Of a DNA stretch of 41,885 nucleotides, positions 1 through 41,885 are shown piece by piece. The position numbers were made by a program, and so were the translations under genes. Location of the stretch: positions 1 through 41,885 of the forward strand of contig NZ_UIHC01000027.1 in assembly GCF_900499075.1 (NCBI RefSeq), read 5' to 3'. The DNA is from Roseinatronobacter ekhonensis (lineage in GTDB: Bacteria; Pseudomonadota; Alphaproteobacteria; Rhodobacterales; Rhodobacteraceae). The notes beneath the pieces are model-generated. The model worked only from the letters and a program-made list of their open reading frames with translations, made no database searches and was not told the DNA's origin. Within the stretch, counting starts at the first letter, position 1, and the number at the start of each line of letters is the position of its first letter.

Positions 1-2
1 CT

Positions 3-110
3 GCACGGACATATGACGAATTATGGAAGGCGGTCGGTCATGTTTGTAACCTGTTCACCCCTGACGAATGCTACAACTTCTTCAAGGCCGCTGGATATGA
101 AACTGATTGA
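3..110 (+). CDS. IS630-family transposase, C-terminal fragment (cut by window edge)
   Basis: The first frame that stays open from base 3 ends at a TGA at 108-110 and encodes about 35 residues: ARTYDELWKAVG, then CNLFTPDECYNFF, then KAAGYETD. This matches the C-terminal tail I know from IS630-type (DDE superfamily) transposases, in which an R-T-x-[DE]-x-L-W segment is followed by an F-x-P-[DE]-E-C-x-N-[FY]-F segment. The catalytic DDE region and the N-terminal HTH lie outside the window. Transcription runs rightward into the 55 bases before the end of pbpC, so the right end of the IS should lie between about 111 and 165. I could not define its inverted repeat. The tail differs in sequence from the transposase at the other edge, so the two are not copies of one element. 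Confidence 0.8.
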   Translation, partial: ARTYDELWKAVGHVCNLFTPDECYNFFKAAGYETD

Positions 111-165
111 ACCAGACGCGCTCTAAATACTCATGTCGCAGGGCCTTCAAACCGCGCAACCCTTT

Positions 166-2175
166 CTATTGCAGTTCCACCTCCACACGCGCCGCGCGGC
201 CCATCGCGTCGACCACGGACAGGGTGACGAAACCGGGGCCGATAAGCGGTAGTTGCGCCGCGCGCTCGAAGCTACGAGTCAGTACCGGCGCGCCATTTGC
301 AAACCATGTAAACGGCGCGCGGCCCCAGTCCACGCGGGCCAGCACACGGCCCGCAACAGGGCGCAGCGCAGCCCCGTCGGGCGGAAAGGCGAGTTGTGGT
401 GCATCTGTGTCCATTGCCAGTTGCGGTCCGAAACGGCGCAGGGGCGGGGGCAGGTCGGCATGCGCCACATCCAGTGTGCGCGGCGGCGCGGGCGGTAGCG
501 GCACCGGGCGCGCGCCAAGCTGGGCGAAGACATCGAACAGGACGGGGGCGGCGGCATCCAGCCCGAATGTGCCGGGCAGGGGTGTTCCATCCGCCCGCCC
601 GATCCAGACGCCTGCAACATGCTGCCCGTCAAAGCCCACCGCCCAGGCATCGCGGTGCCCGTAAGAGGTGCCGGTCTTGAACGCCAGCGGCCAGCCCGGC
701 AGATGCGCGGGGCGCGGCGCACGCGCAAGGATCTGGCCCAGATGCCACGCGGCCTCGGGGGCGATGATCTGCGGGCCGGTTTTCACGGGGCCGGGCGCAG
801 TTTGCAAAGTGACCGTCTGCCCGCCCCGCGCAATTCCGGCGTAAAGCTGCACCAGCCCTTCCAGCGACACGCCCACCCCACCCAAGGCCACGGCCAACCC
901 CGGCGGTCCGTTCAAAGCGGTCGTGACGCCCGCACGGCGCAGCGCTGCCATCAGCCGGGCCGGGCCAAGCGTGTTGGTCATCTCGACCACCGGCAGGTTC
1001 AGCGAAAGCTGCAACGCCTCGCGCACCGAGACGGGGCCGCGAAACCGCCCGTCGAAATTCTGCGGAGCATAGCCGCCGAAACTGGCGGGGCGGTCATTGA
1101 CCAGTGTTTCAGGATGCGCCAGCCCGTCCGAGAAGGCCAGCCCGTAGACCAGCGGTTTCAGAGTCGATCCCGGCGAGCGCATGGCCCGTGTCATGTCGTT
1201 GAACCCGGCGCGCATGTCGACGCCGTAAGCGCCACCGATATGGGCACGGACACGGCCTGTCTGCACATCGGCCAGCAAAATGGCCAGCCCCGCGCGCGGG
1301 GTCAGCGCGCGCAGCGTGTCCTGCGCCGTTTGTTCCAGCATGGCTTGCAAGCCCGCGTCTATCGTTGTGCGGTGAAGCCCGGTTGCGGGGTTTTCTGCCA
1401 CCAACCTGTCTGACAGATGTGGGGCCAGCGCGGGAAAGGGGCGACGGGTATCGGGCATATGCTCGGAGCGGGCGGCATCCGCTTCGGCGCGGGTCAGCAC
1501 GCGCGCGGCAACGGCCCGTTGCAACACTCGGTTGCGGGCGGCGCGCGCGGCCTGCGGGTGGCGGTCGGGGCTGCGCCGGGTGGGTGACTGTGGCAGCGCG
1601 ATCAGCAGCGCGGATTGCGCGGGTGTCAGGCGCGCCGGGTCTTTGCCGAACCACGCGCGCGCGCCTGCGCGTAGCCCTTCCAGATTGCCGCCCATGGGTG
1701 CCAAGTGTAAATATAGCGATAGGATCGCGTCCTTGCTCAGATGCCGTTCCAGCGCCAGTGCCAGCCGGATTTGCCGCGCTTTGCCTGTCCATGTGCCGGT
1801 TGGCCCGTCCTCCAGCAGCCGCGCGACCTGCATGGTCAGGGTGGACCCGCCCGACACCCAATGCCCGGCACGCACCGATTGCCACACCGCGCGCAGCAGC
1901 GCGACCGGGTCGACACCCATATGGGTGTAAAAGCGCTGGTCCTCGTAGGCCAGCAACATGGCGCGGTAGGTCGGGTCCACGCGGGCAGGGTCCACCGCCA
2001 GCCGCCAACGCCCGTCTGCCACGGTGTAGGCCCGCAAGAGTGTGCCGTCTTCGGACAACACCTCGGCAGAGGTCGGCGGGTTCAGCGGCGGCAGATCGGT
2101 CGCCACCACCCAGCGTTCCAGCGCCAGCCAGCCTGTCAGCACCAGCGCCGCAACAAGGCCGAGCACCGCTTTCAT
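166..2175 (-). CDS. pbpC: Penicillin-binding protein 1C (glycosyltransferase/transpeptidase)
   Basis: This is a class A bifunctional peptidoglycan synthase of 669 residues, anchored in the inner membrane by one N-terminal helix (about residues 3-22). The glycosyltransferase (GT51) domain carries the catalytic Glu78 in EDQRFYTHMG and a GGSTLTMQ motif near 109-116. The transpeptidase domain has Ser337-x-x-Lys340, SLN at 391-393 and KTG at 500-502. The final roughly 90 residues fit the beta-rich C-terminal domain (BiPBP_C) typical of PbpC. The ATG overlaps the TGA of the upstream alpha-2-macroglobulin gene (ATGA), a widespread pairing; the macroglobulin is thought to trap proteases attacking the envelope while PbpC repairs the wall. 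All catalytic motifs are intact and the length is normal. A fragment of an insertion sequence lies just beyond the 3' end. Confidence 0.95.
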   Translation of the reverse strand: MKAVLGLVAALVLTGWLALERWVVATDLPPLNPPTSAEVLSEDGTLLRAYTVADGRWRLAVDPARVDPTYRAMLLAYEDQRFYTHMGVDPVALLRAVWQSVRAGHWVSGGSTLTMQVARLLEDGPTGTWTGKARQIRLALALERHLSKDAILSLYLHLAPMGGNLEGLRAGARAWFGKDPARLTPAQSALLIALPQSPTRRSPDRHPQAARAARNRVLQRAVAARVLTRAEADAARSEHMPDTRRPFPALAPHLSDRLVAENPATGLHRTTIDAGLQAMLEQTAQDTLRALTPRAGLAILLADVQTGRVRAHIGGAYGVDMRAGFNDMTRAMRSPGSTLKPLVYGLAFSDGLAHPETLVNDRPASFGGYAPQNFDGRFRGPVSVREALQLSLNLPVVEMTNTLGPARLMAALRRAGVTTALNGPPGLAVALGGVGVSLEGLVQLYAGIARGGQTVTLQTAPGPVKTGPQIIAPEAAWHLGQILARAPRPAHLPGWPLAFKTGTSYGHRDAWAVGFDGQHVAGVWIGRADGTPLPGTFGLDAAAPVLFDVFAQLGARPVPLPPAPPRTLDVAHADLPPPLRRFGPQLAMDTDAPQLAFPPDGAALRPVAGRVLARVDWGRAPFTWFANGAPVLTRSFERAAQLPLIGPGFVTLSVVDAMGRAARVEVELQ

Positions 2176-5100
2176 GGTGCGATGGTCACACGGCCCGTGT
2201 CAGTGATCGCGCGCAGGCTGGGGCGATACATGTCCTCGACCTGTACTGCCGGATGGTGAAATTCGCCCGATGACACGGCGCGCACCGCATAGGCCAGCCG
2301 CAAGGGCGCCGTTTCGGTCCAGTCCACGGCGGCCAGAAAGCGGTCGCTGCGGGCTTCGGTCATCTGGGCAAAGCTGTGCAGGTTCAGCCAGTCCAGCGCG
2401 CGGATATCGCCCGCGCGCAACAGGTTGGGATTGTCGATTTCGACGCCAGCAGGCAGCGCGTCATCGACCATCAGCCGACCGCCGGGCGTGCCGCGATCCG
2501 GCTGCACGTCCAGAACCGCGATCAGCCGTTCGCCCACCCGCAGACCGTCAAGCCGCGCGGGTTCGCCATCCGGCGTATAGTAGCTGCGGGAGATGGTGTA
2601 GCCGTTGCCGCTGGCGGGCGGGGCGACATCGGGCACACCAAAGGCGGTCAGCGTGACCGTCGTCGGTGTGTCACCTGTATTGGTTATGGTCCGCGTGCTG
2701 CCATCATAAAGCTGCACCACATTGCCCGCAACCGCACGCCCGTCAACGTCAAGGCCACCGCCTTCCGACCCAAGCGCCACGGCAGCATGCAGCGACCACG
2801 CGGCTTCTTGCGTTGACAATTCATGCACCGCGCCGCGCTGGGCGATTTGCCGCGCCAGAAGCACGCGGTCCACTGCGCCGCTGTCTGCCTCTGACGCCAG
2901 CGCCAACAACCCCGCGCGATCGCGCAAGGCCGTGCCATAGTCGCGGCGGAACCCGTCTGCGTCATCGGCCCGCGCAAGGTCCGCGGCGTGGCGGAACATC
3001 GCATCGGCGCGCGCCTGTTCGCCGTAGGCGGCCAGCGCCCCGCCCAGTTGCGCGGCAGACAGGGCTGTGTCGAATTTTTCGGCCAGCGTATCGGCGTAGT
3101 AGCGCAGATCGCCAATCGCCGCCTCGCCCGCGCGGGCCAGCACATACAGCGCATAGGCAATGGCGGGCGCGTTGTCATATAAATCACCCGCCTGCGCCAC
3201 CTCGTTGCGCAGGTTGTCAAGCGCCATGCGCAGGGCGGTGTCGGGCACATCCGCACCTTGGCCTGCCGCGCGGGTCAGCACATCGGTGACATAGGCGTCG
3301 AGCCACAGGTCATATCCGCCCGCGCCCCAAAGCCCGAAATTGCCGGTGCGCGATTGGCGGGTCAGGATGCGGTCAATGGCCGACTGGATGCGCGCTTGCG
3401 CCTCTGCTTCGGTGACAAGGCCAAGCTCGATCGCCGCACCCGACGCCAGCAGAAGCGGTTGCAGCCCGGATGCCAGTTGTTCGGTGCAGCCATAGGGGTA
3501 GCCCGTCAGCCGCTGCACAAGACCGGGCAGATCAAGGGCTGCACCCGCACCGGCCACCAAAGTGGCGCGCGCACCGTCGCGCAACCCGTCCAGCGCGTTG
3601 GCGTCAAAGCGGAAACTCTCGCCCGGTGCCAATACGAATTGAGAGCTACGCGCGATTTCGGGATCGGTGCGCTGCACCGTCAGCGTCAGATCGCGGGTTA
3701 GCACACGACCATCGGGCGTGGTCAGTTCTACGCTATAGCGGTGATCGCCCAAGATGGTTGGCGCCAGTGCCAGGTCCAGCACGGCGCGTTCGCCCTCACT
3801 CAGCGTCACGGTGTCGGGCACATCGCCCAAACCGTGGCCGGTCACGCGCAGCGCCATCTCGCCCGCAGCGCCTGTGGCGTGGGTCAGTTCCAGCCGCATC
3901 CGGCTGGTGTCGCCCGGTGTCAGAAAACGCGGCAAGCTGGGCTGGACGACGACCGGATCGCGCACCAAGACATCGGTGCTGGCTTGCCCCACGCCGGTGT
4001 TGGACCAGACCACCGCCATCAGCCGCACCGTGCCGTTGAAGGCGGGCAGATCAAAGCCGATGGTCGCTTCGCCGTTTTCAAGCGTGATCGGACCTTCGAA
4101 CAGCGCCAGAAGCGCCTCTGTGGGGGCTGGCCCCGCGCGGTCGATGCCCGATGCATCGCCGCCCGAGCGCACCTGCCCCATGGCCCCCGCCCGCGCATCG
4201 ATCAGCCGTCCGTAAATGTCGCGCAAGGCAACGCCAAGGCGGCGCTGCCCGAAATAATGCGCGCTTGGGTCGGGGCTGTCGAAATCCGTCAGTGTCAGGA
4301 TGCCAAGGTCCACTGCGGCGAGCGTGGCATAGACCGGTCCGTCGCTCTCAGCGTTCAGCGTCACCTCCATGCGGGCGCGCGGGTCTGCGGCATCTGGTGC
4401 ATCTAGCGTGACCGCCAGCGCCTTCGCGGCCGGATCAATCGCGGCGTGGGCAAGCCCCATGCTGCGAGTGGGCATGTCGGTCACGCTACCCGCCCCGCGC
4501 AGAAGCGTGGCGGTGACATAGGCGCCCGTGCCCCAATCATCCGTCACTGGCAGGGTGATCTCGGCCTCTCCCGCAACCTCAACCAGTTGCATGTCGATCA
4601 CGCGGTCCGACAGCACGCTGACCAGCGCCATCCCCTCGCCGGACAGGCGCAAGCGTGCGGTGTCGCCGGGGCGGTAGCTGTCTTGGTCCAGCGCCACGGC
4701 CAGCCGGTCGGGTGTGTCGCGCCCGGCCGTGGCCCCATACCATCCGGCAGCGAAGGTGGTGGACGCGCTGGCATACTCGGTCCCGTCATGGGTGACGCGC
4801 AGCTCATACTGCCCCCAATCCAGCGGCACGGTGATTTGTCCTGTGCTGTCGACCGACCCTTCGGCCACGCGGTTGCGTTCGGTCACGGGTTCCCAGTTCC
4901 AGCGGCCATCGACGCTATACCATTGGTAGCGCGTGTCCACGCGGTCCACCTGCCATGTCAGCGCGCCCTGCATGGCCTGCCCGTCGGGGGAAACAAGCGC
5001 GAGGTCGAACACGGCTTCGGCGCCTTGGGGCAGGGTGTCGTCAAATGCGGGACGAATGCCAATCATGGGGCGGGTTGCGGCCATGGGTGCGCTCAGAGTG

Positions 5101-7559
5101 CGCTCTACAGGGCGGGCGGCCCCGTCCAGCAACGTAGCATTCAGGTCAAGTGTGTAGGGTCGCGCATCAAAACTTGCGTTTTCGAACAAAAGGCGGGTTT
5201 GCAAGCGGCCCTCGGCGTCGGTCACGGCATCACCCAAGGGGAAGCGTTGCGGGTCAACCCGTTGGTCATGGCGGCCAAATCGGTAGCCGGGCCAGCCCTC
5301 GCGCGTTGTTGCGGGGCGCAGTATTGCGCTGCCCGACAACGTCAATCCCTCGGCGGCGGCCCCGAACAGATGGCGCGCATTGATCTGCAACTCTGGCGGG
5401 TTCAGCGGGTCCACCGGCGTCTTTGTCGAAAGCGACAGGTCAAAATCAATGCGCTCTGGCAGGAAATCCTCGACCAGCAGGCGGGTGCTGGCCAGCGCGG
5501 GTGCGTCCGGGTCCAAGAGCATATCCAGCCGCCACGCGCCGCGCGGCACATCCGCGCCAAGCGGCAGGGCAAAGACATGACCGCCCGCAACGCCATCGGC
5601 ACTGAGTGCGCGGGAATATTCCACCCCGTCAGGCCGCATCAGCCGTGCGATCATGGGCAGGCCGGGCAAGGCGCGGGCCTGCGGGTCGCGCGCAAGGGCG
5701 GTGACGCGGATCACCTCTCCGGGCCGGTAGGCGCCGCGGTCCGTGGCGATGAACAGATCCACCGGGCCGGGGGCGGCGCGCCCCTCGACCCCGCGGTCCG
5801 ACAGGTCGAATTCGGGGTCGGCCAGCGACAGCGCGGCCATGTCATCGCCTTGGGTAACGGTCAGAAGCGCGGGCGCGCTAGCGCCGCTGCCTGCCGCCAG
5901 TGCGGCCGGAAACCTTGCCATGCCCTGCGCATCGGTCTGCGCGCTGCCAAGAACGCGGTTGGACTCTGCGACCAGCTGTATCTCTGCCCCGTTCACGGGC
6001 TGGCCGGTGGACAGGGCCTGCACCACCACATGCAGCCCGTCGCGGCCCGACAGGCTGGTCATCCCCAGATCGGATACCATGAACCATTGCGAGGCCGGGG
6101 GCGTGGCATAGGGATCGGTATCCGGCACCGCTGCTTGCAGCAGGTAAGCGCCGGGCGCGAGCGCGCCCGCTTCGGCCAAGGGCAGGCGCGACCGGGTTTC
6201 GCGGTTGAGCGCGCCGTCCAGCGTGGCGGTGCCCTGCCAGATAAGTTCGGCCAGATCATTGGTGACACGCTCGCCTTCCCACGCACTGAGGGCTTGTGCG
6301 AAATTGCCGTCGCGGATGGTGGCGACAAGGTTGCGGTCGGACACGCGATAGAGTGTCAGGTCGAGCGCATCGGAATTGACAGTTTCCACCGGCAGCGCCC
6401 GCGGACCTGTGGCGGGCAGAACATAGCCCCGGCCCAGAAACCGCACCAAGGGCGCGCGGTCGCGGATATAGACCGCCAAAGGCACATCACGCGCCAGCGT
6501 ATCGCCGCCCGCGGCTGGCAAGCCCGCGCGCAGGCGGATTTCATAGCGCGCGCCGTATTCGACGCCGGTAAGACAAAGCTGGCGATCATCGACCTCTGGG
6601 ACAAGCGCACCTGCGTCGCCCGCAAGGAACGGCGCATAATCGCGGCTGGCAACCAGCGGTTCGGAAAACCGTGCGCAGATACGCGGCGTCGCGGTATTGC
6701 TGTCCACATCATGCGAGAGCAGGCGAAAGCCGTATTGCTCGCGCAGGCGGGTCAGCGTGTCGGGGGCGATGCCGGGACGCAGTGCTTCGGCCAAGCGGAT
6801 GGCTGCCAGCGCATCCTCGCCCCGGAAGCGTTTTTCAAGCGCGTCCGCCATGGTGACAAGTGCAGGGGCCGGGTCGGACAGGCGCAACGCCGCATTGGTC
6901 GCGGCAAGGATTGCCTGACGTTGCAAATCCGCGCTGGGCTGGTTGTCGCGCGCAGCTTGCGCCAGCAGGGCGTTGGCATGCGCAATCCACGCCGCCCCCG
7001 AATCTGCCACGGTGGCAGCGGCGCCGGTGAACAGAACCGCACGTCCACCCGTCGCACCGTCCAGCAGCGCCGTTTCGGTCATCCCGTTGGCATAGTATCG
7101 CTCTGCCATGGTTTCGGCCTGTCCGCGCGCAAGGTCGAAATCTCGGGCCGACAGAAAACCAAGCCGGGCGCGCATGTCACGCGCACGGGCTGCGGCGCTG
7201 GCAGGACGCTCTGCAATCCGGCCCGAGAGCGCGCCTTCGAACGGGACCGCTGCGCCGGGTTGCGACTTGGGAAAACACGCGCCGGCGCGCTGGTTGAACG
7301 TAAAGGCCGTGCATTCGGTGTCGCGCAGGCAGGCGGAATGGCACTGGGCAAGATTGGTGTTGAAGATCGGGGTCAGATCGCCGCCGGGCAGGTCGGTATT
7401 GTCGAACATTGTCGCGAAGCGCGGTGGCAGGGGGCTGTCTTGTTGCGCATCTGCCGTCGTGCCGAGGGCAAGCGCCGCGCCAAGGATCAGGCCGCAGAGG
7501 GGGGCTTTGCGCCCCCCGCCATGCGCGGCATGGCCCCCCCCGCAGAGTATTTTTCGCAA
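2172..7559 (-). CDS. Bacterial alpha-2-macroglobulin family protein (YfhM-like), with PAN-type N-terminal domain
   Basis: This is a very large (about 1,795 residues) periplasmic or lipid-independent protease-trap protein. A signal-like stretch (RKAP, then LCGLILGAALALG, then TTADAQ) precedes a cysteine-rich PAN/apple-like domain (QCHSACLRDTECTAF) and then repeated macroglobulin MG domains. The thioester motif is present in PYGCTEQLAS (Cys-x-Glu-Gln), followed by the alpha/alpha thioester domain. The stop overlaps the start of pbpC. The start is uncertain: no ATG exists in frame. The frame stays open to a TTG at 7661, with a GTG at 7619 and a TTG at 7559. I used 7559 because it is the last standard alternative start before the signal-like segment. 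Even so, this 5' part crosses a dispersed repeat, an eight-base G run and two hairpins, so the real start may be lower or involve a frameshift. Function is by family knowledge. Confidence 0.9.
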   Translation of the reverse strand: MRKILCGGGHAAHGGGRKAPLCGLILGAALALGTTADAQQDSPLPPRFATMFDNTDLPGGDLTPIFNTNLAQCHSACLRDTECTAFTFNQRAGACFPKSQPGAAVPFEGALSGRIAERPASAAARARDMRARLGFLSARDFDLARGQAETMAERYYANGMTETALLDGATGGRAVLFTGAAATVADSGAAWIAHANALLAQAARDNQPSADLQRQAILAATNAALRLSDPAPALVTMADALEKRFRGEDALAAIRLAEALRPGIAPDTLTRLREQYGFRLLSHDVDSNTATPRICARFSEPLVASRDYAPFLAGDAGALVPEVDDRQLCLTGVEYGARYEIRLRAGLPAAGGDTLARDVPLAVYIRDRAPLVRFLGRGYVLPATGPRALPVETVNSDALDLTLYRVSDRNLVATIRDGNFAQALSAWEGERVTNDLAELIWQGTATLDGALNRETRSRLPLAEAGALAPGAYLLQAAVPDTDPYATPPASQWFMVSDLGMTSLSGRDGLHVVVQALSTGQPVNGAEIQLVAESNRVLGSAQTDAQGMARFPAALAAGSGASAPALLTVTQGDDMAALSLADPEFDLSDRGVEGRAAPGPVDLFIATDRGAYRPGEVIRVTALARDPQARALPGLPMIARLMRPDGVEYSRALSADGVAGGHVFALPLGADVPRGAWRLDMLLDPDAPALASTRLLVEDFLPERIDFDLSLSTKTPVDPLNPPELQINARHLFGAAAEGLTLSGSAILRPATTREGWPGYRFGRHDQRVDPQRFPLGDAVTDAEGRLQTRLLFENASFDARPYTLDLNATLLDGAARPVERTLSAPMAATRPMIGIRPAFDDTLPQGAEAVFDLALVSPDGQAMQGALTWQVDRVDTRYQWYSVDGRWNWEPVTERNRVAEGSVDSTGQITVPLDWGQYELRVTHDGTEYASASTTFAAGWYGATAGRDTPDRLAVALDQDSYRPGDTARLRLSGEGMALVSVLSDRVIDMQLVEVAGEAEITLPVTDDWGTGAYVTATLLRGAGSVTDMPTRSMGLAHAAIDPAAKALAVTLDAPDAADPRARMEVTLNAESDGPVYATLAAVDLGILTLTDFDSPDPSAHYFGQRRLGVALRDIYGRLIDARAGAMGQVRSGGDASGIDRAGPAPTEALLALFEGPITLENGEATIGFDLPAFNGTVRLMAVVWSNTGVGQASTDVLVRDPVVVQPSLPRFLTPGDTSRMRLELTHATGAAGEMALRVTGHGLGDVPDTVTLSEGERAVLDLALAPTILGDHRYSVELTTPDGRVLTRDLTLTVQRTDPEIARSSQFVLAPGESFRFDANALDGLRDGARATLVAGAGAALDLPGLVQRLTGYPYGCTEQLASGLQPLLLASGAAIELGLVTEAEAQARIQSAIDRILTRQSRTGNFGLWGAGGYDLWLDAYVTDVLTRAAGQGADVPDTALRMALDNLRNEVAQAGDLYDNAPAIAYALYVLARAGEAAIGDLRYYADTLAEKFDTALSAAQLGGALAAYGEQARADAMFRHAADLARADDADGFRRDYGTALRDRAGLLALASEADSGAVDRVLLARQIAQRGAVHELSTQEAAWSLHAAVALGSEGGGLDVDGRAVAGNVVQLYDGSTRTITNTGDTPTTVTLTAFGVPDVAPPASGNGYTISRSYYTPDGEPARLDGLRVGERLIAVLDVQPDRGTPGGRLMVDDALPAGVEIDNPNLLRAGDIRALDWLNLHSFAQMTEARSDRFLAAVDWTETAPLRLAYAVRAVSSGEFHHPAVQVEDMYRPSLRAITDTGRVTIAP
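7499..7541 (-). other. Tandem GC hairpins and 8-base homopolymer at the 5' end of the macroglobulin gene
   Basis: On the plus strand 7499-7517 reads GGGGGGC, TTTGC, GCCCCCC (7-bp perfect stem). Immediately next, 7518-7534 reads GCCATGC, GCG, GCATGGC (7-bp perfect stem). A run of eight C (7534-7541; eight G on the minus strand) follows. Such structure is typical of intergenic repeats rather than a signal peptide, yet the macroglobulin frame runs through it. It could fold in the mRNA leader and affect translation, and the homopolymer could slip. Confidence 0.55.
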
Positions 7560-7565
7560 GATGAA
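7545..7565 (-). repeat. Intergenic repeat element copy 1 (TTCATCTTGC-N-AAAAATACTC)
   Basis: On the minus strand these 21 bases read TTCATCTTGC, then G, then AAAAATACTC. The same 21 bases with one difference (C for G) occur at 33831-33851 on the plus strand. Here the element is followed on its own strand by a G run and two GC hairpins, and lies between kpsM and the macroglobulin gene. I recall similar strings in other Rhodobacteraceae intergenic regions, but the count in this genome is not visible here. Confidence 0.6.
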
Positions 7566-7695
7566 GCAGATGCAGCATGGTCGCCCCCCGATGCAGAGTC
7601 GCTGGGTAAACTCTAACACAGGGTGGCGCGCATGGCAGCAACAGGTTTCAAGGCACGCCAAGGTGTCGACCTTGGGTTCGCATCGCGGCGGGCCG

Positions 7696-8514
7696 TCAGC
7701 GATTGAGCAGGTCGCGGTGATACTGGCGCAGCAGCATCAGTCCGAGGACCAAGGGCACCAGAATGCAGGTGCCCACATAGGGAAGAGAGATATATCCAGG
7801 TGAATAGACGGGATAGAACCCGTCACGCACAATGCCCGTGATATGCATGATCGGGTTATACCACAGGATATCTTGCGCGAAGGGTGGCATGTCTTCGTAT
7901 AAGAACAGCACGCCCGAGATGATAAAAAGCGGTGCGGTCAGGATACCCCAGATTGTGTCCCAGACCGGAAACCTTTGAAACAGGTAGCAGTTCAGGCAGC
8001 CGACCCCCAACCCCAAGCCGCAGATCAGTCCGAATCCCAAGAATATCTGGCCCCAGTCCAGCACGGTCTTGATATCTTCGAACAGAATGATCCCGGTCAG
8101 GATGATGCAGGCGGCGGCCAGCGATACGAGGGTGTTCAGAAAGAACCGCGCGATAACGGCGTCCAGCCATGTGACCCTTGGATAGAACAGCAGCGCGCGC
8201 GAAAACTTCATGGCGCGGCCCACCGTGCTGCCCAGATTGGTGAAGGCCTGCAAGACCAGCATGCCGGTGCCCTTGAACAACAGAAAGCTGGTGCCAAGCG
8301 CGGGCGAGCGAGCCAGCAAGGAAAACGCGAAGGCGATCATCACGATCATGCCCAGCGGCTGCAACACGGCCCAGACATAGCCACCGGGGCTGCGCCCGTA
8401 GCGGGTGCCCATCTCGCGCAGGGTCAGCGCGGCAATGCAGCGCAGCGCGGCTATGAACGGGCTTTCGGCCTCTGGAAGGGGCGCATCGGCGATTTCCGGC
8501 GGCGGGGCGGGCAT
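7696..8514 (-). CDS. kpsM: ABC-2 type polysaccharide export permease (KpsM-like)
   Basis: This is a 272-residue membrane protein with about six hydrophobic segments and a cytoplasmic Pro-rich N-terminus. It fits the permease of capsule/lipopolysaccharide exporters of the KpsM/RfbA ABC-2 group: an N-terminal LREMGTRYGRSPGGYVWA segment before the first helix, FPVWDTIWGI and SGVLFLYEDMP in the middle, and YNPIMH near the last helices. It would form the inner-membrane pore that moves a polysaccharide chain, powered by the KpsT ATPase encoded at 9836-10495. It is transcribed away from kpsE/kpsT, with an 88-base divergent region between, rather than in one operon as is usual. No glycosyltransferase, kpsD-like outer-membrane or kpsC/S-like gene is visible nearby, so the exported polymer cannot be named. 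Confidence 0.85.
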   Translation of the reverse strand: MPAPPPEIADAPLPEAESPFIAALRCIAALTLREMGTRYGRSPGGYVWAVLQPLGMIVMIAFAFSLLARSPALGTSFLLFKGTGMLVLQAFTNLGSTVGRAMKFSRALLFYPRVTWLDAVIARFFLNTLVSLAAACIILTGIILFEDIKTVLDWGQIFLGFGLICGLGLGVGCLNCYLFQRFPVWDTIWGILTAPLFIISGVLFLYEDMPPFAQDILWYNPIMHITGIVRDGFYPVYSPGYISLPYVGTCILVPLVLGLMLLRQYHRDLLNR

Positions 8515-8602
8515 TGACAGCCTCTAAGCTGGTTTTTACCGCTTCGTGTATGTAGGTTTTCCGGATAGGAATCAATCAGGCAACCAAGGCAGATTTCAAA
8601 CC

Positions 8603-9796
8603 GTGAATACCCATTCCCCCGCACCAGTGCCCCAACAGACCGAGACCAAGGTCGAGAGGCTTGCGCGCAGCACGGCGGTCCACGCCGTGATGCACACGCG
8701 CCACAAGGGGTTGATTGCCAGCCTTGTTGCGATGGTCGTTCTGCCCGTGGTTGTGACCGCGCTCTATCTGGGCATTTTGGCACAGCCGCAATACGCGTCC
8801 GAAACCGGCTTTGTCGTGCGACAGGAAGAAAGCGTTTCTGCCAGCCAGATGCTGGGCGGGCTATCGCAGGTTCTGGGCACGCAATCCGCCAGCAATTCCG
8901 ACCTGCTGTTCGAATTTATCCAAAGCCAGGAAATCGTGCGCCGGATAAACGCAGAGTTGGACCTTGTCAGCCATTATTCGCAAACTTGGCCGATGGACCC
9001 TGTCTATTCCATATGGCCGGATGTCACGATCGAGGATCTTGGTAGTTTCTGGCGGCGCATGATCCGGATTACCTATGACAAATCGTCGGGCGTCATCATG
9101 GTCGAGGTGCGGGCACGCAGTGCGGAAATGGCCCGGAACATCGCGCGTCAAATCGTGTCGCAGAGCGAGTCGATGATCAACACGCTGAACGTGCAGGCCC
9201 GCCGCGATAGTATTGCGAATGCCGAAGCCGATCTTGACGATGCGCTGATGAACCTGCGCGATGCGCGCGAGGCGTTGGTCGCGTTTCAGGCCCGGACCCA
9301 GATACTGGACCCGCAAGCCGATATTCAGGGGCGTATGGGTGTTGTCGCGAACTTGCAGCAGCAACTGGCGCAGGCTTTGGTCGATTACGATCTGTTGTTG
9401 CAGGCCACCGACAATACCGACCCGCGTGTGCGCCAACTGGACCGCCGCATTCGAGCGATTGAAGAGCGCATTGCGGGAGAGAGAGCGAGCTATTCAAGCG
9501 ACGGATTCGCCTCCGATGACAACAGCTACCCCAGTCTGCTGGCGCAATATGAGGGGCTGCGCGTGGATGTGCAGTTCGCGGAAGAGATCTATAGACTGTC
9601 GCTGACGGTCTTGAACCAAGCCCGCGCAACCGCGGAGCGGCAACAACTGTATCTGGCGACCTTCATCGCGCCGACCGAAGCGGAAACCGCGCAATACCCG
9701 CGCAACTTGATGTTGATCGGGCTGACCGCGTTTTTCGCCATGATGATCTGGTCCATCTGTGCGCTGGTGTATTACAGTCTGCGCGACAGGGGCTAA
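8603..9796 (+). CDS. kpsE: Polysaccharide export inner-membrane co-polymerase (KpsE/Wzz-like)
   Basis: The protein is about 397 residues from the GTG at 8603; an upstream in-frame GTG at 8546 would add 19 residues that do not look like the family. One membrane helix lies about 35 residues in (LIASLVAMVVLPVVVTALYL) and a second at the extreme C-terminus (LMLIGLTAFFAMMIWSICAL). Between them is a long periplasmic region with coiled-coil character (the ARRDSIANAEADLDDALMNL stretch and the AIEERIAGERA region). This is the layout of the KpsE/CtrB family, which links the ABC exporter to the outer-membrane channel. It is followed 39 bases later by the ATPase gene. It may act on capsule or another surface glycan. 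Confidence 0.82.
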   Translation: MNTHSPAPVPQQTETKVERLARSTAVHAVMHTRHKGLIASLVAMVVLPVVVTALYLGILAQPQYASETGFVVRQEESVSASQMLGGLSQVLGTQSASNSDLLFEFIQSQEIVRRINAELDLVSHYSQTWPMDPVYSIWPDVTIEDLGSFWRRMIRITYDKSSGVIMVEVRARSAEMARNIARQIVSQSESMINTLNVQARRDSIANAEADLDDALMNLRDAREALVAFQARTQILDPQADIQGRMGVVANLQQQLAQALVDYDLLLQATDNTDPRVRQLDRRIRAIEERIAGERASYSSDGFASDDNSYPSLLAQYEGLRVDVQFAEEIYRLSLTVLNQARATAERQQLYLATFIAPTEAETAQYPRNLMLIGLTAFFAMMIWSICALVYYSLRDRG

Positions 9797-9835
9797 CGGC
9801 CCCATGAAAGAACCCGGCGCCGGAATGGGGATGGC

Positions 9836-10495
9836 ATGATCCAGCTTCGCGACCTGTGCAAAAGCTTCGAGATTCCGGGCGGCACCCATTCGGTGTTCCA
9901 GAACCTTACGCTTGACCTGCCGCCCGGACGCTCGCTCGGGTTGCTGGGACGCAACGGGGCGGGCAAATCCACCTTGTTGAAGATCATTGCCGGCACGATG
10001 CAACCCAGCGCGGGGCGGGTGATCCGAGGGGGCAAGATTTCTTGGCCGATCGGAGGTGCCAACAGCTTTCACCCGGACATGACCGGGCTTCAGAATACCC
10101 GTTTTCTGGCACGGTGCTACGGGATCGATAGCGATTCTCTTGCGCGCTATGTAGAGGAGTTCGCTCAGATCGGTGACCACTTCCACATGCCACTGCGCAC
10201 CTATTCGCAAGGGATGAAATCGCGGCTGTCCTTCGGGGTGGCGATGGGTATTCCGTTCGACACCTACCTGATCGACGAGGTCACGGGCGCCGGGGATAAA
10301 AGCTTTCGAGAGCGTAGCAACAAGGTTTTTCGCGCCCGCATGGCCAAGGCGGACGCGATCATGATCAGTCATAACATGTCCGACATGCGGAGTTTCTGTA
10401 ACAGCGGGCTGGTGCTGCATCATGGGATGCTGGAGTTTTTTGACGATATCGAACAGGCCATCACCCGCCATGAAGAACTGATGAACCTCGCCTGA
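9836..10495 (+). CDS. kpsT: Polysaccharide export ABC transporter ATP-binding protein (KpsT-like)
   Basis: This 219-residue ATPase has a Walker A at GRNGAGKS (38-45), a signature-like YSQGMKSRLSFG (about 123-134) and a Walker B ending LIDEVT (about 145-150). It also has the short length and SHNM switch histidine of KpsT/Wzt-type ATPases, and it lacks the C-terminal carbohydrate-binding domain of Wzt, so KpsT is the better match. It should bind KpsM on the cytoplasmic face and power chain export. It lies behind kpsE on the same strand. Several ATGs sit close together; 9836 starts MIQLRDLCKSF, which fits the family. Confidence 0.88.
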   Translation: MIQLRDLCKSFEIPGGTHSVFQNLTLDLPPGRSLGLLGRNGAGKSTLLKIIAGTMQPSAGRVIRGGKISWPIGGANSFHPDMTGLQNTRFLARCYGIDSDSLARYVEEFAQIGDHFHMPLRTYSQGMKSRLSFGVAMGIPFDTYLIDEVTGAGDKSFRERSNKVFRARMAKADAIMISHNMSDMRSFCNSGLVLHHGMLEFFDDIEQAITRHEELMNLA

Positions 10496-10522
10496 CCCTT
10501 TGGCCTTGCCCGCCAGTCACGA

Positions 10523-11563
10523 TTAGGCTTCTTTCAGAAACCCGTTCGCATCGACCGTGGTATTGGCCGAAGTCCAGAGTTTTGCCCAGATTATCGTGCC
10601 CGTCGGCGTGGCGCGCGATCCCAGCCAGAACCCTTGTGCGGCGCTGCTGCCAACCGGCAAGCCCAGCAAGAATGTGCCGCGCCCGTCAACCCCGCGCATC
10701 GCCAGCAACGTCGCTTGTCCGGTTTGCCCCGCAGGCACCCCGCTGGCGGTTGCCATATCCGCGATATGATACAGGCCCGGTACAAGCGCTGCGGTCAGGT
10801 CTGAGACGGCGGACGGCGTCGCTGCACCCAGCCCGAAATCCCCAACCTTCAGCAGGCGGCCCAAGGTGGCATCTGTCGGGCTTTGGGTGATGGCGCTGCC
10901 GCCGATCTGGCCGTCCACGACAATCCCGGCGGGAAAGCTGGTCTGCCCGCTGTCGGGCGCTGCCACCATCGCGTCGTGCCATGTGCTGCCATCGGCGCTG
11001 ACCTTGATGCTGAAGGCATCGGCCCCCGCCGTCCCCATTTCCGCGCGGCCAGAAAAACCAGTCTGGAACAGCAGGCTTGCCGTATCGGATAGCGCGGATT
11101 TGTTCACCTTGATCTGGTGGCCGCCGCCGTCATGGGTAAACAGGCTGGCGTCAGACGACACCGCCAGCCGGTTCACGCTGTCATGGCTGGCGTTGACGCC
11201 CACGCCCGACAGGTTGTTCAGGCTTTCGGGCGCGGCAGGCTGCCATGCGCTGCCATCCCAGATATACAAAGCCGTGCCAAATGCTGCGCACCATCCGGTT
11301 TGCGGCGTGATGAACTGCCACGCTGTCCCCATCCATACGGCCAAGGCCGTGTCCTGCCCCGCCCAATCGCCGGTTGCGCCCGTGCCCAGTGCCCAGACCT
11401 GCCCCGTTTCTGGGCTTGCGGGCGGGTTGATGGCATCCAGCCCCGCGACCACAAGCTGGACGACACTGTCCAGCCGTTCCAATGCCTCGTTATGGGTGAC
11501 ATGCTTTTGCGCCTGCGCGGGCAGCAGAAACGGCAGCCCAAGGCGGGGCGATAGCTCTGACAT
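10523..11563 (-). CDS. DUF2793 domain-containing protein
   Basis: This 346-residue protein opens with the DUF2793 hallmark (LGLPFLLPAQAQKHVTHNEA, with residues such as LERLDSVVQL after it), followed by beta-rich repeats containing W-x-G and Y-x-W-D-G-S-A-W segments. The rest (GGHQIKVNKSALSDTASLLF and a C-terminal segment GLYHIADMATA) looks like a fibre or decoration-type beta structure. DUF2793 proteins are common in Rhodobacteraceae and often carry phage-tail-like or gene-transfer-agent-like C-termini; their role is not established. No phage gene is seen nearby. A strong AGGAGG sits seven bases before the ATG, partly inside a hairpin (see 11574-11592). The gene is a single transcription unit facing kpsT tail to tail. 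Confidence 0.8.
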   Translation of the reverse strand: MSELSPRLGLPFLLPAQAQKHVTHNEALERLDSVVQLVVAGLDAINPPASPETGQVWALGTGATGDWAGQDTALAVWMGTAWQFITPQTGWCAAFGTALYIWDGSAWQPAAPESLNNLSGVGVNASHDSVNRLAVSSDASLFTHDGGGHQIKVNKSALSDTASLLFQTGFSGRAEMGTAGADAFSIKVSADGSTWHDAMVAAPDSGQTSFPAGIVVDGQIGGSAITQSPTDATLGRLLKVGDFGLGAATPSAVSDLTAALVPGLYHIADMATASGVPAGQTGQATLLAMRGVDGRGTFLLGLPVGSSAAQGFWLGSRATPTGTIIWAKLWTSANTTVDANGFLKEA

Positions 11564-11573
11564 GGTCGGGCCT

Positions 11574-11592
11574 CCTGAACCGGGAATTCAGG
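11574..11592 (-). promoter_or_regulatory. Leader hairpin next to the Shine-Dalgarno of the DUF2793 gene
   Basis: On the minus strand the arms CCTGAA and TTCAGG are separated by seven bases, and the second arm runs straight into the AGGAGG ribosome-binding site, seven bases before the ATG. The stem is only six pairs, so it might modulate ribosome access or be fortuitous. Confidence 0.3.
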
Positions 11593-11654
11593 GGCACCCT
11601 AGCGCCAGGCGGTAAGCAACGCGTCAGCGCGGCGCGCGCTGCCCGCGCAACGGT

Positions 11655-12542
11655 CTAAAGCAGCAAGTTGCGCGGGTCGCTGACAAGGGCGCAATACCGC
11701 GCCATGAAGCGGGCGGCATCGGCCCCGTTTATCACCCGATGGTCATAGGACAGGTCCAGCGGCACCATGGGCACGGGGCGGGGCGTATCGCCATCCCAGA
11801 CCGTGACGGTTTCTGTGCGGGTAATCCCCAGAATCGCCAGTTCCGGCGGGTTCACGATAGGGCTGAACCCCGTGCCGCCAATCCCGCCCAGATTGCTGAT
11901 ACTCATAGATGCGCCGCCCATTTCATCCGGTCCAATCTTTCGGGCTTGCGCACGCGCGGCAAGGTCGGCGATTTCGGCCGACAGCTCCCACAGCCCCTTG
12001 CGGTCGGCGTTGCGGATCACCGGCACCATCAGGCCGTTGGGCGTGTCCACTGCAATCCCGATATGGACGTAATCCTTCAGAATAAGCGTTTCGCCATCCG
12101 CAGAGAGCGAAGCGTTGAAGCGCGGAAACTCTGTCAGACAGCGCGCCAGCGCCATTACGTGGAACGACAGCGCGGTCAGTTTCAGCCCGCGCGCCTGCGC
12201 TTCGTCACGCCAGCCCTTGCGCAACCCGTCCACCGCCGAGATATCGGCGCGGTCGTGATGCGTGACCTGCGGAATCATGGCATTGGCCGCGCCAAGGTTC
12301 GCGGCGGCGAGTTTTGACATGCGCGACAACGGCTCCTCGCTCACGGGGCCATGGGCCGCGTGGTCGACCTCCCAATAGCGGCTATGCTCCGGCCCCGCCG
12401 CTGCGGCGACACGCCCGCCCAGATGCGCGTCCACGTCCTCGCGCCCCAGGGTGGTGCGTCCGGTCTGGCGGGCCAGATCATCCAGATCGACACCTTTTGT
12501 GGCGGCGTAATGCTTGGTGCTTGGGCTTGCCTGAATTTCCAT
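11655..12542 (-). CDS. 2-oxo acid dehydrogenase E2 acyltransferase, catalytic subunit without lipoyl domain
   Basis: This 295-residue protein begins with a peripheral-subunit (E1/E3)-binding domain (about residues 5-42: ASPSTKHYAATKGVDLDDLA, then GREDVDAHL). It continues with a full acyltransferase domain including SISNLGGIGGTGFSPI and the active-site block YDHRVINGADAARF (His268, Asn272). The usual motif is His-x-x-x-Asp-Gly; Asn at this place is found in some active E2 enzymes (I recall Azotobacter vinelandii E2p), so I do not read it as inactivating. There is no lipoyl domain at all. Two lipoyl domains sit in the separate gene at 14004-15269, so this protein should supply acyl transfer to CoA using the swinging arms of that partner. 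It is the last gene of the minus-strand run, nine bases after the aldehyde dehydrogenase. Confidence 0.88.
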   Translation of the reverse strand: MEIQASPSTKHYAATKGVDLDDLARQTGRTTLGREDVDAHLGGRVAAAAGPEHSRYWEVDHAAHGPVSEEPLSRMSKLAAANLGAANAMIPQVTHHDRADISAVDGLRKGWRDEAQARGLKLTALSFHVMALARCLTEFPRFNASLSADGETLILKDYVHIGIAVDTPNGLMVPVIRNADRKGLWELSAEIADLAARAQARKIGPDEMGGASMSISNLGGIGGTGFSPIVNPPELAILGITRTETVTVWDGDTPRPVPMVPLDLSYDHRVINGADAARFMARYCALVSDPRNLLL

Positions 12543-12551
12543 GACCCCCCC

Positions 12552-13976
12552 TTACCAACTGGCCGAGATATATTGCGTTTCCATGAATTCGAGCATCCCT
12601 TCATGCCCGCCTTCGCGGCCAAGCCCGGATTGCTTGGTGCCGCCGAAGGGTGCTGCCGGGTCACTGACCAGCCCGCGATTCAGGCCCACCATACCGTAAT
12701 CCAGCCGCTCGCAGACCTGCAAACCGCGTTTGAAATCGCCCGAAAATACGTAGGCGACCAGCCCGTATTCGGTGTCGTTGGCGCGGCGGATGACATCTTC
12801 CTGATCGGTAAAGGTCTGGATCGCGGCGACGGGACCGAAGATTTCATCCTGCACGCACTCGGCATGCTCGGGCACATTCGACAGGACCGTGGGCGGGTAG
12901 AAATAGCCGGTGCCCTCGGGCACCACGCCACCGCATTCCACCTTCGCGCCCTTGGCGACGGCATCTGCCACGAACTCCGACACCTTGTCGCGGGTCGACG
13001 CGTTGACCAGCGGGCCGACATCCACGCTTGGGTCGGCCCCGTCGCCAACCTTCAGCGCCGACATGGCAGCGGTCAGGCGGGCGGTGAAATCCTCGGCAAT
13101 GTCGGCGTGAACATAAATGCGGTTCGCCGCCGTGCAGGCCTCGCCTAGGTTGCGCATCTTGGCCAGCATCGTGCCTTCTATGGCGACATTGATATCGGCA
13201 TCCTCGAACACCACCAAGGGCGCATTGCCGCCCAGTTCCATCGCGGGTTTCAGCACCTGATCGGCGGCGCCCTTCAGCAGTGTGCGCCCCACACCGGTGG
13301 AGCCGGTAAAGCTGACCACGCGCACGCGGGGGTCGTGCAACATGTGGTCAACCAGCGCGCCTGTGCGCTTGGACGGCAGCACATTGACCAAGCCCGGCGG
13401 CACGCCTGCTTCTTCTAACAGCGGCATCAGCGCCAGCATGGTCAGCGGCGTTTCCGAGGCCGGCTTGATGATGACGCCGCAGCCTGCCGCCAAAGCAGGC
13501 GCAATCTTGCGCGTGCCCATCGCGGCGGGGTAGTTCCATGGGGTTATCAGGATGGCCAAACCCGCGGGTTTGTGCTGCACCATGATCCGCGCGCCGGATG
13601 CCGGGGCATGGGTGATCATCCCGTCTGCGCGCACGGCTTCTTCGGCGAACCAGCGGAAGAATTCGGCGGCATAGGTAGCCTCGCCCTTGGCGTCGGTGCC
13701 TGCCTTGCCATTTTCCAGCGTGATCAGGTTGGCGAAATGGTCCAGCCGCGCGGTCATCAGCTCCCACGCTTTGCGCAGCACCTCTGACCGCTGGCGCGGG
13801 GTGCGCGCGGCCCATTCGGCCATTGCCGCTTCGGCGGCATCCAGGGCAGCGTCAGCATCGGCAATCTCGGCGCTTGCGACAGAGGCAAGCACCTGTTCCG
13901 TTGCGGGGTTGATGACGTCGAAGCGCGTGTCGGTCTTCACCCACGCGCCGTTGATATAAAGGTCGGTATGGTCCAT
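12552..13976 (-). CDS. NAD(P)-dependent aldehyde dehydrogenase, succinate-semialdehyde dehydrogenase-like
   Basis: This 474-residue ALDH-superfamily enzyme is complete. It has PWNYP (146-150), an NAD-binding FTGSTGVG (223-230), general base Glu247 in MELGGNAP and nucleophile Cys281 in GEACTAANR. The ASETP and LGREGGHEGM segments fit the GabD/succinate-semialdehyde group best, which oxidises an aldehyde to a carboxylate with NAD(P)+. Its position between the two E2 genes, downstream of E1-alpha and E1-beta, suggests another job in this locus: clearing the aldehyde left after acyloin cleavage. That is inference, since ALDH substrate calls from sequence are weak. The start ATG is at 13976 and the gene is separated from the lipoyl E2 gene by 27 bases. 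Confidence 0.9.
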   Translation of the reverse strand: MDHTDLYINGAWVKTDTRFDVINPATEQVLASVASAEIADADAALDAAEAAMAEWAARTPRQRSEVLRKAWELMTARLDHFANLITLENGKAGTDAKGEATYAAEFFRWFAEEAVRADGMITHAPASGARIMVQHKPAGLAILITPWNYPAAMGTRKIAPALAAGCGVIIKPASETPLTMLALMPLLEEAGVPPGLVNVLPSKRTGALVDHMLHDPRVRVVSFTGSTGVGRTLLKGAADQVLKPAMELGGNAPLVVFEDADINVAIEGTMLAKMRNLGEACTAANRIYVHADIAEDFTARLTAAMSALKVGDGADPSVDVGPLVNASTRDKVSEFVADAVAKGAKVECGGVVPEGTGYFYPPTVLSNVPEHAECVQDEIFGPVAAIQTFTDQEDVIRRANDTEYGLVAYVFSGDFKRGLQVCERLDYGMVGLNRGLVSDPAAPFGGTKQSGLGREGGHEGMLEFMETQYISASW

Positions 13977-14003
13977 CTCGGTCCCCGTATTGCAAAAGCT
14001 ATG

Positions 14004-15269
14004 TTACAGCAGGTGGCGAAGTGGCTGCGCCACCCGCCCTGCGACATCGTTCAAAAGGGCGATCGCGGCCTGTGCGCTTAGGTGATGGCCTGCGCATTCC
14101 AAGACCAGCGACAGCCCGTCGCCATCCGGCATCAGCGTCAACACCGGCACCTCTTCGGCCCCAAGCGCAACCGATTGCACAAAGCTGCCGCGCAGATCGC
14201 GCAGGATCAGCTCTGGCGCATCATCGGTGGCAGCCACTTGCGACAGGCGGCGATTGTCCGGCAGGGCATAGCTTTGGCAGGCGCCGAACCGCTCTACGCC
14301 GACAACCGCGACATGGCCCTGACCGGCCAGTGCGGCCAGAACCGCATCGGTGCTGTCCGCATGCGCCGTGGCCCAGCTTGCGAACTCTGCCAGCCCGTGG
14401 GCGGGGATGTGCGCGGTCAGGCGGCGGCCCGCCTCTGCAGCTTTGGCGGATGGGGTCGTGTCACTGGGCAATCCGCGCAACACCTCCAGATCCGCGACAT
14501 GGAAGGGCTGGGGGTGACCAGCCTTGACCAAGCGGTCCAGATCCAGCCCCTGTTCCAGAGCCAAGCGCCGCGCTTTTGGTGACGCCAAGATGCGCCCCCC
14601 CGTCTGCGGTCCGGGCGATTTCGCGGGTGTGGTGGTCTGTTTTGGCGGCTCTGGCGCTTCGGGCGCCTTGGCTTCGGTCGGAGCGGCGGGGGCCGCTGCC
14701 TCACGGGCAGACCGTGCCACGGTGTTCGTTGGCGCATCCGCACTCAGGATCGCGACCGGCGCACCGACCGCGACATCCTCGCCCGCCTGCGCCAGTGTTG
14801 CGGCCAGATAGCCGCTGGCCCCGGCAGGCACTTCCATCGTGGCTTTGTCGGTTTCGACCTCGAACAGCAGATCATCGGGGCCGACCTGCGCGCCAAGCTC
14901 GACCAGCCAGCCTACCATCTGCCCGCTATCCTGCGCCATGCCAAGCTGTGGCATGGTGATCTGGCGGCCCTCTGGCAGCGCATCGGCCGCGGGCTCTGGC
15001 GTGGGGGCAGGTGCCGGCGTCTCATCTTCGGCACTGTCGGAAATCCGCGCGATGACCTGCCCCACCGGCACGTCATCGCCCTCGGACGCCACAACCCCGG
15101 TCAGATAGCCCGCTGCCTGTGCCTCGACCTCCATCGTGGCCTTGTCGGTTTCCACCTCGAACAGCGCGTCGCCCTTTGCGACCGCGTCGCCGGGCGCTTT
15201 CAGCCAGGCCACGATCTTGCCCGCGTCTTGTGCCATGCCCAGTTGAGGCATTGTCACGTCATGCGGCAT
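14004..15269 (-). CDS. Double-lipoyl E2-type protein with decayed acyltransferase domain
   Basis: This 421-residue protein has two biotinyl/lipoyl domains (residues about 3-77 and 104-176), each with the lipoylation motif ETDKATMEV (Lys43 and Lys142). A flexible Ala/Pro-rich linker (about 178-225) and a subunit-binding domain (about 226-266: ILASPKARRLALEQGLDLDR) follow. The last 140 residues resemble a shortened E2 catalytic domain: the C-terminal HHLSAQAAIALLNDVAGRVA and QPLRHLL line up with the end of the intact E2 at 11655-12542. The DHRxxxG active site is missing, as are the SISNLGG-type motif and roughly half of the domain. It should carry acyl groups but not transfer them to CoA, much like mitochondrial E3-binding protein (protein X) in layout. 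The start overlaps the E1-beta stop by 11 bases. Confidence 0.88.
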   Translation of the reverse strand: MPHDVTMPQLGMAQDAGKIVAWLKAPGDAVAKGDALFEVETDKATMEVEAQAAGYLTGVVASEGDDVPVGQVIARISDSAEDETPAPAPTPEPAADALPEGRQITMPQLGMAQDSGQMVGWLVELGAQVGPDDLLFEVETDKATMEVPAGASGYLAATLAQAGEDVAVGAPVAILSADAPTNTVARSAREAAAPAAPTEAKAPEAPEPPKQTTTPAKSPGPQTGGRILASPKARRLALEQGLDLDRLVKAGHPQPFHVADLEVLRGLPSDTTPSAKAAEAGRRLTAHIPAHGLAEFASWATAHADSTDAVLAALAGQGHVAVVGVERFGACQSYALPDNRRLSQVAATDDAPELILRDLRGSFVQSVALGAEEVPVLTLMPDGDGLSLVLECAGHHLSAQAAIALLNDVAGRVAQPLRHLL

Positions 15270-16254
15270 GAATCATCTCCCCGGCACATAGCTTGCGGGC
15301 GTTCGCGGCCACGCCTTCGGGCGTGGGCACGGTGATATCTTCCAGCGCGGGGCTGAACGGCACCGGCACATCCATCGCGCCCATGCGCAGTACCGGTGCA
15401 TCCAGATGGTAAAACGCCTTTTCGTTCAGACGGCTCGCGATTTCAGCGGTCACGCCGTAGCTCTGGTGGCCTTCGTCAATCACGATCGCGCGGCTGGTTT
15501 TCTTTACGCTGGCCAGCAACGTCGCCTCGTCGAGCGGCACAATGGTGCGCGGGTCGATCACCTCGGCGCTGATGCCCTCGGCGTCCAGTAGCGCGGCGGC
15601 CTTCTCGGCCACCTGCACCATCGACGACGTGGCGATGAAAGTGATGTCGGACCCTTCACGCTTGATATGCGCCTCGCCGAACGGGATGAGGTATTCCTCT
15701 TCCGGGACCGGCGCCTTGTCCTGATACATCAGCTTGTCTTCGAAAATTACCACCGGGTTATTGTCGCGGATGGCGGTTTTCATCAGGCCTTTGGCTTCGT
15801 AGGCCGACGACGGCATCGCGACCTTCACGCCGGGAATGTGCGCGACCAAAGCCTGCAGGGACTGGCTGTGTTGCGCGGCAGAGCGACGGGTAGCCCCTAT
15901 GTTGGTGCGCAGCACCATCGGCACGGTCAGTTTGCCGCCCGACATGTAGTGCTGCTTGGCAGCTTGGTTGCACAGCTGGTCCATGACCAGGTAGATGAAA
16001 TCGCCGAACATCAGGTCCACGATGGGGCGTGCGCCGGTCATCGCGGCGCCGACCGCCAGACCGACGAAGCCCGGTTCCGAAATGGGTGTGTCCAGCACGC
16101 GGTCGGTGCCGAATTCCTCGACCAGACCGGACAGAACCTTGAACGGCGTGCCGGCCTCGGCCACGTCTTCGCCCATCAGGAAAACGGTTGGATCGCGGCG
16201 CATTTCCTCGGCAATTGCCTCGTTTACGGCCTGCGACAGGGTAATCTCGCGCAT
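15259..16254 (-). CDS. Thiamine-diphosphate 2-oxo acid/acetoin dehydrogenase E1, beta subunit
   Basis: This 331-residue protein starts at MREITLSQAVNEAI (16254), chosen because GGAAGGAG lies seven bases upstream; a GTG 21 bases further out lacks support. It is the transketolase-like beta half of an alpha2beta2 E1. Features are FLMGEDVAEAGTPFKV near the N-terminus, DTPISEPGFVGLAVG, and GATRRSAAQHSQSL, the loop with the catalytic/phosphorylation-region residues of E1-beta. The segment PSSAYEAKGLMKTAIRDNNP closely resembles acetoin dehydrogenase beta (AcoB), and the absence of an N-terminal lipoyl domain separates it from alphaproteobacterial pyruvate dehydrogenase E1-beta. With E1-alpha it would cleave a 2-oxo acid or acyloin and hand the acyl group to lipoyl-E2. 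The exact substrate is not decided by sequence. Confidence 0.9.
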   Translation of the reverse strand: MREITLSQAVNEAIAEEMRRDPTVFLMGEDVAEAGTPFKVLSGLVEEFGTDRVLDTPISEPGFVGLAVGAAMTGARPIVDLMFGDFIYLVMDQLCNQAAKQHYMSGGKLTVPMVLRTNIGATRRSAAQHSQSLQALVAHIPGVKVAMPSSAYEAKGLMKTAIRDNNPVVIFEDKLMYQDKAPVPEEEYLIPFGEAHIKREGSDITFIATSSMVQVAEKAAALLDAEGISAEVIDPRTIVPLDEATLLASVKKTSRAIVIDEGHQSYGVTAEIASRLNEKAFYHLDAPVLRMGAMDVPVPFSPALEDITVPTPEGVAANARKLCAGEMIHAA

Positions 16255-16289
16255 TATCTGCTCCTTCCGTAGCACCGGGAGATGCCCGC

Positions 16290-16353
16290 CCCGGGCCTGA
16301 CCCGGGGCCTCCGGGCCGGACTTGCGTTGAGATCCCGGGTCAGGCCCGGGATC
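16290..16353. repeat. Palindromic REP-like repeat pair between E1-beta and E1-alpha
   Basis: CCCGGGCCTGACCCGGG (16290-16306) is followed 28 bases later by CCCGGGTCAGGCCCGGG (16334-16350), its exact reverse complement. Each unit is itself nearly palindromic, and together they form a long inverted repeat. A close relative lies at 17384-17434 on the other side of the E1-alpha gene. This is the arrangement of paired REP/BIME-type elements. In transcript it would form a strong stem that could block 3' exonucleases or weaken read-through into E1-beta. Confidence 0.75.
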
Positions 16354-16380
16354 GGTTTGCGTTTGGGGTCCCTCATCGCG

Positions 16381-17370
16381 TCAGGCCAAAGCATGTTCGA
16401 TGTCGGAAAACACATGCATGTCCACTTCGGACACATCGGGGTAGGCGGCGGCTTCGGCATAGGCGACGGCGTCGGTCGCGTCCTTCTCGACCGCAGTGTT
16501 GATCGCCTCTATCTCGTCTTCAGTGGCGATGCCCTGTTCGACCAGATAGCCGCGGAAGCGCACGATCGGGTCGCGATTCTCTTTCCAGTCCTTTTCCTCG
16601 TCCTTGGACCGGTAGTATTCGCGATTGATGTCGCCGACATGGTGGCCGTGGTAGCGGTAGGTCATCAGTTCCAGAAAGAATGGGCCTTCACCCTTGCGGG
16701 CACGGGCGACCAGCTTGTTGGTAAGCGCGTTCACCGCCAGCACGTCCTGCCCGTCCACTTGGTGGCTCTCGATCCCGAAAGCCTCTGCCCGCGCGGTGAT
16801 CGAACCTGCCGCGATTTCCTCGGTCTTGGTGTATTCAGAGTAGCCGTTGTTTTCGCAGGCATAGATCACCGGCAGATTCCAGAGCGCGGCCATGTTCATG
16901 ACCTCGTACCACAGCCCTTGCGCGGTTGCGCCGTCGCCAAAGAAACACACGGTCACATCGTCCGAGCCTTGCAGCTTGGCCCGCAGCGCCGAGCCGGTGG
17001 CGATCCCCATGGACCCTCCGACAATTGCGTTCGCGCCAAGGTTCCCGTGGCTCTGGTCGGCGATATGCATCGACCCGCCCTTGCCCCGGCAATAGCCCTC
17101 GGCCTTGCCCAGAAGCTCGCAGAACATCTCCTTGAATTCCGCGCCCTTGGCCACGCAATGCCCGTGACCCCGGTGCGTGCTGGTGATGCGGTCATCGTCG
17201 GTCAGCGCTTCACAAATGCCCACCGCGACAGCTTCCTCGCCGGAATACATATGCGTCAGGCCCGGCATCTTGGCGGACAGGTATAGCTGGTTGGCGTTAT
17301 CCTCGAAGGTGCGGATGCGCACCATCTGGGTATACATCCGCAGGTAGTCTTCGGTGTTTGTCTTGGTCAT
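16381..17370 (-). CDS. Thiamine-diphosphate 2-oxo acid/acetoin dehydrogenase E1, alpha subunit
   Basis: This 329-residue protein of normal length for the family has the thiamine-diphosphate motif GDG (145-147) ending in ENN (173-175). It also has the conserved STHRGHGHCVAKG and GKGGSMHIAD segments and a YRYHGHHVGD segment around the phosphorylation-loop region. Overall it looks like AcoA/PdhA. It pairs with E1-beta encoded downstream to decarboxylate a 2-oxo acid or cleave an acyloin. Palindromic repeats flank it on both sides. No convincing Shine-Dalgarno precedes the ATG because the upstream bases belong to one of these repeats. No E3 (lipoamide dehydrogenase) gene occurs in the window, so E3 must be shared. 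Confidence 0.9.
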   Translation of the reverse strand: MTKTNTEDYLRMYTQMVRIRTFEDNANQLYLSAKMPGLTHMYSGEEAVAVGICEALTDDDRITSTHRGHGHCVAKGAEFKEMFCELLGKAEGYCRGKGGSMHIADQSHGNLGANAIVGGSMGIATGSALRAKLQGSDDVTVCFFGDGATAQGLWYEVMNMAALWNLPVIYACENNGYSEYTKTEEIAAGSITARAEAFGIESHQVDGQDVLAVNALTNKLVARARKGEGPFFLELMTYRYHGHHVGDINREYYRSKDEEKDWKENRDPIVRFRGYLVEQGIATEDEIEAINTAVEKDATDAVAYAEAAAYPDVSEVDMHVFSDIEHALA

Positions 17371-17383
17371 GGGTTATACGCGC

Positions 17384-17434
17384 CCCGGGCTTGACCCGGG
17401 GCCTCCACCGTTGAGGTCCCGGGTCAAGCCCGGG
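17384..17434. repeat. Palindromic REP-like repeat pair upstream of E1-alpha
   Basis: CCCGGGCTTGACCCGGG (17384-17400) is followed after 17 bases by CCCGGGTCAAGCCCGGG (17418-17434), its exact reverse complement. The spacer also pairs in part (GCCTC with GAGGT). It differs from the pair at 16290-16353 only at the central CTTGA/CCTGA, shares the flanking GCCTC and TTGAG, and has a shorter spacer. It sits between the M24 gene and the E1-alpha gene. Confidence 0.75.
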
Positions 17435-17443
17435 ACGGGTTGG

Positions 17444-18742
17444 TCAATACCGGTTTGCGATCGGCAACTCTTCGGCTGGGAACAGGCTGATGACTTCGCA
17501 CCCGGTCTCGGTGACGACGACCTCTTCCTCGATCCGGGCGGCGGAATAGCCGTCGGTGGCCGGGCAATAGGTCTCGAGCGCAAAGACCATGCCGGTCTGG
17601 ATTTCCATCGGATGATCCAGAGACACAGCGCGGCTGATGATGGGCCGCTCGTGCAGCGCCAGACCCAAACCATGCCCGAATTGCAGGCCAAAGGCCGCGT
17701 CCTCGTTCGGAAATCCTAGCGATTCGGCTGTCGGCCAGACCTCTGCAACCTTGTCGGTGGTGACACCTGGCTTGATCATCGCGATCGACGCGTCGATCCA
17801 TTCGCGCGCCTTGACATAGGCGTCGTTCTGCGAGGGCGTTGCACGGCCCACGTTGAAGGTCCGGTAGTAACAGGTCCGGTAGCCTTGATAAGATTGCAGA
17901 ATGTCAAAGAAAGCCTGATCGCCGGGGCGTATCAGCCTGTCGGTGAAGTTATGCGGGTGCGGGTTGCACCGCTCGCCCGAAATGGCGTTGATCGCTTCGA
18001 CATCGTCCGACCCCATTTCATACAGCAGCTTGTTCGACATCGCGACGATGTCATTCTCGCGCACGCCGGGTTTCAGTTCCTCATAGATCATGTGGTAGAC
18101 GCCATCGACCATCGCTGCGGCCTGCGTCAGAAGCTGGATTTCGTCCCAGTTCTTGATCTCGCGCGCGGCGAGCATGATCTGCTGACCATCGACCACGTTG
18201 ATGCCTTCTTCGCGCAGCGCGTGGAACATCGCGGTTTCGGCGTAATCCACGCCCACCGGCATATCGGCCATGCCCGCATCCTTGATCAGCTGCGCGATCA
18301 TCTTGGCATATTTCTGCATCAGCCCGAATTCGGGCGGGATGGTGCCCCGCATGCCAACGACACCGGCCAGGCAATGGCTGGGCTCCAGCCAGTCTGAATA
18401 GCGCTGGTGGTGCACGGCGGCAGAGCCGAAATCCCAGACATAGGGGCTGTCATCGCCGGTCAGCAGGCAGAAGCGGCACATCTTGTCGCGTTCCCACTCG
18501 CCGATCTTGGTGGCGGTGACATAGCGGATATTGTTCACATCGAACAACAAAAGCGACCCCGCCTGCGAGTTTTGCAAGCTTTGGCGCGTGCGCGCCAGCC
18601 GGTAGCGGCGCAGGCGGTCATGGTCAACGCGGCGTTCGAAATCGACAGAGGTGTGGCCCCAGGCGGGTAGGCGGTCGCGCCATTCCCAGTTGGGTTCCAG
18701 ATCCTGCGGGGTCAGAAGGTTCGGCATAAGGGCGCGGTTCAT
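17444..18742 (-). CDS. M24 (pita-bread fold) peptidase-like protein with an incomplete metal site
   Basis: This 432-residue protein has a creatinase/prolidase N-terminal domain (about 1-195, including LLLFDVNNIRYVTATKIGEW) and a C-terminal M24 domain. M24 enzymes hydrolyse Xaa-Pro peptides or small amides using two metals held by Asp, Asp, His, Glu and Glu. Here Asp280 (FFDILQS), His357 (GHGLG), Glu390 (FALE) and Glu405 (ARIEEE) are present. The second Asp, expected 10-12 residues after the first, is replaced: the segment reads GYRTCYYRTF, with Thr290 and Cys291. It may bind one metal, or use a different chemistry, as metal-free creatinase does. A GGAG lies eight bases before the start. The gene sits between an SDR and E1-alpha, so a small-molecule substrate is more likely than a peptide (inference). 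Confidence 0.8.
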   Translation of the reverse strand: MNRALMPNLLTPQDLEPNWEWRDRLPAWGHTSVDFERRVDHDRLRRYRLARTRQSLQNSQAGSLLLFDVNNIRYVTATKIGEWERDKMCRFCLLTGDDSPYVWDFGSAAVHHQRYSDWLEPSHCLAGVVGMRGTIPPEFGLMQKYAKMIAQLIKDAGMADMPVGVDYAETAMFHALREEGINVVDGQQIMLAAREIKNWDEIQLLTQAAAMVDGVYHMIYEELKPGVRENDIVAMSNKLLYEMGSDDVEAINAISGERCNPHPHNFTDRLIRPGDQAFFDILQSYQGYRTCYYRTFNVGRATPSQNDAYVKAREWIDASIAMIKPGVTTDKVAEVWPTAESLGFPNEDAAFGLQFGHGLGLALHERPIISRAVSLDHPMEIQTGMVFALETYCPATDGYSAARIEEEVVVTETGCEVISLFPAEELPIANRY

Positions 18743-18758
18743 GGCAAAAACTCCGTGA

Positions 18759-18778
18759 GGCGGACACGCGGGTCCGCC
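18759..18778. other. GC hairpin in the leader of the M24 gene
   Basis: GGCGGAC, a six-base loop, then GTCCGCC form a perfect 7-bp stem. On the plus strand it is followed by ATTTTT, like a terminator, but no plus-strand gene ends here. On the minus strand it lies 17 bases upstream of the M24 start and just before its GGAG. Confidence 0.4.
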
Positions 18779-18814
18779 ATTTTTGGTTCAGGGATAGGCG
18801 AGGTGCGGCGGGTG

Positions 18815-18834
18815 GCGGGGCGCGCACGCCCCGC
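18815..18834 (-). terminator. Hairpin just after the SDR stop (possible terminator or processing stem)
   Basis: GCGGGGCG, a four-base loop, CGCCCCGC form an 8-bp stem five bases after the SDR stop on the minus strand. There is no T run after it, so strict intrinsic termination is doubtful. It could stabilise the upstream mRNA or reduce flow into the M24 gene. Confidence 0.35.
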
Positions 18835-18839
18835 GCGCC

Positions 18840-19649
18840 TTATTGGATGCACCAGCCGCCATCGATATGGATCATCTGGCCGGTCATGTAGTCGCTGTCA
18901 TCGCTGGCAAGGAATGACGCGGTGCCGGTGATGTCATCGGGGTAGCTGACGCGTTTGATCTGAAGCGCATCGCGCACGATGTCGTCATAGGCCTGCCCTT
19001 CGCGCTCCTTGAAGCCGATATCGACCAGATCCTTGTCCAACTGCTCCCACAGCGGCGTGACCACAACGCCCGGCGCATAGCCGTTCACGGTGATGTTGTG
19101 TTCCGCCAGACCGATTGCGCCGCAATGGGTCAGCGCAAGGCAGCCGTATTTCGACGTGCAATAGACCGTGACATCCACCAGCGGCTTGCGGCTGGCGATA
19201 GAGCCGACATTGATCAGCTTGTAAGGATGCCCTTCCATCGGGCCTTGGGCGATCATCTGGCGCGCGGTTTCCTGCATGCCCAGCCACATGGCCTTTGTAT
19301 TGACGTTCATGATCATGTCCCAGTTGTCTTCATCGATATCCATGAAGAACCGGGGCTTGTTCAGGCCCGCATTGAAGACCCCGACATTGATCGACCCGAA
19401 CGCCTCGACCGTGGCAGAAACGGCGCTGGCATTGTCCTCGCGCTTTGTCACATCCATCTTGACCGCGATGGCCTTGCCGTTTCCGGCAGCGTTGATCTTG
19501 TCGGCCATCTCTTGTGCGGCGGGCAAGTCCAGATCGCCCAGGCAGACATTCGCTCCTTGTGCGGCAAAGGCTTCGGCATTGGCGGCACCCATGCCGCGCG
19601 CGGCACCGGTTATCAGGATGTTTTTGCCTTTCAGGCGATTGGGGTCCAT
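18840..19649 (-). CDS. SDR-family NAD(P)-dependent oxidoreductase (polyol/acyloin dehydrogenase-like)
   Basis: This 269-residue classical short-chain dehydrogenase has TGAARGMG at 14-21 for the cofactor and the active-site set Asn117, Ser150, Tyr163 and Lys167 (YCTSK). The acidic residue after the second strand (GDLDL) favours NAD+. The C-terminal part (VVVTPLWEQLDKDLVDIGF, DDSDYMTGQ) resembles the 2,3-butanediol/acetoin and sorbitol dehydrogenase group. It is clearly paralogous with the SDR at 22729-23526; both share NAG-x-NKP, DNW, SIASR, LWEQ/MWEQ and DSDYMTGQ. GGGAGG precedes the ATG by five bases. The gene is 10 bases downstream of the fused regulator and probably in one transcript with it. 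The likely role is oxidation of a secondary alcohol on the imported compound (inference). Confidence 0.88.
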   Translation of the reverse strand: MDPNRLKGKNILITGAARGMGAANAEAFAAQGANVCLGDLDLPAAQEMADKINAAGNGKAIAVKMDVTKREDNASAVSATVEAFGSINVGVFNAGLNKPRFFMDIDEDNWDMIMNVNTKAMWLGMQETARQMIAQGPMEGHPYKLINVGSIASRKPLVDVTVYCTSKYGCLALTHCGAIGLAEHNITVNGYAPGVVVTPLWEQLDKDLVDIGFKEREGQAYDDIVRDALQIKRVSYPDDITGTASFLASDDSDYMTGQMIHIDGGWCIQ

Positions 19650-19659
19650 GGTTTCCTCC

Positions 19660-21483
19660 CTAAGTGACCTTGGATTTCAGGATTGTTTCGGCCTCGGACT
19701 GGATGCGGTCCAAAGCAGTACGCGGGAGCGTGATCCCGCGCAGCATGTCATGCAACTCGCGCCCGCATAGGTCGATGATCTGCGACACTTGCGGGATGGG
19801 CGGGCGCGGCCAGAATTGCAGTTCGTCGCGCCATGACATCTGGTCGAGCAGCCCGAAAATCGGTGACAGGCGCCGCACCTCTGGGTCGGCGCCCACGGAA
19901 TAGCGCGGCTCTGTCCGGCTGCCGTTTTGGGCATAGAGCTTTTGCGCTCCGGGCGAGGTGAAGGTGATCAGCGCCTCGACCGTATCGTCAATCCGGTCCT
20001 CTGCCAGATTGGCGGGGACACACAGCACATAGCCGCCGACGGGCGCAATCGGACTGCCCTCTGGCCCGTGCGGGTGCGGCAGGTAGCCGGTATTGCCATG
20101 CGCGGGGCTGTTTTCGTCCAGCTCGAAATACGGGGCCAGCAGGGTATAGCCATAGGCCATCGCAACATGCCCCGCACCATAAGGGCGGACCCGCTCATAC
20201 CACGACATGGACAGAATATCGGGCGGCGAATAATCCAGAAGCTGCATCAGATACTCCGCCGCTTCCAGCGCGCGGTCGGTGTTCAGCGTGGGGGTGAATC
20301 CGCCCTGTGCCAAGCGGTCGGTGTCATAGCCCCCTGCAATCGCTGGCATGTCGATGATCGGTTGGCCAAAAGCGGCACAGGTCATCATGAACGTGTGCCC
20401 CAGCGCTGTGCCGCGCGCGGCATTCCACGCCACGCCGTAGCGTCCGCGCTGCGGGTTGTGCAGATGGCGCGCGGCGGCAAGTACCGCATCCGTGGTGGTC
20501 GGCAGGTCCAGCCCTTCGTTGGCGAACCAGTCCTTGCGGTAGAACATCAATTCAGGCGTGGTCTGGCTGGGCACACCGTATGGGCGCCCGCCCCAATGCG
20601 CGGCCCGCCACCCGGCGGTGTGAAAATCGGCCGGGTCCAGCAGGGCCACATTCATCACTTCGTCCAGTGGCCGGATGATGCCCTTTTCCACGAACTCGCC
20701 CACCCAGGGCAGGTCCACCGCGATCAGGTCGTAGCGGCTTTTGGGGCGTTCAGCATTGCGCAGGGCTTCCTCGCGCAGCCGGTCGATGGAAAAGGCGCGC
20801 TGGTGAATGCTGGTGCCGACGATCTGTTCGAACTGGCGTTTCAGCCCTTCCATCACCATGAAGGTCGGGTCGCCATGCACCAGAATGCGCAATCCGCCCG
20901 ACAGCTTCAGCGGCTCTGGCAGGGCGCGGGGTGGCGCGATGGCGGCGCGCCCCGGCTGGTATGACCCGCCGAAATAGTAATCGGTCGTTTCCTGCGCGGG
21001 GCCGGCCAGCCCGAAAGAGCGGCGCGCCAAGCGGTCAATGCGGTCGGCCAACTGGCTGAACCCGTCAAGCAGGCTGGCGCTGGGATGCAGCGAATGGCTT
21101 TTGCCGGTGCGGGTGCGCACGCGACGGTCCACCAGCCCAGCCGCTTCCACCTCTGCCAGCTTGCGTGTCGCCGTTGCATAGGGAACGCCCGCCGCCGCAA
21201 CAAGGGACGAGGGTGAAACGATCCGACCTTCGGAATGGCTTTGCAGCAGGTGCAGGATCATCTTCAGATGCGGGTTCGGCGTGGTGGGTTCCAAAGAGCT
21301 GTCGAGTTCCACCAACAGGTCGGTCAGAAAGTCTGTGACGCGGTCGAGATCGGGATCATTGGACGCGATCACAGCCTCCATCGGCGCGATTGCCGCGGAT
21401 TGTCCGATTTGAGCATTTCTTACCGTGCTGTGTTTCATCGACTCTGATTCTGGTGGCTGGCTGTGCTGCGACTTGCGGCGCAT
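19660..21483 (-). CDS. Transcription regulator: winged-helix domain fused to MalE-type solute-binding domain
   Basis: This 607-residue protein has no signal peptide or membrane helix, so it should be cytoplasmic. Residues about 70-160 form a MarR-like winged helix: LKMILHLLQSHSEGR, then the recognition region SLVAAAGVPYATATRKLAEV, then AGLVDRRV. After a linker, residues about 195-590 match extracellular solute-binding family 1 proteins. Visible features include LRILVHGDPTFMVMEGLKRQ, RYDLIAVDLPWVGEFVEKG, GRPYGVPSQTTPELMFYRKD and the late GGYVLCVPANL. The fold is the MalE/sorbitol-binding kind, unlike the LacI family, whose sensor is RbsB-like. It most likely senses a sugar or polyol inside the cell and controls the divergent transporter operon and its own operon. 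GAGGAG lies seven bases before the ATG. Direct activity is inference; the domain call is strong. Confidence 0.85.
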   Translation of the reverse strand: MRRKSQHSQPPESESMKHSTVRNAQIGQSAAIAPMEAVIASNDPDLDRVTDFLTDLLVELDSSLEPTTPNPHLKMILHLLQSHSEGRIVSPSSLVAAAGVPYATATRKLAEVEAAGLVDRRVRTRTGKSHSLHPSASLLDGFSQLADRIDRLARRSFGLAGPAQETTDYYFGGSYQPGRAAIAPPRALPEPLKLSGGLRILVHGDPTFMVMEGLKRQFEQIVGTSIHQRAFSIDRLREEALRNAERPKSRYDLIAVDLPWVGEFVEKGIIRPLDEVMNVALLDPADFHTAGWRAAHWGGRPYGVPSQTTPELMFYRKDWFANEGLDLPTTTDAVLAAARHLHNPQRGRYGVAWNAARGTALGHTFMMTCAAFGQPIIDMPAIAGGYDTDRLAQGGFTPTLNTDRALEAAEYLMQLLDYSPPDILSMSWYERVRPYGAGHVAMAYGYTLLAPYFELDENSPAHGNTGYLPHPHGPEGSPIAPVGGYVLCVPANLAEDRIDDTVEALITFTSPGAQKLYAQNGSRTEPRYSVGADPEVRRLSPIFGLLDQMSWRDELQFWPRPPIPQVSQIIDLCGRELHDMLRGITLPRTALDRIQSEAETILKSKVT

Positions 21484-21694
21484 GCGATCACTCCTCTTTC
21501 AATTTGCTCATATTGAACGTGGAAAATATCACCGAAATATCCAAAATGAGAGCAATCAAGTTCAATATTGATAAATTGCCGGAGGCGTGATCGGACAGAA
21601 TCGCAATGATTGGGGTGTGATCGGTTGGGGCATGTCCCTTCGAGTGAGGAGGATGCTCGCGATCGCGCTGACAATTCCATGGGAGGAACGGAAA
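21484..21694. promoter_or_regulatory. Divergent promoter/operator region of the regulator and transporter operons
   Basis: These 211 bases separate the two starts and are clearly richer in A+T than the surrounding genes. They contain TTCAAT-8 bases-ATTGAA (21498-21517), the perfect palindrome TCAATATTGA (21562-21571) and loosely flanking GCAAT/ATTGC (21552-21579). The repeated TTCAAT half-site makes these candidate operators for the winged-helix regulator. I see no confident -35/-10 pair. GGGAGGA at about 21681 is the ribosome site of the binding-protein gene. Confidence 0.5.
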
Positions 21695-22648
21695 ATGAAA
21701 ACAGCACTGAAAGTTGCACTCGCGTGCTCGACCGCACTGATCGGCACCGCTGCTGCAGCACAAGACATGACCATCGGCATTACCCAGAACAACGTGGGCG
21801 TCGACAGCTATCAAACGACCTATGAGCAAGCGTTCATCGCTGCCGCAGAAGCCAACCCCGATGTTGAAGTGGTTGTGCTGGACGCAGGTGGTGACGTGGC
21901 CCGCCAACTTGCCCAGATTGACGACCTGATCCAGCAAGAGGTCGATGCGATGATTATCTGGCCGACCAATGGCGAGGCTGTGATCCCCGCAGTGCGCCGC
22001 GCGTCGCAAGCGGATATTCCGGTGGTCATCACCAATTCCAACATCGCCGAAGCCGGGTTTGATTTCATCTCTGCCTTCTCGGGCCCCGACAACGTCACCC
22101 AAGGGTCGCGCTCCGCAGAAATCATGTGCGACCGGTTCAAGGAACTGGGCATCGAGGACGAGGCGAAAGTTGTGCACATCACCGGTCAGCCGGGCTACAC
22201 GACCGCCATCGAGCGCGCGCAAGGCTTCAACGATCGCCTGCCCGAAGTCTGCCCGAATGTCGAGCAGATCGACGAACAGCCCGGCGACTGGAACCGCGAG
22301 AAGTCGCAGCAGGTCATGGAGGCTTTCCTTGTCCAGTATGACGATATCGACGGTGTTTACTCCGGCGATGACAACATGGGTGTCGGCGCCATGAACGCCG
22401 CGATTGCTGCGGACCGTGTTGACGGCATCACCTTCGTCGGCGCCACCAACTTCGCAGTTGGTTATGACGCGATGGCAGAAGGCACCTACTGGGGGTCGAT
22501 CTACCAGTCGCCAGTGGATGACGCCGAAGCCGCGCTGCAAACCGCCATCGACGTCCTGAACGGCGAAGACGTGCCCTTCCTGAACTACTTCGACACGCCG
22601 AAGATCACTCAGGACAACATGGACGAGTTCACCAAGCCGGTGTTCTGA
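21695..22648 (+). CDS. Sugar ABC transporter periplasmic binding protein (RbsB/Peripla_BP_4 type)
   Basis: This 317-residue preprotein has a clear signal peptide (MKTALKVALACSTALIGTAA) cleaved near AAAQ-DMTIGIT. The mature part shows the type I periplasmic-binding fold of ribose/xylose-type transporters: QIDDLIQQEVDAMIIWPTNG, then AVRRASQADIPVVITNSN, then VYSGDDNMGVGAMNAAI. It delivers the substrate to the two permeases and ATPase encoded downstream. The start is supported by GGGAGGA about eight bases upstream. The ligand is not readable from sequence; the neighbouring SDRs suggest a polyol or sugar. A strong hairpin follows the stop, as often found where the binding protein is made in excess over the membrane parts. 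Confidence 0.9.
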   Translation: MKTALKVALACSTALIGTAAAAQDMTIGITQNNVGVDSYQTTYEQAFIAAAEANPDVEVVVLDAGGDVARQLAQIDDLIQQEVDAMIIWPTNGEAVIPAVRRASQADIPVVITNSNIAEAGFDFISAFSGPDNVTQGSRSAEIMCDRFKELGIEDEAKVVHITGQPGYTTAIERAQGFNDRLPEVCPNVEQIDEQPGDWNREKSQQVMEAFLVQYDDIDGVYSGDDNMGVGAMNAAIAADRVDGITFVGATNFAVGYDAMAEGTYWGSIYQSPVDDAEAALQTAIDVLNGEDVPFLNYFDTPKITQDNMDEFTKPVF

Positions 22649-22662
22649 TCTCTCCCGAGGGT

Positions 22663-22696
22663 GCGCGGGGTAGCGTCAAGCTGCCCCGCGCCTTTT
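22663..22696 (+). terminator. Hairpin with T run after the binding-protein gene (partial terminator/attenuator)
   Basis: GCGCGGGGTAGC, loop GTCAA, GCTGCCCCGCGC form a 12-bp stem with one G-U pair, followed by CTTTT. It lies 15 bases after the stop and 33 bases before the SDR start. It could end part of the transcripts and protect the binding-protein mRNA while letting some polymerase through to the SDR and permeases. Confidence 0.65.
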
Positions 22697-22728
22697 ACAC
22701 TCTGCACATATAAAATGATGGGGGCGAT

Positions 22729-23526
22729 ATGGCGCGCGTTTCAGGGCGGTCATGTATCGTGACAGGGGCTGCGCAGGGCATAGGCCGTGCGATCGGCGAG
22801 GCACTTCTGGCCGAGGGGGCCCATGTCTGTTTTGCCGATATCAACGCCGCCAAGGTGGCAGAGGTCGCTGACGCGAACGGCGAACGCGCCGCCAATGCCG
22901 GGGCCAAAGTGACCCATGCACCGGTCGATGTGACCGACCGCGAACAGGTGCGTGCCATGATCGCACACACGGTTGCAAAATTCGGTCGCCTGGATGTGAA
23001 GTTCAACAATGCCGGCGTGAACAAGCCTATGAATTTTCTGGATGTGACCGAAGATAACTGGAATTTCATAATGGGTATCAATGGCTTGGGCTGCATGATC
23101 GGAATGCAGGAAGCCGCCCAGCAAATGATCGCGCAGGGCGACGGCGGGAAGATCGTGAATACCGCCAGTATTGCCAGCCGTCAGGGCTTTGGTAACGTGG
23201 CCCCTTACTGCGCCAGCAAGTGGGCCGTCGTGTCGCTGACCCAGTCCGGCGCGCGCGATCTGGCGCAGCACAACATAACCGTCACCGGCTTTGCGCCGGG
23301 TGTGGTCGCAACAGAGATGTGGGAACAGGTCGACCAAGACCTTGTGGCCATTGGCGCGGCAGAGCGCCCCGGTCAGGCGATGGAAGAGTTTTCCGCCGAT
23401 ATTCTGAAGGGCCGCGTCGCGCTGCCCGAGGATATCACCGGAACGACGACATTTCTGGCGTCACGCGACAGCGATTACATGACCGGCCAGATCATCATGA
23501 TTGACGGGGGCATGACGCTGGTTTGA
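22729..23526 (+). CDS. SDR-family oxidoreductase (sorbitol/2,3-butanediol dehydrogenase-like)
   Basis: This 265-residue classical SDR has a TGAAQGIG cofactor motif at 12-19, Ser147, Tyr160 and Lys164 (YCASK), and an NNAG at 93-96. The aspartate in FADINA suggests NAD+. The segment TEMWEQVDQDLVAIGAAERP and the end SDYMTGQIIMIDGGM recall meso-butanediol and sorbitol dehydrogenases, which oxidise a secondary alcohol to a ketone. It is embedded in the transporter operon between the binding-protein and permease genes and is a paralogue of the SDR on the other side of the regulator. The two may act in sequence on one compound or on two stereoisomers (inference). Confidence 0.88.
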   Translation: MARVSGRSCIVTGAAQGIGRAIGEALLAEGAHVCFADINAAKVAEVADANGERAANAGAKVTHAPVDVTDREQVRAMIAHTVAKFGRLDVKFNNAGVNKPMNFLDVTEDNWNFIMGINGLGCMIGMQEAAQQMIAQGDGGKIVNTASIASRQGFGNVAPYCASKWAVVSLTQSGARDLAQHNITVTGFAPGVVATEMWEQVDQDLVAIGAAERPGQAMEEFSADILKGRVALPEDITGTTTFLASRDSDYMTGQIIMIDGGMTLV

Positions 23527-23554
23527 AAGCGACGCCTTAGGGGAGGACTCTGGA

Positions 23555-24526
23555 ATGACACTCAACAAGCAGGATATCGGCAGGCTGCTGGCCAAGCAGG
23601 GCATTCTGATTGCCTTTATCGTCTTCATGATCGGGTTTGCGCTGGCCAACCAACGCTTCATTGCCATCGACAATATTGCGGGCGTGATCCGGTCCTCTGC
23701 CATTCTGGGCGTTATGGCGCTGGGCGTGACCTTCGTGGTGATCGGCGGCAATCTGGACCTGTCCGTCGGGTCGATGATGTCGTTTTCCACCATCGTGGTG
23801 CTGGACCTGCATGACAAGATCGGACCCGCGCTGGCCATTCCGGCCATGTTCGCGCTGACACTGTGTCTGGGTGCCTTCATCGGGTTCCTTGTCGGCTATC
23901 TGAAGCTCAATTCCTTGATTGTAACGCTTGGGATGCTCTCGGCCATTCATGGACTGACGCTGACATGGTCGGGCGGCAAGAATATGGACATCGCAGACAA
24001 GGCCGGAACCTGGTTCTCTGTTTTCGGGCAGGACCGCATTATGGGAATTCCCGTTCCGATCCTGATATTCGCATTACTTGCCGCGGTGTTAACCTTGTTA
24101 CTGTCGAAGACCCCATTTGGCCGAAAGGTTTATGCGGTCGGTGGCAACGGACAAGCCGCCACGTTTTCCGGCATCCCGCGCGCACGCGTGGTGTTCTACA
24201 CCTACCTGATTTCTGCTTTCTGCGTCGCGGTGGCCGGTTTGCTGCAGGCCAGCCGTAGCCTTGGCAGTCAGAACACCGTGGGCCAGGGGCTGGAGCTGGA
24301 GGTGCTGGCCGCCGTCATCCTTGGTGGCGCATCGCTGTTAGGCGGGTCCGGCACCGTGTTCAAGACCGTGATCGGCGTGCTGATCCTTGGGTTTATCCAG
24401 AATGGACTGCTGCTCGTCGGGCTGGATTTCTATGTTCAGTATATCGTGACATGGGCCATCATCATTCTTGCCGTCTGGCTGGATGTGGCCGCCAAGAGGG
24501 GCCGTCTGTGGTCCCCGATCGCATAA
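23555..24526 (+). CDS. Sugar ABC transporter permease 1 (RbsC/BPD_transp_2 type)
   Basis: This 323-residue polytopic membrane protein has eight to ten hydrophobic segments. Family marks are IGGNLDLSVGSMMSFS in the first half, KTPFGRKVYAVGGNGQAA before the coupling region, and LEVLAAVILGGASLLGGSGT near the C-terminus. These are the signature positions of the branched-chain/ribose type permease family. AGGGGAGG lies about eight bases before the ATG. It is followed by a second, different permease gene, so the channel is probably a heterodimer. Confidence 0.9.
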   Translation: MTLNKQDIGRLLAKQGILIAFIVFMIGFALANQRFIAIDNIAGVIRSSAILGVMALGVTFVVIGGNLDLSVGSMMSFSTIVVLDLHDKIGPALAIPAMFALTLCLGAFIGFLVGYLKLNSLIVTLGMLSAIHGLTLTWSGGKNMDIADKAGTWFSVFGQDRIMGIPVPILIFALLAAVLTLLLSKTPFGRKVYAVGGNGQAATFSGIPRARVVFYTYLISAFCVAVAGLLQASRSLGSQNTVGQGLELEVLAAVILGGASLLGGSGTVFKTVIGVLILGFIQNGLLLVGLDFYVQYIVTWAIIILAVWLDVAAKRGRLWSPIA

Positions 24527-24539
24527 GGGAGCGGCAGAT

Positions 24540-25541
24540 ATGACATCCGCAAACCGCAAAGACATGCTGAAACGTGGCGCGATCTGGGGGTTTATCCTGC
24601 TGGAACTGGCGTTCTTCTCGATCATTGGCGACCAGTTGTCGGTCTCTGACCAGCCGTTTCTGGCCTATGACAACATGCTGTTGGTGCTGAAGCAATCGGC
24701 CCCCATCGGGATTATCGCGCTCGGTATGACGATAGTCATGATCAACGGCAATATCGACCTGAGTGTGGGGGCGACATTTGCGCTGGCCGCCATCGTAATG
24801 CTGGACAGCATGACATGGCCGTTCATGCAGGCCATGGGCGACTGGGCAATCCCGCTGGCATGGCTGTTTGCATTGGCGACAGGCGTTATCATGGGGGCAA
24901 TCAACGGCATCATCGTCTGGAAAACCGGGGTCGATGCCTTCATTGTCACGCTGGGGGCGATGCTGGGATTCCGCGGTATCGTCTTTATGTTCAACGGCGA
25001 GCAGCCCACCAGCCACCTGAACTGGACGCTCGTGGATTTCGCCGAGGCGCAGTTTCTGGGTCTGCACACGGCCACATGGTTCCTGCTGGGCGCGGCGCTT
25101 GTTCTGTGGCTGCTGATGACTAAAACCGTTCATGGCCGCAACGCCTATGCCATCGGCAACAACCGCGAAGCGGCCGTGAATGCAGGTATTCGTGTCGGGC
25201 CGCATTTCATCTGGAACTTCATGCTGATCGGTTTTCTGGCCGCGCTGTCAGCGGTGGTGTTCTATTCCGAGAGCGGCTCGGTCAACCCGAATGACGGGAT
25301 GCTGTATGAGCTTTGGGCGATTACCGCCGTTGTCTTGGGCGGCACCAAGCTGGCGGGGGGATATGGGTCCATCATCTCCACGTTGGGCGGCGTCATCGCG
25401 ATCCAGTTGCTGCGCAAGGGGTTGGGCCATATCGGGGCGGATACGCAAACGGTGAACCTTGTGATTGGCTTGATCCTGATCGCTGTGCTGGTGCTGGACC
25501 GCCAGTTGAACCGCAAGGGCCAAGGGGAGTTGAAGATATGA
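24540..25541 (+). CDS. Sugar ABC transporter permease 2 (RbsC/BPD_transp_2 type)
   Basis: This 333-residue protein starts at MTSANRKDML, 13 bases after the previous stop, with GGGAG upstream. It has the same family marks as its neighbour: INGNIDLSVGATFALAA, KTVHGRNAYAIGNNREAA, and LWAITAVVLGGTKLAGGYGS. Its stop overlaps the ATPase start (ATGA), which suggests coupled translation. With permease 1 it forms the membrane pore of the importer. The substrate follows the binding protein at 21695. Confidence 0.9.
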   Translation: MTSANRKDMLKRGAIWGFILLELAFFSIIGDQLSVSDQPFLAYDNMLLVLKQSAPIGIIALGMTIVMINGNIDLSVGATFALAAIVMLDSMTWPFMQAMGDWAIPLAWLFALATGVIMGAINGIIVWKTGVDAFIVTLGAMLGFRGIVFMFNGEQPTSHLNWTLVDFAEAQFLGLHTATWFLLGAALVLWLLMTKTVHGRNAYAIGNNREAAVNAGIRVGPHFIWNFMLIGFLAALSAVVFYSESGSVNPNDGMLYELWAITAVVLGGTKLAGGYGSIISTLGGVIAIQLLRKGLGHIGADTQTVNLVIGLILIAVLVLDRQLNRKGQGELKI

Positions 25542-27046
25542 CCGACCAGACACCGGTTTTGCGCCTTGAGGGCATTGTCAAAACGTTTCCCGGCGTGCGG
25601 GCCTTGGACGGCGTCTCTTTCGACGTGCGCCCCGGAGAGGTTCATGCCCTGATGGGCGAGAACGGCGCGGGCAAATCCACACTGATGAAGGTTCTGGGCG
25701 GTATTCACGCTCCGAACGAAGGGCAGATCTTCGTCGGCGACGAAGCTGTCACGATGACCTCGCCAAAGCATGCCAAGGCCAAAGGGGTGGTGTTCATCCA
25801 TCAGGAACTTAGCCTTGCCGACGAGTTGACTGTGGCCGAGAATATCTTTCTTGGCGAATTGCCCCTGAAAGGGTTCGGGCGCGTCGATTGGGGCAAGTTG
25901 TATGACGACACCAACGCAATTCTGAAAACGTTGAATGTCGGGTTTGATGCGAAAACCCGCGTGGGTGATCTGTCCATCGCGAACCAGCAGATGGTCGAGA
26001 TCGGGCGCGCGCTGACCGTGTCGCCCCGCGCCGTTATCTTTGACGAACCCACGGCATCGCTGACAGACTCCGAAAAGGTTGTGTTGTTTCAAGTGATCGC
26101 GGGCCTGCAAGAAAAGGGTGTGGGGATCATCTACATCTCTCACCGGATGGAAGAGATTTTCAAGATCACCGACCGCATCAGCGTTCTGCGCGACGGGCAA
26201 TATCGTGGTACGCTTTTAACCGCCGAAACTAACGAGGATGACGTCACCAAGCTGATGATCGGGCGCAGCCTTGATCTGTCGCGCTCAGAGGCCACGCACG
26301 AACTGGGCGATGTGGCGTTGGAAGTTCGCGGGCTTGCTTGCGGGTCGCTGTTCGAGGATGTCAGCTTCAAACTGCACAAAGGCGAGGTTCTGGGCTTTTA
26401 TGGCCTTGTCGGCGCAGGTCGGACAGAGATTGCGGAAACCATTTTCGGGTTGCGCACCCCGTCGGCTGGCACGATCCTGTTGAACGGGGAAGAAGTGCGG
26501 ATAACCTCGCCCATTGACGCTGTGCAGCGCGGTATTTCCCTGGTGCCCGAGGATCGCAAGGACCAAGGGTTGGTGTTGGGCATGAATTGCCGCGACAACA
26601 TGACCTTGCCACAGGTGGACGACCTGACAGCGGGTCCATTTGTCAGCGACGGGGCCGAAATCGCGATTTTCGATCAGTATCGCGACAAGTTGGACATTCG
26701 CACACCCGGTTGGCGGCAAACCGTGGGCAACCTGTCGGGTGGCAACCAGCAGAAAATTGTCATTGGCAAATGGCTGTCCATGCGCCCCAATGTGCTGATC
26801 GTGGATGAACCCACACGCGGCATTGATGTCGGGTCAAAATCCGAGATCCACAACCTGATCCGCGATCTGGCATCCCAAGGCTACGCGGTGATCGTGATCA
26901 GCTCTGAAATGCCAGAGGTTCTGCGCGTGTCCGACCGGATCGTGGCCATGTTCAACGGGCGCATCATGCGCGACTTCACGGCCGAGGAAGTGACCGAGGA
27001 CAACCTGATTCAGGCTATCTCCGGCATCTCGGAAAAGGTCGCATAA
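25538..27046 (+). CDS. Sugar ABC transporter ATP-binding protein with two ABC domains (RbsA/MglA type)
   Basis: This 502-residue protein holds two fused ATPase domains. The first has Walker A MGENGAGKSTLM (39-50), a weak signature (LSIANQQMVEI) and Walker B AVIFDEPTASL. The second has the degenerate Walker A typical of this family (GLVGAGRTEIAET), a good signature (NLSGGNQQKIVIGKWL) and VLIVDEPTRGIDVG. It powers the two permeases. The chosen ATG overlaps the upstream stop. The gene ends six bases from the stop of the opposing ATPase gene, with no terminator visible between them. Confidence 0.92.
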   Translation: MTDQTPVLRLEGIVKTFPGVRALDGVSFDVRPGEVHALMGENGAGKSTLMKVLGGIHAPNEGQIFVGDEAVTMTSPKHAKAKGVVFIHQELSLADELTVAENIFLGELPLKGFGRVDWGKLYDDTNAILKTLNVGFDAKTRVGDLSIANQQMVEIGRALTVSPRAVIFDEPTASLTDSEKVVLFQVIAGLQEKGVGIIYISHRMEEIFKITDRISVLRDGQYRGTLLTAETNEDDVTKLMIGRSLDLSRSEATHELGDVALEVRGLACGSLFEDVSFKLHKGEVLGFYGLVGAGRTEIAETIFGLRTPSAGTILLNGEEVRITSPIDAVQRGISLVPEDRKDQGLVLGMNCRDNMTLPQVDDLTAGPFVSDGAEIAIFDQYRDKLDIRTPGWRQTVGNLSGGNQQKIVIGKWLSMRPNVLIVDEPTRGIDVGSKSEIHNLIRDLASQGYAVIVISSEMPEVLRVSDRIVAMFNGRIMRDFTAEEVTEDNLIQAISGISEKVA

Positions 27047-27052
27047 GCAGAG

Positions 27053-28108
27053 TTAGCGGATGCGCAGACCGCTATCGGCATTGAACAGGTAGAGCGCATC
27101 CGCGTCGGCGCGCAGCCCGACTTTCGCACCGGGGCGCTCTACATGGGTGCCGCGTGCCTCTATGACCAGCTTTTGCTGGCCCGGGGCCGCGCAGTGAATG
27201 AACGATACCCCGCCCAGCGCCTCGGTCATCTCGACCGTGTGGCTGTCGCCTTCGGTGATGGCAATATCTTGCGGGCGCAGACCGATCACCAGTTTGTCGG
27301 GCGTATGGCCGGGCAGCTGTTCCGCCGTGATAATGCCGCCCAGCGCCGGGACATTTACGCCATCCTTGACGCGGGTCGCCGGAAGCAGGTTCATCGCGGG
27401 CGACCCGATAAACCCTGCCACGAACAGATTATCGGGGTCGCGATACAGGTCCAGCGGCGCGCCGACCTGTTCGACCCGCCCTGCGCGCAGCACCACGATC
27501 TTGTCGGCGAGCGTCATCGCTTCGACCTGGTCATGGGTGACGTAGATCATCGTTGCCCCAAGCTCGCGGTGCAGGCGGGCAATCTCGACCCGCATTTCCA
27601 CGCGCAATTCGGCATCGAGGTTCGACAGCGGTTCATCGAACAAAAACACCTCTGGCCCGCGCACGATGGCGCGGCCAATCGCGACGCGCTGGCGCTGCCC
27701 CCCCGACAAAGCCTTGGGCTTTCGGGTCAGATACTCGTTCAGGCGCAGGATGTCGCTGGCGCGCCCGACCTTTTCGGTAATCTCTGCCTTGGGGTGGCCG
27801 TTCATCTTCAGCCCGAACCCCATATTTTCAGCGACGGTCATGTGCGGATACAGCGCGTAGGTCTGGAACACCATTGCGACGCCGCGCTGCGAGGGGTCGG
27901 CCTTGGTCACATCGCGCGCGCCAATGCTGATCTGGCCGCCGGTGGTTTCTTCCAGCCCCGCGATCATGCGCAGAAGGGTGGATTTGCCGCAGCCCGACGG
28001 GCCGACGAAAACGCAAAACTCGCCCGGTTCGACCGCCAGTTCCACCCCGTGGATGACCTGCGTTTCTCCGTATTTCTTGATGACATTCGATAATGCGACA
28101 CCGGACAT
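27053..28108 (-). CDS. Sugar ABC transporter ATP-binding protein (MalK/UgpC/MsmK type)
   Basis: This 351-residue ATPase of the CUT1 carbohydrate importers has Walker A GPSGCGKST (36-44), signature LSGGQRQRV (134-142), Walker B VFLFDEPLSNLD and the H-loop VTHDQVEAM. A C-terminal TOBE/OB regulatory part is also present (LVIGLRPQDIAI). It should energise the MalF/MalG-like pair at 30339-32462, which has no ATPase of its own in the plus-strand operon. It lies three bases after the IclR gene and is probably co-transcribed with it, which would tie the ATPase level to the regulator. Confidence 0.9.
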   Translation of the reverse strand: MSGVALSNVIKKYGETQVIHGVELAVEPGEFCVFVGPSGCGKSTLLRMIAGLEETTGGQISIGARDVTKADPSQRGVAMVFQTYALYPHMTVAENMGFGLKMNGHPKAEITEKVGRASDILRLNEYLTRKPKALSGGQRQRVAIGRAIVRGPEVFLFDEPLSNLDAELRVEMRVEIARLHRELGATMIYVTHDQVEAMTLADKIVVLRAGRVEQVGAPLDLYRDPDNLFVAGFIGSPAMNLLPATRVKDGVNVPALGGIITAEQLPGHTPDKLVIGLRPQDIAITEGDSHTVEMTEALGGVSFIHCAAPGQQKLVIEARGTHVERPGAKVGLRADADALYLFNADSGLRIR

Positions 28109-28111
28109 GGT

Positions 28112-28918
28112 TCAGGCCCTTTTGCGGTTTGGCTGGACGGCTTGCTCTGGGAAGCGCCAGTCTGTGGTTTCCTGCCCGATGGTGCGGGCAATGCTTGAAA
28201 TCAGCGGGGCCAGATCGGCCAGCGCGGACAGGTTGGTGCGCGCGGTGGTAGAGGTGACAGACAAAGCCCCCAGCACCGCGCCGCCCGATGACAGGATCGG
28301 AACGGCCACGCAGATGATGCCGGGTTCGTGCTCTTCATTGTCAAAAGCAAAACCGCGCGCGCGGGTCGTGGCCAGATCTTGCGCCATGGCTGCGGCACTG
28401 GTGATGGTTTTGGCCGTAAACGGATGCCAGCTTTGCTGCGACAGGATGCCGGGCAAATCCGCTTCGGGCAGATAGGCCAGCATGGCCTTGCCCACGCCGG
28501 TGCAATAGGCCGGACCCACCTTGCCGGCCTGGCTATACATCGGGATCGGATCGCGGGCGTTGCGCTTGTCGACATACAGAACCTGGGCATGGTCCATCTG
28601 CGCCAGATGGACGGTTTCGCCCACCTTTGCCGACAGATCATCCAGATGGGGCCGTGCGATGGGGGCCAGCGCGCTTTGCTCCCATGCGGCATGGGCCAGA
28701 CGCACCAGCCGCAGCCCCATTGTATATGTGCTGCGATCCGCATCGAAGCTGAGCATACGTTGCGCGACCAGCGTTTGCAGCAGGCGGTAAAGCGTGGCCT
28801 TGGGGTAGGGGCTGTGGTCCAGAAGGTCGGAAAACCGCACCGGGTGTCCGAACCCCGCGACAAGGTCCAGCACGTCGAGTGCCTTGGCCACGGTGCCGTC
28901 GCCTGCCGTCGCTGTCAT
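28112..28918 (-). CDS. IclR-family transcriptional regulator
   Basis: This 268-residue protein from the ATG at 28918 has a GGGGGGC purine run about six bases upstream. Residues about 8-65 form the winged helix (KALDVLDLVAGFG, then PKATLYRLLQTLV). The rest is the IclR effector domain, with YVDKRNARDPI, GPAYCTGVGKAMLA and GIICVAVPILSS segments. IclR proteins with this layout often regulate sugar-acid or aromatic catabolism and bind a small effector in the C-terminal domain. It is divergent from the galactoside operon and likely controls it through a site in the 109-base region between them. Whether it represses or activates cannot be told. Confidence 0.9.
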   Translation of the reverse strand: MTATAGDGTVAKALDVLDLVAGFGHPVRFSDLLDHSPYPKATLYRLLQTLVAQRMLSFDADRSTYTMGLRLVRLAHAAWEQSALAPIARPHLDDLSAKVGETVHLAQMDHAQVLYVDKRNARDPIPMYSQAGKVGPAYCTGVGKAMLAYLPEADLPGILSQQSWHPFTAKTITSAAAMAQDLATTRARGFAFDNEEHEPGIICVAVPILSSGGAVLGALSVTSTTARTNLSALADLAPLISSIARTIGQETTDWRFPEQAVQPNRKRA

Positions 28919-28944
28919 CTGACGCCCCCCTTTGCAACTACTGC

Positions 28945-28974
28945 TTGACAAAGGCTACCCAGCCCTGCCATCTT
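28945..28974 (+). promoter_or_regulatory. Candidate promoter of the galactoside operon
   Basis: A perfect TTGACA (-35) lies at 28945-28950; with an 18-base spacer the -10 would be CATCTT at 28969-28974, a weak match. The start of transcription would fall near 28981, upstream of the binding-protein ATG at 29028. The -35 is the stronger part of this call. Confidence 0.4.
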
Positions 28975-28993
28975 TTTCAATATATAAAAACAA

Positions 28994-29010
28994 GTTTCAC
29001 ATATTGGAAC
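28994..29010 (+). promoter_or_regulatory. Candidate IclR operator
   Basis: GTTTCA, five bases, TGGAAC is an imperfect dyad (five of six positions pair). It lies just downstream of the candidate promoter and 17 bases before the binding-protein start. A repressor bound here could block RNA polymerase. The dyad is of a size used by IclR dimers. Confidence 0.4.
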
Positions 29011-29027
29011 CTGCAAGGGAGGAAAAC

Positions 29028-30275
29028 ATGCAGTCCATCTTCAAAGGCGTGGCCGCCGGTCTCGCCATGACAACACTACTGGCGGGCGCCGCCAGCGCCG
29101 AGCTTGGCGGCGATCTGCGCATCTTCTTCGATGACCAGAACCCTGCGCCAAAAGCGGCGATCGAAGGCACTGTCGAGCGCTTTCAGGCAATGCACCCCGA
29201 CATGAACATCGAACTGACCTTGATCGACCGCGAGGCGAACAAGACCCAGATTCGCAATTACCTGACCGCCAATGCGCCCGACATAAACGGCTGGTATGCT
29301 GGCAACCGTATGCGTCCCTATGTCGAAGCCGGACTGTTCGAGGATGTGTCCGACCTGTGGGACGGCCAGTTGGGCGAAGAGCTTGCGTCCACCCGCGCCG
29401 CGATGACCATCGACGGCAAGCAGTGGGGCGTTCCCTATACCTATTACCAGTGGGGTATTTACTACCGTCAGGACATCTATGAAGAACTGGGCCTGACCCC
29501 GGCCACCACATGGGAAGAGGAAAAAGCCAACTGTCAGGTCATCCTCGATTCCGGGCGCAAGTGTTACACCATCGGCACCCGTTTCCTGTGGACCGCGGGC
29601 GGCTGGTTCGACTACCTGAACCTGCGCACCAACGGCTATGATTTCCACATGGCGCTCACCGCCGGGGAAATTCCGTGGACCGACCAGCGCGTGCGCGACA
29701 CCTTCGCCAACTGGCGCGAATTGCTGGATATGGGCGCGTTCATCGACGACCACACCGCCTATAGCTGGCAGGAAGCGCAGCCCTTCATGGTCAATGGCGA
29801 AGCCGCGGCCTACCTGATGGGCAATTTCGTGGTCGCCCCCATGCGCGAAGCCGGTCTGACGGATGACCAGCTTGGGTTCTACCAGTTCCCCGAAATCACG
29901 CCCGGCATTCCGATGGCCGAAGATGCGCCGACCGATACGCTGCACATTCCGGCGCAGGCGGAAAACAAGGAAAACGCGCGTGCGTTTCTGCGTTACATGG
30001 CCAGCGCTGAAAACCAGGGCATCGTGAACGAAACGCTCGGCCAATTGCCGGTGAACCGCAACGCCACCGTGCCTGATGACAAGTTCATCCAGGCCGGGTT
30101 CGAGCTGCTGTCGAATGCCGAAGGCGGCATCGCGCAGTTCTTCGACCGCGATGCGTCGGCAGAGATGGCGTCCGCAGGCATGCAGGGCTTTCAGGAGTTC
30201 ATGGTCCTGCCCGACAATCTGGATGCGATCCTTGACCGGCTGGAACAGGTGCGCCAGCGCCTGAACGCCGAATAA
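29028..30275 (+). CDS. Sugar ABC transporter solute-binding protein (family 1, MalE type)
   Basis: This 415-residue preprotein has a signal peptide (MQSIFKGVAAGLAM, then TTLLAGAASA) cleaved before ELGGDLRIFF. The mature protein shows the cluster of carbohydrate-binding family 1: FQAMHPDMNIELTLID, GKQWGVPYTYYQWGIYYRQD and FMVNGEAAAYLMGNF. It binds a sugar or oligosaccharide in the periplasm for the MalF/MalG-like pair. The enzymes downstream suggest a galactoside. GGGAGGA lies just ahead of the chosen ATG, so the longer upstream frame is ignored. Confidence 0.92.
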   Translation: MQSIFKGVAAGLAMTTLLAGAASAELGGDLRIFFDDQNPAPKAAIEGTVERFQAMHPDMNIELTLIDREANKTQIRNYLTANAPDINGWYAGNRMRPYVEAGLFEDVSDLWDGQLGEELASTRAAMTIDGKQWGVPYTYYQWGIYYRQDIYEELGLTPATTWEEEKANCQVILDSGRKCYTIGTRFLWTAGGWFDYLNLRTNGYDFHMALTAGEIPWTDQRVRDTFANWRELLDMGAFIDDHTAYSWQEAQPFMVNGEAAAYLMGNFVVAPMREAGLTDDQLGFYQFPEITPGIPMAEDAPTDTLHIPAQAENKENARAFLRYMASAENQGIVNETLGQLPVNRNATVPDDKFIQAGFELLSNAEGGIAQFFDRDASAEMASAGMQGFQEFMVLPDNLDAILDRLEQVRQRLNAE

Positions 30276-30284
30276 AACCATCTG

Positions 30285-30309
30285 CAAGGGCGGCTTTGCG
30301 CCGCCCTTG
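30285..30309 (+). other. Intercistronic hairpin after the binding-protein gene
   Basis: CAAGGGCGGC, loop TTTGC, GCCGCCCTTG form a perfect 10-bp stem ten bases after the stop. No T run follows (TCCCC), so it is more likely an mRNA-stabilising stem that raises binding-protein yield relative to the permeases than a terminator. Confidence 0.6.
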
Positions 30310-30338
30310 TCCCCGCTACAGCTTCGAAGGCGTTCGCA

Positions 30339-31250
30339 ATGACGGCACAAACCGACCCGCAAGGCACAAGCTGGTGGCGCCGCAACCAGATGCGGGCCGC
30401 GCCGTGGCTGTTTCTGGCCCCCGGCATTGCCTTTTTCGCGCTCTATGTGATCATCCCGATCTTCCAGAGCTTCCAGATCAGCCTGTATCGTTGGGACGGT
30501 CTGGGCGAGGCGCGCTATATCGGCCTCGATAATTACGACCAGTTGCTGGACGACGCGGCGTTCTACACCTCGCTCATGAATAACGTGAAATGGCTGGTGC
30601 TGTATCTTCTGGCCATCCCCGGCGGGCTGTTCATCGCGCTGTTCCTGAACCAGCAGGTGCGCGGTATCCGGCTGTATAAGTCCTTGTTTTTCTTTCCCTT
30701 CGTGATTAGCCAAGTCGTCGTCGGCTTGGTGTTCGCGTGGTTCTACAACCCGTCTATTGGGTTGCTGAACCCGGTTCTTGACCTGTTCGGTCTTGGCCCC
30801 ATGAACGTTCTGGGCAACCCCAGCACTGTCACCTACGGGATTATCGCTGCAGGCCTTTGGCCGCAAATTGCCTATTGCATGATCCTGTATCTGACAGGCC
30901 TGAATGCGGTGGACCCAGACCAGGTAGAGGCCGCACGGCTGGACGGCGCCAAGGGGTTGAAAATGCTGTGGTATGTCATCCTGCCGCAACTACGCCCTGC
31001 GACGTTCATCGCCGTGGTGGTCACGGTCATCGGCGCGCTGCGCAGTTTCGACATGATTTCCGTCATGACGAATGGCGGGCCGTTCGGGTCATCCCGCGTT
31101 CTGGCCTATTACATGTTCGAGGTGTCGCTGTCCGAATACGGGTTCCGCATGGGATATGGCGCGGCGATTGCCGTGGTGTTGTTCCTGATCATGCTGGTCT
31201 ATATCGCGTTCTTCCTGTGGCGCATGTGGCGCGAAGAGCGGGAGGGCTAA
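30339..31250 (+). CDS. Sugar ABC transporter permease (MalF-like, CUT1)
   Basis: This 303-residue membrane protein has about six helices. The EAA-type coupling loop reads QVEAARLDGAKGLKMLWYVILP. A cytoplasmic N-terminus (TDPQGTSWWRRNQMR) precedes the first helix. It is the first of the two permeases of the importer and would form a dimer with the protein encoded at 31614-32462. It is separated from its partner by a small YjbR-type gene, which is unusual. The ATG is preceded by GAAGG about ten bases away. Confidence 0.9.
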   Translation: MTAQTDPQGTSWWRRNQMRAAPWLFLAPGIAFFALYVIIPIFQSFQISLYRWDGLGEARYIGLDNYDQLLDDAAFYTSLMNNVKWLVLYLLAIPGGLFIALFLNQQVRGIRLYKSLFFFPFVISQVVVGLVFAWFYNPSIGLLNPVLDLFGLGPMNVLGNPSTVTYGIIAAGLWPQIAYCMILYLTGLNAVDPDQVEAARLDGAKGLKMLWYVILPQLRPATFIAVVVTVIGALRSFDMISVMTNGGPFGSSRVLAYYMFEVSLSEYGFRMGYGAAIAVVLFLIMLVYIAFFLWRMWREEREG

Positions 31251-31253
31251 GGC

Positions 31254-31613
31254 ATGGGCGTGACCCAAGAGCAGATCGACCAAATCTGCGCCGCGCTTCC
31301 CGGTGCCGAATTTGCCCGCCCGCCAGAGCTGACAAGCTGGAAGGTCGGGGGCAAGATGTTCGCCTGTTTCGCCGCCAATGGCGATCCGTCCGGCGTTTCA
31401 GTGAAATGCGCCGATATCGACACCGCCCGTATGCTGATCGACGCAGGGCTCGCCCAGCGGGCGCCCTATTTCCATGCCTCTTGGGTGCGCCTGCCTTTCG
31501 ATGCAACCGGTCTGGAGGATGCCCACCACAGGCTGGTCGTGTCCTATGACCTTGTGCGCGGCGGCCTCAAGAAAGCTGCGCGCGACGCCCTGCCTGCCAG
31601 AGGGGATTTTTAG
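31254..31613 (+). CDS. MmcQ/YjbR family protein
   Basis: This 119-residue protein carries the MmcQ/YjbR-like fold motif: a short helix (EEQ-type start VTQEQIDQICAALPGAEF), SWKVGGKMFACFA, then SVKCADIDTARMLID, PYFHASWVRLPFD and a final helix with RGGLKKAARDALP. Family members are small proteins with a double-wing DNA-binding-like fold, of unknown cellular role. It begins four bases after the MalF-like stop and its stop is followed directly by the MalG-like ATG, so it must be translated within the transport operon. A role in the operon is not established. Confidence 0.85.
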   Translation: MGVTQEQIDQICAALPGAEFARPPELTSWKVGGKMFACFAANGDPSGVSVKCADIDTARMLIDAGLAQRAPYFHASWVRLPFDATGLEDAHHRLVVSYDLVRGGLKKAARDALPARGDF

Positions 31614-32462
31614 ATGTTTCCAACCCCCGTCCAACAGCGCTCTGCCGCGGTGCAAGCGGGCTATACCGCGCTTTTGCCGATTGCACTTATCCTGTGGCTG
31701 TTGCCGTTGTTGATGGTTGCGCTGTTCTCGATCAAGCCGGACACGGATTTCACCCAAGGCAATCTGTGGGGCTGGCCAACCAGTTTCGCAGGGTTTGAGA
31801 ATTATGCCCGCGTCTTCACCGACAGTGCCATGCCGCGCTATCTGCTGAACTCGGTTTTCATCACCGTACCCACGGTGATCGGCGCTGTGGCGTTGTCTTG
31901 CATGACCGGTTTTGCGCTGGGCGTATATCGCTTCAAGGGCAATATCTGGCTGTTCTTCATGTTCGTTGCGGGGAATTTCGTGCCGTTCCAGATCCTGATG
32001 GTTCCGGTCCGCGAACTGACCCTCAACCTTGGCCTGTATGACACGCGGCTGGGGCTGGTCCTGTTCCACATCGCGTTCCAGACCGGGTTCTGCACGCTCT
32101 TCATGCGCAATTTCATCCGCGCCCTGCCGCGCGAGCTGATAGAGGCCGCACGGGTCGAAGGCGTGTCGGAAATCCGCATCTTCTGGTATGTCGTTCTGCC
32201 GCTGATGCGGCCGGCCATCGCGGCGCTGTCGGTGCTGATCTTCACCTTCATCTGGAACGATTATTTCTGGGCCGTGGTACTGACCCAAGGGGTCGAAACC
32301 CAGCCCGTGACCGCAGGCATCACCGCCTTCAACAGCCAGTTCCGCGCCGCCTATCACATGATGAGCGCGGGCAGCATTATCGCCGCTCTGCCGCCGGTGA
32401 TGATGTTCTTTCTTATGCAGAAACACTTCATCGCGGGCCTGACATTGGGTGCGGTGAAGTGA
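31614..32462 (+). CDS. Sugar ABC transporter permease (MalG-like, CUT1)
   Basis: This 282-residue membrane protein has about six helices. The coupling loop is LIEAARVEGVSEIRIFWYVV, followed by LPLMRPAIAALSVL, the MalG/EAA signature. A periplasmic loop (FENYARVFTDSAMPRYLLNS) follows the first helix, as in other CUT1 permeases. It starts with no gap after the YjbR gene; GGGGA in that gene's 3' end serves as ribosome site. It would pair with the MalF-like permease and the ATPase at 27053-28108. Confidence 0.9.
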   Translation: MFPTPVQQRSAAVQAGYTALLPIALILWLLPLLMVALFSIKPDTDFTQGNLWGWPTSFAGFENYARVFTDSAMPRYLLNSVFITVPTVIGAVALSCMTGFALGVYRFKGNIWLFFMFVAGNFVPFQILMVPVRELTLNLGLYDTRLGLVLFHIAFQTGFCTLFMRNFIRALPRELIEAARVEGVSEIRIFWYVVLPLMRPAIAALSVLIFTFIWNDYFWAVVLTQGVETQPVTAGITAFNSQFRAAYHMMSAGSIIAALPPVMMFFLMQKHFIAGLTLGAVK

Positions 32463-32475
32463 GGAGAGCCGTCAA

Positions 32476-33828
32476 ATGACCAAAATCGCGTTTATCGGGG
32501 CGGGCTCGACCGTCTTCATGAAAAACCTGATCGGCGATGCACTGCTGCGCCCCGCGCTGGCAGATGCGCAAATCGCGTTGATGGATATCGACCGCGCGCG
32601 ACTGGACGAATCCGCGCTGGTCGCCCGCAAATTGGTGGCCAGCCTAGGCGCGGGGGCAACCGTGACCGCCACCACCGACCGGCGCGCGGCGCTCGACGGG
32701 GCGGATTTCGTGATCCTCGCCTTCCAGATCGGTGGCTACAAACCCTGCACGGTCACGGATTTTGAGATCCCCAAAGCCTATGGCCTGCGCCAGACCATTG
32801 CCGATACGCTGGGCATTGGCGGTATCATGCGCGGCCTGCGCACCGTGCCGCATATCTGGGCCGTGGCCGAGGATATGCGCCAGCTTTGCCCCAACGCGCT
32901 GTTGATGAACTACGTCAACCCCATGGCCATCAACACATGGGCTCTGACCGCGCGCTACCCCGATATTGCGCAAGTGGGCTTGTGCCATTCGGTGCAGGGC
33001 ACGGCGTATGAGCTGGCGCGCGATCTTGGGCTGGACGTGGCCGACCTACGCTACCGCGCGGCAGGCATTAACCACATGGCGTTCTATCTGTCGCTGGAAG
33101 CGCGCGATGGCGCGGGTTGGCGCGATCTTTATCCGGCGCTGCGCGACGGCTACCGCGCAGGCCGCATCCCGCTCGAAAGCCACTGGAACCCGCGCTGCCC
33201 CAACCTTGTGCGCTACGAGGTGATGCAGCATTTCGGGCATTTCGTGACCGAATCCTCGGAACATTTCGCCGAATATGTTCCGTGGTTCATCAAGTCGCAC
33301 CGCCCCGACTTGGTTGAGCAGTTCCGCATCCCGCTGGATGAATACCCCAAACGCTGCGAGGAACAGATCGCGGCGTGGTCCGAGCAAGCAGACGCGCTGA
33401 AATCCGCGCCACGGATTGAGCACACCGCCTCGAACGAATACGCCGCCACGATCATGGACAGCATCGTCACCGGCACGCCGTCTGTCATCTATGGCAACGT
33501 GGCCAATGACGGTTTCATCCCGCAACTACCCCAAGGCGCTGCGGTCGAGGTGCCAACCCTTGTCGATGCCAACGGGTTGCAACCCACCGTCGTCAGCGAT
33601 CTGCCGCCGCATCTGGTGGCGCTGATGCGCACCAATCTGAACGTGCAGGACTTGACCGTGCAGGCGCTGCTGCATGAGGACCGCGACCACATCTACCACG
33701 CCGCCTATCTGGATCCGCACACAAGCGCAGAGCTGGATCTGCGCCAGATCCGCGCGTTGGTGGATGACTTGCTGGCCGCCCATGGCGACTGGATGCCCGA
33801 CTGGTGCCGGGTGAAGCGCGCGGCCTGA
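32476..33828 (+). CDS. GH4 family glycosidase, probable alpha-galactosidase
   Basis: This 450-residue enzyme is of glycoside hydrolase family 4, which cleaves glycosides by an NAD+- and Mn2+-dependent redox/elimination mechanism. The N-terminal NAD fold reads KIAFIGAGSTVFMKNLIGD, and the metal ligands are Cys170 in GLCHSVQG and His200 in GINHMAF. The NPMAINTWAL and RTVPHIWAVAEDM segments fit the MelA/alpha-galactosidase branch rather than 6-phospho-glucosidases. The enzyme is cytoplasmic, so the sugar must enter intact, in agreement with the ABC importer just upstream. GAGGAGA precedes the ATG. Alpha-galacturonidase is a possible alternative in GH4. Confidence 0.85.
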   Translation: MTKIAFIGAGSTVFMKNLIGDALLRPALADAQIALMDIDRARLDESALVARKLVASLGAGATVTATTDRRAALDGADFVILAFQIGGYKPCTVTDFEIPKAYGLRQTIADTLGIGGIMRGLRTVPHIWAVAEDMRQLCPNALLMNYVNPMAINTWALTARYPDIAQVGLCHSVQGTAYELARDLGLDVADLRYRAAGINHMAFYLSLEARDGAGWRDLYPALRDGYRAGRIPLESHWNPRCPNLVRYEVMQHFGHFVTESSEHFAEYVPWFIKSHRPDLVEQFRIPLDEYPKRCEEQIAAWSEQADALKSAPRIEHTASNEYAATIMDSIVTGTPSVIYGNVANDGFIPQLPQGAAVEVPTLVDANGLQPTVVSDLPPHLVALMRTNLNVQDLTVQALLHEDRDHIYHAAYLDPHTSAELDLRQIRALVDDLLAAHGDWMPDWCRVKRAA

Positions 33829-33830
33829 TC

Positions 33831-33851
33831 TTCATCTTGCCAAAAATACTC
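33831..33851 (+). repeat. Intergenic repeat element copy 2 (TTCATCTTGC-N-AAAAATACTC)
   Basis: TTCATCTTGC, C, AAAAATACTC starts two bases after the GH4 stop. It matches the element at 7545-7565 (minus strand) in 20 of 21 positions. Here it is not followed by GC hairpins. It sits inside the galactoside operon between GH4 and the dehydratase. Confidence 0.6.
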
Positions 33852-33888
33852 AAAATCCAATACCGGCCCCAAAGGACCACCGCTCGAT

Positions 33889-35598
33889 ATGACAAAACCC
33901 CGCCGCTCTGCTGCTTGGTATGGCAAATTGGACAAGGACGGCTTCATCCATCGAAGCTGGATGAAGAATCAGGGCTTTCCCGATCATGCGTTTGATGGCC
34001 GTCCGATCATTGGCATTTGCAACACATGGTCGGAACTGACGCCCTGTAATAGCGGGTTGCGGGTGCTGGCCGAAGCGGTCAAGCGCGGCGTCTGGGAAGC
34101 GGGCGGTTTTCCGGTCGAATTTCCCGTGACCAGTCTGGGCGAAACCCAGATGAAGCCCACCGCCATGCTGTTTCGCAACCTCTTGGCGATGGATGTGGAA
34201 GAATGCATCCGCGCGTATGGCATTGACGGTGTTGTGCTGCTCGGTGGCTGCGACAAGACCACGCCGGGTCAGGTGATGGGCGCGGCCTCTGTCGATATTC
34301 CCAGCATCGTGGTCAGCTCCGGCCCCATGCTGAACGGCAAATGGCGCGGCAAGGATATCGGGTCGGGCACCGATGTCTGGAAGTTTTCCGAGGCCGTGCG
34401 CGCGGGCGACATGACGCTGCAAGATTTCATGGCCGCCGAATCCGGCATGTCACGTTCTGCGGGTGTCTGCATGACCATGGGCACGGCGTCCACCATGGCA
34501 TCGCTTGTCGAAGCGATGGGGCTGTCCCTGCCCACCAATGCCGCCCTGCCTGCGGTTGATGCGCGGCGCACGGCGCTGGCGCATCACACAGGCCGCCGGA
34601 TTGTGGAGATGGTCGAGGAAGACCTGAAGCCATCGGATATCCTGACCCGCGAGAGTTTCGAAAATGCGATCCTGACCAATGCCGCCGTGGGCGGGTCCAC
34701 CAACGCCGTGGTGCACCTGCTGGCGATTGCGGGCCGTGTCGGCGTGGACCTGACGCTGGCCGATATCGAATTGGGCCGCGATATTCCGCTTTTGGTCAAC
34801 TGCATGCCATCGGGCAAATACCTGATGGAAGATTTCGCCTATGCGGGTGGTGTACCTGCCGTGTTGGCACAGATCCGCGCGCATTTGCGGCCTGCACAGA
34901 CCGTGCTAGGCGGCGATATTTCGGCCTATTCGGACGGGGCAGAGATTTTCAACGATGATGTGATCCGCCCGCTTTCAAACCCCGTCAAACCGGCGGCGGG
35001 CCTGCGTGTGCTGCGCGGCAATCTGGCGCCGGACGGGGCAATCGTGAAACCCTCTGCCGCGACCGATGCTTTGCTGGAACACGAAGGCCTAGCCTATGTG
35101 TTCGAGACCATTGAGCAGCTAAAAGCCGAAATCGACCGCGAGGACCTTCCCGTGACGCCCGACACCGTTCTGGTGCTGAAAGGCTGCGGGCCCAAGGGTT
35201 ATCCGGGCATGCCAGAGGTCGGCAACATGCCCATCCCCGCCAAGCTCGTGAAACAGGGTGTGCGCGACATGGTCCGCGTCTCGGATGCGCGCATGTCGGG
35301 CACGGCGTTTGGCACAGTGGTCCTGCATGTCGCGCCAGAGGCGCAGGCGGGCGGTCCGCTGGCGCTGGTGAAAACCGGCGACCGCATTCGCGTGTCAGCC
35401 AGCCGGGGCGAATTGACGCTGCTGGTCGACGACGCAGAGCTTGCCACCCGCCGAGCAAGCTGGCAGCCGGACCCGGCCCACTATACCCGAGGGTATGCGA
35501 AGTTGTATGTCGACCACGTTTTGCAAGCCGATAAGGGGGCCGACCTTGATTTCCTTGTCGGCAAGGATACCCGCCCCGTGACCAGAGAGAGCCATTGA
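33889..35598 (+). CDS. IlvD/Edd family sugar-acid dehydratase (probable D-galactonate or L-arabinonate dehydratase)
   Basis: This 569-residue enzyme belongs to the dihydroxyacid/6-phosphogluconate dehydratase family, pentonate/hexonate branch. Three cysteines, Cys53 (TPCN), Cys121 (GGCDKTTPG) and Cys194 (GVCMTMG), have the spacing I recall for the [2Fe-2S] cluster of Rhizobium L-arabinonate dehydratase. The MSGTAFGTVVLHVAPEA segment is typical of that branch. It would convert galactonate to 2-dehydro-3-deoxygalactonate, the substrate of the dgoK kinase encoded two genes on. Galactonate is inferred from context; related enzymes also act on arabinonate and fuconate. Its stop overlaps the SDR start (ATGA). 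Confidence 0.88.
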   Translation: MTKPRRSAAWYGKLDKDGFIHRSWMKNQGFPDHAFDGRPIIGICNTWSELTPCNSGLRVLAEAVKRGVWEAGGFPVEFPVTSLGETQMKPTAMLFRNLLAMDVEECIRAYGIDGVVLLGGCDKTTPGQVMGAASVDIPSIVVSSGPMLNGKWRGKDIGSGTDVWKFSEAVRAGDMTLQDFMAAESGMSRSAGVCMTMGTASTMASLVEAMGLSLPTNAALPAVDARRTALAHHTGRRIVEMVEEDLKPSDILTRESFENAILTNAAVGGSTNAVVHLLAIAGRVGVDLTLADIELGRDIPLLVNCMPSGKYLMEDFAYAGGVPAVLAQIRAHLRPAQTVLGGDISAYSDGAEIFNDDVIRPLSNPVKPAAGLRVLRGNLAPDGAIVKPSAATDALLEHEGLAYVFETIEQLKAEIDREDLPVTPDTVLVLKGCGPKGYPGMPEVGNMPIPAKLVKQGVRDMVRVSDARMSGTAFGTVVLHVAPEAQAGGPLALVKTGDRIRVSASRGELTLLVDDAELATRRASWQPDPAHYTRGYAKLYVDHVLQADKGADLDFLVGKDTRPVTRESH

Positions 35599-36365
35599 TG
35601 ACCCTGCCCACCTATCCCGACCTGAACGGCGCGTCTGTCTTTATCACCGGCGGCGGGTCCGGCATTGGCGCGGGGCTGACCGAAGCGTTCCTGCGCCAAG
35701 GCGCGCGCGTGGCCTTTGTGCAGCGCTCGGACGCCACTGCGTTTTGTGACGAGATGACGGACAAGACCGGCAATCGACCGCTATTCCTGCAATGCGACAT
35801 CACCGACCGCGCGGCGCTCGTCGCGGCGATTGAGCAAGCCGCGCAGGCGCATGGTCCTGTTTCGGTGCTGGTGAACAATGCCGCCAATGATCAGCGCCAT
35901 AAGCTAGAGGATATCACCGAGGATTTCCTCGACTGGGCGCTGGCGATCAATTTCAAATGCTATGTGACCGCCTGTCAGGCAGTGGCGCCCAAGATGCGCG
36001 CCATGGGGCGGGGGTCAATCATCAACATCACGTCGATCAGCTACATGATGGCGAATGCGGGCTATCCGCTTTACACCTCGGCCAATTCTGCCTTGAACGG
36101 GCTGACGCGTAGCTTGGCGCGCGAACTTGGGGGCGACCGCATTCGCGTGAATGCGCTTGCGCCCGGTTGGGTGATGACGCCCAAGCAACTGGACCAATGG
36201 GTCACGCCCGAAGGGTTGGCCGACCACATGAAGCGCCAATGCCTGCCCGATACGCTGTCGCCCGACGACATCGCGGGCGGTGTTTTGTTCCTTGCATCCG
36301 ACAGCAGCCGCGCGATGACGGGGCAAGCCTTGGTCATCGACGGTGGCGTGGTGGTGACGGGATGA
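35598..36365 (+). CDS. SDR-family sugar dehydrogenase (galactose 1-dehydrogenase-like) with Asn in place of catalytic Lys
   Basis: This 255-residue SDR has TGGGSGIG at 17-24, LVNNAAND at 91-98, Ser146 and Tyr159. The final residue of the Tyr-x-x-x-Lys pair is Asn163 (YTSAN; codon AAT at 36084-36086). Context and the VNALAPGWVMT plus WVTPEGLADHMKRQ segments match rhizobial-type galactose/arabinose 1-dehydrogenases, which form the sugar lactone hydrolysed by the SMP-30 enzyme encoded at 37866. The Lys normally lowers the Tyr pKa and positions NAD, so the change may abolish or alter activity. Everything else in the frame is normal. The ATG overlaps the dehydratase stop. Confidence 0.85.
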   Translation: MTLPTYPDLNGASVFITGGGSGIGAGLTEAFLRQGARVAFVQRSDATAFCDEMTDKTGNRPLFLQCDITDRAALVAAIEQAAQAHGPVSVLVNNAANDQRHKLEDITEDFLDWALAINFKCYVTACQAVAPKMRAMGRGSIINITSISYMMANAGYPLYTSANSALNGLTRSLARELGGDRIRVNALAPGWVMTPKQLDQWVTPEGLADHMKRQCLPDTLSPDDIAGGVLFLASDSSRAMTGQALVIDGGVVVTG

Positions 36366-37282
36366 GCGGTCTGGTGCAAACCCCTGACTGGATCGCGCTG
36401 GACTGGGGCGGCTCGCACCTCCGCGCATGGGCGGTGGTGGGGGGCAGACCGGTCGCGCATGTCGCAAGTGACGCGGGCACAGGCGCGCTTGACCGGGACG
36501 CGTTCGGCCCTGCGCTGACAGCGCTTGTACAAGACTGGTTGACCGAGAAGCGCTGCATACCCGCCTTTGCTTGCGGCATGCTCGGAAGCCGTCAGGGCTG
36601 GGTCGAAGCGCCCTACCGTACGGTGCCCTGCGCGCCTTTGGGCGGCGGATTGGTGGCCGCCCCTCAGACAGATCCGCGCCTGCAAGTCTATGTTTTGCCG
36701 GGGCTGAAACAGCCCCGTCCCGCCGACGTCATGCGCGGCGAGGAAACGCAGATCGCGGGCTTTCTGGCGCTGAACCCCGGTTGGGACGGCGTGATCTGCC
36801 TGCCTGGCACGCACAGCAAATGGGTGCATGTCAGCGCCGGAGAGGTGGTCAGCTTCCAGACCTTTCTGACGGGGGAGACCTTTGCGCTTTTGTCCGGTCA
36901 ATCTGTGCTGCGCCACGGCATGGACGGCTGGGACGACGCGGGCTTTGACGACGGACTGGCGCAAGGGTTGGACCGCCCCGACCGCTTGCTGTCGCGGCTT
37001 TTCACATTGCGCGCCGAAGGGTTGCTGGACGGGCTGGACCCCGCCACCGCCCGCGCGCGCCTGTCGGGACTGTTGGTCGGCGCGGAACTGGCGGCGGCGA
37101 AACCCTATTGGCTGGGCCAGCGTGTGGCCGTTCTTGGCGCGGGCGACCTGGCCGCGCTTTATGCGCGTGCACTGGACGGCTTGTCCGTTCCCGTGTCCGC
37201 CCATACCGCAGAGGCCGCGACATTGGCCGGGCTGGCCGCCGCGCGCGCGGCGCACACAAAGGAGGCGACATGCGCGAGATAA
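36362..37282 (+). CDS. dgoK: 2-dehydro-3-deoxygalactonokinase
   Basis: This 306-residue kinase phosphorylates 2-dehydro-3-deoxygalactonate to the 6-phosphate. Family marks are an N-terminal IALDWGGSHLRAWAV phosphate-binding segment, FACGMLGSRQGW, the QIAGFLALNP region and CLPGTHSKWV. Its ATG overlaps the SDR stop (ATGA), and its end overlaps the aldolase start by 13 bases, the usual dgoK-dgoA pairing. Length and motifs are normal. A longer in-frame extension upstream to 36167 would overlap the SDR gene and is rejected. Confidence 0.93.
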   Translation: MSGLVQTPDWIALDWGGSHLRAWAVVGGRPVAHVASDAGTGALDRDAFGPALTALVQDWLTEKRCIPAFACGMLGSRQGWVEAPYRTVPCAPLGGGLVAAPQTDPRLQVYVLPGLKQPRPADVMRGEETQIAGFLALNPGWDGVICLPGTHSKWVHVSAGEVVSFQTFLTGETFALLSGQSVLRHGMDGWDDAGFDDGLAQGLDRPDRLLSRLFTLRAEGLLDGLDPATARARLSGLLVGAELAAAKPYWLGQRVAVLGAGDLAALYARALDGLSVPVSAHTAEAATLAGLAAARAAHTKEATCAR

Positions 37283-37869
37283 TCGCCATTTTGCGCGGAA
37301 TCACCCCGTCAGAGGCGCTGGGCGTCACCCATGCGCTGATCGAGGCGGGCATCACCAAGATAGAGGTGCCGTTGAATTCGCCCGACCCGTTGGACAGCAT
37401 TGCCGCCATAGTCGCCGAATTCGGCACGCACGCCCAGATCGGCGCAGGCACGGTGCTGGACGCGGGGCAGGTGCCCAGTCTTGCCGCGACCGGGGCCCGG
37501 TTGGCCGTGTCGCCTGATTGCAACCCCGAGGTGATCAGGGCAGCGCGCGCAGCAGGGCTGCTGAGCTATCCCGGCGTTTTTACCCCGACAGAGGCGTTCA
37601 CTGCAATCCGCGCAGGCGCGACGGGGTTGAAGCTGTTTCCGGCGTTCAAGATGGGTGTGGACGGGTTGCGCGCCATGCGCGCCGTGCTGCCGCCGGACAT
37701 GCCCATCTATGCCGTGGGTGGTGTCGGGCCAGAGGATTTTGCCACATGGCGCAGCGCGGGGGCGGCGGGGTTTGGCCTTGGAACCGCGCTTTATGCGCCC
37801 GGCATGGCCGCAGCAGATGTCGGCGCGCGCGCGCGTGACGCGGTCGCGGCGTGGGATGCCTGCGCGTGA
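37270..37869 (+). CDS. dgoA: 2-dehydro-3-deoxy-6-phosphogalactonate aldolase
   Basis: This 199-residue class I aldolase splits KDPGal into pyruvate and glyceraldehyde-3-phosphate. The Schiff-base lysine is Lys121 in TGLKLFPA, and the general acid/base glutamate is Glu32 in KIEVPLNSP. The GAGTVLD and AVGGVGPEDF segments complete the KDPG/KDPGal TIM-barrel pattern. GGAGG lies four bases before the ATG, inside the end of dgoK. The pairing with dgoK decides for the galactonate rather than the gluconate isomer. The stop overlaps the GTG of the lactonase gene. Confidence 0.93.
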   Translation: MREIIAILRGITPSEALGVTHALIEAGITKIEVPLNSPDPLDSIAAIVAEFGTHAQIGAGTVLDAGQVPSLAATGARLAVSPDCNPEVIRAARAAGLLSYPGVFTPTEAFTAIRAGATGLKLFPAFKMGVDGLRAMRAVLPPDMPIYAVGGVGPEDFATWRSAGAAGFGLGTALYAPGMAAADVGARARDAVAAWDACA

Positions 37870-38702
37870 CACCGGTCAATGACACTCGTTGCGCGTTGGG
37901 CGAAGGCGCGTTCTGGCACCCCGAGCGTGGCGAATTCTTCTGGTTCGATATCACCGGGCGCAAGCTGCATTCGCTGGCGCAGAGTTGGGATTTCGATGAA
38001 ATGCCGTCTGCCATGGGCTGGGTCGGCCATGCCGAGGTGGTGATCGCCACCGATGCACGGTTGATGCTGTTTGATCTGGAAGCTGGGACGGGCCGCACCC
38101 TGTGTGCGCTGGAAGCGGACAATCCCGTAACCCGCTCGAATGACGGGCGTGCCGACCCGCAAGGCGGGTTCTGGATTGGCACCATGAGCAAACAGGCCGA
38201 GAAGGGCGCGGGCGCAATATGGCGGTATTACCGTGGTGAATTGCGGTGCCTGTTCCCCGGCCTCACCATACCGAACGCGATCTGCTTTGCGCCTGACGGG
38301 CAAAGCGCGTGTTTTACCGACACGCCCACACGCCGTGTCATGCGCGTGGCGTTGGATGCCGAAGGCTGGCCCAAAGGCGCGCCCGCCTGCTGGTTGGACC
38401 TGAACGACACGGCCCTGAACCCCGATGGCGCGGTCTACGACGCTTCGGGTACGTTCTGGGTCGCGCAATGGGGCGCAGGACGGGTTGCGGGGTATGGCCC
38501 TGACGGAGCGTTTATCCAAGCGGTCGAGGTTCCCGCACCGCATACATCCTGCCCCGCCTTTGGCGGGCCCGATCTGCAAACGCTGTTTTGCACCACCGCG
38601 CGCGAGGGGCGCCAGAACCCGCACGAGCTGGATGGCGCGACCTTTTGCGCAGCTGCGCCCGCCCGAGGCCTGCCAGAGCATCAGGTGCGGCTTGGCGTCT
38701 GA
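37866..38702 (+). CDS. SMP-30/gluconolactonase family sugar lactonase
   Basis: This 278-residue six-bladed beta-propeller hydrolase opens sugar-1,4- or 1,5-lactones. Metal ligand candidates are Glu13 (LGEGAFW), the Asn in RSNDGRADPQGGFW, the Asn in IPNAICFAPDG and the Asp in NPDGAVYD. I chose the GTG at 37866 because it overlaps the aldolase stop (GTGA) and leaves a family-like start (VTPVNDTRCALGEG). It should hydrolyse the galactonolactone made by the SDR. The mutarotase GTG starts two bases after its stop codon begins the gap. Confidence 0.88.
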   Translation: MTPVNDTRCALGEGAFWHPERGEFFWFDITGRKLHSLAQSWDFDEMPSAMGWVGHAEVVIATDARLMLFDLEAGTGRTLCALEADNPVTRSNDGRADPQGGFWIGTMSKQAEKGAGAIWRYYRGELRCLFPGLTIPNAICFAPDGQSACFTDTPTRRVMRVALDAEGWPKGAPACWLDLNDTALNPDGAVYDASGTFWVAQWGAGRVAGYGPDGAFIQAVEVPAPHTSCPAFGGPDLQTLFCTTAREGRQNPHELDGATFCAAAPARGLPEHQVRLGV

Positions 38703-38703
38703 T

Positions 38704-39711
38704 GTGGAACGGTTCGGCGAGATGCCCGATGGCCCCACGGTCCATCGGGTGACGCTGCAAAAGGGCGCAATGCGCGCGCAGGTGCTGACGCTTGGGGCCA
38801 TCGTGCAGGATTTGCGGCTGGAGGGTGCGAGCCACCCCTTGGTGCTGGGGGCAGGCACCCTTGCGCCCTATCTGGGGCCAATGCACTATTTCGGGGCCAC
38901 GGTGGGTCGCTATGCGAACCGGATTGCCAACGGCGCGTTCACCTTGAACGGCCAGACGCATCGGCTGTCGTGCAATTTTCGCGGGCGGCATTGTCTGCAT
39001 GGCGGCGAGTTGGGGTGCGCCGAGCAGCTTTGGACGCTTGCAGATGCGACTGCGGAAACTGCAACCCTGACGCTGACGCTACCCGACGGTGATATGGGCT
39101 TTCCGGGACGGTTGAGCATTGTGTTGACCATCGCGCTGTCGGATGCTGCGATCAGCTTTGACCACAGCGCCACGACCGACCGTGACACGGTGTGCAGCCT
39201 GTCGCATCACGGCTATTTCGTGCTGGATGACAGCGGGTCGTTGGCAGAGCACGGCTTGCGCATTGCCGCTGAGCATTACTTGCCGGTGGATGATGACCTG
39301 ATCCCGACGGGCCGGAGTGCGCCTGTCGCGGGCACAGGGTTCGATTTTCAAACCCCGCGCCCGCTGCAAGACGTAGCCCTTGACCACAATTTCTGCCTGT
39401 CGGATGCGCCTGCTGTGCTGCGCCCGGTGGCGTGGCTGCGCTCGGACCGGTCCGGTTTGCAGATGCAGGTTGCGACCACCGAACCGGGCCTGCAGGTCTA
39501 TACCGCAAGCCATTTGCCGCAAGCCGGAGCTATCGGCCATGACGGCCGCGCGCTGCGCCGCCATGCCGGGATCGCGCTGGAAGCGCAGCACTGGCCGGAT
39601 GCGCCGAACCGGCCTGATTTCCCCTCGGCCACCCTGCTTGCGGCGCAGACCTATCGCCACACCACCCGCTACAGTTTCGACCGCACCAACCAGACGGAGC
39701 CGCCACAATGA
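38704..39711 (+). CDS. galM: Aldose 1-epimerase (galactose mutarotase)
   Basis: This roughly 335-residue enzyme interconverts alpha- and beta-anomers of galactose. Family marks are FGATVGRYANRIANG (the GRxANRI motif), CLHGG with the first catalytic His, the LSHHGYF-like second His region and ALDHNF with a ligand-binding Asp. In the operon it would supply the anomer used by the dehydrogenase. The exact start is uncertain: GTG at 38704 sits one base after the lactonase stop, and an ATG is 18 bases on. The stop overlaps the GH42 start (ATGA). Confidence 0.88.
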   Translation: MERFGEMPDGPTVHRVTLQKGAMRAQVLTLGAIVQDLRLEGASHPLVLGAGTLAPYLGPMHYFGATVGRYANRIANGAFTLNGQTHRLSCNFRGRHCLHGGELGCAEQLWTLADATAETATLTLTLPDGDMGFPGRLSIVLTIALSDAAISFDHSATTDRDTVCSLSHHGYFVLDDSGSLAEHGLRIAAEHYLPVDDDLIPTGRSAPVAGTGFDFQTPRPLQDVALDHNFCLSDAPAVLRPVAWLRSDRSGLQMQVATTEPGLQVYTASHLPQAGAIGHDGRALRRHAGIALEAQHWPDAPNRPDFPSATLLAAQTYRHTTRYSFDRTNQTEPPQ

Positions 39712-41612
39712 AACGCAGCCTTGGCGTGTGCTACTATCCCGAACATTGGCCCGAAGCCCAATGGCATGACGATGCCGCGCGCATGGTGGCCAGCGGTCTG
39801 ACATGGGTGCGGATCGGTGAATTCGCGTGGTCACGGCTGGAGCCGGACCCCGGCAAGCTGGAATTCGACTGGCTGGACCGCGCTATAGACGTGCTGGGCG
39901 ACGCGGGGTTACAGGTTGTGCTGGGCACGCCCACCGCCACGCCGCCGCGCTGGATGCTGGACCGCCATCCCGACATGCTCGCGGTCGATGCTGACGGTCG
40001 CCCGCGCAAGTTCGGGTCGCGCCGGCACTACTGCTTCAGCCATCGCGGCTATCTGGCAGAGTGCAAGCGCATCGTCGCGCTGCTCGCCGAGCGCTATGGC
40101 CGTAACCCGCATGTCGCCGCGTGGCAAACCGACAATGAATATGGGTGTCACGATACGATCCTTAGCTATTCCGACGCGGCGCGCATGGCCTTTCGCGACT
40201 GGCTTGCGCAGCGCTACCAAAGCCTTGATGCGCTGAACCGCGCTTGGGGGAATGTGTTCTGGTCGATGGAGTATGCAGGTTTTGACGAGATTGACCTGCC
40301 CAACCTGACCGTAACCGAACCCAACCCGGCGCATGTCATGGATTTCCGGCGCTTTGCGTCCGATCAGGTGGTGGCGTTCAACCGAGCGCAGGTGGATATC
40401 CTGCGCCGCCACACTTCCGCGCCCATCGCGCATAATTACATGGGACGCGAGACCGGGTTTGACCATTACGCGGTCGCCGCCGATCTGGATATCGCGTCAT
40501 GGGACAGCTACCCGATTGGGTTTTTGTCGGACCGGCTGGAGGCGTCAGACGACCACAAGGCCGCGTTCCTGCGCCAGGGCGATCCCGATTTTCAGGCGTT
40601 TCATCATGATCTGTATCGCGCCGTCGGGCGCGGGCGCTGGTGGGTTATGGAACAACAGCCGGGGCCGGTGAACTGGGCCCCTTACAACCCGGCACCCTTG
40701 CCCGGCATGGTCCGCCTGTGGACGTGGGAGGCGTTCGCCCATGGCGCGGAAACCGTGTGCTATTTCCGCTGGCGGCAAGCGCCCTTCGGGCAGGAACAGA
40801 TGCATGCGGGATTGCTGCGGCCCGACAGCGCGCCCGCGCCGGGGTTGGCAGAGGCAGAGGCCGTCGCCCGCGAACTGGCCGACTCCCCACAAGCGCAGGC
40901 CGCGCCCGCCGATGTGGCACTGGTGTTCGATTATGCCAGCGCATGGGCATGGGACACGCAGCCCCAAGGCGCGGATTTCGACTATGTCCGCCTGTGCTTT
41001 GCGTGGTATCGGGCTTTGCGTCGGCTGGGGCTGAACATTGACATCATCGCCCCCGACACCGCCGATCTGTCGCGCTGGCGCGTGGTGTTGGCACCGGGTT
41101 TGTTTACCTTGTCCGACAGCCTGCGCGCGGCCTTGCCTAGCTGTCAGGGCGCGGTTGTCTTCGGCCCGCGCGCCAATTCGCGCCTGCCAGATTTCAGCAT
41201 TCCGTCTGATCTGGGGCCGTCGTTGCCGGGGCTGGACTGCCGCGTTGCGCGGGTTGAGAGCTTGCCGCCGGGCAGCACTGTGGGCCTGGAAAGCGGGGGC
41301 CATTTCGTGCATTGGGCCGAAGATCTGGACACGCGTGCAGAGGTCGTTCTGGCCCGTGCCAATGGCCAACCGGCCATGGTGCGCGCAGACGGGCTGCACT
41401 ATCTGGCCGGGTGGCCGGATGATGACACGCTCTTTGCAGTATTGCGCGATCTTTGCCACGCGCAAGGGCTTGCGACCATGGACCTGCCGCCGGCGCTGCG
41501 CACACGGTCGGACGGGCGCACTCGCTTCTGGTTCAACCACGGGTCACAGACGATCACATGGCAGGGCACAGACCTGCCACCCTGCGCCGTGTTGCAACAG
41601 GTGCAGCGCTAG
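39708..41612 (+). CDS. GH42 beta-galactosidase
   Basis: This 634-residue glycoside hydrolase of family 42 has the N-terminal LGVCYYPEHWPEAQW opening, general acid/base Glu144 in WQTDNEYGCHD and nucleophile Glu315 in WVMEQQPGPVNW. A trimerisation-like domain (LVFDYASAWAW onward) and a small C-terminal beta domain follow. There is no signal peptide, so it works in the cytoplasm on imported beta-galactosides, releasing galactose. Together with the GH4 enzyme the operon covers both anomers. It is the last gene of the operon; its stop is followed by 72 bases and then an IS fragment. Alternative substrates in GH42 include arabinosides. Confidence 0.93.
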   Translation: MKRSLGVCYYPEHWPEAQWHDDAARMVASGLTWVRIGEFAWSRLEPDPGKLEFDWLDRAIDVLGDAGLQVVLGTPTATPPRWMLDRHPDMLAVDADGRPRKFGSRRHYCFSHRGYLAECKRIVALLAERYGRNPHVAAWQTDNEYGCHDTILSYSDAARMAFRDWLAQRYQSLDALNRAWGNVFWSMEYAGFDEIDLPNLTVTEPNPAHVMDFRRFASDQVVAFNRAQVDILRRHTSAPIAHNYMGRETGFDHYAVAADLDIASWDSYPIGFLSDRLEASDDHKAAFLRQGDPDFQAFHHDLYRAVGRGRWWVMEQQPGPVNWAPYNPAPLPGMVRLWTWEAFAHGAETVCYFRWRQAPFGQEQMHAGLLRPDSAPAPGLAEAEAVARELADSPQAQAAPADVALVFDYASAWAWDTQPQGADFDYVRLCFAWYRALRRLGLNIDIIAPDTADLSRWRVVLAPGLFTLSDSLRAALPSCQGAVVFGPRANSRLPDFSIPSDLGPSLPGLDCRVARVESLPPGSTVGLESGGHFVHWAEDLDTRAEVVLARANGQPAMVRADGLHYLAGWPDDDTLFAVLRDLCHAQGLATMDLPPALRTRSDGRTRFWFNHGSQTITWQGTDLPPCAVLQQVQR

Positions 41613-41684
41613 GCGACACCCGCAACACACCCGCCGCGCCACGGCCCACTATTTTCACGCGTAAAGATTTGCTTTATACTTCTT

Positions 41685-41885
41685 CTACTCCAAAACCCGA
41701 AAGTTCTCGTGTGTTATGACGCGGAAGTTATCTGACACCTTGTCGCGGAATTTCTTCCATTCCTGCGGGATGGTCTCACGCATGAATGCAAGGATGGCGT
41801 CGGCGAATTGCTTCTGACTTCGGTAGTAGCGATTGTGGGTGACATAATGGTGCAAGACCGCCCAAAGACGTTCAATTGGATTGAG
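41685..41885 (-). CDS. IS630-family transposase, C-terminal fragment (cut by window edge)
   Basis: Read on the minus strand from the edge, 66 residues end at TAG (41685-41687). They begin LNPIERLWAVLHHYVTHNRY and end NFRVLE. The N-P-[IV]-E-[RM] segment with the catalytic final Glu is the mark of the DDE_3 IS630 transposases, and the rest is their C-terminal tail. The earlier part lies beyond the window. Its sequence is unlike the tail at the left edge, so it is a separate element. The 72 bases between the GH42 stop and this fragment must contain one end of the IS; I could not define its terminal repeat. Confidence 0.85.
   Translation of the reverse strand, partial: LNPIERLWAVLHHYVTHNRYYRSQKQFADAILAFMRETIPQEWKKFRDKVSDNFRVITHENFRVLE

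Follow-up and report, generated by a model that had tools for sequence, protein, structure and literature searches.

The window analysed here is the whole 41,885-nucleotide stretch of DNA, and the gene of interest within it, the putative regulator gene REG, is open throughout from its ATG to its stop and encodes 607 amino acids. The encoded protein begins with a variable tail (residues 1–43), followed by a MarR-like winged helix (approximately 44–157), a linker modelled with low confidence (approximately 159–179) and an SBP_bac_1 domain (approximately 193–600). A Shine-Dalgarno-like AGAGGAG lies upstream of the ATG at 21483. The genes and domains of the locus are as follows.

11655..17370, minus strand: 2-oxoacid / acyloin dehydrogenase-type genes, consisting of the five below
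11655-12542, minus strand: E2 catalytic protein
12552-13976, minus strand: aldehyde dehydrogenase
14004-15269, minus strand: lipoyl protein
15259-16275, minus strand: E1 beta
16381-17370, minus strand: E1 alpha
17444..18742, minus strand: M24-family metalloenzyme, distantly DddP-like and far under the cut-off of the DddP model
18840..19649, minus strand: SDR dehydrogenase adjoining REG in the same orientation, with sorbitol and L-iditol dehydrogenases as its closest PDB sequences
19660..21483, minus strand: REG
19660..20907, minus strand: MalE-class (type II, SBP_bac_1) ligand-binding domain of REG, approximately residues 193–607, from Pfam, Foldseek and hmmsearch
21013..21354, minus strand: winged-helix domain of REG, residues 44–157, from the AlphaFold2 model, MarR-like fold matches and invariant residues
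21484..21694, no strand: divergent intergenic region holding the predicted operators, from sequence, synteny and a site matrix
21695..22648, plus strand: transport binding protein of the RbsB type (Peripla_BP_4, type I), which opens the divergent operon and has a leader-like N-terminus
22729..23526, plus strand: SDR dehydrogenase, with acetoin reductase and L-iditol 2-dehydrogenase as best NCBIfam models, both below cut-off
23555..24526, plus strand: RbsC-type permease, from domain matches
24468..25541, plus strand: second RbsC-type permease, start uncertain
25541..27046, plus strand: RbsA-type ATPase, start uncertain

The C-terminal part of REG belongs to the MalE class by both sequence and predicted fold. 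In Pfam, SBP_bac_1 matches residues 251–512 at 79.3 bits against a cut-off of 26 and SBP_bac_8 matches at 48.4 bits against a cut-off of 27, the two together covering residues 248–536. SBP_bac_1 is also found in all 34 members of alignment A1 (E up to 0.05), which was made from 35 selected rows with L028 left out; alignment A2 additionally omits L043. A single in-frame stop was reported in L007, L028 and the matches in G361, G480, G603, G784 and G883, and was left unrepaired. By sequence, REG comes closest among solved proteins to 5iai, the binding protein of a sugar ABC transporter; 5iai matches the ligand-binding domain with an E-value of 1.9e-54 (hmmsearch). An AlphaFold2 model of a 564-residue construct of REG, computed with 34 homologues, has a mean pLDDT of 88.2 with a weak linker at construct residues 116–136, and its C-terminal domain aligns with 5iai at a target TM-score of 0.91 (Foldseek).

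The N-terminal head is harder to classify. MarR_2 matches residues 76–121 at 18.8 bits, under its Pfam cut-off of 27, so the assignment of a winged helix rests on structure and conservation. Modelled separately, the head reaches a pLDDT of 92.4 and shows the order helix, helix, helix-turn-helix, two-strand wing, helix. The top 50 Foldseek matches in the PDB are mostly MarR proteins (HpaR, Rv0880, MepR, SlyA and MarR), with modest scores: a single match has an E-value below 0.001 (best 9.1e-4), TM-scores by query length are approximately 0.4–0.6 and the rmsd is often 6–8 Å. A sequence profile of the head matched MarR, IclR, TubR and other proteins, but weakly (best E 0.023), and among the 34 members of A1 MarR_2 was detected in 19 and HTH_IclR in 11 (E up to 0.05). 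The recognition segment, GVPYATATRKLAEVEAAGL, and the wing, RTRTGKSHSLHP, rank among the best-conserved parts of the head. In the numbering of A2, H40, T61 and R64 are invariant, and Y59, G73, R78, G84, S88, H90 and P91 are nearly so. On the basis of the models the head is best called MarR-like. The initial annotation had read the protein as a MarR-like winged helix and a family 1 solute-binding domain in one frame, lacking a signal peptide, and had named structure prediction as a check; the models, in which a winged-helix head precedes a 5iai-like binding domain, agree with this reading, as do Pfam and the hydrophobicity described next.

Most annotations of REG homologues imply export. Among the 30 matches listed from PLSDB plasmids, 24 are annotated as ‘extracellular solute-binding protein’, one as ‘ABC-type sugar transport system, periplasmic component’ and five have no annotated gene, so that 25 of the 30 records name an extracellular or periplasmic binding protein, as would be expected if REG were a secreted solute-binding protein of the ordinary kind, wrongly extended at its upstream end. 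The protein sequences argue otherwise. We judged leaders by the maximum 15-residue Kyte-Doolittle mean, scoring the part before residue 44 for the window protein only. The maximum is 1.25 in the first 61 residues of REG and at most 1.41 over residues 44–193 of 77 fused open reading frames, while four secreted relatives reach 1.91, 1.97, 2.15 and 1.55. Neither REG nor the 77 fused frames show a leader-like stretch in these regions. Both domains are present in 77 of the 78 open reading frames read, the window included, the exception being L008, a secreted binding protein. Homology that spans both domains in this way indicates that the fusion is not a frame artefact, and the importer genes adjoining REG are in any case of the RbsB/RbsC class. 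On alignment and hydrophobicity we reject the frame artefact and the secreted-protein reading, to which we give practically no credence. The initial annotation had held that homologues lacking the winged helix or bearing a signal peptide would speak for a frame error. Headless, leader-bearing homologues do exist (L196, L008, L188 and L189), all of them outside the clade of fused proteins, and the suspected frame error does not follow from them.

Matches to REG are found in 53 of 295 genomes of the family and 54 of 292 genomes of the order (E up to 1e-30). Further afield they occur in 7 of 289 genomes of the class (E up to 1e-20) and 8 of 398 of the phylum (E up to 1e-40). These tallies include genomes that contain the solute-binding domain only (G410 and G312 among the 53 of the family, G065 in the class, G883 and G868 in the phylum), and the family tally also includes G446, which has fragments only. 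Across genome contigs, 469 stretches encode a relative of REG, and the best 80 of these 469 come mostly from Rhodobacteraceae, with Stappia, Martelella, Oricola and others also represented. A full-length copy at locus L187, in the same phylum but another class, is accompanied by a divergent RbsB-like open reading frame. In PLSDB, 45 plasmid records match REG, and in 34 the match covers 80% or more of the query, with Rhizobium (16) and Phaeobacter (12) predominating. Judged by sequence, the REG fusion is a conserved family.

To compare gene neighbourhoods we assembled 100 close loci, the 80 best of the 469 genome-contig loci and 20 chosen by hand from the matches in genomes of the class, family and order, which were reduced to 87 distinct loci by removing contained duplicate intergenic sequences. 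The resulting counts describe the closest relatives of REG, and these loci are related by descent. REG is divergent from an RbsB-type ABC operon in 100 of the 100 loci (87 distinct), and RbsC and RbsA follow RbsB in 86 of the 87. On the strand of REG the SDR gene is found in 87 of the distinct loci and M24 in 81, and E1 alpha is present in 72, shortfalls that are partly due to contig ends. Public records show this cluster also on a Phaeobacter inhibens plasmid, where one side carries genes for an SDR, an Xaa-Pro peptidase family protein, E1 alpha, E1 beta, a lipoyl protein, succinate-semialdehyde dehydrogenase, E2 and lpdA, and the other side an RbsB-type protein, an SDR, two permeases, an ATPase, an oxidoreductase and ThuA.

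Twenty further loci, likewise chosen by hand, encode REG relatives with 30–51% identity and were compared against the gene families of the window only. Relatives of RbsB, RbsC and RbsA are found at L082, L088, L089, L091–L095 and L099, RbsA/RbsC-like genes at L083–L086, L100 and L101, and MalF/MalG/UgpC-like genes at L087. Only ATPase-like matches were found at L090, L096 and L097, the last being distant and 8 kb away, and L098 had no match to the transporter families of the window. An Agrobacterium homologue is flanked by two sets of sugar ABC genes. A Rhizobium plasmid homologue adjoins aromatic-degradation and oxidoreductase genes with no annotated sugar importer, in a PLSDB gene table that is incomplete. 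The initial annotation had raised the idea that homologues always lie beside ABC sugar transporters, and given L098, the distant ATPase of L097 and the Rhizobium homologue this holds for most but not all of them.

The divergent regions contain a 17-bp palindrome, ATATCCAWWWTGGATAT, in tandem at 21 bp. To score it we set up a site matrix by eye from enriched 8-mers and trained it on the very intergenic regions that it scores. In 87 of 87 intergenic regions at least two sites score above 8, a level that Markov-shuffled copies reach in 0.4 regions on average. Site pairs spaced by exactly 21 bp number 85 in the 87 regions. Pairs at 20–22 bp number 89 within 24.4 kb of intergenic sequence and 0 in 1,139 kb of flanks from these loci, which are mostly coding DNA. 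In a two-fold cross-validation of the matrix the pair was recovered in 44 of 44 and 42 of 43 held-out regions. Between sequences, the best-scoring sites share 64% identity and their flanks 36%, a contrast to which the choice of the best site contributes. A third site, conserved in orthologues, lies approximately 34 bp from the pair on the REG side. In the window the predicted sites are as follows, none having a strand.

21504..21520: TTGCTCATATTGAACGT, third predicted operator (site 3), scoring 12.0, at a distance of 33 bp from site 1
21537..21553: ATATCCAAAATGAGAGC, first predicted operator (site 1), scoring 9.3
21558..21574: AAGTTCAATATTGATAA, second predicted operator (site 2), scoring 12.5, at a distance of 21 bp from site 1

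These sites, with scores of 9.3–12.5, are weaker than those of most relatives, and single-site matches in the window show no excess over chance (79 found, 78 expected), so only the spacing of the pair is informative there. The pair at 21537 and 21558 is the sole pair at 20–22 bp above a score of 8 in the 41.9-kb window. The view that REG controls the divergent operons, put forward in the initial annotation, gains indirect support from the conserved synteny and from the confinement of the palindrome pairs to the divergent region.

Similar sites accompany the more distant relatives. Among the paralogues (22 genes, 30–51% identical), 16 show a site above a score of 10 in the 350 bp ahead of REG, a level reached by 2–12% of sequence windows in the same paralogue loci; the six genes for which no such upstream site was found are those of L082, L083, L084, L086, L097 and L098. 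At L083–L086 a tandem pair at 20 bp spacing lies directly upstream of the SDR gene, and in the small-genome copies L100 and L101 ATATTCAWWTTGAATAT occurs ahead of REG and once more ahead of the SDR gene. These conserved predicted operator sites are the strongest evidence that the head would read DNA. It could be argued that another regulator owns the palindromes and that the head of REG, then a cytoplasmic binding protein, is vestigial, since their ownership by REG is predicted rather than measured and the winged helix scores under its Pfam cut-off. However, the recognition and wing segments, with their three invariant residues, are among the best conserved of the head, and the same type of palindrome recurs beside paralogues at other loci, which makes this explanation very improbable.

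Our preferred reading, held with considerable confidence, is that REG is a cytoplasmic, ligand-responsive one-component regulator that controls the divergent transport and oxidation operons through the ATATCCAWWWTGGATAT palindromes and probably represses its own gene. The computation shows the architecture and how well it is conserved, the synteny, and the sites with their spacing; DNA binding by REG, its dimeric state, the ligand class and the sign of regulation are inferred. The winged helix would bind the 17-bp palindromes as a dimer, one dimer for each palindrome, and a MarR-like head fits palindromic sites of this kind. Two dimers would then occupy one face of the DNA, 21 bp corresponding to two helical turns, with a weaker third copy of the palindrome near the start of REG itself. 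The MalE-type domain would be the sensor, closing on a cytoplasmic small molecule. Its closure would shift the spacing of the DNA-reading heads and so change operator occupancy, switching both the divergent ABC importer operon and the operon of regulator and oxidation genes. The closeness of the third site to the start of REG suggests autorepression, and repression through the sites near that start would be the likeliest default.

The geometry of the sites does not discriminate between repression and activation of RbsB by REG. REG could be an activator in the manner of SgrR, which activates sgrS (PMC4021124); from the tandem sites, placed approximately 120 bp ahead of the RbsB start codon, ligand-bound REG would bring RNA polymerase to the RbsB promoter, and it would repress itself. 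In 74 of the 87 loci the pair ends 113–136 bp before that codon, which was called by a simple ribosome-site pattern, and this conserved distance would leave room for a promoter. However, the promoter scan located none that is convincing, its one consensus match being doubtful and overlapping the RbsB start. MarR-type heads are also more often repressors, and overall we consider the activator unlikely, if worth keeping in mind.

For the ligand of REG as a cytoplasmic regulator, the neighbouring genes give some indication. The best PDB match of the RbsB protein is 2ioy, and ribose-binding proteins also match, followed by 5hko and 4rs3, with 4rsm lower. We take 5hko, 4rs3, 4rsm and also 5iai to have been solved with polyols. 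Together with the SDR matches to acetoin reductase and to L-iditol and sorbitol dehydrogenases, these matches suggest a polyol-like ligand, which we rate at about an even chance. The sensed molecule would perhaps be a polyol, or else a compound into which the adjacent SDR dehydrogenases convert it. A related possibility is that the MalE-type domain senses a downstream catabolic intermediate instead of the imported solute, which would explain why the fold class of the sensor differs from that of the transporter's RbsB. At L083–L086 the SDR stays with the REG relatives (60–68% identical) while the transporter changes (RbsA/RbsC-like genes 29–36% identical), and M24 is kept in L084 and L086, as this possibility would predict. 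However, fold class does not dictate the ligand, since polyol binders occur in both classes of solute-binding protein, and we regard intermediate sensing as possible but somewhat less probable than its alternative.

The origin of the sensor domain was approached through trees of fused and secreted proteins. In the first tree the secreted rows were few and distant; the second adds L196, L198 and L199 and drops L002 and the window's own solute-binding protein. L196, which came from the matches in genomes of the family, proved to be a secreted binding protein: it carries a hydrophobic leader, and MalF-, MalG- and two UgpC-like genes lie downstream of it. Its identity to the 34 fused members is 35–43% in 32 cases and 29% and 31% in the remaining two, but just 21–29% to the five other secreted proteins compared. 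The second tree joins L196 to the fused clade at 100/99 and places it outside that clade at 93/83. Both trees place the 34 fused rows on one side (at 93/83 in the second), with several long branches and an uncertain side for the root. A search of 385 genomes of the class with L196 gave nine matches in eight genomes, whose open frames of 564–641 amino acids have a length that fits fused forms; two genomes, G1179 and G1187, were new to this search.

The position of L196 as sister to the fused clade points to a single event in which a CUT1 transport protein was joined to a MarR-like head, which is the simplest reading of these sequences. That L196 arose by loss of a head is less likely. The sensor thus seems to derive from a lineage of MalE-class transporters, while the importer that it faces is of the RbsB class. 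This agrees with the proposal of the initial annotation that the sensor was not copied from the transporter's own binding protein: the RbsB product is a Peripla_BP_4 protein and the sensor an SBP_bac_1 protein, and the nearest secreted relative, L196, sits in a MalFG-type operon of another genome. Taking these observations together, REG probably represents a widespread, unrecognised family of one-component regulators that arose by one capture of a CUT1 MalE-class protein by a MarR-like head and spread largely within Alphaproteobacteria. The family would have taken over varied operons for ABC import and oxidation, often with a binding protein of the other fold, diversifying its ligand pocket and keeping variants of the operator code TYCA-N3-TGRA.

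If this is true, proteins annotated as exported sugar-binding proteins are transcription switches of adjoining operons, and sugar and polyol regulators of marine and soil Alphaproteobacteria have been missed through this annotation. REG would also be a case of the capture of a transport protein for which a secreted sister protein, L196, is available.

Several known systems resemble REG in one part or another. LacI and GalR regulators likewise reuse a sugar-binding protein as a cytoplasmic sensor, but with the type I (RbsB-like) fold and the LacI helix-turn-helix, and neither the LacI helix-turn-helix nor a type I periplasmic binding domain matched REG in Pfam or NCBIfam. LysR regulators join a winged helix to an effector domain of a related type II periplasmic binding fold, whereas the sensor of REG is a full-size MalE-class domain; HTH_1 and LysR_substrate had no match in REG at E up to 1 (Pfam). 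MarR proteins give the best fold matches of the REG head, at modest scores, and have palindromic sites like those predicted for REG. They differ in that MarR_2 matches REG only under its cut-off, and to our knowledge MarR proteins do not carry such a sensor as a domain of its own. Among secreted CUT1 binding proteins, 5iai and L196 resemble REG in the fold and sequence of the sensor, L196 at approximately 40% identity, but L196 has a leader, MalF/MalG-like genes next door and no DNA-binding head. More generally, the SBP_bac_1 domain is common to family 1 solute-binding proteins and REG, but REG has no leader-like stretch and faces an operon of RbsB, RbsC and RbsA rather than CUT1 permeases. 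Architectures combining GntR and SBP_bac_1 may exist in Pfam, in Firmicutes. In literature searched by title and start of abstract, with subscription journals thinly covered, we found no regulator combining a helix-turn-helix with SBP_bac_1.

The nearest precedent, judged from domain composition, is provided by SgrR and DsvR (Vca0578), regulators of Gammaproteobacteria that join a helix-turn-helix to SBP_bac_5 (PMC13060122). They share with REG an N-terminal helix-turn-helix and a C-terminal solute-binding domain in one regulator and a link to sugar metabolism (PMC13060122, PMC4021124). Like REG, whose location is predicted from sequence, they are fusions without a visible leader. Both domains differ, however: the solute-binding domain is SBP_bac_5 and not SBP_bac_1, the helix-turn-helix is another one, and neither SgrR_N nor SBP_bac_5 matched REG at E up to 1 (Pfam); the REG family, moreover, lies mostly beside ABC importer genes. 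The initial annotation could name no standard class for a fusion with the MalE-like fold. This stands for the SBP_bac_1 version as far as the titles and abstract starts searched go, but a class that fuses a helix-turn-helix to a solute-binding protein can be named, that of SgrR and DsvR. Pfam rules out membership of REG in the SgrR, LacI and LysR groups. REG thus appears to work like the SgrR/DsvR, LacI and LysR regulators yet to belong to none of them. The same design idea has been used in engineered chimeras of a soluble periplasmic binding protein and a DNA-binding domain, man-made and tested for benzoate (PMC6079105); if our reading is true, REG would be the natural and diversified counterpart of such biosensor chimeras, complete with a predicted operator.

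The E2 component of the 2-oxoacid dehydrogenase set seems to be split into separate genes. The lipoyl protein of this set (421 aa, containing two lipoyl stretches) is encoded by its own gene, apart from that of the catalytic acyltransferase, with an aldehyde dehydrogenase gene sitting between the two. The features considered here are:

11655-15269: E2 part of the 2-oxoacid dehydrogenase set
17444-18742: M24-family protein, distantly DddP-like
27053-35598: adjoining cluster, separate from that of the regulator, comprising genes for an IclR-type regulator, for a MalFG/UgpC-type importer that has an SBP_bac_1 protein of its own, for a GH4 hydrolase and for an IlvD/EDD-type dehydratase

When other loci were compared using the gene families of the window, the M24-family gene was found to stay with the SDR gene and the regulator in L077 and L079, where this comparison found no relatives of E1/E2. 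Plasmids of Phaeobacter, and likewise of Rhodobacteraceae bacterium SC52, bear the complete regulator/importer/oxidation cluster (L192 and L195); L192 is the 60.9 kb Phaeobacter inhibens plasmid pP92_e, which carries the cluster in its entirety.

Among the paralogues, one RbsBCA-type gene set has two distinct regulators in convergent orientation, one on each side of it, L088 and L089, which are 36% and 44% identical to the window regulator. L097 and L098 form a subgroup with an altered wing, which in L098 is RGNGLKTHFLEPS as against RTKTGKSFSLHPS otherwise. The site scan gave no matching palindrome upstream of either regulator gene, and comparison with the window's gene families gave no clear transporter match.

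Of the transport relatives found, the closest to the regulator family is a secreted SBP_bac_1-type protein (L196:4743-6092, minus strand), approximately 40% identical to the family's sensor domain and accompanied by MalF/MalG/ATPase-like genes.
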